DNA of 64,000 nt, from NCBI RefSeq assembly GCF_019061145.1, contig NZ_JAHQZS010000003.1:248001-312000 (forward strand). Direction: 5' to 3'. The notes below the pieces were generated by a model. It saw only the letters and a list, made by a program, of their open reading frames with translations. It was not told the DNA's origin and did no database searches. A program made the translations under genes and the position numbers. How positions within the stretch are numbered: the first letter of the stretch is position 1; each line of letters starts with the position of its first letter. The stretch comes from Anianabacter salinae (GTDB taxonomy: Bacteria > Pseudomonadota > Alphaproteobacteria > Rhodobacterales > Rhodobacteraceae). Positions 1-64,000 of this stretch are shown piece after piece.

Positions 1-1
1 A

Positions 2-1372
2 TCATATGTGACCATCAATGGTGCAGCGGCGGGCCTGATCGCCGTGGTGTTCGGTGCAGTGAATGGACTTGGGCTTGACCCGGCCACGGGCGATGTCGAC
101 CTCTTGCGTGGCTTCCGCGCGGCCCTTGCTGTTGGTGTGGTGTGCGGCGTCATTCAGATCGGCATGGGTCTTCTGAAACTTGGCAAATTGACCAGCCTTT
201 TTCCTCTGAACGTCGTTCATGGGATGCTTGCGGGCATCGGTATCATCATCATGGCCAAGCAGTTTCACCTGGCGCTTGGCGTCGAAGTGTCCGGGCACAT
301 GATCCACACGATCGAAGCCATCCCGGAAAGCATCGCAAGCCTGGTGCCGAATGTCGCGGCCATTGGATTGGCCAGCCTCATTCTCATGATACTATGGGGT
401 CGGCTTGGTGCAGTGGCCAAGTTCGTGCCCGCTCCGCTCGCAGTTGTAGTCATCGCGATCGCGCTGGCAGAGCTGCTGGGTGTCGAGGATGACTACCTCG
501 TCGCGGTTCCGACCAACATCGCGGATGCCTATCTGTCGCCGGACTGGAGCCAAGTCGCGACCCCGTTGTTCTGGAAGTTCGTGATCACTTACGTCTTTGT
601 CGCCAGTCTGGAGTCGCTGCTTACAGCCACGGCCATCGAGAAAATGGACCCATGGAAGCGTCGCGCTAACATGAACCGCGAACTGATGGGTAACGGCACC
701 GTGAACATCATTTCGTCTTTCGTCGGTGGTTTGCCGATGATCGCGGAAGTGGTCCGCTCGTCCGCCAACATCATGAACGGTGCGCGGACCCGATGGGCAA
801 ACCTGTTTCACGGCGTCTTTCTGGCATTGGCAGTCGTGCTGTTGCCGGTGGTTCTGAACATGATCCCGCTGGCTGCATTGGCTGGAATGCTGATGTTCAT
901 CGGCTTCCGTCTCGCCCATCCGAAAGAGTTCGTACACGCCTACAAGACTGGCAAGGAAGAGCTTTTCTACATGGTGTTCACGGCGCTGATCGTCGCCTTC
1001 GAGGACTTGCTCGCGGGAGTGGCGGCCGGTTTTATCGTCGCCGCCATCGTGAACGCCGTGCGCGGTGTACGCAGCGTCACGGCCGATGCCGAGGTCATTG
1101 GCACGGGCGAGAAGATCACCTTGCGCCTGAGGGGTTCCCACGGGTTCCTGAACTTCCTGTCTTTGCGCGGCAAGCTGGACGAACTGCCCCAGGGCCGCGC
1201 GTTGACGTTGGACTTGTCCGGGGTCCGCTACATTGACCACACCGTGCATGAGCAGCTTCACGACTTCGAAGCGGAGTATGCCCGAGGCGGCGGCAGTGTT
1301 CATGTGGTCGGCAAAGATGAGCTGCGGCCTCTTGCCCAAAGTCCTGTCGGCGCGATGCGGGCTGTTGGCTGA
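2..1372 (+). CDS. SulP-family anion (probably bicarbonate or sulfate) transporter with STAS domain, 5' partial
   Basis: The reading frame is open from the window edge, so the true start lies upstream; the GTG at 8 is inside the conserved core. The first residues resemble the SulP signature that is usually written SGPAAGL (here NGAAAGLIAVV). Many hydrophobic segments follow, including the HGMLAGIGI motif. The last roughly 100 residues form a soluble STAS-like domain (about 1090-1340 nt; LTLDLSGVRYID). SulP proteins are inner-membrane anion symporters or exchangers for sulfate or bicarbonate. It lies directly upstream of DabA and proton-channel genes, so bicarbonate is the more attractive substrate, but that is inference. 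A downstream hairpin separates it from the next gene. Confidence 0.88.
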   Translation, partial: SYVTINGAAAGLIAVVFGAVNGLGLDPATGDVDLLRGFRAALAVGVVCGVIQIGMGLLKLGKLTSLFPLNVVHGMLAGIGIIIMAKQFHLALGVEVSGHMIHTIEAIPESIASLVPNVAAIGLASLILMILWGRLGAVAKFVPAPLAVVVIAIALAELLGVEDDYLVAVPTNIADAYLSPDWSQVATPLFWKFVITYVFVASLESLLTATAIEKMDPWKRRANMNRELMGNGTVNIISSFVGGLPMIAEVVRSSANIMNGARTRWANLFHGVFLALAVVLLPVVLNMIPLAALAGMLMFIGFRLAHPKEFVHAYKTGKEELFYMVFTALIVAFEDLLAGVAAGFIVAAIVNAVRGVRSVTADAEVIGTGEKITLRLRGSHGFLNFLSLRGKLDELPQGRALTLDLSGVRYIDHTVHEQLHDFEAEYARGGGSVHVVGKDELRPLAQSPVGAMRAVG

Positions 1373-1387
1373 CCTGAACGATACCAT

Positions 1388-1413
1388 GCCGCGCGCCAAC
1401 CAGGGCGCGCGGC
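1388..1413 (+). terminator. GC-rich hairpin between SulP and NuoM-like genes
   Basis: Perfect 10-bp stem GCCGCGCGCC / GGCGCGCGGC with a 6-base loop (AACCAG). No T-run follows, so it is more likely an attenuator or mRNA-stability hairpin inside the operon than a strong terminator. Confidence 0.5.
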
Positions 1414-1450
1414 ACGTGCTGCCGGAAAATCTAGATCTATGGAGACTGTG

Positions 1451-2914
1451 ATGGGCGCTTCCGTGTTATTGCTTGGCCTGCCGATCCTTGGCTCAATTGC
1501 AATCATTTTCGCACCTGCCGGAAACGACGGTCGTGGACCGCTTTGGACGGCTATTGCCGCTGCCGGAGTCGTGCTGGCCACAGCGCTGATCATGGCCCTG
1601 AGAATCGAAAGTGGAGCTGGGGTCCAATACGTCACCAATATCGCCTGGATAACCGAAATCGGCGTCCAGTTTCATATTGGTCTCGACGGGCTTACAGCGC
1701 TGATGACTTTGCTCACCGCCTTGTTGAGCGTCGCTGCACTGGTCGCTGTCCCCGGCACTATGGGGAAGGTAAACCGCCCGTTCCTTGTTTGGTTCTTGTT
1801 GCTGGAAGCCACGGTCATGGGGGTGTTTCTGGCGCGGGACTGGTTCCTGTTCTACCTTTTCTGGGAACTTGCCTTGATACCCATGTTCTTTCTCATCGGT
1901 GTTTGGGGCGGACAGCGGCGCGCGCGCGCTGCCTATTCGTTCTTTCTGTACACACTCGCGGGTTCGGTCGTGATGCTTATCGGACTCATGGCCGCTTATC
2001 TCGAGGCCACTGCGCAGGGCATCGCCCATGGTTTCGAGATGTCTGTGATCGCCGAGGCAATGCAGTCCGCGCCTGCATCACTTCAGGTCTTCGTCTTTAT
2101 CTGTGTTTTTGCCGGAATGGCCGTCAAGGTTCCCGTGGTTCCGTTGCACGGCTGGCTGCCCATGGCGCATGTCGAAGCACCGGTTCCAGCTTCCATCATG
2201 TTGTCGGGAATTCTGCTGAAAATGGGTGGCTACGGTATGATCCGGCTGTCCGAGATGGTGCCCGGCGCCTTCCAAATGTTCGGGAGTGCCGTGTTGGTCC
2301 TCGGGCTTGTCACCATCATCTATGGTGCTGTTCTGGCGTTCCGGCAGGACGACCTAAAGGCGATGATAGCCTATTCCTCTGTCAGCCATATGGGCTTTGT
2401 CGTTCTGGGCATCGGATCGATGACAGAAATCGGGGTACGCGGTGCTGCGGTGCAGATGTTCAGCCATGGCCTTGTGACAGCCGCGCTGTTCGCATTGGTC
2501 GGAGTTGTCTACGCGCAGACGCACAGCCGCAGCCTGATCCTGTCGTCGGGGATCGGTCGTGGATCACCCCGCTTTGCAATTCTGATGACCCTTGCCTTGC
2601 TGGCATCGATGGGACTGCCCGGCCTGTCGGGCTTTGTTGGTGAGTTTCAGGTCTTGATGGGAGGCTACGAGCGCTGGGGTCAATCCGTGGCCATCGCCGG
2701 GATCGGGATCCTGTTGGTAACGGCATATTCGCTGCGGGTCTTTCGAAGGTTGATTCTGGCACCGTCGCAGCGCGAAGGCGTCGTGTTGCGTGACCTTGGA
2801 GCGCTTGATCTCGCCGGGATTGTGCCGCTCGCCATCCTGATGGTTTTGCTCGGTCTGTTCCCATCACCAATCGCCAATCTGGCCGCAGGCGTGCTGCCCG
2901 CCGTGCAACCCTGA
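1451..2914 (+). CDS. NuoM/MrpD-type proton-translocating membrane subunit, first of five in the DAB-like cluster
   Basis: About 487 residues and very hydrophobic, belonging to the NuoL/M/N antiporter-like family of inner-membrane proton channels. I choose ATG 1451 over ATG 1439 because GGAG at 1441-1444 is well placed for it. All four NuoM proton-path residues can be seen: TM5 Glu139 (FWELALIP), TM7 Lys226 (VKVPVVPLHGWLP), TM8 Lys257 (LLKMGGYG) and TM12 Glu398 (GFVGEF). Their spacing (87, 31, 141) is close to that of E. coli NuoM. No other complex I genes are nearby, and the next gene is dabA, only 17 bases on. It therefore probably supplies proton coupling to the DabA machine rather than to NADH dehydrogenase. 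Confidence 0.85.
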   Translation: MGASVLLLGLPILGSIAIIFAPAGNDGRGPLWTAIAAAGVVLATALIMALRIESGAGVQYVTNIAWITEIGVQFHIGLDGLTALMTLLTALLSVAALVAVPGTMGKVNRPFLVWFLLLEATVMGVFLARDWFLFYLFWELALIPMFFLIGVWGGQRRARAAYSFFLYTLAGSVVMLIGLMAAYLEATAQGIAHGFEMSVIAEAMQSAPASLQVFVFICVFAGMAVKVPVVPLHGWLPMAHVEAPVPASIMLSGILLKMGGYGMIRLSEMVPGAFQMFGSAVLVLGLVTIIYGAVLAFRQDDLKAMIAYSSVSHMGFVVLGIGSMTEIGVRGAAVQMFSHGLVTAALFALVGVVYAQTHSRSLILSSGIGRGSPRFAILMTLALLASMGLPGLSGFVGEFQVLMGGYERWGQSVAIAGIGILLVTAYSLRVFRRLILAPSQREGVVLRDLGALDLAGIVPLAILMVLLGLFPSPIANLAAGVLPAVQP

Positions 2915-2931
2915 AAAACCGGAGCGTAACC

Positions 2932-5900
2932 ATGGCAACATCATCCAAAGCGAAGCCCCGCAACTCGGCGACTTCTGCCAAGAGTTCCGAAGCCAAGCGC
3001 AAGGAACACCTCGTCCACGCGGTGCATCACACGGCGCATATGCTTAGTGAACAGGGACCGATGAACATTACCTTTGTTCACAATAATACGCTCTTGGGCT
3101 TGCAGTCATCGCATTTTCACGAAGGTATCGAAACGGCACGTCAGACGCTGGGAATAGAAGGCTACGAGCCGGAGGCGAAGTTCCTCCAGGACTTGTCTGA
3201 TGGCCGGATCACCGAAGTGGATCTGGACACCAGTCTGTCGATGCAACCCGACTTTGGCCCCGAAACCATTGTCACGACGGTTGCCGGGCGTCCGATTACC
3301 CGGGCCGAGCTGGTAAAGGCGACCCTTCGAAACGGAGCCGTGACGCCGCTTACGCCGGTTGCGATCAGAAACAGTTTTGATCCGGAAAGTGGCTTGCTGG
3401 CGCTTGGTCCAGATGAATTGGTCCTGGAGCGAAGGCTGGCCGCCGAAGGCCGGGCAACCGTCGCGACGATACGCGAGGAAATCGGCGAGACGTTGACATT
3501 GGGAGCCTGGCTCGGACGCCACTTCGGCCTTGATGTCGACGGCATGATCGAAGAGGCCCTGTGCGAGGCAGCGGGCCAGAATGTGGGTGCCGATGCGGAT
3601 CGGTCCCTCTCCGACATGGGCATTTCCTATCCTCGTGCAAATTTATATCTCGCGCTGATGATTGATCGTTGGGGCGACCTGGCGGCGTTGGCGTTGGCCA
3701 TCGAGTCCCGTTTGGTGGCAGAAATCGCCGCCGAACGACTTGATTGCGAAGGCAAACTGGATTCGATCGTTGCCAGCTTCCTGGATCAGCCCGCAGGCTA
3801 TGCGGTACGTGCCCTGCATTCCGCTGTACTTGCGAACCTTTACCCCGACGGGCCGCATATGATCGACCATCAAGCCACTCCGTTTGGAAGTGGTGCTGGT
3901 TTCGATACCCTGCGCCCTCTCGACGTTCAGGGTTTGGACCTGTTGAACACGATGATCCGGAGCGTGGCCCCGGAAGAGCAGCCGTCTCTATCCCGACTGA
4001 AGACGGCGTTGGTCGCCGGCTATGTTGACGACGCCGAACTGACCGAGTTGTGCCGTCTGGCAGAAGTTGCGGGTGACACAAAGCACCGTGCCGCCGCGCG
4101 CAAACTTGCAGCCGGCACCGCGACTGAAATCTTCGAGGCGCATTGCTTGGACCAGGCAAACGACCTGGTAGAGGGATTGTACCAGGGGCGTGATCTGTCG
4201 GATCTGGTGCGGGAGCTGACTGGTATCGACGTTGCACAGAAGGTCAACGCCGCGATGATCAGGCACCTTTCGGCATTTACTGACGAAGGCATTTCCTCGT
4301 TGCGGATGCCTGATCGTCACCTGGGCCTGTTTGCGGCTTGGCGGCAGGCAGCCCCCTTCGACGAGCTGTTGCGATTTGAGGCACTCGAAGGTTGGCAGGA
4401 TGAACTTTCGGCCCTGCCCGAGGATGCCGGCGAGGCGTTGATCGCGATGTTGGATCGGATCGGTATCCCAGAAGCCGCATGGGAGCCATTTCTGGGCCGG
4501 ATGCTGGTACAACTAAGGGGCTGGGCCGGGATGATGTTCTGGATGGAAATCCATCCCCGACACCCCAAGCAGGCGCTGCATCCCGCCGATACGATCCAGT
4601 ATCTTGCGGTTCGTCTGTTCACTGAACTTTCCGTGGTCGGTCGTATCCTTCAGGAAGTGTGTGGCATAGCACCGCAAAAGAACGCGCTTGCGGATTGGGC
4701 CATGCGCAACAGTGCCGAAGTGTCGCTTCGCTTGGCCTTGCACCGGGGTGATCTGGAACCGGTCGTTGCAGAAGCCGCCTCGCTCATGCTGTCAATGCGT
4801 CCGCCGACCGCTGTTGAGCGTCGCCAGATCGTCAATCTGGCGCGGCGTGCATGGCTTGTCAGCGCGGTTGAACAGAGAAAGGCGCATGTCGCGCAGACCT
4901 CGAATCGCGCAACCCGCGTCTGTGCGGCCCTTGGTCTGACACCGCAGCAACTTGCCGACGCACCGGGCGCCTTGGCTGTTCTGCTTTCCGAAATCGACAA
5001 GGTGGATTCTCGCAAGGCAAGCCGGATTTGGCTGGAAGCCTTTGAAACGCACTATCGTGACGAGGTGTTGAACGCCCTTGCCCAGAACAAGGGGCGCGGA
5101 CGGTGGATCAACGGCCGGGATCGGCGGCCGCGATCGCAAGTGGTGTTCTGTATCGACGAGCGCGAAGAAAACCTGCACCGATACTATGCAGAGCTTGACC
5201 CAGACCACGAAACCCTCGGCGCTGCGGGCTTCTTTGGAATTGCCATCGCACACAGCCCCTTGGGCGGCCACGATCATACGCCGCTATGCCCCGCAGTTGC
5301 GACCCCCGGTCACCGCATCGCGGAAGTGCCGCGTGATAGCGACCTGGACACGACCTGGCCACTGGTCCAGGGCAGAAAGGTCTATTCCGATGCATTTGCA
5401 GCGGTGATGTGGGAGGCCAGGCGAAATCCGCTGGTGGCCTATGTGACCGCGCAACTGACAGGACTGTTTCACGCAGTTCCAATGGTCGGCCGGGTGTTTG
5501 CCCCGCTTGGCTACCAGCGGGTGTCCGACCACGTACAATCGCGATATTTGCCCGAAGTCGCAACAAGGCTGACCCACACCAAGCTTCCCGAGGATGTTCT
5601 TGCGAGGCTGGGGCTGCATGCGGAGGCGCTCCCTTTCGGGTTTTCGATCGAAGAAGCTGCCGACCGGGTCGAGGCACAGCTGCGGAATTGGGGCCTGACC
5701 TACCAGTTTGCACCGATCGTGGTCATATGCGCCCATCGATCGTTCAGTGTGAACAATCCGCACGAGAATGCGCATGATTGCGGTGCGTGCGGCGGCAAGG
5801 CAGGGGGGCCCAACGCGCGTCTTTTCGCGGCTCTGGCGAATGAACCGGCCGTGCGCGAGGTATTGCGGTCGCGAGGTATCGATATCCCCGACGACAGCTG

Positions 5901-6765
5901 GCTTGTCGGGGCAGAGCATAACACCTGCAACGATGACATTCTGATTTTTGATGTCGAGGACATTCCAGACGAACTGTCCGGAGCGTGGGAAGTCGTCGCC
6001 AAGGATCTGGAAGAAACCTCGCGCCGTGCCGCGCGCGAACGCTGCCGCCGATTTCGGTCCGCCCCCAAGGACGCATCAACGGAATCGTCGTGGTCGCATG
6101 TGAAGGCTCGCTCGCAGGATCTAAGCCAGGTGCGCCCGGAATGGGGTCATGCAACGAATGCCTTTGCGCTTGTTGGGCGTCGTGCGCTGACGCAGGGGCT
6201 GTTTTTTGACAGGCGTGGCTTCGTTATTTCCTACGATCCGACGCAGGATTCGGATGGCACCGTTCTCGAACGGATCCTCTTGGCTGTCGGGCCGGTTGGT
6301 GCGGGGATCAACCTTGAATATTACTTTTCTACCGTCAACCCCGATGGTTACGGCTCGGGCACCAAGGTGCCACACAACGTTGTTGGCATGATCGGTGTGA
6401 TGCCTGGAGCCGAGGGTGATCTGGCCACCGGCCTGCCACGTCAGATGACTGAGGTTCACGAGGCGATGCGCCTTCAGTTGATCGTGGATGCGCCCCTTGC
6501 AGTGCTGGGCGAAATCTATGGCCGCCAGCCGGGCATTCAGGAGCTGCTGAACGGACAATGGGTCCACCTGATCGCCCATGACCCCGAAACCTGTACCTTC
6601 CATCGCTTCGTGCCGGGGGTCGGTTTCGAGCAGTGGGACAAGCCGCTGACCGAGCTGGCCGAGGTCGACCACAGCTATGAATGGATCCGTGGCAAGCATG
6701 ACTGCTTCCTGCCGCCGGCTCGGATCAAGGAACCGCAAGCCCGCTGGGATGCGGTTTTGCACTGA
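2932..6765 (+). CDS. dabA: DabA-type inorganic carbon transporter subunit (DUF2309/UPF0753), long form
   Basis: Protein of 1277 residues. DabA proteins are carbonic-anhydrase-like zinc proteins that convert CO2 to bicarbonate, driven by an antiporter-like membrane partner. The four expected zinc/active-site residues are present: Cys740 and Asp742 (VVFCIDERE), His935 (ICAHRSFSVNNP) and Cys950 (DCGACGGKAGGPNAR). The 15-residue His-Cys spacing matches characterised DabA. The family HNT motif is also present (AEHNTCNDD). It has no evident signal peptide or clear membrane segments, so it probably sits on the cytoplasmic membrane face. ATG 2932 has GGAG 8 bases upstream. It is much longer than the roughly 800-residue Halothiobacillus DabA. 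It lies between NuoM-like and NuoL-like genes with gaps of 17 and 12 bases, clearly one operon. Confidence 0.93.
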   Translation: MATSSKAKPRNSATSAKSSEAKRKEHLVHAVHHTAHMLSEQGPMNITFVHNNTLLGLQSSHFHEGIETARQTLGIEGYEPEAKFLQDLSDGRITEVDLDTSLSMQPDFGPETIVTTVAGRPITRAELVKATLRNGAVTPLTPVAIRNSFDPESGLLALGPDELVLERRLAAEGRATVATIREEIGETLTLGAWLGRHFGLDVDGMIEEALCEAAGQNVGADADRSLSDMGISYPRANLYLALMIDRWGDLAALALAIESRLVAEIAAERLDCEGKLDSIVASFLDQPAGYAVRALHSAVLANLYPDGPHMIDHQATPFGSGAGFDTLRPLDVQGLDLLNTMIRSVAPEEQPSLSRLKTALVAGYVDDAELTELCRLAEVAGDTKHRAAARKLAAGTATEIFEAHCLDQANDLVEGLYQGRDLSDLVRELTGIDVAQKVNAAMIRHLSAFTDEGISSLRMPDRHLGLFAAWRQAAPFDELLRFEALEGWQDELSALPEDAGEALIAMLDRIGIPEAAWEPFLGRMLVQLRGWAGMMFWMEIHPRHPKQALHPADTIQYLAVRLFTELSVVGRILQEVCGIAPQKNALADWAMRNSAEVSLRLALHRGDLEPVVAEAASLMLSMRPPTAVERRQIVNLARRAWLVSAVEQRKAHVAQTSNRATRVCAALGLTPQQLADAPGALAVLLSEIDKVDSRKASRIWLEAFETHYRDEVLNALAQNKGRGRWINGRDRRPRSQVVFCIDEREENLHRYYAELDPDHETLGAAGFFGIAIAHSPLGGHDHTPLCPAVATPGHRIAEVPRDSDLDTTWPLVQGRKVYSDAFAAVMWEARRNPLVAYVTAQLTGLFHAVPMVGRVFAPLGYQRVSDHVQSRYLPEVATRLTHTKLPEDVLARLGLHAEALPFGFSIEEAADRVEAQLRNWGLTYQFAPIVVICAHRSFSVNNPHENAHDCGACGGKAGGPNARLFAALANEPAVREVLRSRGIDIPDDSWLVGAEHNTCNDDILIFDVEDIPDELSGAWEVVAKDLEETSRRAARERCRRFRSAPKDASTESSWSHVKARSQDLSQVRPEWGHATNAFALVGRRALTQGLFFDRRGFVISYDPTQDSDGTVLERILLAVGPVGAGINLEYYFSTVNPDGYGSGTKVPHNVVGMIGVMPGAEGDLATGLPRQMTEVHEAMRLQLIVDAPLAVLGEIYGRQPGIQELLNGQWVHLIAHDPETCTFHRFVPGVGFEQWDKPLTELAEVDHSYEWIRGKHDCFLPPARIKEPQARWDAVLH

Positions 6766-6777
6766 AGGGGACACCAG

Positions 6778-8805
6778 ATGGACAACATATTTCTCGCATT
6801 GATGTTTCTGCCAACCATGCTTGCTGTGGCTGCGATTGGCGCGAGCCTGTTTTCCGGCGACAGGTGGCTTGGATGGAAACAGGTTCAGATGGTGGCTTTG
6901 GCTGCTACGGGGATTTCCGCATTGGGTGGGGTGGGCCTGTTCGCTTCGCGACTTGCTACGCCACAGACTGCAACGGTCAGGGTTATGGAATGGTTCCAGA
7001 TCGGCGGTCAGTCTGTTGACATCGCCTTCCGGCTTGATCCGCTCTCGGCCATGATGGCAGCGCTGGTTACGGTCTTCGGGGTCCTGATCTGCCGTTTCTC
7101 GATAAACTATATGCACAACGAAATCGGGTTCAGCCGCTATTTCCTGGTTTATGCGTTGTTCATTGTGACGATGCTGATGCTTGTCCTGGCGGACAATCTT
7201 GTCCTGATGTTCCTCGGCTGGGAAGGCGTTGGCCTGTGTTCTTTCCTGTTGATCGGCCATTACACCGAACGGACGGCCTCGGCCCGGGCTGCAACGGAAG
7301 CCTTCGTCACGAATAGGTTGGGCGATGCTGCCTTCATTCTTGCAATCATCATCCTGGCAATCGGTGCTGGAACCGTACGGCTTTCGGAACTCCCCGAAGC
7401 GCTGTTGTCCGCAGACCCATGGGTAGCGCCTGCCGCGGCCTTGGGTATTGCGGTGGCAGCTATGGCAAAATCGGGACAGTTTCCACTGGGTGGTTGGATG
7501 AACCGCGCCATGGAGGGCCCTGGACCGACCAGTACGCTGTTCTACGGCTCAATCATGGTGAGCGCGGGTGTCTTTCTGGTCGTGCGACTGTCACCCTTGT
7601 TCGAGCTGGCACCTGCAGTACTGACGATCCTCGCTGTATTCGGCGGACTGACGGCGATCATCGCATCCCTGACATCGCAGGCCGCAAACGACATCAAGGG
7701 CGCTCTTGTGAATACATCGGCCATGCACCTTGGCATGATGTTCGTCATCTGCGGGTTGGGCGCCTATGAATGGGCGATTTTCTATATCATCGCGCACGCC
7801 TTTTACACCGGCTATCAGTTCCTGACGGCACCGTCGATCCTGCACATATTGCATGGGCGGCCGGATTTCTCGGACAAATCGGTACCGGACCCTGTCCCTG
7901 CAAATGTAGGCGTCGCGCTATTTTTCGCCGCTGTGATGGCGCTTACTCCGCCGCTGTTGACGATGACCGGAACGGAGATCGGGCTGACGCTGCGGGTTGC
8001 AGTTACTTTGGGTGCTGCGGCGTTGGCCACAACGTTGCTGTTCTGGATGGCGGCAAAAGCCGTGCGCTCTGCCCAAACCGGACACGATGACCACAGCCAT
8101 GAACATGTGCCGGCGCGGGTTCGTCTGGGCCCCGCCGCCAAGGCGGCCGTGACAATTGTCATCGCAGCCATGGCCGGAGTGCTCTTGCAGATTCTTCCCG
8201 TCGAAGCCGGGGATGCAGGGTTCGGCGAGTTTCTTGGGTTGCCACAAGGCAATGCGGCATTGGCGGTCCCTGCGCTTGCCCCGCTTCTGGCATTTCTTCT
8301 GGCGCTCGCGGCCCTGCACTCGGTTTATTCAGTCTTGCACGTCACACGGTCATCCCCCGAGGCTGGCCTGTCCGGCAACACCCTGCTGCGCGCGCTGCAC
8401 CGGGCGGCACGGAACCGGTTCTGGGTCGATGCTGTGCTGAAGTCGGTCTTGATGGCCTCTGTATTGCGCTTCTCAGAGCGTCTTGCCCGAGCCGATCACC
8501 GTCTGGCTCAGGCCTTGCCCTTGCTGACCGAACGCACTGCGAATGCGGCAGGTGATACCATCGGATGGCTTGACGCTGCGCCACGCGCAGCCGTGGAGTC
8601 AATTCCTGGAATAGTCGGCATGCAAATGGCCGAGGCCGCGCGACATGCGGAAACGAAGGCGACGGAAGGGTTTGAAGAAACTCTCGACCGAAGCTCCGGA
8701 TTGCTTGGCAGAAGTGCGTTGGCTGTAGAACGAGCGCTCGGGCGACCTGTGGTCAGCGTCGGCGTGATCATCTTGGTGGCCCTTCTGGCCCTTGCGGGAG
8801 CGTAA
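6778..8805 (+). CDS. NuoL/DabB-like proton-channel membrane subunit with His-rich loop
   Basis: 675 residues; start has AAGGGG upstream. The N-terminal two-thirds align with NuoL at a constant offset of +2: TM5 Glu149 (GWEGVGLCSF), Lys231 (AKSGQFP) and His340 (IAHAFY). However, the NuoL His254 position is Tyr256 and the Lys342 position is Thr344, and the TM12 block with its key lysine is not recognisable. After the core comes a polar loop with four histidines (H436, H439, H441, H443; GHDDHSHEH), then further hydrophobic segments and an amphipathic stretch ending in a C-terminal membrane anchor. As the gene immediately after dabA it is the best candidate for the DabB role, although classical dabB usually precedes dabA. 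The altered residues leave its own proton conduction in doubt. Confidence 0.82.
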   Translation: MDNIFLALMFLPTMLAVAAIGASLFSGDRWLGWKQVQMVALAATGISALGGVGLFASRLATPQTATVRVMEWFQIGGQSVDIAFRLDPLSAMMAALVTVFGVLICRFSINYMHNEIGFSRYFLVYALFIVTMLMLVLADNLVLMFLGWEGVGLCSFLLIGHYTERTASARAATEAFVTNRLGDAAFILAIIILAIGAGTVRLSELPEALLSADPWVAPAAALGIAVAAMAKSGQFPLGGWMNRAMEGPGPTSTLFYGSIMVSAGVFLVVRLSPLFELAPAVLTILAVFGGLTAIIASLTSQAANDIKGALVNTSAMHLGMMFVICGLGAYEWAIFYIIAHAFYTGYQFLTAPSILHILHGRPDFSDKSVPDPVPANVGVALFFAAVMALTPPLLTMTGTEIGLTLRVAVTLGAAALATTLLFWMAAKAVRSAQTGHDDHSHEHVPARVRLGPAAKAAVTIVIAAMAGVLLQILPVEAGDAGFGEFLGLPQGNAALAVPALAPLLAFLLALAALHSVYSVLHVTRSSPEAGLSGNTLLRALHRAARNRFWVDAVLKSVLMASVLRFSERLARADHRLAQALPLLTERTANAAGDTIGWLDAAPRAAVESIPGIVGMQMAEAARHAETKATEGFEETLDRSSGLLGRSALAVERALGRPVVSVGVIILVALLALAGA

Positions 8806-8808
8806 CCC

Positions 8809-10449
8809 ATGAACATGTCCACTTTGACTGCGGTCGAACAAGCAGGCTTTCCATTGCTCTCGTTGCTTCTTTTGGTTCCTGCGATTGCCACCCTTTTGCT
8901 CTGGTTTGGCGGGTCACCAGTCGGTGCGCGCAAGTTCGCCATTGCCGCTGCCTTGACGCAACTTTTTCTAGCGGTCGTAGTGATGATCGCATTTCGGACC
9001 GACCATGCTGGGCTACAACTTGCCGAGACGGTGGGCTTCTACCGTCTGGGTATTGACGGGCTTAGCATCCTGTTCCTCCCGCTTACCGCGATCCTGACGC
9101 TGTTCTGTCTGCTGGCAACCCGCCCACGGCACTGGGAGGGCATTCAGAGCGACGTGTGCGAGCTGGCCCAGAACTCCGCTCGCACCGGGCCTGAGGTCTC
9201 CAAGTTGACCCGGTCCACACTTCGCGAGACCCGATACTTCGCGGCCCTCATGGCACTGTCTACGATCTTGACCGGGGCCTTTGTCGTCGCCGACATGCGG
9301 TTGTTCTGGCTGTGCTTGTCGGCCGAGGCGTTCCCAGCCTGGTATCTGCTCAGGTATTTTGGGCGGGTAACGGAGACCGGGTCAGGCAATGGCGGGTCTG
9401 CACGAAGCTTTGCAGTTACCATGGTTCTGGCTGCGGGTCTGTCCCTCGTTGGACTGGAACTGCTGGCTGGCTACTTGGGCGGGTCCCACTACGGGCTTAT
9501 GGCGACGTCACCTGTTCCAGCTTCGGTTCAGGGTGGTGCATTCGTATTGCTATCTCTGGCTTTTGCGATCCGTGCGCCGCTGTTTCCGCTGCACGCTTGG
9601 CTGCCGCAGGTTTTGAACGCGGGTCCGGCCATGGGACTGGGTGTCTTCCTAGTCGGCTTGAAAATCGGCACCTACGGTTTCCTCCGCTTCGTCATAGCGC
9701 CGCTGCCGGACGCAACCGCCGAATATGGCTGGATCATCGCGGTCCTCGGCGCAATCGGCGCGGTTTATGGCGGGCTCATGGCTTTGATCCAGACAGATCT
9801 GCGTCGGCTGCTTGGCTATGCCAGCATTGCCCACATGGGGGTTATCGTGATCGGCCTGTTTTCATTTAATGTTTACGGGATTGAGGGTGGGCTGCTGCAG
9901 ATGCTTACCATCGGGATGGCGGTTGCGGGACTGTATGTCTTTGGTTCTTTCATCGCCGAACGTGTCGCATCCCCCGACGTAAGACATCTGGGCGATCTGC
10001 TGTCCAGCGCACCATGGCTCGCAGGAGTGTTCCTGCTGACTGCCATGGCTGCGGTCGGTATGCCGGGGACGTCCGGTTTTAACGGCGAGCACCTTGTTGT
10101 CATCGGGGCCGTCAAGACACATTGGTCGCTGGCCCTGGCTGTTGCGGCGTCCACCGTGTTGACCGCTGCCTATCTGCTACGCTTCTTCATGCGCGCCTTT
10201 ATGGAACCGGCCCGCCCGGGTCAGGACGGCTCGGGATTCAGTGACCTTCGAGGCGGCGAACGCCTGATCGCAGGATCGTTGGCCGCTGTTGTGTTGCTGG
10301 TTGGCCTGAACACGGGCCCTTTCATCGCTCTTGCAAGGCCCACAGTCGAAGCCATTTCGGCGCGGCAACCCATCAGGGAACACTCTGCAGTGACCCAAGT
10401 CTTGCCCAGCGCTTTCCATCAATCCCACAACACCACCGACGCCAACTGA
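8809..10449 (+). CDS. NuoM-like membrane subunit with altered proton-path residues
   Basis: 546 residues, starting 3 bases after the previous stop; its ribosome site GGGAG is inside the end of the upstream gene. It belongs to the NuoM-like family: LGIDGLSILFLPLTA near the N-terminus, FPLHAWLP in TM7, Lys285 in TM8 (GLKIGTYGFLRF), and Glu in TM12 (GTSGFNGEH). The TM7 lysine is replaced by Arg255 (AIRAPLFPLH), and the TM5 glutamate is displaced by about two residues (Glu173, LSAEAFPAW). A soluble insertion of about 50 residues (roughly 105-150) sits between early helices. It has a close relative, the next gene. It may be a structural spacer or a modified channel in the complex; this is inference. 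Confidence 0.8.
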   Translation: MNMSTLTAVEQAGFPLLSLLLLVPAIATLLLWFGGSPVGARKFAIAAALTQLFLAVVVMIAFRTDHAGLQLAETVGFYRLGIDGLSILFLPLTAILTLFCLLATRPRHWEGIQSDVCELAQNSARTGPEVSKLTRSTLRETRYFAALMALSTILTGAFVVADMRLFWLCLSAEAFPAWYLLRYFGRVTETGSGNGGSARSFAVTMVLAAGLSLVGLELLAGYLGGSHYGLMATSPVPASVQGGAFVLLSLAFAIRAPLFPLHAWLPQVLNAGPAMGLGVFLVGLKIGTYGFLRFVIAPLPDATAEYGWIIAVLGAIGAVYGGLMALIQTDLRRLLGYASIAHMGVIVIGLFSFNVYGIEGGLLQMLTIGMAVAGLYVFGSFIAERVASPDVRHLGDLLSSAPWLAGVFLLTAMAAVGMPGTSGFNGEHLVVIGAVKTHWSLALAVAASTVLTAAYLLRFFMRAFMEPARPGQDGSGFSDLRGGERLIAGSLAAVVLLVGLNTGPFIALARPTVEAISARQPIREHSAVTQVLPSAFHQSHNTTDAN

Positions 10450-10461
10450 AGGAGCTGATTG

Positions 10462-12033
10462 ATGCAGGACTTGACCTTTCTGGAGACCCCTGGATTTCCC
10501 ATCCTCTCCTTCATGATCTTTCTGCCCTTGCTGACCGCCATCCTGTCTGCCGTGACGCCAAATCCCCGAACCGCGCGCCTATGGGCGGTCACCGGTGCAT
10601 CACTGTCTGCACTTCTTTCGGTTCTGGCGGTCTTGGTATTCCGGTCCGATTTCTCTGGATATCAGATGCTGGAACGCGTGGCGTGGCTGCCCGGTCTGGG
10701 TGTGGACTATGCAGTTGGCGTGGATGGTATCAGCATTCTTTTTCTGCCGATGACGGCCTTTCTATTCGTGGCGCTGATGCTTTGCTTTCCTAAGGGAGGT
10801 GGGCGATGGGTGAATGTAAATCTGCTGGTCCTCCTGTCGTCGACGCTTGGATGTTTTGCCGCTGCAGATGCGATGTTGTTCTTCGTCTTCTTCGAGGTTG
10901 CCCTTGTTCCGGGGTATTTCCTGATCAAGTTGGGAGGCCGCGCGGATGACCCGGCAGGCGCAGCGCGGCGCTACATGATATTCATGCTGCTCGGGTCGCT
11001 ACCGATCATGGCGGGTCTGGTGCTGGCAGGCGGTTCTGCGGAGGAAACGACCGGCGTCCTTTCCTTCAATATTGATCATCTGGCCGCTGCCGGTCTGCCG
11101 CAGGGCACGGAACTGGTGGTCTTTGCCTTTCTGGTCTTTGGGTTCGGGCTGAAGGCCCCAGCGCTACCTCTGCATCTGTGGCTAGGGTCAAGCGTGGCTT
11201 CGGCACCGGTCTCAATCATGGCTTGGTTGCTTGGCGTGAAACTAGGAACCTATGGGTTTCTGCGGTTCGTTCTGCCGCTCACGCCGGATGCCTCCTTGAG
11301 TTTCGCACCTTGGATCATAGGGTTGGAAGTGGTTGCCGTGGTCTATGCCGGGCTGATCGCGCTTACGCGTTGCGATCTGCGCAGCCTGCTGGTCTTTTCG
11401 TCTATCGGGCATGTGGGGTTGATGACGGCGGCCGTGTTCTCGGGCACCGAGGACGGCTGGCGTGGCGCAATCTTGATGATGCTGAACGCCGGTATTGCAA
11501 CGGCGGCCCTCGCAATATGTGTCGGGTTCATCGAGCGGCGCCTTGGAACATCGGACCTGCGCGCAATGGGTGGTTTGATCGCCAAGGCACCACGGTTGAC
11601 AGCGGTCGTCTTCGTCTCCGGGCTGGCCCTGATCGGGGTTCCAGGCACGAGCGGTTTCGCAGGCGAGATACTGTCATTGAAGGGTGTCTTTGAGGCAGGC
11701 TGGGCTTTCGGCCTGATCGCGGTCACAGGCGTATTGCTGGGGGCTGGGTATTTCTTCACTGCGTATCAGCGCGGCTTTCTGGGTCCTGTTCCCGGACGGG
11801 TTGTCGGTATCGGCGATTTGCGTGGTCCCGAAGCCTTGGTTGGCGCAGGGATGATACTCGCAGTCGTTGTGCTCGGGCTGTTCCCGAGTCTGCCTGAAGG
11901 CATGACCCGCGCCAGTGTCGCGGCGGAGATTCAACGCCAGACCGTGCGTGTCGCAGAGAAGAACGGGAAAACGCCCGAGCTCACCAATGCCGTGGAAATG
12001 GAGCGTGCGAACATGTCGGAGGACGCGTCGTGA
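10462..12033 (+). CDS. NuoM-like proton-translocating membrane subunit (fully conserved channel)
   Basis: About 523 residues. ATG 10462 is preferred over TTG 10459 because AAGGAG ends 7 bases upstream of it. All proton-path residues of NuoM are visible: Glu145 (FFEVALVPGYF), Lys231 (LKAPALPLHLWLG), Lys260 (GVKLGTYGFLRF) and Glu402 (GTSGFAGEI). The N-terminal half resembles the upstream 546-residue protein (VDGISILFLPMTA; KxGTYGFLRF), suggesting a tandem duplication followed by divergence. The C-terminal 50 residues are polar. It lies between two other antiporter-like genes and is probably one of the active proton channels of the DAB-like complex. Confidence 0.83.
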   Translation: MQDLTFLETPGFPILSFMIFLPLLTAILSAVTPNPRTARLWAVTGASLSALLSVLAVLVFRSDFSGYQMLERVAWLPGLGVDYAVGVDGISILFLPMTAFLFVALMLCFPKGGGRWVNVNLLVLLSSTLGCFAAADAMLFFVFFEVALVPGYFLIKLGGRADDPAGAARRYMIFMLLGSLPIMAGLVLAGGSAEETTGVLSFNIDHLAAAGLPQGTELVVFAFLVFGFGLKAPALPLHLWLGSSVASAPVSIMAWLLGVKLGTYGFLRFVLPLTPDASLSFAPWIIGLEVVAVVYAGLIALTRCDLRSLLVFSSIGHVGLMTAAVFSGTEDGWRGAILMMLNAGIATAALAICVGFIERRLGTSDLRAMGGLIAKAPRLTAVVFVSGLALIGVPGTSGFAGEILSLKGVFEAGWAFGLIAVTGVLLGAGYFFTAYQRGFLGPVPGRVVGIGDLRGPEALVGAGMILAVVVLGLFPSLPEGMTRASVAAEIQRQTVRVAEKNGKTPELTNAVEMERANMSEDAS

Positions 12034-12102
12034 ACAGTTCTTCTTCGCGTTCAACGCGCCCAGACATCGCCCAATCCTTCCCTTGCAACGGAGAGCATTG
12101 AC

Positions 12103-13611
12103 ATGAGTGCCGTTTCCCTAGCCCCGATTCTCGCTATCTTCTCCTCTCTTGCCGGGCTGGTCGGCGTAGGAGCTTTCCACGCCTCAGTGCGAATGCGCAA
12201 TACGGCGGTTCTTGTTGCGGCGGTATGTCAGACGCTGGTGTTACTCTACATGGTTCCCGCCGTTCTGGACGGTCAGGTTTTGACTTTGGAGATCTCGACG
12301 CTGCTGCCCGGCGCTGGCCTTGCGTTTCGGGTTGATGGACTTGGTCTCACCTTCGCCCTGATCGCGTCGATACTGTGGCTGGTGACGGCAATTTATTCTT
12401 TCGGTTACCTCGATATTCTGAAGTCGGGCAACCAAAGCCGGTTCCAGGCGCTTTTTGCTTTGACCATCACTTTCACCGTCGGCGTGGCCTTTGCCGCAAA
12501 CCTTGTCTCGCTCTATCTGTTTTACGAGGCAATGACGGTCGCAACCTATTTTCTTGTCACGCATGATGACACGGACGAGGCACATGCCGGAGGGCGGCGC
12601 TACTTAGCTTATCATCTGGGTACGTCCATTGCGTTCCTTCTGCCGGCGATCGGGTTGACTTGGCATCTTGCCGGGTCGCTCAGCTTTGTGCAGGGCGGGC
12701 TGTTCGCAGATTTGGACACCGAGACCCATCGCGGGATGCTGACCCTTGCTTTTGTTCTGTTCCTGGCAGGCAGCGCGAAAGTCGCAATCATGCCGTTGCA
12801 CGGATGGTTGCCCGGGGCGATGGTGGCGCCTGTTCCGGTGTCGGCACTCTTGCATGCGGTGGCGGTGGTGAACGCAGGGGCGTACGGTGTACTACGCATA
12901 CTCAGTGATGTCTTCGGCGCACCGGTGCTGACTAGCCTGGGGCTGGACCAGATTGGAATTTGGTTGGCCTCTTTCACGGTCGTTGCGGCGTCGCTTTATG
13001 CGTTAAGGCTGGATAATCTAAAGGCCCTGCTTGCGTTTTCGACCATCGGCCAACTGGCCTATATTGTACTGGGTGCGTCTCTTGCGAACCCAGATGGGGC
13101 GATGGGCGGGATGTTGCACATCCTCAATCACGGTTTGTCGAAGATCACGCTATTCCTCTGCGCTGGGGCAATCTACGTCGCGACCCACAAGAAATACGTG
13201 TCTGAGATGGCTGGACTGGCTCGGGAGATGCCGCTGACGGTACTGGCCTTCGCGATCGGCGCGTTCAGCATGATCGGACTGCCGTTGACGGCCGGCTTCA
13301 TTTCCAAATGGTATCTCTTTGCCGGGGCGCAGGATGCCGGAAGCATGGTCGCCCTAGCGGCGTTGATCTTGTCCAGCATGCTGTCTGCTGCCTACTACCT
13401 GAGAGCGCTTGCGATTTTCATGGGGTGGACTGGAGAGCGGAGTGCTAGGCTGTCGCGGCTTCCGCCTGTTCGCCTCGGTACGGAAGTGGATGGGCGAATG
13501 CTGTGGCCATTGGTTGTCTGTGCCATCATGACATTACTGGTTGGAGTATTTCCGGATCTGTTTGCCTTGCCCTTGCTTGTCCCTGTTGTTGAAGCCTCTT
13601 TCATGCGCTGA
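12103..13611 (+). CDS. MrpD/NuoN/HyfB-like proton-translocating membrane subunit
   Basis: 502 residues. GGAGAG lies about 8 bases upstream of ATG 12103; a 69-base gap separates it from the previous gene. It has Glu142 (FYEAMTVATYF), Lys226 (SAKVAIMPLHGWLP), His251 (SALLHAVAVVNAG), Lys347 (NHGLSKITLFL) and a TM12 lysine, Lys402 (TAGFISKWYLF). This Lys-type TM12 and the His-containing TM8 are features of the MrpA/MrpD/NuoL branch, not NuoM. It therefore adds a different channel type to the cluster. No MrpB, C, E, F or G genes are present, so it is not a sodium/proton Mrp antiporter operon. It is the last structural gene before the two-component genes. Confidence 0.84.
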   Translation: MSAVSLAPILAIFSSLAGLVGVGAFHASVRMRNTAVLVAAVCQTLVLLYMVPAVLDGQVLTLEISTLLPGAGLAFRVDGLGLTFALIASILWLVTAIYSFGYLDILKSGNQSRFQALFALTITFTVGVAFAANLVSLYLFYEAMTVATYFLVTHDDTDEAHAGGRRYLAYHLGTSIAFLLPAIGLTWHLAGSLSFVQGGLFADLDTETHRGMLTLAFVLFLAGSAKVAIMPLHGWLPGAMVAPVPVSALLHAVAVVNAGAYGVLRILSDVFGAPVLTSLGLDQIGIWLASFTVVAASLYALRLDNLKALLAFSTIGQLAYIVLGASLANPDGAMGGMLHILNHGLSKITLFLCAGAIYVATHKKYVSEMAGLAREMPLTVLAFAIGAFSMIGLPLTAGFISKWYLFAGAQDAGSMVALAALILSSMLSAAYYLRALAIFMGWTGERSARLSRLPPVRLGTEVDGRMLWPLVVCAIMTLLVGVFPDLFALPLLVPVVEASFMR

Positions 13612-13656
13612 TCAGCTTTTCGTTGACGTACCCCCTCTGAAGGTGAGTGTTGTGGC

Positions 13657-14358
13657 ATGCGCATTCTGATCGTTGAGGATAATGAAGACATCGCGGGTAA
13701 TCTTTATGATTACCTGGAAGGTGCGGGCAACGAGGTTGAGTGGGTGCAGGATGGCTATGCAGCGCTTGGAATGCTGGCTGCTGAGGAGTTCGACGCCGTT
13801 GTCCTTGATCTACTTCTTCCCCGGCTTTCGGGTATGGATGTGTGTCGAGTGCTGCGGAAGGATCGGCATGTCGATGTGCCGATCCTCATGTTGACTGCGC
13901 TAGATTCTGTAAAGGACAAGGTCCAAGGGTTCGAAGCCGGAGCGGACGACTATCTTGCAAAGCCATTTGCCATGGAAGAAGTGCTGGCGCGTCTGAAGGC
14001 TTTGGTAAACAGACGCGGTGGAGCGGTGGTTCTGCAGCCGCTGGCTGCAGGCCCAATAAGCTATGATCCCCTTTCCCAGACGGTCTGGTTGCAAGGCAGC
14101 GAAGTGGTCTTGCAACCCAAAAGTCTTCAGATCCTGCTGGCTTTTCTCAAACAGCCGCAGAGAACTTTCGGTCGTGCCGAGATTGAACGGATCGTCTGGG
14201 GCAATGATGAAATGCGGTCCGAGGCAGTGCGTGCCCATATGTCGACCCTGCGACGAGCCTTGCACTCGGACAGCCTGCCGGTCGCAATTCAAACGCTTCA
14301 TGGCATAGGCTACCGGCTGTCGCCCGAGTTTTTGGACGCCGGTAGCGCTGTTCCCTGA
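13657..14358 (+). CDS. OmpR/PhoB-family response regulator
   Basis: 233 residues. The receiver domain (1-120) has the acidic pair near residues 7-8, phospho-acceptor Asp51 (VVLDLLLP), Thr80 and Lys102 (DYLAKPF). The C-terminal part (about 130-225) is a winged-helix DNA-binding domain (RTFGRAEIERIVWG; HGIGYRL). The stop overlaps the kinase start by one base (TGATG), so the pair is translationally coupled. It follows the last membrane gene by 45 bases and probably controls this cluster, perhaps in response to CO2, bicarbonate or pH. That signal is a guess from context. Confidence 0.93.
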   Translation: MRILIVEDNEDIAGNLYDYLEGAGNEVEWVQDGYAALGMLAAEEFDAVVLDLLLPRLSGMDVCRVLRKDRHVDVPILMLTALDSVKDKVQGFEAGADDYLAKPFAMEEVLARLKALVNRRGGAVVLQPLAAGPISYDPLSQTVWLQGSEVVLQPKSLQILLAFLKQPQRTFGRAEIERIVWGNDEMRSEAVRAHMSTLRRALHSDSLPVAIQTLHGIGYRLSPEFLDAGSAVP

Positions 14359-15629
14359 TGTTTGTCAAAGCAACCTCGATCCCGAAACTCCAGCTGGCGA
14401 CCCAGCTGACAATTTTCGTTGTCTTCGCGGTTCTCGTCTCGGTTATTGCGGCTTATCTCGTCACCCTGCAGGCCGAACGTTCCTTCGAGTTCCGAAAAGC
14501 TGAGGCACGAGCCAATACGTTGGCGCCCGCTCTGACGAGCGGCGGGATCGATACAATCCTGGGAGTGGCTTGGGTTCTGCCACGACGCGACCCTTTGGCC
14601 GAAGTCCCACCACCCGATATCGCGGCCTTACCTGTCGGTCACCACCTTTTGCAACGCCCTGAAGGCACTATTCACGCAGTCGTAAGGCCGATGACAGAGG
14701 GAAGGCGAAGTATCGTATTGTATGCTTCGGCACCGCATTTGGAACAGCGCGCTACCTTGTTGCGCCTGCTTGGAGGAACCGCGTTGGTCCTCGTGGCGGC
14801 GACCGTGGCGCTTGCTCCTTGGTGGGCCGGATTTCTATTGCGCTATGATCCCATGGTGCGGCGACGGATTGGGAGACAAATGTCGCATGCCGCGCGCGAA
14901 GCGTTCCAGTCGCAAGGTGCCAGTACCTCTACCTTGGCGCTGACATATACTGAATATGTGCGCTTGCTCTACGATCCCGATGAGCGCTCGAGAGAGTTCA
15001 TCGCGAACGTAGCACATGAACTACGCACGCCGATCACGGTTGTTCGGTCGGGTTGTGAAGTAATCGTCGGCAACCCCAATCTTGAGGTGCGAAACGAACG
15101 TCGCTTGATAAGAATGATTGCTGCCCTTGATCACATGAGCGAAACCATTGAAAGTTTCGTGTTGCTGGCGCGTGATGGAGATTATGGCATCAGGTCCCGC
15201 GTAGAGATTGCAAAGTTATTTGCGGAAGTCATTTCGTTGCACGCCGCGGAGGCTGAAGCGCGGGAGGTTTTCATCGTATTGGGGCACTGTGATCCGACTC
15301 CAGTTGAGGTGCCACGTGAAGCATTGGCAACGGTTGTGTCGAACCTGCTGCGCAATGCCATACGTCACGGTGCCCGAGGTGGGCAGATTGACCTGACGTT
15401 CCGACAGGGTGAATTGCGCGTAGGCAACAATGGCGCCGGCATTTCGCAAGAAGAGAAGGAGAAGATTTTCCGCCCCTTCTACCGTGCCAGAAATGCGGCC
15501 GAGGAAGGCTCGTTCGGGTTGGGTCTTGGTCTGGCGATCGTCAAACGTATTTGCGAAGCCTGCAACTGGAATATCGACGTGCAAAGCCCAGAAGCAAACA
15601 GGACTGTCTTCTCGATCCGGATTCTTTGA
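14358..15629 (+). CDS. Membrane sensor histidine kinase
   Basis: 423 residues. Two transmembrane segments (about 15-38 and 136-160) enclose a periplasmic sensor region of about 100 residues. The dimerisation/phospho-acceptor H-box has His220 (NVAHELRTPITVV). N-box (SNLLRNAIRHG) and G-box (GLGLGLAIVKRI) ATPase motifs are present. No HAMP domain is obvious. It partners the regulator encoded immediately upstream with a one-base overlap. The ligand cannot be told from sequence. It ends the lower-GC block: the base composition rises after its stop. Confidence 0.93.
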   Translation: MFVKATSIPKLQLATQLTIFVVFAVLVSVIAAYLVTLQAERSFEFRKAEARANTLAPALTSGGIDTILGVAWVLPRRDPLAEVPPPDIAALPVGHHLLQRPEGTIHAVVRPMTEGRRSIVLYASAPHLEQRATLLRLLGGTALVLVAATVALAPWWAGFLLRYDPMVRRRIGRQMSHAAREAFQSQGASTSTLALTYTEYVRLLYDPDERSREFIANVAHELRTPITVVRSGCEVIVGNPNLEVRNERRLIRMIAALDHMSETIESFVLLARDGDYGIRSRVEIAKLFAEVISLHAAEAEAREVFIVLGHCDPTPVEVPREALATVVSNLLRNAIRHGARGGQIDLTFRQGELRVGNNGAGISQEEKEKIFRPFYRARNAAEEGSFGLGLGLAIVKRICEACNWNIDVQSPEANRTVFSIRIL

Positions 15630-15811
15630 ATTCCGGTGAATTGGTCATCCCCCCATTTCTGCAGGGGTGTGGTCGGGGCGGGCAGGATCGGCTACACCGC
15701 GCCCGTCACCAGCGGGAAACGAGATGACAGAGCGTGTTCTGACACCCATCGCCAGTGCCCGTCGCGGGCCTGTCTTGCGTCGTGGCTGGACCAGGCTCAT
15801 CGGTGCCGCCG

Positions 15812-16696
15812 ATGGCTAGGCTGGACTGGATCGGCGTCTGGTGCTGCGAGGGTGCGCTTGGGGTCTGGCTGATGGCGGCGGACGGCTCGGTGCTGGATCG
15901 GCATGTCCTGCAGGAAGCCGCGCAGCCGGTGACACCTGACGATGTCGCGGCGCGTCTTCTGCCTCTTGTTGCGGGCATGTCTCTGGCGGACCGGATCGAT
16001 CCCGTGCCGGTGATCGCCTGCGGACTGGAAGGCGCTGCGCCGTTGCGCACGGTGCCCTGCGCTGCGCCGGGGATCGCTGAGGCTGCGCGCGTGCCGACAC
16101 CCGATCCGCGCCTCGACCTGCGCGTTCTGCCGGGACTTGCGCAGCGGCAGCCGCGGGCGGTGATGCGCGGCGGCGAGACGGTCATCGCGGGGCTTTTCGC
16201 CGTAGCGCCGGGGTTCGACGGCGTGCTGTGCCTGTGCGGCGCGGCCTCGACGGTCTGGGCCCGGCTGAGCGCGGGCGAGGTGGTGAGTTTTGCCACGTTC
16301 ATGACCGGCGAGATGCTGGAGATGCTTGGCACGGACATGAACCAGCAGAACGACGACCGGGACGCCTTCACGGCGGCGCTTGCCGAGGCGATGTCGCGTC
16401 CCGCCGGTCTGGCGTCGATGCTGAGCGCGGTGCGGGCAGAGGCCGACCTCGATGCGCTTGCCCCAGCGGCGGTTCAGGCGCGGATTTCGGGGGCCTTGAT
16501 CGGGGCGGAACTGGCGGCCGCGCGGCCGTATTGGCTGGGTCAGACGGTCGTTGTTGCGGGCGAGGGCGCGTTGGCAGAGGCTTACGGCGCCGCGCTGGCA
16601 GATCAGGGCGCCGCGCCGCGCAGCGCGCGCAGTCAAGACCTTGCACTTGCAGGTCTGACTGCGGCTCGCCGCCAGCTTGCATCGCCCGAGGTCTGA
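15812..16696 (+). CDS. Degenerate 2-dehydro-3-deoxygalactonokinase (DgoK) paralogue, kinase motifs lost
   Basis: 294 residues from ATG 15812; in-frame codons further upstream look non-conserved and no strong ribosome site is seen. It aligns by eye with the intact DgoK encoded at 32687-33610: IGVWCCEGALGVWLM against IGIDWGTSSLRAYLI, VLDRH against VIDRM, and FATFMTGEMLEML against HATHMTGEVFAVL. The phosphate-binding and catalytic motif GIDWGTS has become GVWCCEG, and the second motif PGTHSKW is CGAASTVW. Sugar-acid kinase activity is therefore unlikely unless it has been repurposed. It sits alone between the DAB-like block and katG. The reading frame is intact and its codon use is typical of the high-GC part. 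Confidence 0.7.
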   Translation: MARLDWIGVWCCEGALGVWLMAADGSVLDRHVLQEAAQPVTPDDVAARLLPLVAGMSLADRIDPVPVIACGLEGAAPLRTVPCAAPGIAEAARVPTPDPRLDLRVLPGLAQRQPRAVMRGGETVIAGLFAVAPGFDGVLCLCGAASTVWARLSAGEVVSFATFMTGEMLEMLGTDMNQQNDDRDAFTAALAEAMSRPAGLASMLSAVRAEADLDALAPAAVQARISGALIGAELAAARPYWLGQTVVVAGEGALAEAYGAALADQGAAPRSARSQDLALAGLTAARRQLASPEV

Positions 16697-16742
16697 CCGC
16701 GGCCCAAGTGTCCGATGTCATCGTGATAAGTATTTCAAATCA

Positions 16743-16758
16743 CAATTATCAATAATTG
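16743..16758. promoter_or_regulatory. Palindrome in the AT-rich katG promoter region
   Basis: CAATTATCAATAATTG is a perfect dyad (7-bp arms, 2-base centre) inside an AT-rich island (about 16715-16790) in otherwise GC-rich DNA, about 140 bases before katG. It is probably an operator or promoter element. It does not clearly match the four-part OxyR consensus, so the regulator is unknown. Confidence 0.4.
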
Positions 16759-16777
16759 CAACTTAAACAAATTCTAA

Positions 16778-19099
<2,322 letters not shown>

Positions 19100-19106
19100 T
19101 CCACTT

Positions 19107-19132
19107 CCCCGGCGGCAGCGATGCCGCCGGGG
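19107..19132. terminator. Bidirectional terminator between convergent katG and soxT
   Basis: Perfect 11-bp stem CCCCGGCGGCA / TGCCGCCGGGG with a 4-base GCGA loop, located between the stop of katG (19099) and the stop of the convergent soxT (19140). Confidence 0.75.
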
Positions 19133-19139
19133 ACACCGA

Positions 19140-20195
19140 TCATTCTGCGGGCATCAGCCCGGTTATCAACTGCCGCAGGCCAAGCGCCGCGCCCGCGAAA
19201 ATTGCCAGGACGGTGACCGGAGCGGACAGTGCCAGCACCGAGAACGCCGACAACCCCTGACCCACGGTGCAGCCGAGCGCCAGCACCGCGCCGACGCCCA
19301 TCAGCGCCGCGCCGATGATCTGGCGGCGCAATTCGCGCGGGTCCTCGCAGGCTTCCCAACGGAAATGTCCTTTCACAAGACTGCCCGCGAAGGCGCCTGC
19401 CAGCACCCCCGCCACCGACCCGACGCCAAAGCTGACGCTGCGGCCGGACGCGGTCATCAGGTACAGCATGGAATCCCCAAGCGGCGCTGCGAAGGTGTGC
19501 GACACCACCGGCAGCCCGTCGAACCCGTTGGTCGCCACCCAGGTCGTGCCGACCCAGCCCGACACGATCGCCACGCCGACGACAACCGACCAGAACACCA
19601 TGCCGCGTGTGGAGGCAAAGCGCCGGTCGGCCAGCGAAAACGCCAGGATCGCCCCGCCGATCAGGATGCCGGTGGCCACGACAGGCACCCCGGCAAAGCT
19701 TGCCAGATGATGCGCGATGCCGGGCGCGGTGCCGGTGAGGGCATAGCCGGGGAAGGCCCAGACCCGCAGCGCGGCAAACGGGCCGGACAGCACCGCATAG
19801 GCGGACAATCCCATCACAAGGACGATCACGAAGGACCGGAAATCGCCGCCGCCGACCCGCGCCAGCGCGCCGAAGCCGCAGTTTCCCGCCAGCGCCATAC
19901 CATAGCCGAACAACAGGCCGCCAAGGATGCCTGCCACCGGGTTCCACGCGGTTCCCAGATAGACCGAGCGGTCAAGCGACGCCCAGCCCGCTGCCGCCGC
20001 CGCGAAGGTCAGCAGCACCGCAGTGCCGATGGCCACGCCCCACATCCGCAACCGGCGGGTGTCACCGCCGTAAAGCGCATCCTCGATCGCGCCAAGCGAA
20101 CAGAACCGCCCCAGCCGCGCAGCAAGACCCAGCAACAGACCGCCGCCGAAGCCGATCACGGCCACCATCAATGGCTCTCCGAAAAGATCCAGCAT
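19140..20195 (-). CDS. soxT: YeeE/YedE-family sulfur-compound transporter (SoxT-like)
   Basis: 351 residues with about nine or ten hydrophobic segments. Family cysteine motifs are present: GNCGFGAL and LGCTVGQGLSAF, plus SLGAIEDALYGGDTRR near the N-terminus. YeeE/YedE proteins import thiosulfate or related sulfur species; in Paracoccus and relatives a member (SoxT) sits next to soxR. Here it is downstream of soxS-soxR on the minus strand with a 29-base gap, probably the last gene of that operon. Its role as importer or as a signal-supplying component for SoxR is inferred from context. Confidence 0.85.
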   Translation of the reverse strand: MLDLFGEPLMVAVIGFGGGLLLGLAARLGRFCSLGAIEDALYGGDTRRLRMWGVAIGTAVLLTFAAAAAGWASLDRSVYLGTAWNPVAGILGGLLFGYGMALAGNCGFGALARVGGGDFRSFVIVLVMGLSAYAVLSGPFAALRVWAFPGYALTGTAPGIAHHLASFAGVPVVATGILIGGAILAFSLADRRFASTRGMVFWSVVVGVAIVSGWVGTTWVATNGFDGLPVVSHTFAAPLGDSMLYLMTASGRSVSFGVGSVAGVLAGAFAGSLVKGHFRWEACEDPRELRRQIIGAALMGVGAVLALGCTVGQGLSAFSVLALSAPVTVLAIFAGAALGLRQLITGLMPAE

Positions 20196-20224
20196 CCCAA
20201 GGCTCCCTTCCCAAGGCGCCGGAG

Positions 20225-20683
20225 TTATTTGTGTTGTTTGTCCTCCGGCGCGTCCGGCCTGCAGAACAGGTCATAGACAACGTCGATGATCCGCGCGGGG
20301 CGGTCGTCCGTCAAGGAATAGTAGATCGCCTTGCCATCACGGCGCGGCGTGACCAGCCCTTCGAGACGCAGGCGAGCCAGTTGCTGCGAGACGGCAGCCT
20401 GACGGGCCGACAGCAAGTCTTCCAACTCGGTCACGGATTTCTCGCCCGAGGCGAGGTGGCACAGGATCATCAACCGGCCTTCATGGCTGATCGCCTTGAG
20501 GAAGTTCGACGCGCGCTGGGCGTTCGTCATCATCCGGTCCATGTCGTCGTCGCACATGTCTGCGGTGATGCGCGGCAGCGACAGGAACGGCACGCCCTCG
20601 GCGTGGTCCATCGCGTCGTCCGTCAGGCGATCATTTCCGTCCATTGCGTCATCCGGCCTGGTCATGGTCGATCCCAGCGTCAT
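20225..20683 (-). CDS. soxR: ArsR-family repressor SoxR (persulfide-type sulfur sensor)
   Basis: 152 residues from ATG 20683; ATG 20665 (GGGA 7 bases upstream) is an equally good start. Winged helix-turn-helix covers about 60-125 (SVTELEDLLSARQAAVSQQLARL). Two cysteines, Cys75 (ILCHLAS) and Cys141 (DLFCRPD), are 66 residues apart, the same spacing as Cys41/Cys107 of the persulfide sensor SqrR; a third, Cys44, lies nearer the N-terminus. In known sox systems SoxR represses the structural genes until sulfur compounds are present. It overlaps the end of soxS, indicating coupled translation, and is divergent from soxV. Confidence 0.92.
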   Translation of the reverse strand: MTLGSTMTRPDDAMDGNDRLTDDAMDHAEGVPFLSLPRITADMCDDDMDRMMTNAQRASNFLKAISHEGRLMILCHLASGEKSVTELEDLLSARQAAVSQQLARLRLEGLVTPRRDGKAIYYSLTDDRPARIIDVVYDLFCRPDAPEDKQHK

Positions 20684-21053
20684 CGAGCATCCGCTGAAGC
20701 AGCCCCCAGAAGAAATCTTCCCCCGGATACCCCTCGATGCGAGCTAATTCCTGTCCGTCGCGAATCAAGACGAAGGTCGGCGTGTAATGCAAGCGTGTAT
20801 CTAGCGTGATGCCGTCCGGCAGGGGATCGTGGATATCCACCCGCAAGAGCGGCGCGGCCTGTCCCTCGGCGGTCAGCGGATATTCTGGCGCGACTTCGGC
20901 GTTCCAGCGGGCGCACCACATGCAGCCCGCTTCTTCGGCCATCAGAAGCCGGGTTTCCGCCTGCGCGCACAAGGCCGAGGCCTGAAGCGCGAGTGCTGCC
21001 AAGCCCAGTCTGAGTGCGGAAAGGAATGTCGATTGACCTACCATATTCGCCAA
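20649..21053 (-). CDS. soxS: Periplasmic thioredoxin-like protein SoxS
   Basis: 134 residues with a signal peptide of about 32 residues (hydrophobic LRLGLAALALQASALCAQA). The thioredoxin-fold redox motif is GCMWCARW, with a downstream cis-proline region (YTPTFVLI). In Paracoccus SoxS reductively reactivates the carrier protein SoxYZ. It is the first gene of the minus-strand soxS-soxR-soxT unit and is divergent from soxV across a 43-base gap. Confidence 0.9.
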   Translation of the reverse strand: MANMVGQSTFLSALRLGLAALALQASALCAQAETRLLMAEEAGCMWCARWNAEVAPEYPLTAEGQAAPLLRVDIHDPLPDGITLDTRLHYTPTFVLIRDGQELARIEGYPGEDFFWGLLQRMLDDAGIDHDQAG

Positions 21054-21054
21054 T

Positions 21055-21069
21055 CATAATGTGTTTATG
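21055..21069. promoter_or_regulatory. Candidate SoxR operator in the soxS-soxV divergent promoter
   Basis: Perfect inverted repeat CATAA-N5-TTATG within the AT-rich 43-base gap between the divergent starts of soxS and soxV. SoxR is known to bind between soxS and soxV in related systems, so this is the natural candidate. The assignment is inference. Confidence 0.45.
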
Positions 21070-21096
21070 TATTCCGGGCAAGCCGAGGGAGGGGCC

Positions 21097-21828
21097 ATGT
21101 TCGATGTTACGCTCGCAGGGGCCTTGCTTGCGGGGCTTCTGTCCTTCCTGTCGCCCTGCGTCCTGCCTATCGTCCCCTTCTACCTGTCCTACCTTGCAGG
21201 AGCCAGTGTCCAGTCATTGCAGGACGGATCAGAGATTCCGGCGGGAACGCGCAACCGTGCGGTTCTGGCGTCAATCTTCTTTGCGCTTGGCGTGGCGACG
21301 ATCTTTGTCGCGCTGGGGGCCACGGCGACCGCTTTTGGCCAGGTGCTGCGCGACTGGTTCGGCATCCTGCGGTGGATCGCGGCGGCGATCATCATCGCGA
21401 TGGGCCTGCATTTCCTTGGCGTGATCCGCATCGGCATTCTCTACCGTCAGTTCAACACCAACGCGGGCGACACGTCCAAGACGTCGCTCCTGGGCGCCTA
21501 CGTGATCGGGCTTGCCTTCGCCTTTGGCTGGACGCCTTGCGTTGGGCCGGTGCTGGCGGCGATCCTGTTCATGGCAGGCGGTCAGGATTCGGTGGGCGAG
21601 GGGATGCGGCTTTTGCTGGCCTATGCGGTGGGGATGACGGCGCCCTTCGTGCTGGCCGCCTTCTTCATCGGGCCGTTCCTGCGCTGGATGCGCGGGTTCC
21701 GTCGCCACCTGGGCAAGATCGAAAAGGCGATGGGCGCGCTTCTGGTGGTGTTCGGCATCCTGATTGCGACAAACATGGTCAACTGGATCGCCAACGCGAT
21801 GCTGACGATATGGCCGACGATTGGCTGA
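21097..21828 (+). CDS. soxV: CcdA/DsbD-family membrane electron carrier SoxV
   Basis: 243 residues from ATG 21097, chosen because of the upstream GAGGGAGGGG; a longer frame from GTG 21061 would run through the candidate operator. It has six hydrophobic segments, with the two redox cysteines of the CcdA family in FLSPCVLPIVPF and GWTPCVGPVLA. In Paracoccus SoxV carries reducing equivalents from cytoplasmic thioredoxin across the membrane to the periplasmic thioredoxin SoxW. The gene is followed 14 bases later by soxW. Confidence 0.93.
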   Translation: MFDVTLAGALLAGLLSFLSPCVLPIVPFYLSYLAGASVQSLQDGSEIPAGTRNRAVLASIFFALGVATIFVALGATATAFGQVLRDWFGILRWIAAAIIIAMGLHFLGVIRIGILYRQFNTNAGDTSKTSLLGAYVIGLAFAFGWTPCVGPVLAAILFMAGGQDSVGEGMRLLLAYAVGMTAPFVLAAFFIGPFLRWMRGFRRHLGKIEKAMGALLVVFGILIATNMVNWIANAMLTIWPTIG

Positions 21829-21842
21829 ACGGGAGGATTGAG

Positions 21843-22406
21843 ATGAAACGTGTTCTGATGACGCTTCTGGCCGTGATCTGGGCCGGAACGGCGGCGGCCG
21901 TGACAATCGGCGACGACGGCCTGCACAAGACCGAGTGGATGCACGACACCTTCAAGGACCTGCGCGAGGATCTCGCCGAGGCCAATGCCGAGGGAAAGCG
22001 CCTGCTGGTGATGATCGAGCAGCGCGGCTGCATCTACTGCACGAAGATGCACGAAGAGGTCTATCCGCGCGACGACATCTCGGCGCTGCTGAATGACAAC
22101 TACTTCGTCGTGCAGATCAACATGTTCGGCGATGTCGAGATCACCGATTTCGACGGCGAATCGATGTCTGAAAAGGATGCGATCCGCCGCTGGGGGGTGA
22201 TGTTCACTCCGACGCTGATGTTCTTCCCCGAAGAGGTGCCCGAAGGCGTGACCGCCGAGGACGCTGCCGTTGCGGTGATGCCCGGTGCCTTTGGTCCCGG
22301 CACCACGCGGAACCTGCTGGCATGGGTGCTGGAGCATGGTTATGACGGAGACGAGAACTTTCAGAAGTATCACGCCCGCATGCTGGAACAGGGCGGCACC
22401 GACTGA
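21843..22406 (+). CDS. soxW: Periplasmic thioredoxin SoxW
   Basis: 187 residues with a short signal peptide (MKRVLMTLLAVIWAGTAAA). The thioredoxin-fold active site is QRGCIYCTKMH, and a cis-proline motif (FTPTLMFFP) follows. It receives electrons from SoxV and keeps Sox carrier proteins reduced. The ribosome site GGGAGG lies 7 bases upstream of ATG 21843. A long dyad (22430-22472) follows the stop. Confidence 0.92.
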   Translation: MKRVLMTLLAVIWAGTAAAVTIGDDGLHKTEWMHDTFKDLREDLAEANAEGKRLLVMIEQRGCIYCTKMHEEVYPRDDISALLNDNYFVVQINMFGDVEITDFDGESMSEKDAIRRWGVMFTPTLMFFPEEVPEGVTAEDAAVAVMPGAFGPGTTRNLLAWVLEHGYDGDENFQKYHARMLEQGGTD

Positions 22407-22429
22407 GAACCGACCGAGGAATGCTGCGG

Positions 22430-22472
22430 CGCAACATATTTCAAAATTCAAGTTAATGAATTTAATGTTGCG
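22430..22472. promoter_or_regulatory. Nested dyad between soxW and soxX, candidate SoxR operator/promoter
   Basis: Outer arms CGCAACAT (22430-22437) and ATGTTGCG (22465-22472) enclose inner arms AAATTC (22444-22449) and GAATTT (22458-22463). It lies in an AT-rich gap of 121 bases between soxW and soxX. A second SoxR-controlled promoter is known at this position in related bacteria. No T-run follows, so a terminator is less likely. Confidence 0.5.
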
Positions 22473-22527
22473 TCCGGGTCGAACGGTGCGCTACCGTATA
22501 CCGAAAATAAGGGATCAGGGAGGATCT

Positions 22528-23013
22528 ATGAAAACATCGCAGCTTATCGTTGCCCTTGCGGTTTGCGCGGCGTCCGCCGCGAACGCCGAAAGCCACGGCA
22601 ACGCCATCGCACCGACTGCGGTCGCCTTCACCGACGGTGCGGTCGAGATGTCGCTGTCCGGTCAGCCCGGTGATCCGGCAGCGGGCCGGATCCTGATGAA
22701 CAAGGGGTCGGGCAACTGCGTTGCCTGCCACCAGGTCACCGATCTTCCCGAATATGCCTTCCAGGGCGAAATCGGCCCGATCCTCGACGGCGTCGCCGAT
22801 CGCTGGTCCGAGGCTGAGCTGCGCGGGATCGTGACGAACGCAAAGATCATGTTCCCCGACTCGATGATGCCGTCGTTCTACAAGACCGAAGGCTTCATCC
22901 GTCCGGGCAACAAGTTCACCGGCAAGGCCGCAGAGGGGGAGGTTGCTCCGCTTCTGACGGCCCAGCAAGTCGAAGATGTGGTTGCCTACCTCATGACCCT
23001 CAAGGACATGTAG
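22528..23013 (+). CDS. soxX: SoxX, monohaem cytochrome c subunit of SoxAX
   Basis: 161 residues with a signal peptide (about 1-20). One haem c site: Cys64, Cys67, His68 (GNCVACHQ). SoxX forms the SoxAX complex with SoxA, which oxidatively couples thiosulfate to the SoxY cysteine. The start at ATG 22528 has AGGGAGG upstream. First gene of the periplasmic structural block, 24 bases before soxY. Confidence 0.96.
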   Translation: MKTSQLIVALAVCAASAANAESHGNAIAPTAVAFTDGAVEMSLSGQPGDPAAGRILMNKGSGNCVACHQVTDLPEYAFQGEIGPILDGVADRWSEAELRGIVTNAKIMFPDSMMPSFYKTEGFIRPGNKFTGKAAEGEVAPLLTAQQVEDVVAYLMTLKDM

Positions 23014-23037
23014 GCTACCGAGACAGGAGAGAATGAC

Positions 23038-23454
23038 ATGAATTTCACACGACGCCAGTCGATCCTCACAGGCCTTGGCGCCGCGGTTGCAGCCTTTCTG
23101 CCCTTCCGCGCCTTTGCCGCCGTCGAGGACAATATCGCCGAGTTCACCGGCGGGGCAGAGCCTGGCTCTGGCGGCATCACGCTGACCGCGCCCGAGATCG
23201 CCGAGAACGGCAACACGGTTCCGATCGAAGTGTCCGCACCCGGTGCGGTCTCGATCGCCGTATTTGCTGCAGGGAACCCGACCCCGGCTGTGGCGACGTT
23301 CAACTTCGGCCCGCTCGCGGCCTCGCAGTCCGCCTCGACCCGTATCCGCCTTGCCGGAACGCAGGACGTGGTCGCCGTTGCCAAGATGGCCGACGGCAGC
23401 TTCGTCAGCGACCGCAAGGAAGTGAAGGTCACCATCGGCGGCTGCGGCGGCTAA
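23038..23454 (+). CDS. soxY: SoxY, sulfur-carrier subunit
   Basis: 138 residues. A twin-arginine-type N-terminus (FTRRQSILTGLG) precedes the mature domain, as expected for SoxY export together with SoxZ. The C-terminus ends IGGCGG, the swinging arm whose cysteine carries the sulfur intermediate during thiosulfate oxidation. Followed by soxZ after 25 bases. Confidence 0.97.
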   Translation: MNFTRRQSILTGLGAAVAAFLPFRAFAAVEDNIAEFTGGAEPGSGGITLTAPEIAENGNTVPIEVSAPGAVSIAVFAAGNPTPAVATFNFGPLAASQSASTRIRLAGTQDVVAVAKMADGSFVSDRKEVKVTIGGCGG

Positions 23455-23479
23455 GGCTCAGGACAAGGACACCAAGATC

Positions 23480-23809
23480 ATGGCAGACAACGTAAAACCC
23501 CGCGTGAAAGTGCCGAAGTCCGCTTCGGCCGGCGAGGCCATCGTCATCAAGACGCTGATCTCGCACCCGATGGAATCCGGCCAGCGCAAGGACTCCAGCG
23601 GCAACCCGATCCCGCGTTCGATCATCAATCGCTTCGTCGTCGACTTCAACGGCGAGAACGTGATCGACATGACCCTCGAGCCCGCGATCTCGACCAACCC
23701 CTATGTCGAGTTCTCGGCCACCGTACCGGAATCGGGTGAATTCACCTTCACCTGGTACGACGACGACGGCTCGGTCTACACCGACACCCAGTCGATCAGC
23801 GTCGCCTGA
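23480..23809 (+). CDS. soxZ: SoxZ, partner subunit of SoxYZ
   Basis: 109 residues with an immunoglobulin-like fold (KVPKSASAGEAIVIKTLISH). It has no signal peptide and is exported by riding with SoxY on the Tat pathway. It lacks cysteine, as usual for SoxZ. It forms the SoxYZ heterodimer that presents the SoxY cysteine to SoxAX, SoxB and SoxCD. Confidence 0.96.
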   Translation: MADNVKPRVKVPKSASAGEAIVIKTLISHPMESGQRKDSSGNPIPRSIINRFVVDFNGENVIDMTLEPAISTNPYVEFSATVPESGEFTFTWYDDDGSVYTDTQSISVA

Positions 23810-23869
23810 CGACACGCGAGAGCTGCGTCGCCGGGTCCACTGGCGACGCCTTCACAGGGAGGAAAACGA

Positions 23870-24733
23870 ATGAAGAGAGCTTACGCTCCTGGCCGCTCGC
23901 TGGTCGCCGCACTCGCGATCGTGGCAGGCCTTGCCGTTCCGGCGATGGCGGACCCCGATGAGGATTCGCTGGTCATCAACGGCGATATCGAGATCGTGAC
24001 CGAAACCGCCGCGCCTGCGCATCTTGACGGGATCAGCACGATCTATTCCGGCTGGCGGTTCCGCGGTGACGGCACCCAGGCCATGCAGATGGACGACTTC
24101 GACAACCCCGGCATGCTGGGCGTCGCCGCTGCGGAAGAAGTCTGGCAGGCCGTCGATGGCTCGGCTGGCGAAAGCTGCGCGTCTTGCCACGGCGATGCCA
24201 CCGAGATGCGCGGCGTGAAGGCCGTGTATCCCAAGTGGAACGAAGAGGCGGGCGAGGTTCGCACGCTGGAGATGCAGATCAACGACTGCCGCGAAACCCG
24301 CATGGGCGCCGAGGCGTGGGGCTACACCAGCGGCGGCATGACCAACATGGTTGCGCTGCTGGCATCGGTGTCGCGCGGCGTTCCGGTGGACGTGGCGATC
24401 GACGGTCCGGCCCAGTCGGCCTGGGAAGCGGGCAAGGAAATCTACTACACCCGCTACGGTCTTCTGGAACAGTCCTGCGCGAATTGCCATGAGAACAGCT
24501 ATGGCATGATGATCCGCGCTGACCACCTGAGCCAGGGCCAGATCAACGGCTTCCCGACCTATCGTCTCAAGAACACCAAGCTGAACGCGGCGCATGACCG
24601 CTTCAAGGGGTGCATCCGCGACACGATGGCCGAGACCTTTGCGCCCGGCAGCGACGAGTTCATCGCGCTCGAGCTTTACGTCGCCTCGCGCGGCAACGGT
24701 CTGTCCGTCGAAGGCCCGTCCGTCCGCAACTAA
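23870..24733 (+). CDS. soxA: SoxA, dihaem cytochrome c subunit of SoxAX
   Basis: 287 residues with a signal peptide (about 1-27). Two haem c sites: Cys103-Cys106-His107 (SCASCH) and Cys203-Cys206-His207 (SCANCH). Cys140 is the likely axial ligand of the first haem, and Cys248 (KGCIRD) is the expected ligand/persulfide of the catalytic haem. It is thus the dihaem form, unlike the single-haem SoxA of some bacteria. It joins thiosulfate to SoxY with SoxX. Ribosome site GGGAGG lies upstream; a hairpin with T-run follows the stop. Confidence 0.97.
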   Translation: MKRAYAPGRSLVAALAIVAGLAVPAMADPDEDSLVINGDIEIVTETAAPAHLDGISTIYSGWRFRGDGTQAMQMDDFDNPGMLGVAAAEEVWQAVDGSAGESCASCHGDATEMRGVKAVYPKWNEEAGEVRTLEMQINDCRETRMGAEAWGYTSGGMTNMVALLASVSRGVPVDVAIDGPAQSAWEAGKEIYYTRYGLLEQSCANCHENSYGMMIRADHLSQGQINGFPTYRLKNTKLNAAHDRFKGCIRDTMAETFAPGSDEFIALELYVASRGNGLSVEGPSVRN

Positions 24734-24739
24734 GACCAG

Positions 24740-24772
24740 CGCCCGCCCGGGACCTCCCGGCGCGGGCGTTTT
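24740..24772 (+). terminator. Rho-independent-type terminator between soxA and soxB
   Basis: Stem CGCCCGC(C)CGGG / CCCG(G)GCGGGCG with an ACCT loop, followed by TTTT at 24769-24772, just after the soxA stop. It probably lowers transcription of soxB-F relative to soxXYZA. Confidence 0.65.
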
Positions 24773-24832
24773 CACAACAGTTGCATTCACTGATGCGAAT
24801 AAATAAGATCAATGGACGAAAGGATGCCGGGG

Positions 24833-26527
24833 ATGATCTCGCGTCGTGATTTTCTGCAAGCGGCCATGGCCACCAGCGCCCTCTACAGCGCCTCGGGGTT
24901 CGGCAACTGGTCCCGCCTTGCCGCCCAGCAGGCGCTGACGCAGGACGATCTGTTGAATTTCGACACCTTCGGCAACCTGACCCTGATCCACATCACCGAC
25001 ATCCATGCGCAGATGGTCCCGATCCTGTTCCGCGAGCCATCGGTGAACATCGGTGTCGGCGGCAACCGGGGGCAGGTGCCGCACCTGACCGGCGCCGACT
25101 TCCGCAAGTTCTACGGCATCGCCGACGGCAGCCCGTCGCACTATGCCCTGTCCTCGGGCGACTTCGAGGCGTTGGCGCGCAGCTATGGCCGGATGGGCGG
25201 TCTCGACCGCGTGTCCACGGTCGTCAACGCGATCCGCGCCGACCGTCCCGAAGCGATCCTGCTGGACGGCGGCGACACCTGGCACGGCTCCTACACCTGC
25301 TACCAGACGCAGGGGCAGGACATGGTCAACGTGATGAACGCGCTGAAGCCGGACGCGATGACCTTTCACTGGGAGTTCACGCTGGGATCGGACCGCGTGC
25401 ACGAGATCGTCGAGGGATTGCCCTTTGCCGCGCTCGGCCAGAACATCTTTGACGCCGAGTGGGACGAGCCGGCCGAGATGTTCAAGCCCTACCAGTTCTT
25501 CGAGCGCGGCGGCCTGAACGTCGCCGTGATCGGGCAGGCGTTTCCCTACATGCCCATCGCCAACCCCGGCTGGATGTTCCCCGAATACAGCTTCGGCATC
25601 CGCGACGAGAACATGCAGGCGATGGTCGACGAGGTGCGCGCGCAGGGCGCCGACGTGGTCGTCTGCCTGTCGCACAACGGCTTTGACGTCGATAAAAAGA
25701 TGGCGTCCATCGTCACCGGCATCGACGTGATCCTGTCGGGCCACACCCATGACGCGCTGCCCGAGCCTGTGCTGGTCGGCGAGACGATCATCGTCGCCTC
25801 GGGGTCCAACGGCAAGTTCGTCAGCCGCGTCGATCTGGACATCCAGAACGGCCGCATGATGGGCTTCCGCCACAAGCTGATCCCGATCTTCTCGGACGTG
25901 ATCGCGCCGGACCCGGTGGTGACGGCGGCGATCGAGGCGGAACGCGCGCCCTACGCCGACACGCTGGCCGAGGTGATCGGCCAGACCGACAGCGTTCTCT
26001 ACCGGCGCGGCAACGTCAACGGATCGTGGGACGACCTGATCTGCGACGCCCTGCTGGAAGAGCGCGAGGCCGAGATTGCCCTGTCGCCCGGCGTGCGTTG
26101 GGGGCCAAGCCTGATCCCCGGAGACATCACCCGCGAGGATATCTGGAACGTCACCTCGATGACCTACGGCGCCGCCTACCGCACCGAGATGACCGGCGAG
26201 TTCCTCAAGGTCGTCATGGAAGACGTGGCCGACAACATCTTCAACCCCGATCCCTACTACCAGCAGGGCGGCGACATGGTCCGCACCGGCGGACTTGGCT
26301 ACCGCATCGACGTGACCAAGCCGCAGGGCGAGCGCATCAGCGAGATGACGCTGCGCGCCACCGGCGAGGCCATCGACCCGGCGCGCAGCTACGTCGTCGC
26401 GGGCTGGGCCAGCGTCAACGAGGGCACCGAAGGCCCGCAGATTTGGGACGTGGTGGAAAGCTACATCGCCCGCAAGGGCACCGTCACCGTCAATGAGAAT
26501 GACAGCGTGCAGGTGGTCAACGCCTGA
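24833..26527 (+). CDS. soxB: SoxB, thiosulfohydrolase (dimanganese)
   Basis: 564 residues from ATG 24833 (MISRRDFLQA), supported by AAAGGA 8 bases upstream; ATG 24812 and 24824 are alternatives. A Tat signal carries the RR motif. Metallophosphoesterase motifs are present: DIHAQ (metal ligands), LDGGDTWHGS, LSHNGFDVD and SGHTHDALPE. It belongs to the 5'-nucleotidase fold family. SoxB cleaves the terminal sulfonate from SoxY-bound intermediates, releasing sulfate in the periplasm. Follows the soxA terminator and precedes soxC. Confidence 0.97.
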   Translation: MISRRDFLQAAMATSALYSASGFGNWSRLAAQQALTQDDLLNFDTFGNLTLIHITDIHAQMVPILFREPSVNIGVGGNRGQVPHLTGADFRKFYGIADGSPSHYALSSGDFEALARSYGRMGGLDRVSTVVNAIRADRPEAILLDGGDTWHGSYTCYQTQGQDMVNVMNALKPDAMTFHWEFTLGSDRVHEIVEGLPFAALGQNIFDAEWDEPAEMFKPYQFFERGGLNVAVIGQAFPYMPIANPGWMFPEYSFGIRDENMQAMVDEVRAQGADVVVCLSHNGFDVDKKMASIVTGIDVILSGHTHDALPEPVLVGETIIVASGSNGKFVSRVDLDIQNGRMMGFRHKLIPIFSDVIAPDPVVTAAIEAERAPYADTLAEVIGQTDSVLYRRGNVNGSWDDLICDALLEEREAEIALSPGVRWGPSLIPGDITREDIWNVTSMTYGAAYRTEMTGEFLKVVMEDVADNIFNPDPYYQQGGDMVRTGGLGYRIDVTKPQGERISEMTLRATGEAIDPARSYVVAGWASVNEGTEGPQIWDVVESYIARKGTVTVNENDSVQVVNA

Positions 26528-26554
26528 CCCTGCGCGTCCGAAGGAGGAGTGAGA

Positions 26555-27832
26555 ATGAGCGATCCGAAGGGACCAACCACATCGCGCCGCGCCTTTCTGG
26601 GCTCGGCCGCAGCGATGGGAACCGGGGCACTGGCCGCCGGTGTCGCCCATGCCGAAGGTGATCCGCTGATCCTGGAGAAACAGCCCTGGGCGCAGGAGTT
26701 CGGCGACGGCGTCGACGAAACGCCCTACGGCCTGCCGATCCGCTTTGAGGATGACGTGATCCGGCGCAACGTGCCGTGGCTGACCGCCGATCCGATCTCG
26801 TCGATCAACTTCACGCCGATCCATGCGCTTGACGGCACGATCACGCCGCAGGGCTGCGCGTTCGAGCGTCACCATTCCGGTGCGATCGAACTGGCCAAGG
26901 CGGACTACCGGCTGATGGTCAATGGAATGGTCGGCGCGCCGATGGTGTTCGACTATGCCGATCTGGAACGCTTCCCGCGCGAGAACCACGTCTATTTCTG
27001 CGAATGCGCGGCCAACACCGGCATGGAATGGGCGGGCGCGCAGCTGAACGGCGTGCAGTTCACCCACGGCATGATCCACAACATGGAATATTCCGGCGTG
27101 CCGCTGCGCACGCTGCTGGCCGAGGCCGGGTATGACGTGAACGGCGATCACAGCGGCAAGTGGGTCTATGTCGAGGGCGCGGATGCGTCGTCGAATGGTC
27201 GCTCGATCCCGATGGAAAAGGCGCTGGACGACTGCCTTGTCGCCTTCAAGGCCAACGGCGAGGCGCTGCGCAAGGAGCACGGTTATCCGGTGCGGCTGAT
27301 CGTGCCGGGCTGGGAAGGCAACATGTGGGTGAAGTGGCTGCGCCGCATCGAAGTCACCGACGCCGCCGTCGAAAGCCGCGAGGAGACGTCGAAGTATACC
27401 GACACGCTGGCCGATGGCACCGCGCGCAAGTGGACCTGGGTGATGGACGCCAAGTCGGTCGTCACCTCGCCCAGCCCGCAGGCGCCGATCACCCACGGGC
27501 CCGGACCCCTGGTCATCACCGGGCTGGCATGGTCGGGTCACGGTCGGATCACCCGTGTGGATGTGTCCAAGGACGGCGGCATGACGTGGGAAACCGCGCG
27601 GCTGGCGGCGCCCGGGACGGCCATGGCGCTGACCCGCTTCTATCTCGACACCGACTGGACCGGCGAGGAGATGCTGCTGCAATCGCGCGCCATCGACGAG
27701 ACCGGGTATGTCCAGCCGACCAAGGCACAGCTGCGCGAGGTGCGCGGCCTGAACTCGGTCTATCACAACAACTGCATCCAGACCTGGCACGTCAAGGCAA
27801 ACGGAGAGGCAGAGAATGTCGAAGTTTCTTAA
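26555..27832 (+). CDS. soxC: SoxC, molybdopterin sulfane dehydrogenase subunit
   Basis: 425 residues from ATG 26555 with AAGGAGG upstream. The Tat signal (SRRAFLGSAAAMG) fits export with folded molybdenum cofactor. The oxidoreductase molybdopterin domain includes the likely molybdenum-ligand cysteine in YFCECAANTG and a C-terminal dimerisation domain. With SoxD it oxidises the outer sulfur on SoxY by six electrons, allowing complete oxidation to sulfate without sulfur globules. The last 17 bases overlap soxD. Confidence 0.96.
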   Translation: MSDPKGPTTSRRAFLGSAAAMGTGALAAGVAHAEGDPLILEKQPWAQEFGDGVDETPYGLPIRFEDDVIRRNVPWLTADPISSINFTPIHALDGTITPQGCAFERHHSGAIELAKADYRLMVNGMVGAPMVFDYADLERFPRENHVYFCECAANTGMEWAGAQLNGVQFTHGMIHNMEYSGVPLRTLLAEAGYDVNGDHSGKWVYVEGADASSNGRSIPMEKALDDCLVAFKANGEALRKEHGYPVRLIVPGWEGNMWVKWLRRIEVTDAAVESREETSKYTDTLADGTARKWTWVMDAKSVVTSPSPQAPITHGPGPLVITGLAWSGHGRITRVDVSKDGGMTWETARLAAPGTAMALTRFYLDTDWTGEEMLLQSRAIDETGYVQPTKAQLREVRGLNSVYHNNCIQTWHVKANGEAENVEVS

Positions 27833-29036
27833 GCTTTTCGCACCCACCGCAACGGGCGCGGCGGCCGTTCTCGGCTCTGCCTATTTCCTCGCCGACCAGC
27901 TTGTGACGGACATGCCCGCCCCGGCGCGCGGCGAGATCGTGTCCGCCGCCGTCGCCGATACGGAGACCCAGGCGACAACGGACCAGGCAAGTGCGCCGGT
28001 GCAGCTTGCGTCCGCGGCGCCCGCGCGGGACGGCGGCTTCGGCCTTGGCCGTCCGGCGACCGAGGACGAGGTGCGCGCCTGGGACGTCAAGGTGATGCCC
28101 GACGGGCGCGGCCTGCCGGTCGGGTCCGGGTCGGTCGCGGATGGCGAGACGCTGTTCTCTGACAACTGCGCGGCGTGCCACGGCGAATTTGCAGAAGGCG
28201 CGGGCAACTGGCCCAAGCTGGCAGGCGGCGACGGCAGCCTAGCCAATGACGATCCGGTCAAGACCGTCGGGTCGTACTGGCCCTACCTGTCGACGGTCTA
28301 TGACTATGTCCACCGCTCGATGCCGTTCGGCAACGCGCAGATCCTGACGCCGGACGAGACATACGCGATCACCGCGTATATCCTCTATTCCAACTTTCTG
28401 GTGGAGGACGATTTCGTCTTGTCGAACGAGAACTTCCTCGAGGTCGAGATGCCCAACGCGGGCGGTTTCATCGTCGATGACCGGCCCGAGACGGAGTATC
28501 CGCTGTGGCGCGCAGAGCCGTGCATGGAGGCGTGCAAGACCTCGGTCGAGATCACCATGCGCGCCACCGTGCTGGACGTGACCCCCGACGTGGAAGGCGA
28601 CGAAGTGGCGGCAGAGACGGTTGCCGCGGCGCCTGCCGAGACCGCAGCCCCGGCCGAGGCCGAAACCGCCATCGCCGAGGCGCCTGCGCAGGACGCGGTC
28701 GGCCCCGATCCGGCCCTTGTGGCGGCGGGCGAGACGGTGTTCCGCAAATGCTCGTCCTGTCACCAGGTTGGAGACGGCGCCAAGAACCGCACCGGCCCGC
28801 ATCTGAACGATCTGTTCGGGCGCACCATGGGCGGCATCGAGGGGTTCAAGTATTCCGGCGTCTTCCAGGAAGCCCGTGACGCGGGCCGGGTCTGGGACGA
28901 GGCGTCGCTGGCCGAGTTTCTGGCCAAGCCGCGCGAGTACATGAGCGGCACCAAGATGTCCTTTGCGGGCTTTCGCGACGACCAGGACACCGACGCCGTT
29001 CTGGCCTATCTGAAGACCTTCGACAGCGGAGAGTGA
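27816..29036 (+). CDS. soxD: SoxD, dihaem cytochrome c subunit of SoxCD
   Basis: 406 residues with an N-terminal hydrophobic signal/anchor. Two haem c sites: Cys118-Cys121-His122 (NCAACHGE) and Cys312-Cys315-His316 (KCSSCHQV). They are separated by a long Ala/Glu/Pro-rich linker (about 260-298). It accepts electrons from SoxC. It overlaps soxC by 17 bases, suggesting coupled translation, and ends one base before soxE. Confidence 0.95.
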   Translation: MSKFLKLFAPTATGAAAVLGSAYFLADQLVTDMPAPARGEIVSAAVADTETQATTDQASAPVQLASAAPARDGGFGLGRPATEDEVRAWDVKVMPDGRGLPVGSGSVADGETLFSDNCAACHGEFAEGAGNWPKLAGGDGSLANDDPVKTVGSYWPYLSTVYDYVHRSMPFGNAQILTPDETYAITAYILYSNFLVEDDFVLSNENFLEVEMPNAGGFIVDDRPETEYPLWRAEPCMEACKTSVEITMRATVLDVTPDVEGDEVAAETVAAAPAETAAPAEAETAIAEAPAQDAVGPDPALVAAGETVFRKCSSCHQVGDGAKNRTGPHLNDLFGRTMGGIEGFKYSGVFQEARDAGRVWDEASLAEFLAKPREYMSGTKMSFAGFRDDQDTDAVLAYLKTFDSGE

Positions 29037-29037
29037 C

Positions 29038-29745
29038 ATGACCCTTCTTGCCCGTTTCTCCCTCGTCGCCGTGGTGGCCTGCCTTGCGCAGGTGGCCACG
29101 GCGGCGGAAGAAATCGGCGATGCAGAGCGGGGCGAAGCATTGTTCCGCCAGTGCCAGAGCTGTCACCAGATCGGGCCAGATGCGACCAACCGCGTCGGGC
29201 CTCATCTGAACGGTGTGTTCGGCCGCACCGCCGGGTCGGTCGAAGGCTTCCGCTACTCCAAGGCGTTCGAACGCGCCGGGTCCAAGGGCCTCGAATGGCA
29301 CATCGACACGCTCGGCAGTTTTCTGGAGAATCCCAAGGCAATCGTCCCCGGCACGCGCATGAGTTATCGCGGTATGGCCGACGCCCAGGACCGCGCAGAC
29401 CTGATCGCCTACATGCGTGACTTCTCTGCCTCGCCCGCGAACATCCCCGAATCCGATCCGACCGCCCGCGCGGTCAGCCATGACCTCGACCCCGCGATCC
29501 TCGAGATCCAGGGCGATCCAGCGTATGGCGAATACCTCGCGAGCGAATGCCAGACTTGCCACCGGGTCGATGGCCAGGACAGCGGCATTCCGTCAATCAT
29601 TGCCTGGCCAGAGGACGATTTTGTCATCGCCATGCACGCCTACAAGACCAAGGCGCGCGAGCATCCCGTCATGAACATGATGGCCGGACGCCTGTCGAAC
29701 GAAGAGATTGCGGCGCTCGCCGCATATTTTGCGACCCTGGAATAA
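29038..29745 (+). CDS. soxE: SoxE, dihaem c-type cytochrome
   Basis: 235 residues with a signal peptide (about 1-22). Two haem c sites: Cys39-Cys42-His43 (QCQSCHQIG) and Cys171-Cys174-His175 (ECQTCHRVD). In Paracoccus SoxE pairs with the flavoprotein SoxF as a flavocytochrome c-like enzyme. The N-terminal cytochrome domain is close to the C-terminal domain of SoxD (GPHLNxxFGRT in both). Confidence 0.92.
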   Translation: MTLLARFSLVAVVACLAQVATAAEEIGDAERGEALFRQCQSCHQIGPDATNRVGPHLNGVFGRTAGSVEGFRYSKAFERAGSKGLEWHIDTLGSFLENPKAIVPGTRMSYRGMADAQDRADLIAYMRDFSASPANIPESDPTARAVSHDLDPAILEIQGDPAYGEYLASECQTCHRVDGQDSGIPSIIAWPEDDFVIAMHAYKTKAREHPVMNMMAGRLSNEEIAALAAYFATLE

Positions 29746-29774
29746 TCTGGGCGCACCACGAAGGGAGGACGACC

Positions 29775-31046
29775 ATGACATTCAACAGACGCGCGTTCCT
29801 GGGAACATCTGCGATGGCCGCAGCGGTTCTTGCAGCGCCCCGGCTTTATGCGGCAGCCCACGGCGGCAAGCCGAAGGTCGTCGTGATCGGCGGCGGCGCA
29901 GGCGGTGCGACCGCAGCCCGCTACATCGCCAAGGACAGCGACGGCGCCATCGACGTCACGCTGATCGAGCCGACGCGGACCTATTACACCTGCTTCTTCT
30001 CGAACCTGTATCTGGGCGGCTTCAAGCAGTACGACGATCTTGGCCACAGCTATGGCACGCTTGCCTCCGACTACGGCGTCAACGTGGTGCATGACTACGC
30101 CGTCGGCGTGGACCGCGATGCCAAAACCGTGACGCTGGCAAGCGGGGACAGCCTGCCCTACGACCGTCTGGTCCTGTCGCCCGGCATCGACTTTGTCGCA
30201 GGCTCGGTTGCGGGCTGGGACGTGTCGGCGCAGAACGCCATGCCGCACGCCTACAAGGGCGGCTCGCAAACCCAGCTTCTGAAGGCGCAGCTTGAAGCGA
30301 TGCCCGAGGGCGGCACTTTTGTCATGGTCGCCCCGCCGAACCCCTACCGCTGCCCGCCCGGCCCGTACGAGCGGGTGTCGATGGTCGCCTGGTATCTCAG
30401 CCAGAACAACCCGACCGCCAAGATCATCATCGCCGACCCCAAGGAAAACTTCTCCAAGCAGGGCCTGTTCGAGGAAGGCTGGCAAAAGCACTACTCGGGC
30501 ATGATAACCCGGATCGGCCCCGATTTCGGTGGCGGAAACGTCACCGTCGATCCGGCGGCGATGACCGTTGATATCGACGGGGAAGTCATCAACGCGGATG
30601 TCGTCAACGTCATCCCGGCGATGAAGGCGGGCCACATCGCTGCCGTCGCGGGCGTGACCGATGGCAACTGGGCGCCGGTCAATCCCGGCGACATGACCTC
30701 GAAGATGGACGAGAACATCCACGTTCTTGGCGATGCCTCGGCGCAGGGCGACATGCCCAAGTCCGGCTTCTCGGCCAACAGTCAGGCCAAGGTCGCGGCC
30801 ATGTCGATCCGCGGCGCGCTGACCGGCAGCCAGGTGTTCCCGGCCAAGTACTCGAACACCTGCTGGTCCCTGATCGCCGAGAACGACGGCGTCAAGGTCG
30901 GCGCCAGCTACGAGCCGACCGAGGAGAAGATCGCCTCGACCGGCAGCTTCGTCAGCCAGACCGGCGAGGACGCTGCGCTGCGCGAGGCGACCTATCAGGA
31001 ATCCGAAGGCTGGTACTCGGGTATCACCGCCGACATGTTCGGCTGA
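29775..31046 (+). CDS. soxF: SoxF, flavocytochrome c sulfide dehydrogenase flavoprotein
   Basis: 423 residues. A Tat-type signal (FNRRAFLGTS) is followed by an FAD-binding motif (VVVIGGGAGGATAARY). Redox-active cysteines expected for this family are visible in YYTCFFSN and SNTCWSLI. It oxidises sulfide in the periplasm and passes electrons to SoxE; in Paracoccus SoxF also reactivates SoxYZ. The ribosome site GGGAGG lies upstream of ATG 29775. A strong terminator follows at 31071. Confidence 0.95.
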   Translation: MTFNRRAFLGTSAMAAAVLAAPRLYAAAHGGKPKVVVIGGGAGGATAARYIAKDSDGAIDVTLIEPTRTYYTCFFSNLYLGGFKQYDDLGHSYGTLASDYGVNVVHDYAVGVDRDAKTVTLASGDSLPYDRLVLSPGIDFVAGSVAGWDVSAQNAMPHAYKGGSQTQLLKAQLEAMPEGGTFVMVAPPNPYRCPPGPYERVSMVAWYLSQNNPTAKIIIADPKENFSKQGLFEEGWQKHYSGMITRIGPDFGGGNVTVDPAAMTVDIDGEVINADVVNVIPAMKAGHIAAVAGVTDGNWAPVNPGDMTSKMDENIHVLGDASAQGDMPKSGFSANSQAKVAAMSIRGALTGSQVFPAKYSNTCWSLIAENDGVKVGASYEPTEEKIASTGSFVSQTGEDAALREATYQESEGWYSGITADMFG

Positions 31047-31070
31047 CAGGCGTTTCGTAGCAAGTGATCC

Positions 31071-31104
31071 GCCCGGCCTTGACCCATGTCAGGGCCGGGC
31101 TTTT
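31071..31104 (+). terminator. Rho-independent terminator after soxF
   Basis: 13-bp stem GCCCGGCCTTGAC / GTCAGGGCCGGGC with one wobble pair, loop CCAT, then TTTT. It ends the soxB-F transcript. Confidence 0.85.
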
Positions 31105-31145
31105 CCGTTCCGCTATCATCCGGCCATCAGTAGAGGAGACACCCC

Positions 31146-31586
31146 ATGAACCGACTGTTCGCCCTTGCCTTTGCAGCTCTTTCCGCCACAGCCACAGCCG
31201 CCATCGCGGAAGAGCCCGTCACCTACGCCTTCGACGGCAGTTTCGACGACGCGACATTCGCGCTTGAGAACGCGATCATCGGGCAGGGTCTGGTCATCGA
31301 CTTCACCAGCCATGTCGGCGAGATGCTGAACCGCACCGGCGCGGATGTCGGCAGCGCCGAGACGATTTTCGATCAGGCCGAGATTTATCTCTTCTGCTCC
31401 GCCGTCACCTCGCGCGAGGTGATGGAAGCCGATCCCATGAACATTCAGCACTGCCCCTACGGGATTTTCGTGACCGAGGCACAGGGCGAGGTGATGATCG
31501 GGCACCGTGCCTACCCCGACGATACGATGTCGCCGGTCCGGTCGCTGCTGACCGGCATCGTGGAAGAGGCGGGCGGCACGCGCTGA
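31146..31586 (+). CDS. DUF302-family periplasmic protein
   Basis: 146 residues with a signal peptide (about 1-21, ATAAIA). The rest resembles DUF302: an alpha/beta protein with FALENAIIGQGLVID and a C-terminal CPYGIFV segment. Such proteins are often found next to sulfur and c-type-cytochrome genes, but their function is unknown. It sits after the soxF terminator with GAGGAG upstream, so it may have its own promoter in the 99-base gap. Confidence 0.75.
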   Translation: MNRLFALAFAALSATATAAIAEEPVTYAFDGSFDDATFALENAIIGQGLVIDFTSHVGEMLNRTGADVGSAETIFDQAEIYLFCSAVTSREVMEADPMNIQHCPYGIFVTEAQGEVMIGHRAYPDDTMSPVRSLLTGIVEEAGGTR

Positions 31587-31598
31587 CGCGCCGCCCGC
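31569..31598. terminator. Shared hairpin between convergent DUF302 and metallo-hydrolase genes
   Basis: 9-bp stem GCGGGCGGC / GCCGCCCGC with an inner GCG/CGC helix. It overlaps the DUF302 stop and lies before the convergent stop at 31606. No T-run. Confidence 0.5.
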
Positions 31599-31605
31599 GA
31601 CAAGG

Positions 31606-32517
31606 TCAGCCGTCGAGCGGGGCGAAGCGGTATCCGTCGCCCGACCGCTCGACGCGGCCAATCCCGCCCTCGGGCAGGTGAAAGCCAACGACTGTCGTGT
31701 CGTCAACCGCCAGCCGGTCCATCAGCGCCGTCCGCGTGGCGGCGCCGGTCGCGGGGTCCTGATCGCTTCCGATCTGCCATTCGGGGTGGGCGAAAGACAC
31801 ATGGTGGTTGCCGATGGCATCGCCGATGATGAAGGCCTGCTGCCCGCCCGCGTCCAGCGCAAAGGACATGTGCCCCGGCGTGTGGCCGTAGGTGGCGACC
31901 GCCTCGATGCCCGGCAGCACCGTGTCGCCGCCATCGAACAGGGCGATCTGGTCCGCCAAAGCCTCCAGTCGCCGGGCCGCGCCTACGGCAAAGGCCTGCC
32001 GCTCGGCGTCGATGGTGTTCACCGTCTCGGGGTTGGTCCAGTAGTCCCATTCCGCCTGGCCCATGTGAAAGGCGGCATTGGCAAAGGCGATGTCGCCGAA
32101 GTCGTCCAGCAGTCCCCACAGGTGATCGGGATGGCCATGGGTGAACACGACATGGGTGATGTCGTCGGCGGTGACGCCAATGGCATCGAGGCTGTCCAGC
32201 AGCGTGCCCGCCGTCGGCATGAAGGTGTCGCCAGAGCCGACATCGAACAGGACCGTGTTGGTGCCGTCGCGGTAAAGCGTGACGTTGCAGGGCGGCGTCA
32301 GCTGATCGCCGGTCACGCCATTCGCTTCAAGAATCCGGCCCGCCTCGGCCTCGGGCAACCCGGCAAGGGTAAAGCTGCGCGGCAACAGAAGCGTGCCGTC
32401 GCTGACCGTCGTGAGGGTGGCGTCGCCCATCGCAAGCTCTGCGATGGCGAAGGTCGGTGCGGCGACAAGGCTTCCGGCGGCGGCCATGGACCGGGTCAGG
32501 AATTGGCGGCGATACAT
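31606..32517 (-). CDS. Tat-exported metallo-beta-lactamase-fold hydrolase (SoxG/SoxH-like position)
   Basis: 303 residues from the ATG at 32517, preceded by AGGGAG; in-frame codons upstream to 32742 look non-coding. A Tat signal (YRRQFLTRSMAAAG) is followed by a metallo-beta-lactamase domain with the zinc motif FTHGHPDH and further ligands in YGHTPGH and IGDA. In Paracoccus soxG and soxH, downstream of soxF, encode related periplasmic metallo-hydrolases of unclear need. Here the gene is convergent with the DUF302 gene, not in the sox operon. It may act on sulfur-containing esters or thiols; the substrate is unknown. Confidence 0.82.
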   Translation of the reverse strand: MYRRQFLTRSMAAAGSLVAAPTFAIAELAMGDATLTTVSDGTLLLPRSFTLAGLPEAEAGRILEANGVTGDQLTPPCNVTLYRDGTNTVLFDVGSGDTFMPTAGTLLDSLDAIGVTADDITHVVFTHGHPDHLWGLLDDFGDIAFANAAFHMGQAEWDYWTNPETVNTIDAERQAFAVGAARRLEALADQIALFDGGDTVLPGIEAVATYGHTPGHMSFALDAGGQQAFIIGDAIGNHHVSFAHPEWQIGSDQDPATGAATRTALMDRLAVDDTTVVGFHLPEGGIGRVERSGDGYRFAPLDG

Positions 32518-32686
32518 GATGGGCTCCCTTTGATATTCCAGGATGTGAATATCAGGGCGCGCGCCGGGCGTATACCGCGATTTCCTCCGGGTGATCCCTG
32601 TTCGTGCGCTGAAATCGGACTGGGGATTGCCTTGCGCTGACATTAGTATGGCGCCGTTGCAGGCAAGGCGGCGGGACCGGAACGGT

Positions 32687-33610
32687 ATGACAGGCACACA
32701 AGACGGTAACCGGCCAGCGCTGATCGGGATCGATTGGGGCACGTCCTCGCTGCGGGCCTACCTGATCGGCGCGGAGGGCCGCGTGATCGACCGGATGGCA
32801 ACGGGCGAGGGCATCCTGAACGTCCCGCACGGGAATTTCGGCGCGGTGGCGCAGGGCATCCTTTCGCGCTGGGACGACAGGCGACTGCCGGTCCTCGCGT
32901 CGGGCATGATTACCAGCCGCAGCGGTTGGAACGAGACGCCGTATCTGACCATGCCGCTGGGCCTTGACGATCTGGCCGCTGCGCTGGTGCCGCTAAAGAC
33001 CCCCGGCGGCGCCGTGATCCACCTTGTCACCGGCGCGCGCACCGCTTCGGTCGATGCGCCGGACGTGATCCGGGGCGAGGAGACGCAGGCGATCGGCGCG
33101 GCAGTCCTGGGGCTGACCGACGCGTCGATCATCCTGCCCGGCACCCACAGCAAATGGATCGAGCTTGGCGGCGGGCGCATCCTGTCCCACGCGACCCACA
33201 TGACCGGCGAGGTGTTCGCCGTCCTCAAGGCGCATTCGATCCTCGGCAGGATGATCGAGGACGGCCCCCCCAGCCCCGACGACTTTGCGCGCGGGGTGCG
33301 GGCGGGGCTGGCCGAGGGCAGGGGCCTGCTGCACGCCCTGTTCCACGCGCGCACCCTGCCGCTGTTCGGGCAGATCGCGGAAGGCGGCGTCGCGGACTAC
33401 CTGTCGGGGGTTCTGATCGGCTCCGAGATCGCCGGGCAGATGCAGCGCGAGACGAGGGCCAGAACGGTCGTCGTGATCGGCGGTGATGCGCTGGCCGCCC
33501 GCTATGTCACCGCGCTGGGTCTGGCGGGAATTGACTCCTCGACCCTGCCCGAGGACACCGTCGCCATGGGCCATTTCCACATCGCCAGAACTGCGGGGCT
33601 GCTGCCATGA
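32687..33610 (+). CDS. dgoK: 2-dehydro-3-deoxygalactonokinase
   Basis: 307 residues from ATG 32687 (MTGTQDG); longer in-frame starts lack support. Kinase motifs are intact: IGIDWGTSSLRA (phosphate 1), PGTHSKW (phosphate 2) and HATHMTGEV. It phosphorylates 2-dehydro-3-deoxy-D-galactonate at C6 in the De Ley-Doudoroff galactose pathway. The stop overlaps the dgoA start by 4 bases (ATGA). It is transcribed towards the chvE/gguABC catabolic operon. Confidence 0.93.
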   Translation: MTGTQDGNRPALIGIDWGTSSLRAYLIGAEGRVIDRMATGEGILNVPHGNFGAVAQGILSRWDDRRLPVLASGMITSRSGWNETPYLTMPLGLDDLAAALVPLKTPGGAVIHLVTGARTASVDAPDVIRGEETQAIGAAVLGLTDASIILPGTHSKWIELGGGRILSHATHMTGEVFAVLKAHSILGRMIEDGPPSPDDFARGVRAGLAEGRGLLHALFHARTLPLFGQIAEGGVADYLSGVLIGSEIAGQMQRETRARTVVVIGGDALAARYVTALGLAGIDSSTLPEDTVAMGHFHIARTAGLLP

Positions 33611-34230
33611 CCGACCTGAGGGCCGCGCTGGCCGTGAACCCGCTGATCGCCATCCTGCGCGGGCTGGACCCGGACAAGGCCGCGCCCGTGGCCGATGTGC
33701 TGGTCGATGCGGGGCTGCGGATCATCGAGGTGCCGCTCAACTCGCCCGCGCCGCTCACCTCCATCGAACGGATCGTGGAACGGCACGGCGACAATGCCCT
33801 GATCGGCGCGGGCACCGTGCTGACGGCAGAGGATGTCGAGGCCGTCGCAGGCGCGGGCGGGCGGTTGATCGTGGCGCCGAACATGGACCCCGCCGTGGGC
33901 CGCGCCGCCACCGAACGCGGGATGCTGTGGTGCCCCGGCGTCGCCACCCCGACCGAGGCCTTCGCGGCGCTCAGCCTTGGCGCGGCGATGCTCAAGTTCT
34001 TCCCGGCCGAGATGATCCCGCCCCAAGCCATCTCGGCGATGCGCGCGGTGCTGCCGAAGACCGCCATCGTCGCGGTGGTGGGGGGCATCACGCCGGACAC
34101 CATGGCGCCCTACCGCGCGGCGGGCGCCGATGCCTTCGGTATCGGGTCTGCGCTGTTCAAGCCGGGCTATGGACTGGACGAGATCGCGGACCGCGCGTCG
34201 CGCTTCAGTGACCAGATGCCTCGCGGCTGA
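33607..34230 (+). CDS. dgoA: 2-dehydro-3-deoxy-6-phosphogalactonate aldolase
   Basis: 207 residues of the class I KDPG/KDPGal aldolase family. EVPLNSP near residue 42, the GAGTVLT motif and the Schiff-base lysine region (LKFFPAE) are present. It splits the phosphorylated product of DgoK to pyruvate and glyceraldehyde 3-phosphate. It is translationally coupled to dgoK. Its last 26 bases overlap the 3' end of the convergent lactonase gene. Confidence 0.94.
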   Translation: MTDLRAALAVNPLIAILRGLDPDKAAPVADVLVDAGLRIIEVPLNSPAPLTSIERIVERHGDNALIGAGTVLTAEDVEAVAGAGGRLIVAPNMDPAVGRAATERGMLWCPGVATPTEAFAALSLGAAMLKFFPAEMIPPQAISAMRAVLPKTAIVAVVGGITPDTMAPYRAAGADAFGIGSALFKPGYGLDEIADRASRFSDQMPRG

Positions 34231-35074
34231 TCCGCACTTTCGGCTCTGGCAGGCCGCGCACCGGCACCTTCGCGAAATAGGTCGCGCCTTCGCCGTCGTG
34301 TGGTGACACCAGCCTCTCGCGTCCCGTGGTGACCATAAGTGTGTCCAGCGCTGCACCGATGAAGCACGGGCAGGTGGACTGCGCCGCCGGGATGGCGATG
34401 CTATCCAGAAGCCCGCCGTCTGGCCCGTAGCGCGACACGCGCCCCGCCCCCCACAGAGCAAGCCAGACGCAGCCCTCGGCATCGACCACAGCGCCGTCCG
34501 GCGACAGGTCTTGCGCGGCAAGGTCAAGGAACACCCGCGGTGCGCCTGTCGGCCAGCCTTCGGCGTCAAGCGGCTGTGCCATGACCACCTGTGCGGGGGT
34601 GTCGGCGTAATAGGCCAGCCGCCCGTCCGGCGCGAAGCAGATCGCGTTGGGGATCGTGATGCCGGTCATCAGCCGTTCCATCTTACCGCTGTGATAGCGA
34701 TAGATCGCGCCTGCGCCCGTCTCGGCCTTCTTGCCCATCGTCCCGATCCAGAACCCGCCCTGCCGGTCGGCGCGCCCGTCGTTCGACCGGGTGGCGGGGT
34801 TGTCCGCCTCCAGAGGCACGACCTCGGACACCTTGCCGCTGGCGATGTCGAACAGCGACAGCGCGGTTTCGCTGGCGATCAGAAGGGTATCCTTGTCCAC
34901 CCATCCCGCCGCCGAGACATGGCCGTCAAAGCCCCAATCAAGCGGCTGGTCCCCGTCCCGCGACAGCATCCGCTTGCCGAGGATGTCGAACCAGAAGGCC
35001 TGCCCGCGCCCCGGGTGCCACAGCGGGCCTTCGCCCAGTTCGCAGATTCGGCTGTCAAAGACCTCGGCGTCCAT
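34205..35074 (-). CDS. SMP-30/gluconolactonase-family sugar lactonase
   Basis: 289 residues, six-bladed beta-propeller family (GEGPLWHPGRGQAFWFDI; RSNDGRADRQGGFWIGTMG; PNAICFAPDG; DLSPDGAVVDAEG), with the usual metal-ligand Glu, Asn and Asp residues. It probably hydrolyses galactono- or arabinono-lactone made by the dehydrogenase upstream. It is the last gene of the minus-strand chvE operon, 2 bases after the aldehyde dehydrogenase, and overlaps dgoA tail to tail. Confidence 0.9.
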   Translation of the reverse strand: MDAEVFDSRICELGEGPLWHPGRGQAFWFDILGKRMLSRDGDQPLDWGFDGHVSAAGWVDKDTLLIASETALSLFDIASGKVSEVVPLEADNPATRSNDGRADRQGGFWIGTMGKKAETGAGAIYRYHSGKMERLMTGITIPNAICFAPDGRLAYYADTPAQVVMAQPLDAEGWPTGAPRVFLDLAAQDLSPDGAVVDAEGCVWLALWGAGRVSRYGPDGGLLDSIAIPAAQSTCPCFIGAALDTLMVTTGRERLVSPHDGEGATYFAKVPVRGLPEPKVRISREASGH

Positions 35075-35076
35075 CG

Positions 35077-36588
35077 CTATCCCCGCAGGTCGAACGGCAA
35101 CAGCGCGTCGGGCATGTTCTGATAGCAGACGGGCCGCAGGAAGCGGCGGATCGCCATCGTGCCCACGCTGGTCGCGCCAAAGTTGGTCGAGGCCGGGTAG
35201 GGGCCGCCATGCACCATCGCATCCGCAACTTCGACGCCGGTGGGATAGCCGTTGACGAGGATGCGCCCGACCTTGCGCTCAAGAAGCGGCATCAGGGGGC
35301 GCGCGACGTCCAGATCGCCGTCGTCCATCTGCAGCGTGGCGGTCAACTGGCCATGCAGCGCGCGGGCGATGTCCCGCATCTGGCCCGGGCCGGAGACGCG
35401 GATCACGATGCCAGAGGGGCCGAACACTTCATCGGCCAGATCGGCATTCGCCAGCCAGTCGTCCCCCGTCACGTCAAACAGCGCGGGCGCGCCCTTGCGC
35501 CCGTCGCAGTCGTGGCGCAGCCGCGTGCGCACCGCGTCCATCCCAGCCAGCCGGTCCACGCCGCCGCGATAGCCCTTGGCTCCGCCGGTGGTAAGCATCG
35601 GCTGCGGCGCGACCGCTGCCAGCGCCGCCTCTGCCGCGTCCAACAGTGCATCCGCCGCCGTGTCCTCGACGATCAGCACGCCAGGGTTGGTGCAGAACTG
35701 CCCCACGCCCATCGTAAGCGATCCGGCCCAGGCCGTGCCGATGGCGCCGGCGCGGGCCTCTGCCGCGGCAGGAAGCACGAAGATCGGGTTGATCGAGCCA
35801 AGCTCGCCGAAGAACGGGATCGGCTCGGGCCGGGACATCGCCAGATCGAACAGCGCCTTGCCACCCCGGAACGATCCGGTGAAGCCCACCGCGCGGGTCA
35901 GCGGATGCGTCACCAGCGCCTCGCCGGCCGCGTTGGTGTTGGACTGGATCAGCGCGAAGACGCCCTTCGGCATGCCGGTTTTCTCGATTGCGGCGCGGAT
36001 CGCGTCCGCGACGATTTCGCCGGTGCCGGGATGGCCGGGGTGACCCTTGTAGACCACCGGGCAGCCAGCAGCGAGCGCCGCCGCCGTGTCGCCGCCCGCC
36101 GTCGAGAACGCCAGCGGGAAGTTCGACGCGCCGAAGATGCCGACCGGCCCGATTGGGCGCTGCACCGACCTGAGATCGGGGCGCGGCAGGGGCTGGCGGT
36201 CGGGCAAGGCAGCGTCATGGCGCCGGTCAAGATAGGCACCGTCGCGGATATGACTGGCGAACAGGCGCAGCTGGCCGGTGGTGCGGCCCCGCTCGCCCTC
36301 AAGCCGACCTTCGGGCAGGCCGGTCTCGGCGCTGCCCATGGCGGTCAGCGAGTCGCCGCGCGCTTCGATCTCGTCGGCAATGGCCTCGAGGAACGCGGCG
36401 CGCTCGTCGCGCGTGGTCCAGCCGTAGGTTTCGAAGGCCGCTTCAGCGGCAGTCATGGCGGCATCGACTTCGGCCTTGACGCCCGAAAGGACTGTCAGGG
36501 CCGGGCCTGTCACGGGATCGGACTGGAACGGTGAGCCGCCCTCGGCCCATTCGCCTGCGATAAGATGGCGTCCGGTCAGTTCGGTCAT
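35077..36588 (-). CDS. Aldehyde dehydrogenase, 2-oxoglutarate semialdehyde type
   Basis: 503 residues. Catalytic cysteine in QFCTNPGVLIV, glutamate in FFGELGSINP, and cofactor region IFGASNFPLAF with VYKGHPGHPGTG. This matches the NADP-dependent semialdehyde dehydrogenase branch used in pentose oxidation. It would oxidise 2-oxoglutarate semialdehyde to 2-oxoglutarate at the end of the Weimberg-type arabinose pathway. It lies between the sugar dehydrogenase and the lactonase. Confidence 0.9.
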   Translation of the reverse strand: MTELTGRHLIAGEWAEGGSPFQSDPVTGPALTVLSGVKAEVDAAMTAAEAAFETYGWTTRDERAAFLEAIADEIEARGDSLTAMGSAETGLPEGRLEGERGRTTGQLRLFASHIRDGAYLDRRHDAALPDRQPLPRPDLRSVQRPIGPVGIFGASNFPLAFSTAGGDTAAALAAGCPVVYKGHPGHPGTGEIVADAIRAAIEKTGMPKGVFALIQSNTNAAGEALVTHPLTRAVGFTGSFRGGKALFDLAMSRPEPIPFFGELGSINPIFVLPAAAEARAGAIGTAWAGSLTMGVGQFCTNPGVLIVEDTAADALLDAAEAALAAVAPQPMLTTGGAKGYRGGVDRLAGMDAVRTRLRHDCDGRKGAPALFDVTGDDWLANADLADEVFGPSGIVIRVSGPGQMRDIARALHGQLTATLQMDDGDLDVARPLMPLLERKVGRILVNGYPTGVEVADAMVHGGPYPASTNFGATSVGTMAIRRFLRPVCYQNMPDALLPFDLRG

Positions 36589-36603
36589 GGTGTCTCCTGC
36601 GGG

Positions 36604-37530
36604 TCAGTCGTGGAAAGGGTCGACCGCAACGTGGCGGCCAAGCATGAAGGCGTCGGCGACATGGACCAGCGGGCGCAGGTCCATGTCCGAGGCGCGCGCG
36701 GCGATCAGATCGCCAAAACGCCGGTAGAGCGCGGGGTATTCGCCGGGGCCATCCACCGGTTGTTCGGTGCCGCCAAGGAACAGTCGTGCGCCGCCCTCGG
36801 TCAGGTCCAGCCGGCCGCTCTCGGTCTCGACGGCTATCTGCCAGATCTCACCGCTTTCTAGCCGCCAGTCGAACACGGCCGCGACGGTAAGGCCATCCGG
36901 CCCGGCAAAGTCCAGATCGGCGGCGATGGGCGTCGCGCAGTTGGACGGGACCGACAGGGTCGCAGCCGTCAGGTGCAGCGGATGGGGCATTATCTCGGTC
37001 AGGATCGACAGCGCGTTGATGCCGGGATCGAACACCCCAAGCCCGCCCGGCTGCCAGATCCACGCCTGGCCCGGATGCCATTTGCGCACGTCTTCCTTCC
37101 AGTCGATCCGCACCGACGTGATCTTCTTGCCCGAAAGCCATTCCTTTGCGGCGGCAACGCCATTCGCATGCCGTGAATGCCATGTGGCGTGGATCGTGAC
37201 GCCTGCCGTGCGGGCGGCATCCTGCAGCGCGTGAACCTCGGCCAGTGTCGCGCCGGGGGGCTTTTCAAGCATCACGTCGCGGCCTGCCGCGATGGCTTGC
37301 GATGCGGCGGCGTAGCGCACGGCGGGCGGCATGCACAGCGACACCGCGCGGATGTCGGGGCGCGCTGCAAGAAGGGCGGTCAGCGTGTCGAAATTCTCGA
37401 CCCCGTCGACCCCGCCTGACCGGGACACGGTCGCGGCAAGGCGAAAGGCGGGGTCGGCGGCGATGGCAGGAATATGCTGGTCGCGGGCAATCTTGCCGAC
37501 GCCGACGATGGCGATGTCAGTGACTGTCAC
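36604..37530 (-). CDS. Gfo/Idh/MocA sugar 1-dehydrogenase (D-galactose/L-arabinose type)
   Basis: 308 residues from a GTG at 37530, chosen because GAGG lies 7 bases upstream and the Rossmann motif (DIAIVGVGKIA) begins 5 residues later. The upstream extension to 37620 lies inside the dehydratase gene. The EKPPGATLAE motif and a C-terminal substrate domain (HATWHSRH; WIWQPGGLGVFDPG) match D-galactose/L-arabinose 1-dehydrogenases. It oxidises the aldose to the lactone with NAD(P). It overlaps the upstream dehydratase by 14 bases. Confidence 0.87.
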   Translation of the reverse strand: MTVTDIAIVGVGKIARDQHIPAIAADPAFRLAATVSRSGGVDGVENFDTLTALLAARPDIRAVSLCMPPAVRYAAASQAIAAGRDVMLEKPPGATLAEVHALQDAARTAGVTIHATWHSRHANGVAAAKEWLSGKKITSVRIDWKEDVRKWHPGQAWIWQPGGLGVFDPGINALSILTEIMPHPLHLTAATLSVPSNCATPIAADLDFAGPDGLTVAAVFDWRLESGEIWQIAVETESGRLDLTEGGARLFLGGTEQPVDGPGEYPALYRRFGDLIAARASDMDLRPLVHVADAFMLGRHVAVDPFHD

Positions 37531-39259
37531 GGGGCACCTCGTTTCCACGGCATCCTTTGAGGAAATCGAAATCCGCGCCGCTGTCTGCGCCTTCGACGTG
37601 GTCATGGAACATCCGCGCATAGCCCGACGCGGGCGGTTCGGTTTGCGGTGTCCATGCCGCCAGCCGCTCGGCCAGTTCCGCGTCGGAGATATCCAGATGC
37701 AGGCGCCGCGCGGCGACGTCCAGTTCGATCATGTCGCCGTCGCGGACCACGGCCAGCGGGCCGCCAACCGCCGCTTCGGGCGCGGTGTGCAGGATCACCG
37801 TGCCATAGGCGGTGCCTGACATGCGCGCGTCCGAGATGCGGACCATGTCGGTGATGCCCTTCTTCAGCACCTTGGGCGGCAGGCCCATGTTTCCGACTTC
37901 TGACATGCCGGGATAGCCCTTGGGCCCGCAGTTCTTGAGAACCATCACGCAGGTCTCGTCAATGTCGAGCGCGTCGTCGGCGATCCGGGCCTTGTAGTCG
38001 TCGATGTCCTCGAACACGACGGCGCGGCCCCTGTGGGTCATCAGTGCGGGCGTCGCGGCGGACGGCTTGAGAACCGCGCCCATCGGCGCAAGGTTGCCGC
38101 GCAGGACCGCGATGCCGCCAGAGGCCGTCAGCGCCTTGTCGGCGGGGCGGATCACGTCCTCGTTCCAGTTCACGGCGTCCTTCACCTCGTCCCAGATCGC
38201 GCCGCCCGAGACGGTCAGCGCATCGCGGTGCAGCATCCCGGCCTCGCCCAGCCGTTTCAGGACAACGGGCAGGCCGCCCGCGTAAAAGAACTCCTCCATC
38301 AGGTATTTGCCCGACGGCATCAGGTTCACCACGGTCGGCACGTCGCGGCCCAGCCGGTCCCAGTCGTCGAGGGTCAGATCGACCCCGACGCGGCCCGCCA
38401 GCGCCAGCACATGCAGCACCGCGTTGGTCGATCCGCCGATGGCGCCGTTCACGCGGATCGCGTTTTCAAAGGCGGCGCGGGCCAGGATGTCGGACGGTTT
38501 CAGGTCGTCCTTGACCATCTGCACGATGCGGCGGCCCGACAGTTGCGCCATCACCCGGCGGCGGGCATCCACCGCGGGGATCGCGGCGTTGCCCGACAGC
38601 GCCATGCCAAGCGCCTCGGCCATGCTGGCCATGGTGCTTGCGGTGCCCATCGTGTTGCAGGTGCCTGACGACCGGCTCATCGCCTGCTCGGCCTCGAGGA
38701 ATTCGTCTTGCGTCATCTTTCCGGCCTTGATGTCCTCGGACATCTGCCACAGCGCCGTGCCCGACCCGACCCGTTCGCCCCGGAACCAGCCGTTCAGCAT
38801 CGGCCCGCCGGTCACGACGATGGACGGGATATCGGTCGAGGCCGCGCCCATCATCAGGCTGGGCGTGGTCTTGTCGCAGCCCACCAGCAGCACCGCGCCG
38901 TCGATGGGCTGGGCGCGCATGACCTCTTCCACCGCCATCGCGGCAAGGTTGCGATACATCATCGCCGTGGGGCGGAAGGTGTTCTCGGAGGCCGAGAACA
39001 CCGGCACCTCGACGGGGAAACCGCCCGCCTCCCAGATGCCCGCCTTCACCTTTTCCGCCAACTCGCGCAGGTGGCCGTTGCACGGGGTCAGGTCGGACCA
39101 GGTGTTCAGGATGCCGATCACCGGGCGACCGTCGAACAGGTCGTGCGGATAGCCCTGATTCTTCAGCCAGCCCCGGTGGTAGATGTTGTCGCGGCTGGTG
39201 CCGCCATACCACTCTTGCGAGCGCAGCTTGCGGGGCCATTCGGCGGGAACGAAACTCAT
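37517..39259 (-). CDS. IlvD/Edd-family sugar-acid dehydratase, L-arabonate dehydratase type
   Basis: 580 residues. Iron-sulfur cysteines at Cys60 (TPCNGH), Cys128 (GCDKTTPS) and Cys201 (SGTCNTMGT), in the same arrangement as Rhizobium L-arabinonate dehydratase. It dehydrates arabonate, and probably galactonate or fuconate, to the 2-keto-3-deoxy acid. It lies 7 bases after gguC and overlaps the next gene by 14 bases. Since the operon has galactose-type enzymes as well, a dual role is plausible but inferred. Confidence 0.9.
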   Translation of the reverse strand: MSFVPAEWPRKLRSQEWYGGTSRDNIYHRGWLKNQGYPHDLFDGRPVIGILNTWSDLTPCNGHLRELAEKVKAGIWEAGGFPVEVPVFSASENTFRPTAMMYRNLAAMAVEEVMRAQPIDGAVLLVGCDKTTPSLMMGAASTDIPSIVVTGGPMLNGWFRGERVGSGTALWQMSEDIKAGKMTQDEFLEAEQAMSRSSGTCNTMGTASTMASMAEALGMALSGNAAIPAVDARRRVMAQLSGRRIVQMVKDDLKPSDILARAAFENAIRVNGAIGGSTNAVLHVLALAGRVGVDLTLDDWDRLGRDVPTVVNLMPSGKYLMEEFFYAGGLPVVLKRLGEAGMLHRDALTVSGGAIWDEVKDAVNWNEDVIRPADKALTASGGIAVLRGNLAPMGAVLKPSAATPALMTHRGRAVVFEDIDDYKARIADDALDIDETCVMVLKNCGPKGYPGMSEVGNMGLPPKVLKKGITDMVRISDARMSGTAYGTVILHTAPEAAVGGPLAVVRDGDMIELDVAARRLHLDISDAELAERLAAWTPQTEPPASGYARMFHDHVEGADSGADFDFLKGCRGNEVPRDSH

Positions 39260-39266
39260 GGGTAAC

Positions 39267-40259
39267 TCACAGGGCGCGGATTGCGGTGCGGGGCTCGGGG
39301 CGCGGGGCGTCGATCTGTTCGAGCGTGTTTCTCAGGGGCAGGCCGAATTCGGGCACCTCGATCTCGAACATGTCGCCTGTCCGCGCCGCGATGCCGTCGG
39401 CAAAGGACAGGGTGGCGGTGCCGAACATGTGGATGTGAACGTCGCCGGGCTGCCGGAACAGGTCATACTTGAAATGATGGTGCTCCAGGTTGGCGATCGC
39501 GTGCGACATGTTCGCCTCACCGGACAGGAACGGCTTTTCAAAGATAACCTCGTTGCCGCGCCGGATGCGGCTGGTGCCTTCGACGTGTTCGGGCAGAACC
39601 CCAATCAGCACCTCGGGGCCGACCGCGCAGGGGCGCAGCTTGGAATGCGCAAGGTAGAGATAATTGCGCCGCTCCATGACGTGGTCGGAAAACTCGTTGG
39701 CCAGCGCAAAGCCGACCCGCACCGGGGCGCCATCGGGGGCGATGACGTAAAGCCCCGCGATCTCGGGTTCCTCTCCGCCGTCCTCGGCAAAGCCCGGAGA
39801 GGTAAGCGCCGCGCCGGGGGCGACAAGCGCGGTGCCGCTGCCCTTGTAGAACCATTCGGGCTGCACGCCCGCCGCGCCGTTCGCGGGCTTGCCGCCTTCG
39901 ACGCCCATGCGGAACATCTTCATCGAATCCGTCTCGTCGCCCGTGGCCTTGGCGTGCATCGACGCGCGGGTCGAGGCGCTGCCCAGATGTGTCAGCCCGG
40001 TTCCGGTCAGGTGCAGGTGCGCCGGATCGGGATGCAGCAGCGGCGGCAAAAGGCGTCCCTCGTCATAGAGGCGTGGCAGATCGACCGCCCCGGCAAGGCC
40101 AAGGCCAAGCACATGCTCTTTCAGCCCGATGCCTTCGGCGGCGCAGTGCATCGCCAGATCGTAGATCGCGCGGTCGGTCCCGACCTCGTAGGCCTCGGTG
40201 CCGTCACGGGCGACGACCTGAATGCGCCCGTCGGTCTTTCGGTATTGCGACAGAAGCAT
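39267..40259 (-). CDS. gguC: GguC/AraD1-family (FAH-like) protein
   Basis: 330 residues from ATG 40259; the long frame to 41009 runs antisense through gguB and is rejected. The C-terminal half resembles the fumarylacetoacetate-hydrolase fold (YLAHSKLRPCAVGPEV; GTATLSFADG). GguC always accompanies the ggu sugar transporter. Related proteins act on 2-keto-3-deoxy sugar acids, so it may dehydrate 2-keto-3-deoxy-arabonate to 2-oxoglutarate semialdehyde, filling a step otherwise missing here. That role is inference. Confidence 0.88.
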   Translation of the reverse strand: MLLSQYRKTDGRIQVVARDGTEAYEVGTDRAIYDLAMHCAAEGIGLKEHVLGLGLAGAVDLPRLYDEGRLLPPLLHPDPAHLHLTGTGLTHLGSASTRASMHAKATGDETDSMKMFRMGVEGGKPANGAAGVQPEWFYKGSGTALVAPGAALTSPGFAEDGGEEPEIAGLYVIAPDGAPVRVGFALANEFSDHVMERRNYLYLAHSKLRPCAVGPEVLIGVLPEHVEGTSRIRRGNEVIFEKPFLSGEANMSHAIANLEHHHFKYDLFRQPGDVHIHMFGTATLSFADGIAARTGDMFEIEVPEFGLPLRNTLEQIDAPRPEPRTAIRAL

Positions 40260-40264
40260 TCCAG

Positions 40265-41476
40265 TCACCCTTTTTTCTTGTTGAGAACGTCGAAGATCAC
40301 CGCGGCCAGCAGCACCAGCCCCTTGATGACCTGTTGCCAGTCGATGCCGATGCCGAGGATCGACATGCCGTTGTTCATCACACCCATGATGAAGGCGCCG
40401 ACCACCGCGCCGACGACCGTGCCGACACCGCCCGACATCGACGCGCCGCCGATGAAGACCGCGGCGATCACGTCCAGCTCGAACGTGGCGCCCGCCTTGG
40501 GCGTCGCCGTGTTCAGCCGCGCGGCGAACACAAGGCCCGCCAGCGCCGCAAGCATCCCCATGTTGGCGAAGGTGAAGAACGTCAGGCGTTTGGAGTTGAT
40601 GCCCGACAGCGTCGCCGCCTTTTCGTTGCCGCCGATGGCGTAGATCCGGCGGCCGATGGTGGTGCGGCTGGTGATGAAGGAATAGATCGCGATCAGCAGC
40701 GCCATGACGATGAACACGTTCGGCAGGCCCCGGAAATCGGCCATCAGCCAGGTCATGTAGATGATCCCGACAAAGATCAGCGCGGTGCGCGCGGCGAAGA
40801 ACGAGAACGGCTCGGACGGAACGCCGGTGCGCGCCTCGCGCTGGCGGCCGCGCACGGCCATCAGCACCAGCGCGCTGGCCACCGCCACCCCGATCAGAAG
40901 GGACAGAAGGTTGAAGCCATCCATGCCGAAGGGATCGGCGATGAACCCCGACGAGATCAGCTGGAACGTGGGCGGGAACGGCCCGACCGATTGACCGGCC
41001 AGAAGCCACAGGGTCAGCCCCTTGAACACCAGCATCCCGGCCAGTGTCACGATGAAGGATGGGATGCGGAAATAGGCGATCCAGAACCCCTGCGCCATGC
41101 CGATGATGGCGCCTGCGATCAGGCAGACGACGGCGGCGATGGGGTAGGGGATACCCCAGTTCACGATCATCACGGCGGCCAGCGCGCCGACAAAGCCCAG
41201 CACGGAGCCGACCGAAAGGTCGATGTGCCCGGCCACGATCACCAAGAGCATCCCGATCGCCATGATGACGATATACGAGTTCTGCAGGATCAGGTTGGTC
41301 AGGTTCACCGGCTTCAAGAGGATGCCGCCCGTGGCGATCTGGAAGAACGCCATGATCGCGATCAGCGCGAACAGGATGCCGTACTCGCGCAGGTGTCCAC
41401 GCAGGAAGGTCAGCGCACCCTGCGGTTTGCGCCGGGGCGCCTCGGCGGGGGTCGGATCGGTGGTGGTCTGGGTCAT
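40265..41476 (-). CDS. gguB: Sugar ABC transporter permease GguB
   Basis: 403 residues with about ten transmembrane segments and the permease motifs of the ribose/xylose class ([47 protein letters not shown]). It forms the inner-membrane channel of the ChvE-GguAB importer. It overlaps gguA by 4 bases (ATGA) and precedes gguC by 5 bases. Confidence 0.95.
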
Positions 41477-43005
41477 GCGGCTTCCCCGGTCTTGATGATG
41501 CGGGCCATGATCTTCTCCTGGCTGGCCTCGGCGGTCGGCATTTCGCCCACCATCCGGCCCTCGTTCATGACATAAAGGCGATCGGTGATGCCCAGAAGCT
41601 CGGGCATCTCGGACGAGATCACCACGATGGCTTTTCCGGCGCGGGCGAGATCACGGATCACGGTGTAGATTTCGAATTTCGCGCCGACGTCGATGCCGCG
41701 CGTGGGCTCGTCGAGGATCAGGATGTCGGGATCGGCGAACAGCCATTTCGACAGCACGACCTTCTGCTGGTTGCCGCCCGACAGGTTCACGGTCTCCTGC
41801 TCGATCGAGGACGACCGGATGTTCAGCCGCTTGCGGTAGGTCTCGGCGACTTCGCCCTCACGCCTGCGGTTGACGACCCAGCCATCGGCAACGGCATCGA
41901 GCCGCGCCAGCGGCACGTTGCGCCGGATCGTGTCGTCCAGCACAAGGCCATAGGTCTTGCGGTCTTCGGTGGCATAGGCCAGCCCGGCGTTGATCGCGGC
42001 GCGCGGGGTGGACAGATCGACCGCCTGGCCGTTCACCAGCGCCTCGCCCGAGATGTCGCGGCCATAGCTGCGCCCGAACAGGCTCATCGCCAGTTCGGTG
42101 CGGCCCGCGCCCATCAGCCCGGCGATGCCCAGCACCTCGCCCCGGCGGACGTGAAAGCTGACGTTGTCCACGACCTTGCGCTCTGCGTGCAGCGGGTGGT
42201 GCACCGTCCAGCCACGCACATCGAGCGCGATGTCGCCAAGGTTGGCTGTCTCGCGTGCCGGATAGCGGTCGTCGAGCGAGCGGCCCACCATGTCGCGGAT
42301 GATGTCGTCTTCCGAGATGCCCGCGCTGCAATCCAGCCGCGATACAGTCGCGCCGTCGCGCAGCACGGTGATCGTGTCGGCGACGCGGGAAATCTCGTTC
42401 AGCTTGTGGGAAATCAGGATCGAGGTGATGCCGCGCCGCTTGAAATCCAGCAGCAGGTCCAGAAGCTTCTGGCTGTCGGTCTCGTTCAGCGACGATGTCG
42501 GCTCGTCCAGGATCAGAAGGCGCACGTCCTTGGACAGCGCCTTGGCGATCTCGATCAGTTGTTGTTTGCCAAGGCCCAGATCGTCCACCAGCGTCTTGGG
42601 GCTTTCCGCCAACCCGACCCGCGCCAGAAGTTCGGCGGCGCGCGCCTCGGTCTCGTGCCAGTCGATGATGCCGCCGCGCGCCCGCTCGTTGCCCAGAAAG
42701 ATGTTCTCGGCCACCGACAGAAGCGGGATAAGCGCCAGTTCCTGATGGATGATGATGACGCCGTCGGCCTCGCTGTCCGAGATGTTGCGATACTGCCGCA
42801 CGGCGCCGTCGAACATGATGTCGCCGTCGTAGCTGCCGTGTGGATAGACGCCCGACAGCACCTTCATCAGCGTGGACTTGCCCGCGCCGTTCTCGCCGAC
42901 AAGCGCATGAATCTCGCCCTCGGCGACCTTCATGTTGACGTTGTCGAGCGCCTTGACGCCGGGAAATTCCTTCGTGATCCCGCGCATTTCAAGAATGGTG
43001 GACAT
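41473..43005 (-). CDS. gguA: Sugar ABC transporter ATP-binding protein GguA
   Basis: 510 residues from the ATG at 43005 (MSTILEMRG), with GGAG 8 bases upstream. It has two fused ATPase domains: the first with Walker [10 protein letters not shown] and a DEPTSSL Walker B, the second degenerate in Walker A ([10 protein letters not shown]) but with signature [10 protein letters not shown]. This is the usual sugar-importer type. It energises import of galactose, arabinose and related sugars bound by ChvE. Confidence 0.95.
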
Positions 43006-43028
43006 GGGGCGGACTCCGGGTGGAAAGA

Positions 43029-43051
43029 CCCCGGGCACAAGCGGCCCGGGG
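43029..43051 (-). terminator. Hairpin between chvE and gguA
   Basis: Perfect 8-bp stem CCCCGGGC / GCCCGGGG with a 7-base loop, in the 88-base gap. No T-run. Such hairpins commonly protect the binding-protein mRNA so that it outnumbers the permease transcript. Confidence 0.55.
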
Positions 43052-43093
43052 CAGTTGGGGCACGCAGGGAAGGCTGCGCGCCCGCTCGGGAGA

Positions 43094-44158
43094 TCACTCG
43101 ATCTGGTCGCGGGTGTAATAGCCGCTGCCGATCAGAACCTCGTCCCAGTTCGCCGCCGTCACCGGCTGCGGTTCCAGCAGGTAGGACGGAACGACCTTGA
43201 CGCCGTTGTCGTAGGTCGAGGTGTCGTTGATCTCGGGCTCGCCGCCCTGCAGAAGCGCGTCGACCATGCCCACGGTCACGCCCGCAAGGTTGCGGGTGTC
43301 CTTGAAGATGGTCGAATACTGATCGCCGCGCAGGATCGCCTTGACCGACGGGACCTCCGCATCCTGGCCGGTGACGATGGGCATCGCCTTGTCGCCCGAA
43401 CCATAGCCCACGCCGCGCAGCGACGAGATGATGCCGATGGACAACCCGTCATAGGGCGACAACACGCCGTGGATGTCCTGTTCGGTGTAGTTCGCCGACA
43501 GAAGGTTATCCATCCGCGACTGTGCGACCGACCCGTCCCAGCGCAGCGTGCCGACGGTATCCATGCCCATCTGGCCCGACACGACGTTGACCTTGCCGCT
43601 GTCGATCAGCGGCTGAAGCACGCTCATGCCGCCGTTGTAGAAGAAGTAAGCGTTGTTGTCGTCGGGCGAGCCGCCGAACAGCTCGACGTTCCAAGTCTCT
43701 GCGTCGCCAAAGCGTTCTTCGAGGCCGTTCACGAGATTGGTCGCCTGCTGCACGCCGACCTTGAAGTTGTCGAAGGTGGCGTAATAGCTCACGTCGCCGG
43801 AGTCGCGGATCAGGCGGTCATAGGCGACAACGGGGATGTCGAGTGCTGCGGCATTGGCCAGCACGTTGGTCAGCGTGGTTCCGTCAATGGCCGCGATCAC
43901 CAGCGCGTCGACGCCCTTGGTAATCATGTTCTCGATCTGGGCCAGCTGGTTGGGGATGTCGTCTTCTGCGTATTGCAGATCGGTGGCATAGCCCGCTGCC
44001 TCGAACTGCTGGACCATGCTGTTGCCGTCGGAAATCCAGCGGGCCGAGGATTTGGTGGGCATCGCGATCCCGATGGTGCCCTTGTCCTGTGCAAAGGCAG
44101 GGGTGACGAGAATCGCGGCGAGCGCCGTCGCGCCAAGAGCGCGTCTGGTGAAATTCAT
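43094..44158 (-). CDS. chvE: Periplasmic multiple-sugar-binding protein ChvE
   Basis: 354 residues with a signal peptide (about 1-23, TPAFAQ). Periplasmic binding protein of the ribose/galactose class ([47 protein letters not shown]). ChvE binds galactose, arabinose, fucose and similar sugars for GguAB and, in Agrobacterium, signals to a sensor kinase. GGGAGG lies 6 bases upstream of its ATG. It is first gene of the eight-gene operon and divergent from the LysR regulator. Confidence 0.95.
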
Positions 44159-44267
44159 GGTATCCTCCCAAAGTGCAGACAACGCGCCTGCGATGTTCAC
44201 TCCGCGCCGCAAGCCCTCCTCTACAGGACCGGCGCGAAGTCTGCGGCAGACCTTGCCTCCGCAACCC

Positions 44268-44309
44268 ATATCGGTCAAATTCGAAACAGCGCCCGTAATA
44301 TACCGAAAT
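44268..44309. promoter_or_regulatory. Imperfect dyad in the chvE/LysR divergent region
   Basis: ATATCGGT (44268-44275) and ACCGAAAT (44302-44309) are inverted repeats with 7 of 8 pairs, 26 bases apart, just before the regulator start. This spacing suits binding of a LysR tetramer to its own promoter and that of chvE. Candidate only. Confidence 0.35.
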
Positions 44310-44320
44310 TGTCATTTTAA

Positions 44321-45289
44321 ATGGACCACGCTGGCCCCGACACATTGATCCGCAGCGGGCTCAAGTTCGCGCAGCTTCGGCTTCTGGCGACACTTCGCGA
44401 GGTGGGCCAGATCGGCGCGGCCGCCCAGCATGTCGGGATGAGCCAGCCCGCCGCCTCGCGCCTGCTGACGCAGTTGGAGGACCTTGTAGGAACACCGCTC
44501 TACACCCGCCACGCGCGCGGCGTCGAACTGACCGAGGCAGGGCACTTGCTGGCCGTACAGGCCAAGGCGACGCTGCACGGGCTGGACCTTGCCAACGACC
44601 GCATCCGCCAGATGATCGGCGGTGTGCGCGGTCTGGTGCGGGCGGGAACGGTCACCGGCCCGTCGCTGGAAATCCTGCTGCCGGTGATCCGCGAGACGCG
44701 GCTGGCCTTTCCCGACCTGGAAATGTCGGTGCAGGTGGATACCTCGGACAAACTGGCCGAGGCGCTGCTTGGCCGAGATCTGGATTTTTACATCGGACGC
44801 ATCCCGGACGGCGCCGACACCCGGCCCTTCGCCATCAGCATGATCGGCCCGGAGCCCATCGCGCTGGTGGTGCGCAAGGATCACCCGGTGACGCGGCAGG
44901 ACCCCCAGACGCTTGAGGCGTGCCTGAAATTCGACTGGGTCACGCAGCCGCCCGGTGGCCTGCTGCGGCGCACCGCAGAGACCTATATCCTTGCGCGTGG
45001 CCATGCCCTGCCGAAACGCATCCTCAGCACGACATCCAGTCTGTTCACGCTGGCGATGATAAACGAGACCAACGCCATCGCGCCGCTGGCCCGCTCGATG
45101 GTGGATTTCTTCGTCGAAAGCGGTTCTCTCGGCGCGCGTCTGGATCGCCTGACAGTGGCCGAGGACATGGTCGTCGCGCCTTACGGAATCGTCACGCGCG
45201 CAGGCGACGAATTTCCGCCTTCGGTCGAGCGTATCCTTGGCATGGTCGCGCAGCACGCGCGGCGCAGCGTGCAGGCGGGCCTTGCGTGA
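44321..45289 (+). CDS. gbpR: LysR-family regulator, GbpR-like
   Basis: 322 residues. The N-terminal helix-turn-helix is at about 15-75 (LRLLATLREVGQIGAAAQHVGMSQPAASRLL), the effector-binding domain at about 100-300. Divergent from chvE, the arrangement of Agrobacterium gbpR, which controls chvE in response to galactose or arabinose. The start has no strong ribosome site. A dyad lies just upstream. Confidence 0.88.
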   Translation: MDHAGPDTLIRSGLKFAQLRLLATLREVGQIGAAAQHVGMSQPAASRLLTQLEDLVGTPLYTRHARGVELTEAGHLLAVQAKATLHGLDLANDRIRQMIGGVRGLVRAGTVTGPSLEILLPVIRETRLAFPDLEMSVQVDTSDKLAEALLGRDLDFYIGRIPDGADTRPFAISMIGPEPIALVVRKDHPVTRQDPQTLEACLKFDWVTQPPGGLLRRTAETYILARGHALPKRILSTTSSLFTLAMINETNAIAPLARSMVDFFVESGSLGARLDRLTVAEDMVVAPYGIVTRAGDEFPPSVERILGMVAQHARRSVQAGLA

Positions 45290-45302
45290 AGGCGCAGCCG
45301 CC

Positions 45303-46100
45303 TTACAGCGCGATCCCCGCGACCGATCCGCCGTCGACCCGGTAGTTCGCGCCGACCACGAAACTGGCCTGCTCGGAACACAAGAAGGCGATGGTGGCGG
45401 CGACTTCGCCGGGCTTGCCGCGCCGGTCCAGCGCCAGATAGGGGCGGTCAGTCTTCAGGAAGTCGCCGATGGCCTCGTCGCGGCTGGTGCCGTCGCTGTC
45501 GGCCTTCTTGTCCATCATCTCGTCGGTCATCGGGGTTTCGATGAACGCGGGCGAGACGCAGTTGACCAGCACGCCGCGCCGCGCGGCGACGCCGCTCAGC
45601 CCCTTGGCAAAGTTCAGAAGCCCCGCCTTGGCGACATTGTAGACCGCCTCGTCGGAATACGGCTGCATGGCGTTCTCGGAGCACAGGATCACGACACGGC
45701 CCCAGCCGCGATCCTCCATCACGGGCTGGAACACGCGCAGCGTGCGGACGACCGACATGAAGTCCGTCTCCCACGCCTCGTGCCAGTCGGCGTCGGACAT
45801 GGCCAGCGGAAGACCCTTGGCGCCGGTGACGCCCGCCGCGCAGACCACGATGTCTGGAATGGTAAAGCGCTCCTCGGTGGTCGCGGCCAACCCCTTGACC
45901 TGCTTGGGATCGCGCAGGTCCGCCTGAAGGGCCTGCGCGCCGTCGCCAAGCTCGCGCGCGGCCTTTGCCACCTCGTCGCCCTTGAGGTCCACCAGCAGCA
46001 CTTGCGCGCCCTCGCGCAGCAACACCTCGGCCGTGGCCTTGCCGATGCCCGAGGCGCCGCCGGTGATCAGCGCGGTCTTTCCGTTCAGTCCATAGTCCAT
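45303..46100 (-). CDS. SDR-family sugar dehydrogenase or related oxidoreductase
   Basis: 265 residues, classical short-chain dehydrogenase: NAD(P)-binding ITGGASGIGKA (residues 12-22), the catalytic Tyr-Lys pair in YNVAKAG, and a C-terminal IAFLCSEQASFVVGANYRVDGG. It is the last gene of the operon with the SSS symporter, so it probably oxidises an imported aldose or polyol. The substrate cannot be determined. It converges with the LysR gene across 13 bases. Confidence 0.85.
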   Translation of the reverse strand: MDYGLNGKTALITGGASGIGKATAEVLLREGAQVLLVDLKGDEVAKAARELGDGAQALQADLRDPKQVKGLAATTEERFTIPDIVVCAAGVTGAKGLPLAMSDADWHEAWETDFMSVVRTLRVFQPVMEDRGWGRVVILCSENAMQPYSDEAVYNVAKAGLLNFAKGLSGVAARRGVLVNCVSPAFIETPMTDEMMDKKADSDGTSRDEAIGDFLKTDRPYLALDRRGKPGEVAATIAFLCSEQASFVVGANYRVDGGSVAGIAL

Positions 46101-46121
46101 CCGTGAGGTCCTTTCAGTTGC

Positions 46122-47093
46122 TCAGGTCAGGCGCAGGCCAAGATCGTCCAGCACCGCGTTGACGCGGGCGGCCTCGGCAGCGGGCACCAGCGCGGGCGCG
46201 CGCCGCCCGTCCAGCGCGTCGAGAAACGGAAGGATGCCGGTGCCCGCATCCAGCGGGTCGAGGCGCAGCCTCTCCGCCGGTGCGCTGGCCCCGCGGGGCG
46301 TCAGGGTCATCTCGCCGTCCCGCAGCGAGATCGCGGCAGTAGCGCCGACGACGTCCAGCTCCAGCCGCATCCGAGTGTCGGTCCAGCCCGCTTCGACAAG
46401 ACCGATTGCACCGTTGGCCAGATGCAGCAGGGCGGCGCCGTGGTCGTCCACCGGCCAGCCAAGCGCGTTGCCGGTCACGGCATGGCCTGCGTGCACCGGC
46501 CCAATCATCCAGTTCAGCGCGTCGATCACATGCACCGCCTCATCGACAAAGCCGTCGTAGCAGGCACGGCCTGGATCGGTCATCCAGCAGTCGAGGTCCA
46601 GCCAGTCGGCATAGCCCCCGTCATGGCTGAACCGCATCCGCGCCTCAGTCACCACGCCAAGGCGGCCCCGGGTGATCCAGTCCCGCGCCGTTTGCAGCGC
46701 CGGGATCGTGCGCAAGAAGTAGCCGGTGTGCAGGAGCACGCCGCTCTCCTCGGCCTGTTCGGCAAGGCAGTGCGCGGCGCGGGCGCTTCCGGCAAGCGGC
46801 TTTTCCGAGAAGACCGGCACCCCTGCGGCCAGCGCTGCGGGAATGTCGGCCTCGTGGTGCACGGTCTCGCTGCAGACCACGGCGCCAGCCACATCCAGCC
46901 CGGCGAGCGTGTCCAGATCATTGAGGGGGCGGGCGTCCAGATCGCCGCACAGCCGGTCCCTGCGGGCAGGGTCGCGGTCATGGACATGGCCGATCCGTCA
47001 GCCCTGCGCCTCGATCTGGCGCAGATGGTCGGGCAGGTGCCCATGCGCTGCGCCCAGCAGGGCAAGCGTTCGGGTCTGATGCGGATCGGCCAT
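46122..47093 (-). pseudogene. Gfo/Idh/MocA oxidoreductase interrupted by an in-frame TGA
   Basis: From ATG 47093 the frame reads MADPHQTRTLALLGAAHGH, a nucleotide-binding start, then meets TGA at 46998-47000 (codon 32) after QIEAQG. The same frame continues as RIGHVHDRDPARR and remains family-like to the stop at 46122: EKPLAG, HTGYFLRT, FVDEAVHVIDALNW. The full length would be 323 residues. A single TGG-to-TGA change (Trp is natural at that spot) explains it, or a sequencing error. The downstream part alone (from GTG 46892) would lack the NAD(P) domain. It lies in the operon between mscS and the SDR gene. Confidence 0.8.
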
Positions 47094-47123
47094 TGGCCAT
47101 ACTCCTTTCTCGGGCGCCGTGAG

Positions 47124-48239
47124 TCAGCGCGTTGCAGCCGCCGCGCCGGAAAGGTTCGCGGGTTGTTGCACCAGCTCGCCGCGCAGACGCGGCAAGGCTT
47201 CGGGATAGGTGTCCTGCAACCAGGCGATCAGCTTTTCGCGCACCTCGCAGCGCAGATCCCAAGCCTGCGGCGAGGTGCGCGCGCTCATCAACCCGCGCAG
47301 GGCGATGGTGTCCTTGTCGGTGTCTGTGACCTGCAGGTTGATGACGTTGCCGTCCCAGTGGGGCGACTCGCGCACGATTTCTTCCAGCTTTTCGCGCACC
47401 TGACCGACCGGCACGGTATAGTCGAGATACCAGAACACCGACCCGATGATGGACGCGCTTTCGCGCGTCCAGTTCTGGAACGGCTGTTCGATGAAGAAGC
47501 TGAGCGGCACCACCATGCGCCGCCAGTCCCAGATGCGCACGACGACGTAGGTGGCAAAGATCTCTTCGATCCAGCCCCATTCGCCGTCGACGATCACCAC
47601 GTCCTCCAGCTGGATCGGTTGGGTTATGGCGATCTGGATGCCCGCGATCAGGTTCGCCAGCACGGGGCGCGCGGCCAGCCCCAGGATCAGGCCCGCCGCC
47701 CCTGCGGACGCGAACAGGCTGAGCCCGTATTCCTGCACCGCATCAAAGGTCAGCATCACCGCCGCCACGGTGATGATCCCCAGAAGGATCGTCGCGCTGC
47801 GCCGCAGGACACGGATCTGCGTGATGAACTTGCGCGCCGTCAGGTTGTCCTCGGTATCCATCCGGTGCCTGCGGATCGCGCGGTCGCTGAAGGTGCGGGT
47901 CAGCAGGATCGCCGTCCAGCCGATCAGCACGATCAGCAGGATCAGGAACAGATGGGCCAGCCAGCCCTGCCAGCGCCACGAAAAGTCGAGCCGCGGCACC
48001 ACGATGACGAGGGCCGCAAGAACAAACGCCAGCCGCGTCGGCCTGCGCGCGTTGCGCAGCATCGAACCCGCAACGCCGCCGTCGGTGTCGGCCCAGCCGC
48101 GAGTCGCCCGGAACAGCGCCGTGTGCAGCGCCAGCGCCAGGATCAGCGCGGCCAGCAGGATGACGCCGGACCCGATCCAGTCGGGTCCGGCGCCAAGAGC
48201 GGTCAGCGCGCTTTCCAGGATGCGTGCCGGGGTGTCCAT
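47124..48239 (-). CDS. MscS-family mechanosensitive channel
   Basis: 371 residues. Four or five transmembrane segments, with the pore helix AGAAGLILGLAARPVLANLIAG and the beta-domain following (QPIQLEDVVIVDGEWGWIEEI). These proteins release solutes on hypo-osmotic shock. It begins 4 bases after the SSS symporter stop and precedes the interrupted oxidoreductase by 30 bases, so it is in a sugar operon. It could relieve osmotic stress caused by solute uptake; that is inference. Confidence 0.92.
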   Translation of the reverse strand: MDTPARILESALTALGAGPDWIGSGVILLAALILALALHTALFRATRGWADTDGGVAGSMLRNARRPTRLAFVLAALVIVVPRLDFSWRWQGWLAHLFLILLIVLIGWTAILLTRTFSDRAIRRHRMDTEDNLTARKFITQIRVLRRSATILLGIITVAAVMLTFDAVQEYGLSLFASAGAAGLILGLAARPVLANLIAGIQIAITQPIQLEDVVIVDGEWGWIEEIFATYVVVRIWDWRRMVVPLSFFIEQPFQNWTRESASIIGSVFWYLDYTVPVGQVREKLEEIVRESPHWDGNVINLQVTDTDKDTIALRGLMSARTSPQAWDLRCEVREKLIAWLQDTYPEALPRLRGELVQQPANLSGAAAATR

Positions 48240-48243
48240 GGCC

Positions 48244-49845
48244 TCAGGCGAACCAGATCACGAACCCTGCCGTCGCGACGATCAGAACGCCCGCCCATAG
48301 CGTGCGGTCCTTCCACAACGGGCTTTCCCAGCGGGTAAAGACCTTGGCGGATTCGCTGCGCGACCAGACAAGGTTGCGAACGTCCTCGCTCGTGTCCTGC
48401 CGGGTCATCGCCGAGATGCCGAAATGGACCGCGATGCCGAGGAACATCATGAGCGACGACATCACCGTATAGTGGATCGCAGGCAGGCCCCACGTCTCCC
48501 ACAGGCCGGTGACTTCCTTGAAGATGAACAGGGGAACCCCGACGATCAGGCCGATGAGGATGGTCCAGAAGGCGCCGTTGCCGTTCAGCCAGGGCACGAA
48601 CAGTCCCAGGATGAACACCACGACGATGGTCGGGATGACGTAGGATAGCGACGACTGGAAATACTCGAACAGGCTTTCGAAGCTGGCGATCGACGGCGCA
48701 TAGATCGCGCCGAACACCATGACGAGCCCGGTCACGACGCGCCCCAGCCAGACCTGCCGGTCCTCGTCGATCTTCCAGATCGGCTCCACGAAGTCCTTGA
48801 CCACAAGCGTCGAGGCCGAGTTGAGCGCCGAGTCGAGCGAGGACATGATCGCGGCGATCAGCGCCGCCAGGATCAGGCCGCGCACGCCGATGGGCATCAG
48901 CTCGAACGCGAGGGTCGGGAACGCGAGGTCCGGCGTTTCAAGATCGGGATAAAGCTTGAGCGCGATCAGCCCCGGCAGGATCATCAGGAACAGGTTCGGC
49001 AGCTTGAGGAAACCGGCGAACAGGGCGCCGACCTGCCCCTCCTTGAGGTCCTTGGCGCCAAGGGTGCGCTGCACGACGAACTGGTTGATCGACCAGTAGT
49101 AGAACCCCAGAAGGACAACGCCCCACAGCCCGGTCCAGGGCAGAAAGTCGTCATCGGCCGGCAGGATCAGCTTGGTCTTTTCCTCGGGCACGTCCACGAA
49201 CAGCTCTTGCCAGCCGCCGATCTCGTTCAGGCCCAGCCAGAACAGCACCGCGGCGGCCACGATCAGAAGGATCGCCTGCACCGTGTCGGTGACGACCACC
49301 GCCGACAGCCCGCCAAGGATGGTGTAGATCCCCGCCACCAGGGCAAGCACCGCGACCGCCGTCCACAGGTTCAATAGGCCCGTGACGTTCGAGATCACCA
49401 GCCCGCCCGCATAAAGCGCGCCCGCGGTGTCGATGAACATGATGGCAAGGATGGTGAACAGCGAGAACGCCCGGCGCGAGCGGACGTCATAGCGTTCCTC
49501 GAGGAACATCGGCACCGTCGAGATCCTTGCCCGCAGGAACGAGGGCAGGATGAAGATCGCGAACAGGATCAGGACCAGCGTCGCAGTCCATTCGTAGTTG
49601 AAGATGACGACGCCGTTGTCATAGGCCCCGCCCATCAGCCCGACAAAGCTGGACCCCGACATGTTCGAGGCAAAGAGCGAGAAGCCGATGAGATACCAGG
49701 GCAGACTGCGCCCGGCGAGAAAGTAGTTCTCGGACCCGCCTTCGAGCTTGCGCGAGACATACAGCCCGTGGCCGATCACCCCTATGAAGTAGACCACGAC
49801 AATGGCGTAGTCGATCCAGCTCAGGTCGAACGTGGCGTTTTCCAC
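48244..49845 (-). CDS. Sodium:solute symporter (SSS family, sugar type)
   Basis: 533 residues with about 14 transmembrane segments. SSS family features include YFLAGRSLPWYLIG near the N-terminus, FASNMSGSSFVGL and MSSLDSALNSASTLVV. The overall pattern is that of SGLT-like sodium/glucose-galactose symporters. Ribosome site GGGAGG is upstream. It is the first gene of the operon containing mscS, the interrupted oxidoreductase and the SDR, so it probably imports their sugar substrate. Confidence 0.92.
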   Translation of the reverse strand: MENATFDLSWIDYAIVVVYFIGVIGHGLYVSRKLEGGSENYFLAGRSLPWYLIGFSLFASNMSGSSFVGLMGGAYDNGVVIFNYEWTATLVLILFAIFILPSFLRARISTVPMFLEERYDVRSRRAFSLFTILAIMFIDTAGALYAGGLVISNVTGLLNLWTAVAVLALVAGIYTILGGLSAVVVTDTVQAILLIVAAAVLFWLGLNEIGGWQELFVDVPEEKTKLILPADDDFLPWTGLWGVVLLGFYYWSINQFVVQRTLGAKDLKEGQVGALFAGFLKLPNLFLMILPGLIALKLYPDLETPDLAFPTLAFELMPIGVRGLILAALIAAIMSSLDSALNSASTLVVKDFVEPIWKIDEDRQVWLGRVVTGLVMVFGAIYAPSIASFESLFEYFQSSLSYVIPTIVVVFILGLFVPWLNGNGAFWTILIGLIVGVPLFIFKEVTGLWETWGLPAIHYTVMSSLMMFLGIAVHFGISAMTRQDTSEDVRNLVWSRSESAKVFTRWESPLWKDRTLWAGVLIVATAGFVIWFA

Positions 49846-50328
49846 TTGGCTCCCTCCCTTGGCGGGTCAAATTGTTCTGGTCGGGCCTCCAGCCGCGCCT
49901 CCGATCACGCATCGGTCCCGCGCGGCCGTCCGCCCGACGCCTCTTGAACAGAGACTTGAGCGATAGGTTTCCAAAAAAGTTTGAGCGAGGGGGAGGGAAC
50001 CACGGCTCTGCCCGGGCGTTACGCGCGATTGCCAAATAGCTGTCATGCAGGGCGCAGCGGCACCGCCAGCGCGGCGCGCCCCGGGGCAAGTGACCAGTTT
50101 CTCGTGAGCGGCGCGCAGGGCGTCCGCCGAAAACCTCACCGTAGCGGGTCAGAGGCGTAGCGACACGAGGCCTTCGCGCAGGTGTTGGCGATCAAGCCGA
50201 TCAGGTTGACAAGGGGGATGCCATGGTAGCGCACCGGACCGTCAAGGTCGCGCGATGCCGGGGTACAAGGCGGGCCCGAACCGGTCGCGCAGCCAAATGA
50301 GTGAAATGATTGAAAATAAGACCGTAAG
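49846..50328. other. Gene-free interval between SSS symporter and tRNA-Glu
   Basis: About 480 bases. It must contain the promoter of the minus-strand SSS operon. Short open frames here have no family-like features. I see no convincing insertion sequence, repeat or hairpin with T-run. Confidence 0.4.
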
Positions 50329-50403
50329 TGGCAGCCCGTAGGGGAGTCGAACCCCTCTTTCCAGGTTGAAAACCTGGCGTCCTAACCGATAGACGAACGG
50401 GCC
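50329..50403 (-). tRNA. tRNA-Glu (anticodon TTC), CCA encoded
   Basis: On the minus strand a full cloverleaf can be drawn: acceptor GGCCCGT pairs with ACGGGCT, discriminator G and encoded CCA follow, and the anticodon stem CCAGG/CCTGG has loop TTTTCAA, giving anticodon TTC. The T-arm carries GGTTCGACTCC. It is a stand-alone gene between the SSS operon and recJ. Confidence 0.95.
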
Positions 50404-50480
50404 AAAGCCGGTGTGGGGCGGTATCTATTGTCTACGCCGGGGCGTGGCAAGCGGATTTTTCCGCATTTCCGCAATCGTTT

Positions 50481-52229
50481 TCATCCCGCTTCGGCGGCGT
50501 CCTCGAGGCGAAGTTGCGGGCGCAATCTGCCGCCCCAGTCGTTGATTTCCAGCCGTCCGGCAAGGTGGAACCGGGCGCCGCCATGTGCCTCGAGCCGGGG
50601 GCCAAGCGCGGTGTCGAAGGCGCCGAAGGCGATGGCGTCGATCTTTGGCCCGATACCGTCCGAAAAGCTGATCTTGAGGTGCTGGTCGCCCACGCGTTTG
50701 GCCATGGCGATGCGCTGGTCGGCAAAGGCAAAGCGCGGGGCGGGGGCACTGGCGCCGAAGGGTCCTGCCTGTTCCACGGCCTCGATCAGCTCGACCGTGG
50801 CGGCGCCCGTCATCAGAAGGCCGTCCAGCGTCAGATCGCGCGGGCCAAGGCTGCCTGCGCCCTGCTTGTCCAGCAATTCGCCCAGCCGCTCCATCGCCGG
50901 TTCCAGCTTGTCCCGGGCCACCGTTAGGCCCGCCGCCATCTTGTGTCCGCCGCCCTTGATGAGCAGTCCTTCAGCGGCCAGCCGGTGGATCTGCGCGCCA
51001 AGGTCGATGCCCGAGACCGAGCGGCCCGATCCCTTGCCCTCGTCGCCTTCCAGCCCGATCACGATGGCGGGGCGGTTCGTCGCCTCCTTCAGGCGGGCGG
51101 CGACGATGCCGACGACGCCGGGATGCCAGCCCTCGCCCGCCGCCCAGACCAGCGGGCCGTCCAGCCCGCGCGCCTCGGCCTGTTCCATCGCCTGCTCGCG
51201 CACACGCGCCTCGATCTCGCGCCGCTCGGTGTTAAGCGTATCAAGCTGCTCGGCCAGCGCCGCAGCCTCGTGCGGATCGAGAGTGGACAGCAGGCGCGCG
51301 CCCAGATCCGCCTTGCCGATCCGCCCGCCTGCGTTGACGCGCGGACCCAGAAGGAAGCCAAGGTGATAGGGCGTCGGCGGTCCGTTCTGTCGGGCGATGT
51401 CGCACAGCGCGGTCAGGCCCACACGCTCGCGCCGCGCCATCACCTGCAAGCCGGTGCGCACCAGCGCGCGGTTCACCCCGGTCAGCGGCGCGACATCGGC
51501 CACCGTCGCCAGCGCCACCAGATCGAGCGCGCGCATCAGGTCGGGCCCGCGCATGCCTTCGGCCCGCATCTGCCGGGTGATCTCGACCAGCATCAGGAAC
51601 ACCACGGCGGCGGCGCAGAGATGCCCAAGCGCGCCGTCCTCGTCCTGCCGGTTGGGGTTCACCACGGCAAGCGCGTCCGGCAGCGTCTCGGCGCCAAGGT
51701 GGTGGTCGAGCACGATGACATCCGCGCCCTTCGCCGCGGCGATGGGACCATGCGACAGGGTTCCGCAGTCGACGCAGACGATCAGGTCGTGATCGCGAGC
51801 GAGCGCCGCCATGGCGGGCTCGTTCGGGCCATAGCCCTCGTCGATGCGGTCGGGGATATACAGCGTCGCGCGGTGGCCCATGTCGCGCAGCCATGTCAGC
51901 AGCAGGGCGGCAGAGGTGCCGCCGTCAACGTCGTAGTCGGCAAAGACGGCGATCCGCTCGCGCGCTTTCAGGGCTGCCAGGAACCGCGTGGCGGCGGCGC
52001 CCATGTCGCGCAGGGACAGCGGGTCTGGCAAGAGGTCGCGCAGGGCAGGGGCGAGGAACCCGGCGGCGTCCTCTGCCGTCACACCGCGCCGCACCAGCGT
52101 CCGGCACAGCGCCTCGGGCAATTGGGTCGTCTGCACCATCGCCTGGGCCAGCCGGTCGTGATCGGCCGAAGGGCCGACCCAGCGGCGCCCCGTAAGCGAG
52201 GTGGTGACGCCCAGAAAGGCCTCGGTCAT
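50481..52229 (-). CDS. recJ: Single-stranded-DNA exonuclease RecJ
   Basis: 582 residues. DHH-family metal motifs: ADYDVDG (97-103), a CVDCGT motif, DHH (175-177), and the DHHA1 region with GGGHKMAAGL. RecJ degrades single-stranded DNA 5' to 3' in recombination and mismatch repair. It lies 8 bases after glpX. The hom-glpX-recJ order is common in Rhodobacterales. The length is typical. Confidence 0.95.
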   Translation of the reverse strand: MTEAFLGVTTSLTGRRWVGPSADHDRLAQAMVQTTQLPEALCRTLVRRGVTAEDAAGFLAPALRDLLPDPLSLRDMGAAATRFLAALKARERIAVFADYDVDGGTSAALLLTWLRDMGHRATLYIPDRIDEGYGPNEPAMAALARDHDLIVCVDCGTLSHGPIAAAKGADVIVLDHHLGAETLPDALAVVNPNRQDEDGALGHLCAAAVVFLMLVEITRQMRAEGMRGPDLMRALDLVALATVADVAPLTGVNRALVRTGLQVMARRERVGLTALCDIARQNGPPTPYHLGFLLGPRVNAGGRIGKADLGARLLSTLDPHEAAALAEQLDTLNTERREIEARVREQAMEQAEARGLDGPLVWAAGEGWHPGVVGIVAARLKEATNRPAIVIGLEGDEGKGSGRSVSGIDLGAQIHRLAAEGLLIKGGGHKMAAGLTVARDKLEPAMERLGELLDKQGAGSLGPRDLTLDGLLMTGAATVELIEAVEQAGPFGASAPAPRFAFADQRIAMAKRVGDQHLKISFSDGIGPKIDAIAFGAFDTALGPRLEAHGGARFHLAGRLEINDWGGRLRPQLRLEDAAEAG

Positions 52230-52237
52230 GTGCCCCC

Positions 52238-53203
52238 TTACTTTCGCGGGTTGCGGTAGATCATCCGCCGGACCGATCCGGTCTTGGACCGCATCAGCAC
52301 CGTCTCGATGGTCAGATGCGTTGGCGTGCGCTTGATCCCCGAAACGATGGACCCGTCAGTGACGCCCGAGGCCGAGAAGATGACGTGAGACGTCACCATG
52401 TCGTCGCGGGCATAGATGCGGTCGAGATCGGTGATCCCGGCCTTGTCGGCGCGCCCGCGCTCGTCGTCGTTGCGGAACAGTAGCCGCCCCCACATCTGCC
52501 CGCCCATGCATTTGAGCGCCGACGCGGCCAGCACGCCCTCGGGCGCGCCGCCCGATCCCATGTACATGTCGATGCCGGTGATGTCGGCCTCGGCGCAGTG
52601 GATCACGCCCGCAACGTCGCCGTCGGTGATAAGCCGGATCGCCGCGCCGGTGGCGCGCAACTCTGCAATCATGTCCTCGTGGCGCGGACGCTCCAGCACG
52701 CAGACGGTGATGTCCGCTGCGGCACAGCCCCGCGCGCGGGCCAGCGCCGTGACCCGCTCGGACGGGCTCATGTCGAGCGAAACCACGTCATCGGGATAGC
52801 CCGGACCGACCGCCAGCTTGTCCATGTAGACGTCGGGGGCGTGCAGCAGCGTGCCGCGCGGTGCCATCGCGATCACAGTCAGCGCGTTCGGCATGTCCTT
52901 GGCGGTCAGCGTGGTGCCTTCCAGCGGGTCAAGCGCGATGTCCACCTCGGGGCCCTTGCCGTTGCCGACCTCTTCGCCGATGTAGAGCATCGGCGCCTCG
53001 TCGCGCTCGCCCTCGCCGATCACCACCGTGCCGCGAATGTCGAGAAGATTCAATTGGTTGCGCATCGCGTTCACGGCGGCCTGATCGGCGGCCTTTTCGT
53101 CGCCGCGCCCGACCAGTTCGGCAGATGCAAGCGCCGCCGCCTCTGACACCCGGGCGAGGCCCAGCGACAGCATCCGGTCGTGAAATTCGATCTTTTCAGC
53201 CAT
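52238..53203 (-). CDS. glpX: Class II fructose-1,6-bisphosphatase GlpX
   Basis: 321 residues from the ATG at 53203 (MAEKIEFHDRM). Metal and substrate motifs: IGEGERDEAPMLYIGEEVG, ALDPLEGTT, GSGGAPEGVLAA. It dephosphorylates fructose 1,6-bisphosphate in gluconeogenesis and, where present, the Calvin cycle. Its position between hom and recJ is the usual housekeeping location, so it is not evidence of autotrophy. Confidence 0.95.
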   Translation of the reverse strand: MAEKIEFHDRMLSLGLARVSEAAALASAELVGRGDEKAADQAAVNAMRNQLNLLDIRGTVVIGEGERDEAPMLYIGEEVGNGKGPEVDIALDPLEGTTLTAKDMPNALTVIAMAPRGTLLHAPDVYMDKLAVGPGYPDDVVSLDMSPSERVTALARARGCAAADITVCVLERPRHEDMIAELRATGAAIRLITDGDVAGVIHCAEADITGIDMYMGSGGAPEGVLAASALKCMGGQMWGRLLFRNDDERGRADKAGITDLDRIYARDDMVTSHVIFSASGVTDGSIVSGIKRTPTHLTIETVLMRSKTGSVRRMIYRNPRK

Positions 53204-53313
53204 TTTTCTAAATCCTGTATCCAACCCTGCGCGCACCGCTACAGCTACCCCGCAAAGACGGCGTGACACAAGCTGTGCGGGCGATGGTCAGGGGCCATGT
53301 TCAGGGGCCGGGT

Positions 53314-54600
53314 TCAGACCGCCTCGATGCGGATCGCCACAGGATCGCCTTCGACGACGCCGGTGCCGGACATCGCGGTCAGCGCAGCATCGAGCGCGTG
53401 GCGCGGGGTCTTGTGCGTGACGATCAGAACCGGGGCGGTTGCCTGGTCGTGCTGGTATTGCCGCATCCGGTCGATCGAGATGCCGTTCTCGCCCAGCACG
53501 GTCGCCACCTTGGCCAGCGCGCCCGGCTTGTCGAGAAGGTTCATCCGCAGATAGAACGGTGCGGGCACACTGGCCTGCGCCGCGGTCGCCGTGACCAGCG
53601 CCGAGGCAGGCTTGCCGAAGGTCGACACCCGGATGCCGCGCGCGATGTCCAGAACGTCGGACATCACCGCGCTGGCGGTCGGGCCTTCGCCCGCGCCCGC
53701 GCCCTGAAGCACGATCTGCCCCGCCGCGTCGCCTTCGAGGACGACCATGTTCGTCGGCCCCTCAAGCGTGCCCAGCGGCGAGAAGGCGGGCACAAGGCAG
53801 GGCGACATGCGCTGTTCCAGCCCGCGCCCGGTCATCTGCGCGACCCCCAGCAGCTTGATCCGGTAACCCATGTCGCGGGCCTGTTCGATGTCGGTGATGG
53901 TGATGCGCTCGATCCCCTCCAGCTCGACCGCGCCGAAATCGACGCGGGTGCCGAAGGCGATGGAGGACAGAAGCGCCAGCTTGTGGCCCGCGTCGATGCC
54001 GCCGACATCCAGCGCCGGGTCGGCCTCGAGGTAGCCAAGCGCGTTGGCCTCGTCGAACACCTCGTCATAGGTGAGGCCTGCGCTCTCCATCCGGGTCAGG
54101 ATGTAGTTGCAGGTGCCGTTCATCACGCCCATCACGCGCTGCACCTCGTTGCCGGCCAGCCCCTCGGTCAGCGCCTTGACGCAAGGGATGCCCCCCGCGA
54201 CGGCAGCCTCGAAGCGGATCACCCGGTTCGCCGCCTCGGCGGCTTCGGCCAGCGCCTGCCCGTGGATGGCGAGCATCGCCTTGTTGGCGGTCACGACATC
54301 CTTGCCTGCGGCGATGGCGGCTTCGGTCGCGGCCTTGGCCGGGCCGTCCGACCCGCCCATCAACTCGACGAAGACGTCGATGTCGTCGCGGCGGGCCAGC
54401 GTCACGGGATCGTCTTCCCAAGCGTAGTCGTTCAGGCGCACGCCGCGATCCTTGTCGCGGGTGCGGGCCGATACGGCGCTGATCGTGATGCTGCGTCCGG
54501 TGCGCTCGGCCAGAAGATCGGCGCGGCGCTGGACGATCTTGACGACACCGGCACCCACGGTGCCGAGACCCGCAATGCCAAGGCGCAGGGGGGTGGTCAT
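53314..54600 (-). CDS. hom: Homoserine dehydrogenase
   Basis: 428 residues from the ATG at 54600. NAD(P)-binding motif GIAGLGTVGAGV, substrate region with YILTRMESAGLTYDEV and LDVGGIDAGHKLALL, and a C-terminal ACT domain (about 350-428; MNLLDKPGALAKVATVL) for feedback control. It reduces aspartate semialdehyde to homoserine for threonine and methionine synthesis. Followed by glpX after 110 bases. Confidence 0.96.
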   Translation of the reverse strand: MTTPLRLGIAGLGTVGAGVVKIVQRRADLLAERTGRSITISAVSARTRDKDRGVRLNDYAWEDDPVTLARRDDIDVFVELMGGSDGPAKAATEAAIAAGKDVVTANKAMLAIHGQALAEAAEAANRVIRFEAAVAGGIPCVKALTEGLAGNEVQRVMGVMNGTCNYILTRMESAGLTYDEVFDEANALGYLEADPALDVGGIDAGHKLALLSSIAFGTRVDFGAVELEGIERITITDIEQARDMGYRIKLLGVAQMTGRGLEQRMSPCLVPAFSPLGTLEGPTNMVVLEGDAAGQIVLQGAGAGEGPTASAVMSDVLDIARGIRVSTFGKPASALVTATAAQASVPAPFYLRMNLLDKPGALAKVATVLGENGISIDRMRQYQHDQATAPVLIVTHKTPRHALDAALTAMSGTGVVEGDPVAIRIEAV

Positions 54601-54690
54601 GGGCGGCTCTCCGTCATCAGGCACAAAACTTTGCGCCTGTTAGCCGCTTGGGGACGGGGGTGCAACGGGCGCGGCGCGCGCCATGTGCGG

Positions 54691-55335
54691 TCAGTTGGTC
54701 TGTGACTGCCGCTGTTGGGCGCGGCGGCGCAGTTCCTCGGCGCGGGCACGCAACTCTGCGATGCGCTCCAGCTCTTCGGCGGTCGGGTCCTCGCCAAGCG
54801 CGGTCAGGTCAGACAGCGCGACGGCCGCACGCTGATCGCCGTCCTGGATGCGGTCGCGGTGGGCGCGCAGCGCGGCGGTGCGTTCGGCCAGTGTCTCCTC
54901 GGCGCCTTCGGCTTCGGCTATGGCGCTGCCCGCGTCGCGCATCAGCACCGAATTGCGCGCCTCGAGCGCGGTCTCGGACCGGGCGCGCAGCGCATCGCCG
55001 CGCGCGGCAAGGGTGTCCGCGTCGATCCGGGATTGCGGAACCAGTGCGATCTGGCGATCCCGGGCGGCATCAAGCCGGTCGCGTTCTGCAGCAGAGAGCC
55101 CGGTGGTGTCGATGTAGGATGACCGCGCCAGCAGGGCGTCACGCCGTGCGGCCAGTCCGTCGGCGGTGCCGTCCGGAATGCGCGCGATCGACCGTTCGGC
55201 CAGAAGCGGGTCGATGGGTTCCAGCGCCGGATACCCGGTGCCGCGATCGGTAAAGCGATCGTCAAGATCGGGAAATCCGCCACAGCCCGCAAGGGCAAGG
55301 CATCCGGTGACTGCGAAGAGCGGCAGGGATTTCAT
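54691..55335 (-). CDS. Small lipoprotein with a charged, helical body
   Basis: 214 residues from the ATG at 55335, giving a lipoprotein signal with lipobox LALAGC (Cys18). The mature part is rich in Ala, Arg and Glu/Asp and probably forms long helices or coiled coil (AEGAEETLAERTAALRAHR; ERIAELRARAEELRRRA). No family is recognised. It may be an envelope-anchored structural protein. The longer frame to 55443 would not have the signal at its N-terminus. Confidence 0.75.
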   Translation of the reverse strand: MKSLPLFAVTGCLALAGCGGFPDLDDRFTDRGTGYPALEPIDPLLAERSIARIPDGTADGLAARRDALLARSSYIDTTGLSAAERDRLDAARDRQIALVPQSRIDADTLAARGDALRARSETALEARNSVLMRDAGSAIAEAEGAEETLAERTAALRAHRDRIQDGDQRAAVALSDLTALGEDPTAEELERIAELRARAEELRRRAQQRQSQTN

Positions 55336-55403
55336 CGGTGTCTCCGGCTCGGTTGTGGCGAGTTTACAGCAGGCCAACGCCGTCGCACAAGCAATGGTTT
55401 GAA

Positions 55404-55419
55404 CTGAACGCCTGTTCAG
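55404..55419. promoter_or_regulatory. TetR-type operator palindrome
   Basis: CTGAACGCCTGTTCAG is a perfect dyad (6-bp arms, 4-base centre) ending 13 bases before the TetR start. It probably is the autoregulatory site of that repressor. It may also affect the divergent lipoprotein gene. Confidence 0.6.
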
Positions 55420-55432
55420 ATAATCAGGCGGC

Positions 55433-56020
55433 ATGGCACGCAAGACCGGCTCTCACGCTGAAACCACCGGGCCGCGCATTCGCGCTGCGGCTCTGACCCT
55501 GTTCGCCCGGCATGGCTATGCCGCCGTCTCGATGCGCCAGATCGCGGCCGAGGTCGGGGTGCAGGCGGGCGCGCTGTATCTCTATACCCCCGACAAGCAG
55601 GCCCTGCTGTTCGAGATGATGCGTGAGCATCTGGAAACCCTGCAGGCGGCCTGGGATGCGGCAGACAAGCCGAAGGACCCGCTGGAGAGGCTCGAGGCCT
55701 TCACGCGGGTGCATATCGGGTTCAACCTCGAACGAACCGAGGCGGTGTTCGTGTCCTACATGGAACTGCGCAACCTCGAGCCTGCGAACTTCGTGGTGAT
55801 CGAAGGCTTGCGCCGCCGCTACGAGGACAAGCTTGAACGTATCCTGTCGGACGGTGTCGCGGCAGGATGTTTCAAGGTGCCTGACACGCGGCTTGCGACT
55901 TTCGCGCTGATCGCGATGCTGACCGGCGTGACGACCTGGTATCGGGAGGGCGGGCGATTGAGCCGCGAGCGGGTGGAACGAATCTATTGCGACATGGCCC
56001 GCCGTGCGGTGGGGGCATGA
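55433..56020 (+). CDS. TetR/AcrR-family regulator
   Basis: 195 residues. The N-terminal helix-turn-helix (about 12-60) reads RAAALTLFARHGYAAVSMRQIA followed by GVQAGALYLYTPDKQALLFEM. The C-terminal ligand domain is of unknown specificity. Members like this often sense fatty acids or acyl-CoA. The last 4 bases overlap the next gene (ATGA). A palindrome lies just upstream. Confidence 0.9.
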   Translation: MARKTGSHAETTGPRIRAAALTLFARHGYAAVSMRQIAAEVGVQAGALYLYTPDKQALLFEMMREHLETLQAAWDAADKPKDPLERLEAFTRVHIGFNLERTEAVFVSYMELRNLEPANFVVIEGLRRRYEDKLERILSDGVAAGCFKVPDTRLATFALIAMLTGVTTWYREGGRLSRERVERIYCDMARRAVGA

Positions 56021-56490
56021 CCGACCGGGTGCTGGCGCGCCTCGACCCCACGATCCCGCGCCGGGTGCTGGGGCTGGGGATGCTGACGGCGCTGGCGGCG
56101 TCGCTGGTCTTTGTCGCCATGGATACGCCGGACATGCCGGGACTGGCGCGCGCAGTCATGGCATCGGCGGGCGCCGCGCTGGTGATCGTGGCGGCGCTGG
56201 GCTGGCAGGCGACATCGGTGTCTCTGGAATTGACCGAGGACACGCTGCGCACCAGTGGCGGCGACATCCTGTGCCGCCTGCAGGACATCGAGCGGATCGA
56301 GCGCGGCGCCTTTGCCTTCAAGCCCTCTGGCGGGTTTGTCCTGCTTTTGAAAGTGCCAGGCCCGGCGCGCTGGGCACCGGGCCTGTGGTGGCGGATGGGA
56401 ACGCGGCTGGGCGTCGGCGGCCTTGTGCCGCCCGCGATGGCACGGGCGATGGCCGATGCGATCACCGAGCGCACACGCGTCGGGATGTGA
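56017..56490 (+). CDS. Small membrane protein of unknown function, coupled to tetR
   Basis: 157 residues from ATG 56017, overlapping the TetR stop by 4 bases. Two hydrophobic segments (about 18-35 and 45-62) are followed by a soluble, beta-rich part (VSLELTEDTLRTSGGDILCR; IERIERGAFAFKPSGGFVLLLK) reminiscent of PH-like membrane-associated domains. I recognise no family. It ends exactly where the convergent pilus gene ends. Confidence 0.75.
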   Translation: MTDRVLARLDPTIPRRVLGLGMLTALAASLVFVAMDTPDMPGLARAVMASAGAALVIVAALGWQATSVSLELTEDTLRTSGGDILCRLQDIERIERGAFAFKPSGGFVLLLKVPGPARWAPGLWWRMGTRLGVGGLVPPAMARAMADAITERTRVGM

Positions 56491-57138
56491 TTACCAGCAG
56501 CCCCACCAGCTGCAACGCGGCTGGCCCCAGGGATCGTAATCGTCCTCGTCGTCGTCATTGGAATGCTGCTGGCTGTCTTCCATCGCGCCGGTCCAGGCCA
56601 GGGTCGAGGAATAGCGCGGGCGCGTCACGGCGGCGTCGTAGAATTCATAGCTGCCGATCATGAAGTTGCTGATCGGATGGAACACCATCCACGTCTCGAC
56701 AAGGGTGACGCTTTCGCCTTCGGACAGCGTCGGGATCTTGCCAAGCGCGTCAGTCAGTGTCGCGGTGGTCCGCTTCACCTTGTCGCCGCCCTTGGCGTAG
56801 GACCATTCGACCTCGTAGCGGTTGCGCACGTAGTTGTAGTGCAAGACCGTGATCCGCAGCGAGGTGTCGGTCTGGGCGCGGGTCATCAGCGTGTGCAGCT
56901 CGTTCAACCCATCCAGGAAATCCGGTGACACCTCGTCCGGCTCGCGGCTGAGGATGTCGCCGATGGCGTAGGTCGACACCACGTTCTGATGGATGCTGCG
57001 ATAAGCGTCCGTGACCGAGAACAGGCCGATGATCGTGCTCAGGATCAGCGGGACCGAGATCAGCGCCTCGAAGGCGTGAAAGCCGTCCTCGTCGCGGGCG
57101 AAGCTGCGCAGGCGGGATGTGATGTTGGACATGGTCAT
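56491..57138 (-). CDS. TadE/TadG-like pilus-associated protein with acidic, Trp/Cys-rich tail
   Basis: 215 residues. The N-terminal region (RSFARDEDGFHAFEALISVPLIL) is a typical TadE-type pseudopilin hydrophobic helix after a charged leader. The C-terminal tail is unusual: an acidic run (DDDEDDYD) followed by WGQPRCSWWGCW. It is coupled to the upstream gene by a TGATG overlap. Probably membrane-anchored and part of a Tad-like surface structure. Confidence 0.75.
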   Translation of the reverse strand: MTMSNITSRLRSFARDEDGFHAFEALISVPLILSTIIGLFSVTDAYRSIHQNVVSTYAIGDILSREPDEVSPDFLDGLNELHTLMTRAQTDTSLRITVLHYNYVRNRYEVEWSYAKGGDKVKRTTATLTDALGKIPTLSEGESVTLVETWMVFHPISNFMIGSYEFYDAAVTRPRYSSTLAWTGAMEDSQQHSNDDDEDDYDPWGQPRCSWWGCW

Positions 57139-57668
57139 CAGCGTGGCTCGTTCACATAGGCGATGGCAGAGGCGATCGTGTAGTCGCGCTCGCCGGTGCG
57201 GCGAAGCTTGGCGCCAAGGCCAACATAGGGGAACAACGGCTCGAACGTCGCGCAGATGCGCAGCATCACCAGGGTGTTGTCGGACCCTCCGCGGAATTCG
57301 TTGGCAGGCACGAAGCCCGGATCGTCAAGGTCGATGCACTCGATGTATTCCGCGCCGATGTCCCAGGCGACGGTGTCGATCGGGGCGACCTCGACCGTCA
57401 GGGAATTGGTGCAGTCCGGGAAGACGACCGCCGTGTCGCACACCTGCTGGATCAAGGCCGCCTGGCTGGGCAGAAGGCCCGAGCGCAGCTTGAGCGTCCG
57501 GGACGCCTCGGCCAGTGCGCGGTCCAGCATCACCTGCCGGGTGGCCAGAACCCCCGCCTCGATCGTCAGGCCCATGACGAGGGTGACGAGCGGCAAGAGA
57601 AACACGAACTGGATCGACGTGAAGGCGTCTTCACGCCGCAGGAACTTGTGAACGATGGCACGGATCAT
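57138..57668 (-). CDS. TadE-family pseudopilin
   Basis: 176 residues from the ATG at 57668. The leader FLRREDAFTSIQFVFLLPL followed by a hydrophobic helix is the TadE-type pilin-like signature. The rest is a soluble periplasmic domain with two possible disulfide pairs (VCDTAVVFPDCTN; CIDL; ICATF). It overlaps the stop of the upstream TadG gene by 4 bases and precedes the next gene with one-base overlap. Confidence 0.8.
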   Translation of the reverse strand: MIRAIVHKFLRREDAFTSIQFVFLLPLVTLVMGLTIEAGVLATRQVMLDRALAEASRTLKLRSGLLPSQAALIQQVCDTAVVFPDCTNSLTVEVAPIDTVAWDIGAEYIECIDLDDPGFVPANEFRGGSDNTLVMLRICATFEPLFPYVGLGAKLRRTGERDYTIASAIAYVNEPR

Positions 57669-59386
57669 TTGGTCAACCTCAGCGTGTTGATCGAGCTGGC
57701 GACGGCGTTGAAGGCGTAGCCGATATCCAGGCCCTCGACATCGTGGGCGTAGGAGTCGTGGGTGGCGCAGCGCGTCAGGATCGGCATCTGCTGGCCGGGC
57801 CGGTCGGGGTCGGCGACCATGATGTCCGGCGCCTCGAACGCGATGGTGAACACCAGGATGTTCTCGGCGCGGGCCGCGTCGCAAGAGTCGATCAGGCGCT
57901 GGTTCTTCTCGTTCGCGTCGACGTAGGCGATCGGGGCCGAACGGTTGTTGTAGTAGTCGTTCGCGTTTTCCGAGGCGAGGTACCGCATGTAGGCGACGTA
58001 ATCGACCGTGCTTTCTGACCAAAGCTGATCCCAGGTCAGCTTGATCGCGTCGGTTCCGTCGATCCCGATACCGCCGGTCTCGCCGTAGGGCATGTCGTAC
58101 CAGTAGCGGTTGTGCGGCGCGAAATAGAGCGTCTTGTAGCGCGTTGAATTCGTGGTTCGGCAGTAGCGCGTGCCACGGCTGACCGTGGTGGAATACCCGC
58201 TGTAGCTGTTGAGGCTGCACATGAACCAGGTGTTGTACTTGGGTGTCGATTCAAGCGACAGGCGCTTGCTGTCGACGTCCATCCAGAAATCGCTGCGCTG
58301 CGTGGTGTAGGACGACTTCAGCGTGTGCTGGTCCGTGTTCATCCCGTCGGTCATCAGCACCACGATCTTCATCGCGTTGGGATCATCGTAGCCGAAGGGG
58401 CGGTCCGAGAACTTGGATTCGACGATGCCGTTGCTGACAAGGCCGGAAAGCACCGGCTTTGCAGCGGGGTCAACGAGGGCGACGCCCCACTTCATGCCAA
58501 GGTCGATCGAGGTGTTGCCGTTGGCGCGCAGGGCGTCGATGGCCGCGTTTATCTCGTCGGGATCGCCCGAGAATGGCAGGATCTCGTTTTCGGACCGGCT
58601 GGAGCAGATCTCGTAGTTGAGGTTACGGCCGTTCTGGTAGTTGGAGTAGGGGTCGAAATGGCCGGTCTGCACCAGCGACTGCGTCGGCACGATGGCGCGG
58701 CTTTCGAAATCTGCTGCCGTGAAATCGACGCAGGACGACTGGTCGTGGCGCCGGTTGATGTTGAACTCGTCCGCCATCACGCGCGGCAGGCTGACCTGCG
58801 ACGAATACGGGATAACGCTGACGGTCACGCCGTCATCGGTGGATTCGCGGAACACCTTGTTCACGAAGTCCTTGGCCGAGGATTTGAGGTTCTGAAGGCG
58901 GTTGTTGTCACCCATCGAGCCCGACACGTCGAGCACCAGCGAAATCTCGACCTTGTTGATCGCCTCGATGGCGGTGGCATGGGCCGTCGCGGTCCAGCTT
59001 TCGATGCCGATGGCACCCAGCATCGAAGAGCTGAGCACGTCCGAGGCGTTCACCTGAACTTCGGCGCCGCCCACGTTGGGGGTCACGACGACCGTGCCCA
59101 GCTTGTCGCTGAGACCGGCGCGGGCAAAGTAGTCCTGCACCACCGACAATTCGTTGCGGTCCTGGGTAGAGGAAGCCGCGGCCAGTGCCGCGCGGTCGGC
59201 GGTTTCCTGAATGCGGACGCGGGCCGTTTCGGCGCGCATCACTTCGAGTGCCAGACCTCCGATCAACAGCGCGCCGGCAAGCATCACCACCGCGAGGATG
59301 ATGAAGGTGCCGTCTTCCTCACGCACAAATCGCGCAACGCGATCACGGGGAAGACCTGGCTTGGAACTCGGCAAATCACGGTTCAT
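57665..59386 (-). CDS. TadG-like protein with von Willebrand factor A domain
   Basis: 573 residues. The N-terminal leader and hydrophobic helix (about 28-48) suit a Tad pilus-type pseudopilin. A vWA domain starts near residue 145 with the metal-ion-dependent adhesion motif DVSGSMGDN (Asp153, Ser155, Ser157). The C-terminal part includes LMTDGMNT and many Tyr/Ser-rich segments. In Tad systems TadG-like proteins are thought to anchor or display the pilus. It leads a three-gene unit; core tad genes such as tadA are not in the window. Confidence 0.83.
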   Translation of the reverse strand: MNRDLPSSKPGLPRDRVARFVREEDGTFIILAVVMLAGALLIGGLALEVMRAETARVRIQETADRAALAAASSTQDRNELSVVQDYFARAGLSDKLGTVVVTPNVGGAEVQVNASDVLSSSMLGAIGIESWTATAHATAIEAINKVEISLVLDVSGSMGDNNRLQNLKSSAKDFVNKVFRESTDDGVTVSVIPYSSQVSLPRVMADEFNINRRHDQSSCVDFTAADFESRAIVPTQSLVQTGHFDPYSNYQNGRNLNYEICSSRSENEILPFSGDPDEINAAIDALRANGNTSIDLGMKWGVALVDPAAKPVLSGLVSNGIVESKFSDRPFGYDDPNAMKIVVLMTDGMNTDQHTLKSSYTTQRSDFWMDVDSKRLSLESTPKYNTWFMCSLNSYSGYSTTVSRGTRYCRTTNSTRYKTLYFAPHNRYWYDMPYGETGGIGIDGTDAIKLTWDQLWSESTVDYVAYMRYLASENANDYYNNRSAPIAYVDANEKNQRLIDSCDAARAENILVFTIAFEAPDIMVADPDRPGQQMPILTRCATHDSYAHDVEGLDIGYAFNAVASSINTLRLTK

Positions 59387-59851
59387 GGCAACGTCCTGAA
59401 AATACGACTCAAGCGACCGGTGGATCGCCGATTACCCTTAACGATGCGGGTGATTTCGGGCGTGATTGTGTCGAGCGGGGGCTGATATTGGGGAAATTGC
59501 GGCGCCCGGTTCCGGGGTTTCCGGACAGTCACCCAAAGCGGCAAGGACTGTCGCCGGAACGGGGGCAAGTCCACGCCGAAGCGTCGGGATGACCCGTCAT
59601 GCCTTGTGGCAGGATGGACCGGGTTGGCGGGCTTGTCTGTGCTCCGGATCACAGTGCCGTCTTTTCCCGCGCTACAACTCAAAGGAGAAACGGGGCGAAA
59701 ATCTGACGGCGAAGGGGAAATGGCGCGGCTTTGCCCGCCAGCCATGCCTCAGGCGCGGGCTTTGCCCGGCCCCAAGGCGCTCAAGAGTTTCCATCTTGCC
59801 CAAAATCTGGTCGAGTGCCGTTATCCCGTGCCCCGCAAGAGGATCTGAAGA
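59387..59851. other. Gene-free interval between TadG-like gene and glutamate dehydrogenase
   Basis: About 465 bases containing both divergent promoters. A short frame starting at ATG 59720 (42 codons, with GAAGGGG upstream) ends at 59848, 3 bases before the dehydrogenase start, and could be a leader; it lacks homology I can see. Two similar GC-rich patches (GCGCGGCTTTGCCCG and GCGCGGGCTTTGCCCG) occur there. Confidence 0.4.
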
Positions 59852-61288
59852 ATGACGCGCCACGACCTGCCGGAGCCGAGCTTTCGCGACTCGGTCGACC
59901 TGATGTTCAACCGCGCTTCGGCGCTTCTCGATCTGCCGCCGGGCCTGGAAGAAAAGATCAGGGTCTGCAACTCGACCTACACCGTGCGATTCGGCGTGCG
60001 CCTGCGTGGCCAGATCACGACATTCACCGGCTACCGTTCGGTGCATTCCGAACACATGGAGCCGGCCAAGGGCGGCATCCGCTATTCGCTGGGGGTGAAC
60101 CAGGACGAGGTCGAGGCGCTGGCAGCGCTGATGACCTACAAATGCGCGCTGGTCGAAACACCGTTCGGCGGCGCCAAGGGTGGTCTGTGCATCGATCCCC
60201 GCCAGTATGAAGAGCACGAGCTGGAACTGATTACCCGCCGCTTCACCTACGAGCTGGCCAAGCGCGACCTCATCAACCCCGCCCAGAACGTGCCCGCCCC
60301 CGACATGGGCACGTCCGAGCGCGAGATGGCGTGGATGGCAGACCAGTACAAGCGCATGAACACCACCGACATCAACGCCAGCGCCTGCGTCACCGGCAAG
60401 CCGGTCCACGCGGGCGGCATCGCGGGCCGGGTCGAGGCGACGGGACGGGGCGTGCAATACGCGTTGCAGGAATTCTTTCGCTATCCCGAGGATGTGGCGA
60501 AGGCGGGGCTGACCGGCACGCTGGACGGCAAGCGCGTCGTGGTGCAGGGCCTTGGCAACGTCGGCTATCACGCGGCGAAGTTCCTGTCCCTGGAGGACGG
60601 CGCGCGCGTCACCTGCATCATCGAGCATGATGGCGCGGTGTCGTCCGAGGCGGGGCTGGACGTCGAGGCGGTCAAGTCCTGGATCGCCGCGCATGGCGGT
60701 CTGACGGGCTATCCGAGCGGCACCTTCCACCCCGACGGACGCCGTGCGCTTGAAACCGACTGCGACATCCTCATTCCCGCCGCGATGGAAGGGGTGATTA
60801 CCCGTGAGAACGCCGCGCGGATCAAGGCGGCGCTTATCATCGAGGCGGCGAACGGCCCGGTGACGGCGGGCGCCGACGAGATCCTGCGCGACAAGGGCAC
60901 CGTCATCATCCCCGATCTTTACGCAAACGCGGGCGGGGTGACGGTGTCGTATTTCGAGTGGGTCAAGAACCTGTCCCACATCCGCTTTGGCCGGATGCAG
61001 CGGCGCCAGGAAGAGTCGCGCCACCAGCTGATCGTGAACGAACTCGAACGCCTGTCGCGCGACAAGGAACTGGGCTGGACGCTGTCGCCCGGCTTCAAGG
61101 AACGCTACCTTCGCGGCGCGGACGAATTGGAACTGGTGCGCTCGGGTCTCGACGACACCATGCGCAGCGCCTACCAGGCGATGCGCGCGGTCTGGCATGG
61201 CCGCAAGGGCGTGCCGGACCTGCGCGTCGCGGCCTATATCGTCGCAATCGAGCGGGTGGTCTCCAGCTACCGGGCCAAGGGGCTGTGA
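59852..61288 (+). CDS. Glu/Leu/Phe/Val-family dehydrogenase, probably glutamate dehydrogenase
   Basis: 478 residues. Dimerisation/substrate region with GGIRYSLG, the catalytic lysine in PFGGAKGGLCIDP, the catalytic aspartate in VPAPDMGTSEREM, and Rossmann motif VVVQGLGNVGYHAAKFL. It interconverts glutamate and 2-oxoglutarate with ammonia. The start has AGAGGA upstream. NAD versus NADP preference cannot be read with certainty. It overlaps a possible GTG start of the next gene. Confidence 0.93.
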   Translation: MTRHDLPEPSFRDSVDLMFNRASALLDLPPGLEEKIRVCNSTYTVRFGVRLRGQITTFTGYRSVHSEHMEPAKGGIRYSLGVNQDEVEALAALMTYKCALVETPFGGAKGGLCIDPRQYEEHELELITRRFTYELAKRDLINPAQNVPAPDMGTSEREMAWMADQYKRMNTTDINASACVTGKPVHAGGIAGRVEATGRGVQYALQEFFRYPEDVAKAGLTGTLDGKRVVVQGLGNVGYHAAKFLSLEDGARVTCIIEHDGAVSSEAGLDVEAVKSWIAAHGGLTGYPSGTFHPDGRRALETDCDILIPAAMEGVITRENAARIKAALIIEAANGPVTAGADEILRDKGTVIIPDLYANAGGVTVSYFEWVKNLSHIRFGRMQRRQEESRHQLIVNELERLSRDKELGWTLSPGFKERYLRGADELELVRSGLDDTMRSAYQAMRAVWHGRKGVPDLRVAAYIVAIERVVSSYRAKGL

Positions 61289-61308
61289 CGGGTGCTGTGA
61301 CGGGGGCC

Positions 61309-61908
61309 ATGACGGGAGCTGCGACCGGCCTCGCGCTGCGCTGCCGGTGCGGCGCGCTGACGGGTCGGCTGGACCCTGCACGCGGATCGCGGCTGGTGTG
61401 CTACTGCAAGGATTGCCGCGCCTATGCGCGCCATCTCGGGGACGATGTGGCAAACGTTGTGCTCGATGACCATGGCGGCACCGCGCTGTTCCAGACCACG
61501 CCCGACCGCATTACGATCGACACAGGGGCCGAGCATCTGGCCGCCCTGCGCCTTGGTCCCAAAGGTTTGTTGCGCTGGCATACCGCCTGTTGCCGGACGC
61601 CGGTGGCCAACACGCTGTTCAGTCCGGGGCTGCGGTTTGCCGGCGTGCCCCAGTCTCTGATCGCGGAGGGCAAGGACCGGCTGGGGCCGGTGATCTGCCT
61701 GAACGCAGTCGATCAGGCGGACCCGCCGCTTGGCCGCAAGGGCTATGGTGTCGCCCGCGCGGGCGCGGCGGTCCTGCTGCGGCATCTGCGCGCGCGGTTG
61801 TCCGGACAGGGCGGTGGTCCGTTTCGGGACGATGGCGGCAGACCGGTCGCCGAACCGCGCGTCCTGACGCTGGCAGAGCGCCGCGCCGCCGAAGGCGCCG
61901 TGCCATGA
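61309..61908 (+). CDS. DUF6151-like protein, cysteine-rich, GFA-like N-terminus
   Basis: 199 residues from ATG 61309; an in-frame GTG at 61285 overlapping the dehydrogenase stop is an alternative, giving a repetitive TGAxTGA N-terminus. The N-terminal part (LRCRCGALTGRL; VCYCKDCRAYARHL) has cysteine pairs resembling zinc-binding GFA-type proteins, with a further WHTACCRTP motif. I recognise the DUF6151-like layout but no function. Downstream a GC-rich spot precedes the sarcosine oxidase operon. Confidence 0.72.
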   Translation: MTGAATGLALRCRCGALTGRLDPARGSRLVCYCKDCRAYARHLGDDVANVVLDDHGGTALFQTTPDRITIDTGAEHLAALRLGPKGLLRWHTACCRTPVANTLFSPGLRFAGVPQSLIAEGKDRLGPVICLNAVDQADPPLGRKGYGVARAGAAVLLRHLRARLSGQGGGPFRDDGGRPVAEPRVLTLAERRAAEGAVP

Positions 61909-62025
61909 AATGGGGACCGGCCCCCTGACGTTTTCGACCCTGCCGCTGTCGCGAACACCTTGCGGATCCGGCGGGGGGTCAGGTTAAGGTCTGTGCGACC
62001 GCATCACCGTCCAAGGGGCCCTTCC

Positions 62026-63279
62026 TTGCGCTACTCCGCCTTTGAGATCCTGAAACAGGGCCTGACCGGCAACAGGGGCTGGAAACCCGTCTGGCGCGAC
62101 CCCGTGCCGAAGGACGAGTACGACATCGTCATCATCGGCGGCGGCGGGCATGGCCTGTCGACGGCCTATTACCTCGCCAAGGAACACGGGCTTCGCAACA
62201 TCGCGGTGCTGGAGAAGGGTTTTATCGGCGGCGGCAACGTGGGGCGGAACACCACCATCGTGCGCGCCAACTACTTCCTGCCCGGCAATTCCGAGTTCTA
62301 TTCCCATTCGCTGAAGATGTGGGAAGGGCTGGAGAGCGACCTGAACTACAACGTGATGCATTCGCAGCGTGGGCTGATTAACCTGTTCCACTCGGACGGC
62401 CAGCGCGACGCCTTCGCCCGGCGCGGCAACGCGATGATCAACCAGGGCGACGACGCGGTGCTGCTCGACCGCGAGGGCGTGCGCAGACATCTGCCGTATC
62501 TCGATTTCGACAACGTGCGCTTCCCGATCTACGGCGGTCTTCTGCACCCGCGCGGCGGCACAGCGCGGCACGACGCCGTGGCCTGGGGCTATGCGCGCGG
62601 GGCGGACAGCCGGGGCGTGGACCTGATCCAGAACTGCGAGGTGACGGGGATCGACATCTCGGGCGGGCGCGTCACCGGCGTGCAGACCACGCGCGGCGCG
62701 ATCCGGGCCAGCAAGGTCGGCATCGTCGTCGCAGGACGGTCGGGACAGGTGGCGGCGATGGCGGGGATGCGGCTGCCCATCGAATCCCATGTCTTGCAGG
62801 CCTTCGTCACCGAGGGGCTGAAGCCGGTGATCGACCACGTGGTGAGCTTCGGGATGGGGCATTTCTATATCAGCCAGTCCGACAAGGGCGGCCTCGTGTT
62901 CGGCGGCGATCTTGATTTCTACGCCTCCTACGCCGCGCGGGGGAACCTGCCGATGAAGGAGCATGTGATGGAGGCGGCGATGACGCTGATGCCGGTGATC
63001 GGACGCGCCCGCGTGCTGCGATCCTGGGGCGGGATCATGGACATGACCCCCGACGGATCGCCGATCATCGACAAGACCCCTGTGGACGGGCTCTATCTGG
63101 ATGCGGGCTGGTGCTATGGCGGGTTCAAGGCGGTGCCGGGATCGGGGTTTTCCTTTGCGCATCTGATCGCCACGGACCGGCATCATGCCCCTGCCGCACG
63201 GTTCCGGCTGGACCGGTTCCGCAGCGGGGCCGGGCTGATGGACGAAGAAGGCACCGGCAGCCAGCACAACCTGCATTGA
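62026..63279 (+). CDS. soxB: Sarcosine oxidase subunit beta
   Basis: 417 residues from a TTG at 62026 (reads MRYSAFEILK), chosen because AAGGGG lies upstream and family proteins begin with RYSAF; no ATG lies nearby. The FAD motif is DIVIIGGGGHGLSTAYYLA, and a flavin-attachment/active region is typical of heterotetrameric sarcosine oxidase beta (GFIGGGNVGRNTTIVRANY). It demethylates sarcosine to glycine with folate in glycine betaine catabolism. Not related to sulfur-oxidation SoxB. Followed by hairpins, then the delta gene. Confidence 0.95.
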   Translation: MRYSAFEILKQGLTGNRGWKPVWRDPVPKDEYDIVIIGGGGHGLSTAYYLAKEHGLRNIAVLEKGFIGGGNVGRNTTIVRANYFLPGNSEFYSHSLKMWEGLESDLNYNVMHSQRGLINLFHSDGQRDAFARRGNAMINQGDDAVLLDREGVRRHLPYLDFDNVRFPIYGGLLHPRGGTARHDAVAWGYARGADSRGVDLIQNCEVTGIDISGGRVTGVQTTRGAIRASKVGIVVAGRSGQVAAMAGMRLPIESHVLQAFVTEGLKPVIDHVVSFGMGHFYISQSDKGGLVFGGDLDFYASYAARGNLPMKEHVMEAAMTLMPVIGRARVLRSWGGIMDMTPDGSPIIDKTPVDGLYLDAGWCYGGFKAVPGSGFSFAHLIATDRHHAPAARFRLDRFRSGAGLMDEEGTGSQHNLH

Positions 63280-63313
63280 TGGAGCGCGGCATGGCATATC
63301 GCGGCGCGGGGGA

Positions 63314-63400
63314 ACGCGCCTCGGGGGCATCGAGCCCCCTCGGCGCGTCCGAGAGGCGCTGCCTCTCGGGCTCTCCGGAGTATTTCAGGGCCAAAGATGG
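63314..63400. repeat. Double hairpin plus GGAGTATTT element between sarcosine oxidase beta and delta genes
   Basis: First hairpin 63314-63348 (ACGCGCC..GGGGGC / GCCCCC..GGCGCGT), second 63349-63369 (9-bp perfect CCGAGAGGC / GCCTCTCGG, GCT loop). They are followed by GGAGTATTTCAGGGCCAAAG, a string I recall as common intergenic sequence in Rhodobacteraceae. It resembles a dispersed REP-like element. Recurrence elsewhere cannot be checked in this window. Confidence 0.5.
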
Positions 63401-63409
63401 GGGGACGCG

Positions 63410-63664
63410 ATGAGGCTGCCCTGTCCATGCTGCGGCGACCGTGACATCCGCGAGTTCACCTATCGCGGGGCTGCGCTTGCGCGGCCCGGCGAGGGCGCGG
63501 GCATCGACCGCTGGGACGACTACTTGCATCTGCGGGACAACCCTGCGGGGGCTGTGCGGGACCTTTGGTATCATGGCGGCGGCTGCGGCGCCTGGCTGGT
63601 GGTGGAACGCGATACCGTGACCCATGCGGTGGACGGTGCCCGGCTGGCGGCGGAGGGGCTGTGA
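63410..63664 (+). CDS. soxD: Sarcosine oxidase subunit delta
   Basis: 84 residues, the usual size. The N-terminal zinc-ligand cysteines are in PCPCCGDRD, with further family residues in WYHGGGCGAWLVVERD. Delta is the small subunit of heterotetrameric sarcosine oxidase. The stop overlaps the alpha start by one base (TGATG). Not related to sulfur-oxidation SoxD. Confidence 0.95.
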   Translation: MRLPCPCCGDRDIREFTYRGAALARPGEGAGIDRWDDYLHLRDNPAGAVRDLWYHGGGCGAWLVVERDTVTHAVDGARLAAEGL

Positions 63665-64000
63665 TGCGCGTCGAGGGGTATGGGCTGGTGGACCGCGCGC
63701 GCCCGGTGCGGTTTTCCTTTGACGGGCAGGGTCATGAGGGCTTCGCGGGCGATACGCTGGCCTCGGCGCTTCTGGCGGGCGGCATGCGGCTGATGGGGCG
63801 GTCGTTCAAGTATCACCGTCCGCGCGGGGTGTTCACCTGCGGATCGGAGGAGCCGTCGGCGCTGATGACGGTGGGGGATACGCCGAACGTGCGGGCGACG
63901 GTGCAGGAGGTGTTCGCGGGGCTGGAGGCGCGGTCGCAGAATGCCTGGCCCTCGCTCAAATGGGATGCGCTGGAGGTCAACGATCTGCTGTCGCCGTTCC
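63664..64000 (+). CDS. soxA: Sarcosine oxidase subunit alpha, 3' partial
   Basis: The first 112 codons are in the window, which ends mid-gene. The N-terminus (VDRARPVRFSFDGQGHEGFAGDTLASALLAGG; SFKYHRPRGVFTCGSEEP) is the conserved beta-grasp ferredoxin-like start of sarcosine oxidase alpha. Alpha carries NAD and tetrahydrofolate sites further on, out of view. Translation is coupled to the delta gene. Confidence 0.93.
   Translation, partial: MRVEGYGLVDRARPVRFSFDGQGHEGFAGDTLASALLAGGMRLMGRSFKYHRPRGVFTCGSEEPSALMTVGDTPNVRATVQEVFAGLEARSQNAWPSLKWDALEVNDLLSPF

Follow-up and report, generated by a model that had tools for sequence, protein, structure and literature searches.

An acquired nine-gene cassette of a marine bacterium places dabA among five genes for antiporter-like proteins

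A same-strand block in a low-GC island

The window analysed here, a 64,000-nucleotide stretch of the Anianabacter salinae genome, opens on a block of genes that all lie on one strand in the order SulP, M1, DabA, L, M2, M3, D, response regulator and histidine kinase, just as an earlier note made from the sequence alone had placed all nine. The intergenic gaps are 66, 17, 12, 3, 9, 69 and 45 bp, and the last two genes overlap by one base. This cassette of a marine bacterium is an acquired one, a low-GC island that lies next to a gene for tRNA-Ser and near a sox cluster. Integration through a tRNA attachment repeat was considered and dropped, since no repeat of 13 bp or more of the tRNA region was found, and plasmid records contain no close relative, their best-ranked match being 32% identical.

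The first gene (1..1372, + strand), whose start lies 239 bp upstream of the window (L003:15762), encodes a 536-aa SulP-family anion transporter with a weak C-terminal STAS domain (PF00916, E 1e-48 in Pfam). No other gene of the cassette is as well conserved (77% identity in locus L056, 68% in L057). This conservation speaks for a bicarbonate system coupled to sodium in the manner of staphylococcal MpsAB, in which an arm of antiporter-like subunits would swap Na+ for H+ and so power import by SulP, DabA or both; the SulP family includes BicA, whose model finds a weak match here, and MpsAB has been argued to use sodium (PMC13144422). We regard this reading as very improbable, since the match to the BicA model reaches 93.7 bits against an NCBIfam cut-off of 880 and since DAB2, the two-protein DabA2-DabB2 system of Halothiobacillus neapolitanus, has no sodium requirement (PMC13144422).

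At the other end of the block lie genes for an OmpR/PhoB-type response regulator (13657..14358, +; PF00072 and PF00486) and a membrane histidine kinase (14358..15629, +; PF00512 and PF02518) for which hydropathy predicts two TM helices separated by a loop of ~100 residues. The regulator is kept in both L056 and L057, and because both genes accompany the cassette in each of the three nine-gene loci, control by this pair is plausible.

Neither the open reading frames nor the Pfam matches of the block include NuoA-K, NuoH, MrpB, MrpC or MrpE-G, which bears out what the earlier note had said of the Nuo and Mrp E-G genes. The block has neither the quinone/redox module and NuoA/H/J/K genes of a complex I locus nor the MrpA-G set of an Mrp antiporter operon, only one MrpD-like gene being present. 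The genome encodes ten PF00361 proteins, five in the cassette, three as nuoLMN and two as mrp genes. The block does not adjoin a complete nuo or mrp operon, a case the earlier note had set against its own reading: nuoLMN (C1:717-721 kb) and the mrp genes (C1:3-7 kb) are on a contig other than that of the cassette.

The DabA protein and its NuoL-like neighbour

The single DabA of this genome is the 1277-aa cassette copy (2932..6765, +), which matches PF10070 with 757 bits (curated cut-off 25). Alignment to the DAB2 structure 9rd0 pairs its C740/H935/C950 with the zinc ligands C351/H524/C539 and its D742-R744 with the Asp-Arg dyad D353-R355; ligands and dyad are invariant across the DabA sequences of its clade wherever present. 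A predicted model of residues 1-1200 (pLDDT 82.8) matches the beta-carbonic anhydrase CsoSCA (Z 12.1, rmsd 4.0 over 254 residues), and as judged from sequence and model the zinc site is beta-CA-like. DAB2 is absent from the Foldseek/VIA matches of the DabA and L models, although 9rd0 may postdate that library.

At two sites that have been mutated in DAB2 the cassette protein departs from it. H1073 takes the place of the active-site Leu658, a column that holds His in 40/40 clade DabA sequences and Leu in 32/32 canonical ones; the DAB2 paper describes this Leu as strictly conserved in 150 homologues. The Leu658 to Gln variant of DAB2 gained no carbonic anhydrase activity in vitro, so H1073 alone may change little. 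Q841 occupies the site of the finger residue Glu444, whose change to Gln kills the DAB2 system. Among the 40 clade sequences this column is mostly apolar, with no Glu and four Asp; loss of the finger acid throughout the clade, as in a first sample (acidic in 0/22), was rejected when the second sample yielded the four Asp, and it is not a strict clade feature.

Directly downstream of dabA, in the DabB position, lies the gene for L (6778..8805, +), for which the NuoL models of NCBIfam score best. L keeps the NuoL network E144/R175/D178/K229 and lacks the TM12 Lys. Across 36 L subunits E144 is present in all, R175 in 35 and D178 in all, whereas an E144 equivalent occurs in 0/30 canonical DabB. 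At the TM12 site (position 399) none of the 36 has Lys, and almost all DabB likewise lack it. L thus shares the lost TM12 Lys with the PF00361 partners adjacent to DAB/DAC heads, but not the loss of the E144 equivalent that marks the DAB2 type. DAB2 has Ile151 at that site, and restoring Glu there halves growth (PMC13144422). In the tree L clusters with complex I NuoL to the exclusion of DabB (support 0.99); its AlphaFold model is poor past residue 350. These residue changes at experimentally tested sites suggest that coupling to the proton gradient would differ from that in two-protein DAB2.

Further antiporter-like subunits and their recurrence

M1 (1439..2914, +; TIGR01972, 473 bits), M2 (8809..10449, +) and M3 (10459..12033, +) are NuoM-like, TIGR01972 being the best NCBIfam model and above cut-off for each, and D (12103..13611, +) scores best with MrpD-like models of the PRK08375 type. 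With L they make five PF00361 proteins in the block, each at E 8e-39 or better in Pfam. The earlier note had counted five channel-type proteins beside DabA; the family assignment stands, but the full set of proton-channel residues is found in only three of them. M1 and M3 keep the TM5 Glu, TM7 Lys, TM8 Lys and TM12 Glu, and D too has a complete set. M2 is degenerate, its TM5 Glu position lost and Arg standing in place of the TM7 Lys and the 305-equivalent Lys, so the size of the arm does not equal its pumping capacity. The unusually large coupling capacity proposed earlier is accordingly tempered, M2 being without its TM5 Glu and TM7 Lys and L without the TM12 Lys.

The full nine-gene order recurs in Roseovarius autotrophicus, whose DabA is 64% identical, and in a Rubrivivax MAG (51%), which excludes chance as its origin. 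In two independent samples the core M1-DabA-L-M2-M3 was found in at least 25 Pseudomonadota loci beyond the window, a co-occurrence of DabA with several antiporter-like neighbours of the kind that the earlier note proposed to search for. The clade DabA sequences are monophyletic (support 1.0 when the basal G802 sequence is included, 0.946 when it is left out), and the nearest other alphaproteobacterial homologues, at ~39% identity, belong to ordinary DabB-DabA pairs.

This constancy bears on whether the operon encodes one machine or two. DabA and L could be an ordinary two-subunit DAB, with M1, M2, M3 and D forming a separate Mrp-like or complex-I-arm-like cation/proton exchanger for the control of pH and sodium and SulP acting as an independent transporter of bicarbonate or sulfate. 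D matches MrpD-like models and is confined to the nine-gene form, the TM12 Lys is missing from L as it is from DabB, and some core loci carry unrelated genes in place of SulP upstream of M1. Yet M1, M2 and M3 flank DabA-L in constant order in many lineages, and the ion-pair network of complex I, dropped by single-partner DabB, is retained in L. Mrp antiporters also require MrpB, C, E, F and G, which are absent here, and the genome already has a separate mrp locus. We consider a division into two machines unlikely.

The earlier note saw no RuBisCO in view, and this is true of the whole assembly, though R. autotrophicus and the Rubrivivax MAG both have RuBisCO. Among 36 other clade genomes in the phylum sample it occurs only in G613, which weakens a reading of the cassette as a Calvin-cycle accessory, the two nine-gene hosts notwithstanding. 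A. salinae encodes a separate beta-CA, and on that ground the cassette was rejected as a substitute for a carbonic anhydrase that the genome would otherwise lack.

A proposed mechanism and its relation to known systems

We propose that the cassette probably encodes a vectorial carbonic anhydrase of a variant DAB/DAC type: a head that hydrates CO2, driven by the PMF and seated on a multi-antiporter arm resembling that of complex I. DabA would be the zinc-dependent head and L its direct membrane partner in place of DabB, with M1, M2 and M3 (and D in the nine-gene form) lengthening L into the arm. The channels that M1 and M3 (and D) keep intact would admit protons, ion-pair switching would pass along the arm into L, and L would open or activate DabA for one-way hydration of CO2 to bicarbonate. 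Alongside, SulP may bring in bicarbonate, and expression may be under the control of the regulator and kinase. Of the CO2-hydrating multi-subunit machine suggested earlier, the DAB-type module with intact zinc site and Asp-Arg dyad and the conserved multi-antiporter operon hold; that all subunits form one physical complex we infer from the conserved gene order, and the direction of flow, the ion (H+ or Na+), the stoichiometry, the SulP substrate and the regulation are likewise put forward as parts of the model. The separate beta-CA and missing RuBisCO of the host were counted against the arm model, since the demand for bicarbonate is then not obvious.

That M1 and M3 have complete pumping residues, and L the switch residues of complex I, would also suit a machine running in reverse, in which CO2 hydration or another exergonic DabA reaction exports ions for pH control or energy conservation. 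Near neutral pH, however, CO2 hydration yields little free energy, which speaks against export, a reading we consider improbable. Outward pumping, with subunit number setting ion number, was argued in a 2017 COGNAT paper (PMC5700660), but PMC13144422 presents DAB2 and its relatives as systems that take up CO2 at the expense of the PMF, with CO2 hydration in DAB2 presumably coupled to the flow of protons.

The PMF-driven arm model can tentatively be taken further, to a second mechanistic class. Here a DabA with a CA-like His absent from canonical DabA would be driven by an ion-pair wave travelling the long way through four or five complex-I-type subunits and not by the finger Glu, spending more than one ion per CO2 and possibly scavenging at lower CO2 or PMF. 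Its specific prediction, several ions per CO2, is directly measurable. Non-photosynthetic autotrophs widely use DAB pumps for CO2 uptake, and recent structures explain these pumps with one antiporter subunit and a key finger Glu. A widespread sister class without that Glu, with the complex I ion-pair switch, an active-site His and three or four extra antiporter subunits, would be a natural experiment on proton-driven catalysis. It could also offer a redox-free model for energy transfer along the complex I antiporter arm, itself an open question.

Among known systems, the cyanobacterial NDH-1MS complexes for CO2 uptake combine CupA with NdhF and NdhD. They share with the cassette a CO2-hydrating subunit on NuoL/M-type subunits; NDH-1MS is described in PMC13144422. 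The cassette lacks the complex I core and genes for ferredoxin-driven electron transfer, and its DabA is beta-CA-like. With the complex I membrane arm (NuoL/M/N) the cassette shares an L closest to NuoL, with its ion-pair network, and NuoM-like M1-M3; a DabA head stands in place of NuoH/A/J/K and the redox arm. The pairing of dabA with SulP and NuoM genes is not unprecedented. The 2017 paper (PMC5700660) describes 'Clade C' ybcC/COG3002 operons in which dabA lies upstream of nuoL, often with SulP (COG0659) and NuoM (COG1008) neighbours, and suggests that the number of ions rises with the number of membrane genes. It offers no residue analysis and draws no connection between the operon and CO2, and its main text mentions no M1-DabA-L-M2-M3 core, degenerate M2, D or two-component pair. 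DAB2 (9rd0/9rd8/9rd9) shares the zinc ligands, the Asp-Arg dyad, the hydrophobic finger and a NuoL-like partner without the TM12 Lys. The cassette differs in having dabA upstream of its L gene, in adding three NuoM-like subunits plus D, and in its residues: His for L658, Glu for S356, Gln for E444 (mostly apolar in the clade), and in L the NuoL E144 that DabB2 has lost. As read from the alignments, what is new here is this set of coordinated differences from DAB2 at sites mutated there.

Cassette organization and recurrence

The nine open reading frames of the cassette (window 1-15629, plus strand) lie where the earlier note had placed them, in a single orientation and with short gaps, in the order SulP-M1-DabA-L-M2-M3-D-RR-HK. 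Pfam and NCBIfam identify their products as SulP, five PF00361 proteins (the NuoM-like M1, M2 and M3, the NuoL-like L in the DabB position, and the MrpD-like D), DabA, an OmpR-type regulator and a histidine kinase; the SulP gene starts 239 bp upstream of the window edge. The host genome has one DabA and ten PF00361 genes, namely the five of the cassette, nuoLMN and two mrp genes. Because the latter groups sit on another contig, C1, the block is neither within nor adjoining a nuo or mrp operon.

A scan of a genome collection with DabA returned two close relatives, in Roseovarius autotrophicus and a Rubrivivax MAG, and both have all nine genes in unchanged order (per-gene identity to the window cassette of 58-77% and 37-68%, respectively). 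The genes flanking the cassette are not the same among the nine-gene loci. The remaining alphaproteobacterial DabA genes examined are pairs, DabB then DabA. A phylum-wide sample gave strong DabA matches in 36 further genomes, with the core M1-DabA-L-M2-M3 kept in most of the fetched loci; a second sample of 360 genomes, drawn from the class of genome G613, gave matches in 20, and most of the loci with enough sequence to judge again had the core. Only the three nine-gene loci showed D and the two-component pair. In several core loci the gene upstream of M1 encodes SulP; in others it is unrelated.

Residues of DabA and its antiporter-like partners

We aligned the window DabA to the structure of Halothiobacillus neapolitanus DabA2-DabB2 (DAB2; 9rd0), many positions of which have functional tests from a 2026 cryo-EM study (PMC13144422). 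The DAB2 Zn ligands C351/H524/C539 correspond to C740/H935/C950 and the dyad D353/R355 to D742/R744, all invariant in the clade of the window DabA and its relatives. DAB2 Leu658, strictly conserved across 150 homologues and replaced by Gln or His in beta carbonic anhydrases (PMC13144422), corresponds to His1073; clade sequences have His here throughout (22/22 and 18/18 in two samples), and canonical ones have Leu (32/32). Where DAB2 has Ser356, every clade member having a residue there has Glu. Mutation of the DAB2 finger Glu444 to Ala or Gln abolishes DAB2 (PMC13144422), and the window DabA has Gln841 there. In this hard-to-align region, where MAFFT and HMMER concur on the Glu444 position, none of 40 clade members has Glu and four have Asp, against Glu or Asp in 32 of 33 canonical sequences, the remaining one being incomplete. 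Finger position 854 holds a basic residue in nearly all clade members (21/22 and 19/19 in two samples). DabA gave a good model, whose match to beta carbonic anhydrases lies in the catalytic part. The window DabA is long, with an N-terminal helical extension at residues about 120-410 (window 3300-4150), and the N-terminal portion of the Pfam model aligns to it as two separated pieces.

One relative, G802, has a DabA that is basal in the tree, with Leu, Ser and Asp at the 658, 356 and 444 positions. Its dabA stands alongside SulP and three antiporter-like genes, which suggests that extra antiporters may have been gained before the active-site change. This multi-antiporter locus (L172, G802:C1, about 1574-13481) is ordered SulP-DabA-M-L-M; its DabA combines a canonical-like Leu with an Asp finger, and the locus is possibly an evolutionary intermediate.

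In FastTree trees of trimmed alignments, L clusters with NuoL, apart from DabB (support 0.99), M1 and M3 each form a monophyletic group, and M2 comes close to doing so. L retains NuoL E144 (36/36), R175 (35/36), D178 (36/36) and K229 (in 35/35 sequences with data); the TM12 Lys is absent from it. E144 is lost from canonical DabB in 30/30. The L model matches NuoL with Z above 40, with low confidence past residue 350. The TM5 Glu, TM7 Lys and TM12 charge are retained by M1, M3 and D. M2 has no TM5 Glu at the usual position (30/30), and Arg replaces its TM7 Lys in 29/30 and its 305-equivalent Lys in 30/30. The M2 proteins of the three nine-gene loci have a Glu two residues off the TM5 position and retain the TM12 Glu. 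The M2 proteins of all core operons (for example window 8809-10449) are degenerate repeatedly in the same way, a pattern that hints at a conserved role, either non-pumping or as an adaptor.

Probable genomic island and metabolic setting

The block is compositionally foreign, with a GC content of 0.588 versus 0.66 and GC3 of 0.59-0.74 versus 0.84-0.92 in katG, soxB and soxC. The low-GC stretch, of which the cassette is part, begins right after a tRNA-Ser(gct) gene and is opened by a remnant resembling a transposase C-terminus (NCYDAVAESFFQLLKRERI..., by eye similar to IS3), both just upstream of the window (14593-15760 of L003, the extended locus; G000:C9:246593-247760). This region looks like a genomic island boundary, and no attachment-type repeat of at least 13 bp was found for the tRNA-Ser(gct) region. 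Low GC, the tRNA-Ser(gct) edge and the remnant make acquisition of the cassette by horizontal transfer likely.

A sox cluster adjoins the island downstream of the cassette. Window 16898-31043 encodes katG (catalase-peroxidase), a YeeE-type sulfur transporter on the minus strand, a DsbD/SoxV-like gene, soxX/soxA/soxB/soxC, c-type cytochromes and an SQR/FCC-like flavoprotein, and the sox genes and cytochromes point to thiosulfate oxidation. RuBisCO, for which the earlier note had seen no gene in the window, was not found anywhere in the 95%-complete host assembly, nor was a clear phosphoribulokinase candidate; the host genome encodes a beta-CA. The cassette may serve anaplerotic supply or mixotrophy, or else the assembly may have missed a set of carbon-fixation genes. 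On Nitrobacter hamburgensis plasmid 1 (locus L078), a PII-associated DabB-DabA locus is present in tandem copies, immediately next to a carboxysome operon.

A possible mechanism and its relation to known DAB systems

In DAB2, the periplasmic half-channel is completed by the finger glutamate, and DabB2 is believed to be held open by Ile151 (PMC13144422). The clade partner of DabA differs in having, where DabB2 has Ile151, a Glu that permits the closed state. From this E144-type Glu, the mostly lost finger acid and the complete NuoM-like neighbors, we infer that protons would enter via M1 and M3, and that complex-I-like ion-pair switching would relay this entry to L and then to DabA. The bicarbonate accumulation that can be reached scales, for n ions per CO2, as 10^(n x PMF/59 mV), so the extra channels, if coupled, would allow the cell to operate at lower CO2 or lower PMF.

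Other DAB papers describe one to three subunits. That dabA upstream of nuoL often has SulP and NuoM genes beside it was reported in the COGNAT paper of 2017 (PMC5700660), and the literature searched yielded neither a functional nor a residue-level description of this DabA class; we therefore regard the system as a variant of a known DAB kind. What appears to be new, judging from the residues, is a specific and testable mechanistic difference from DAB2.
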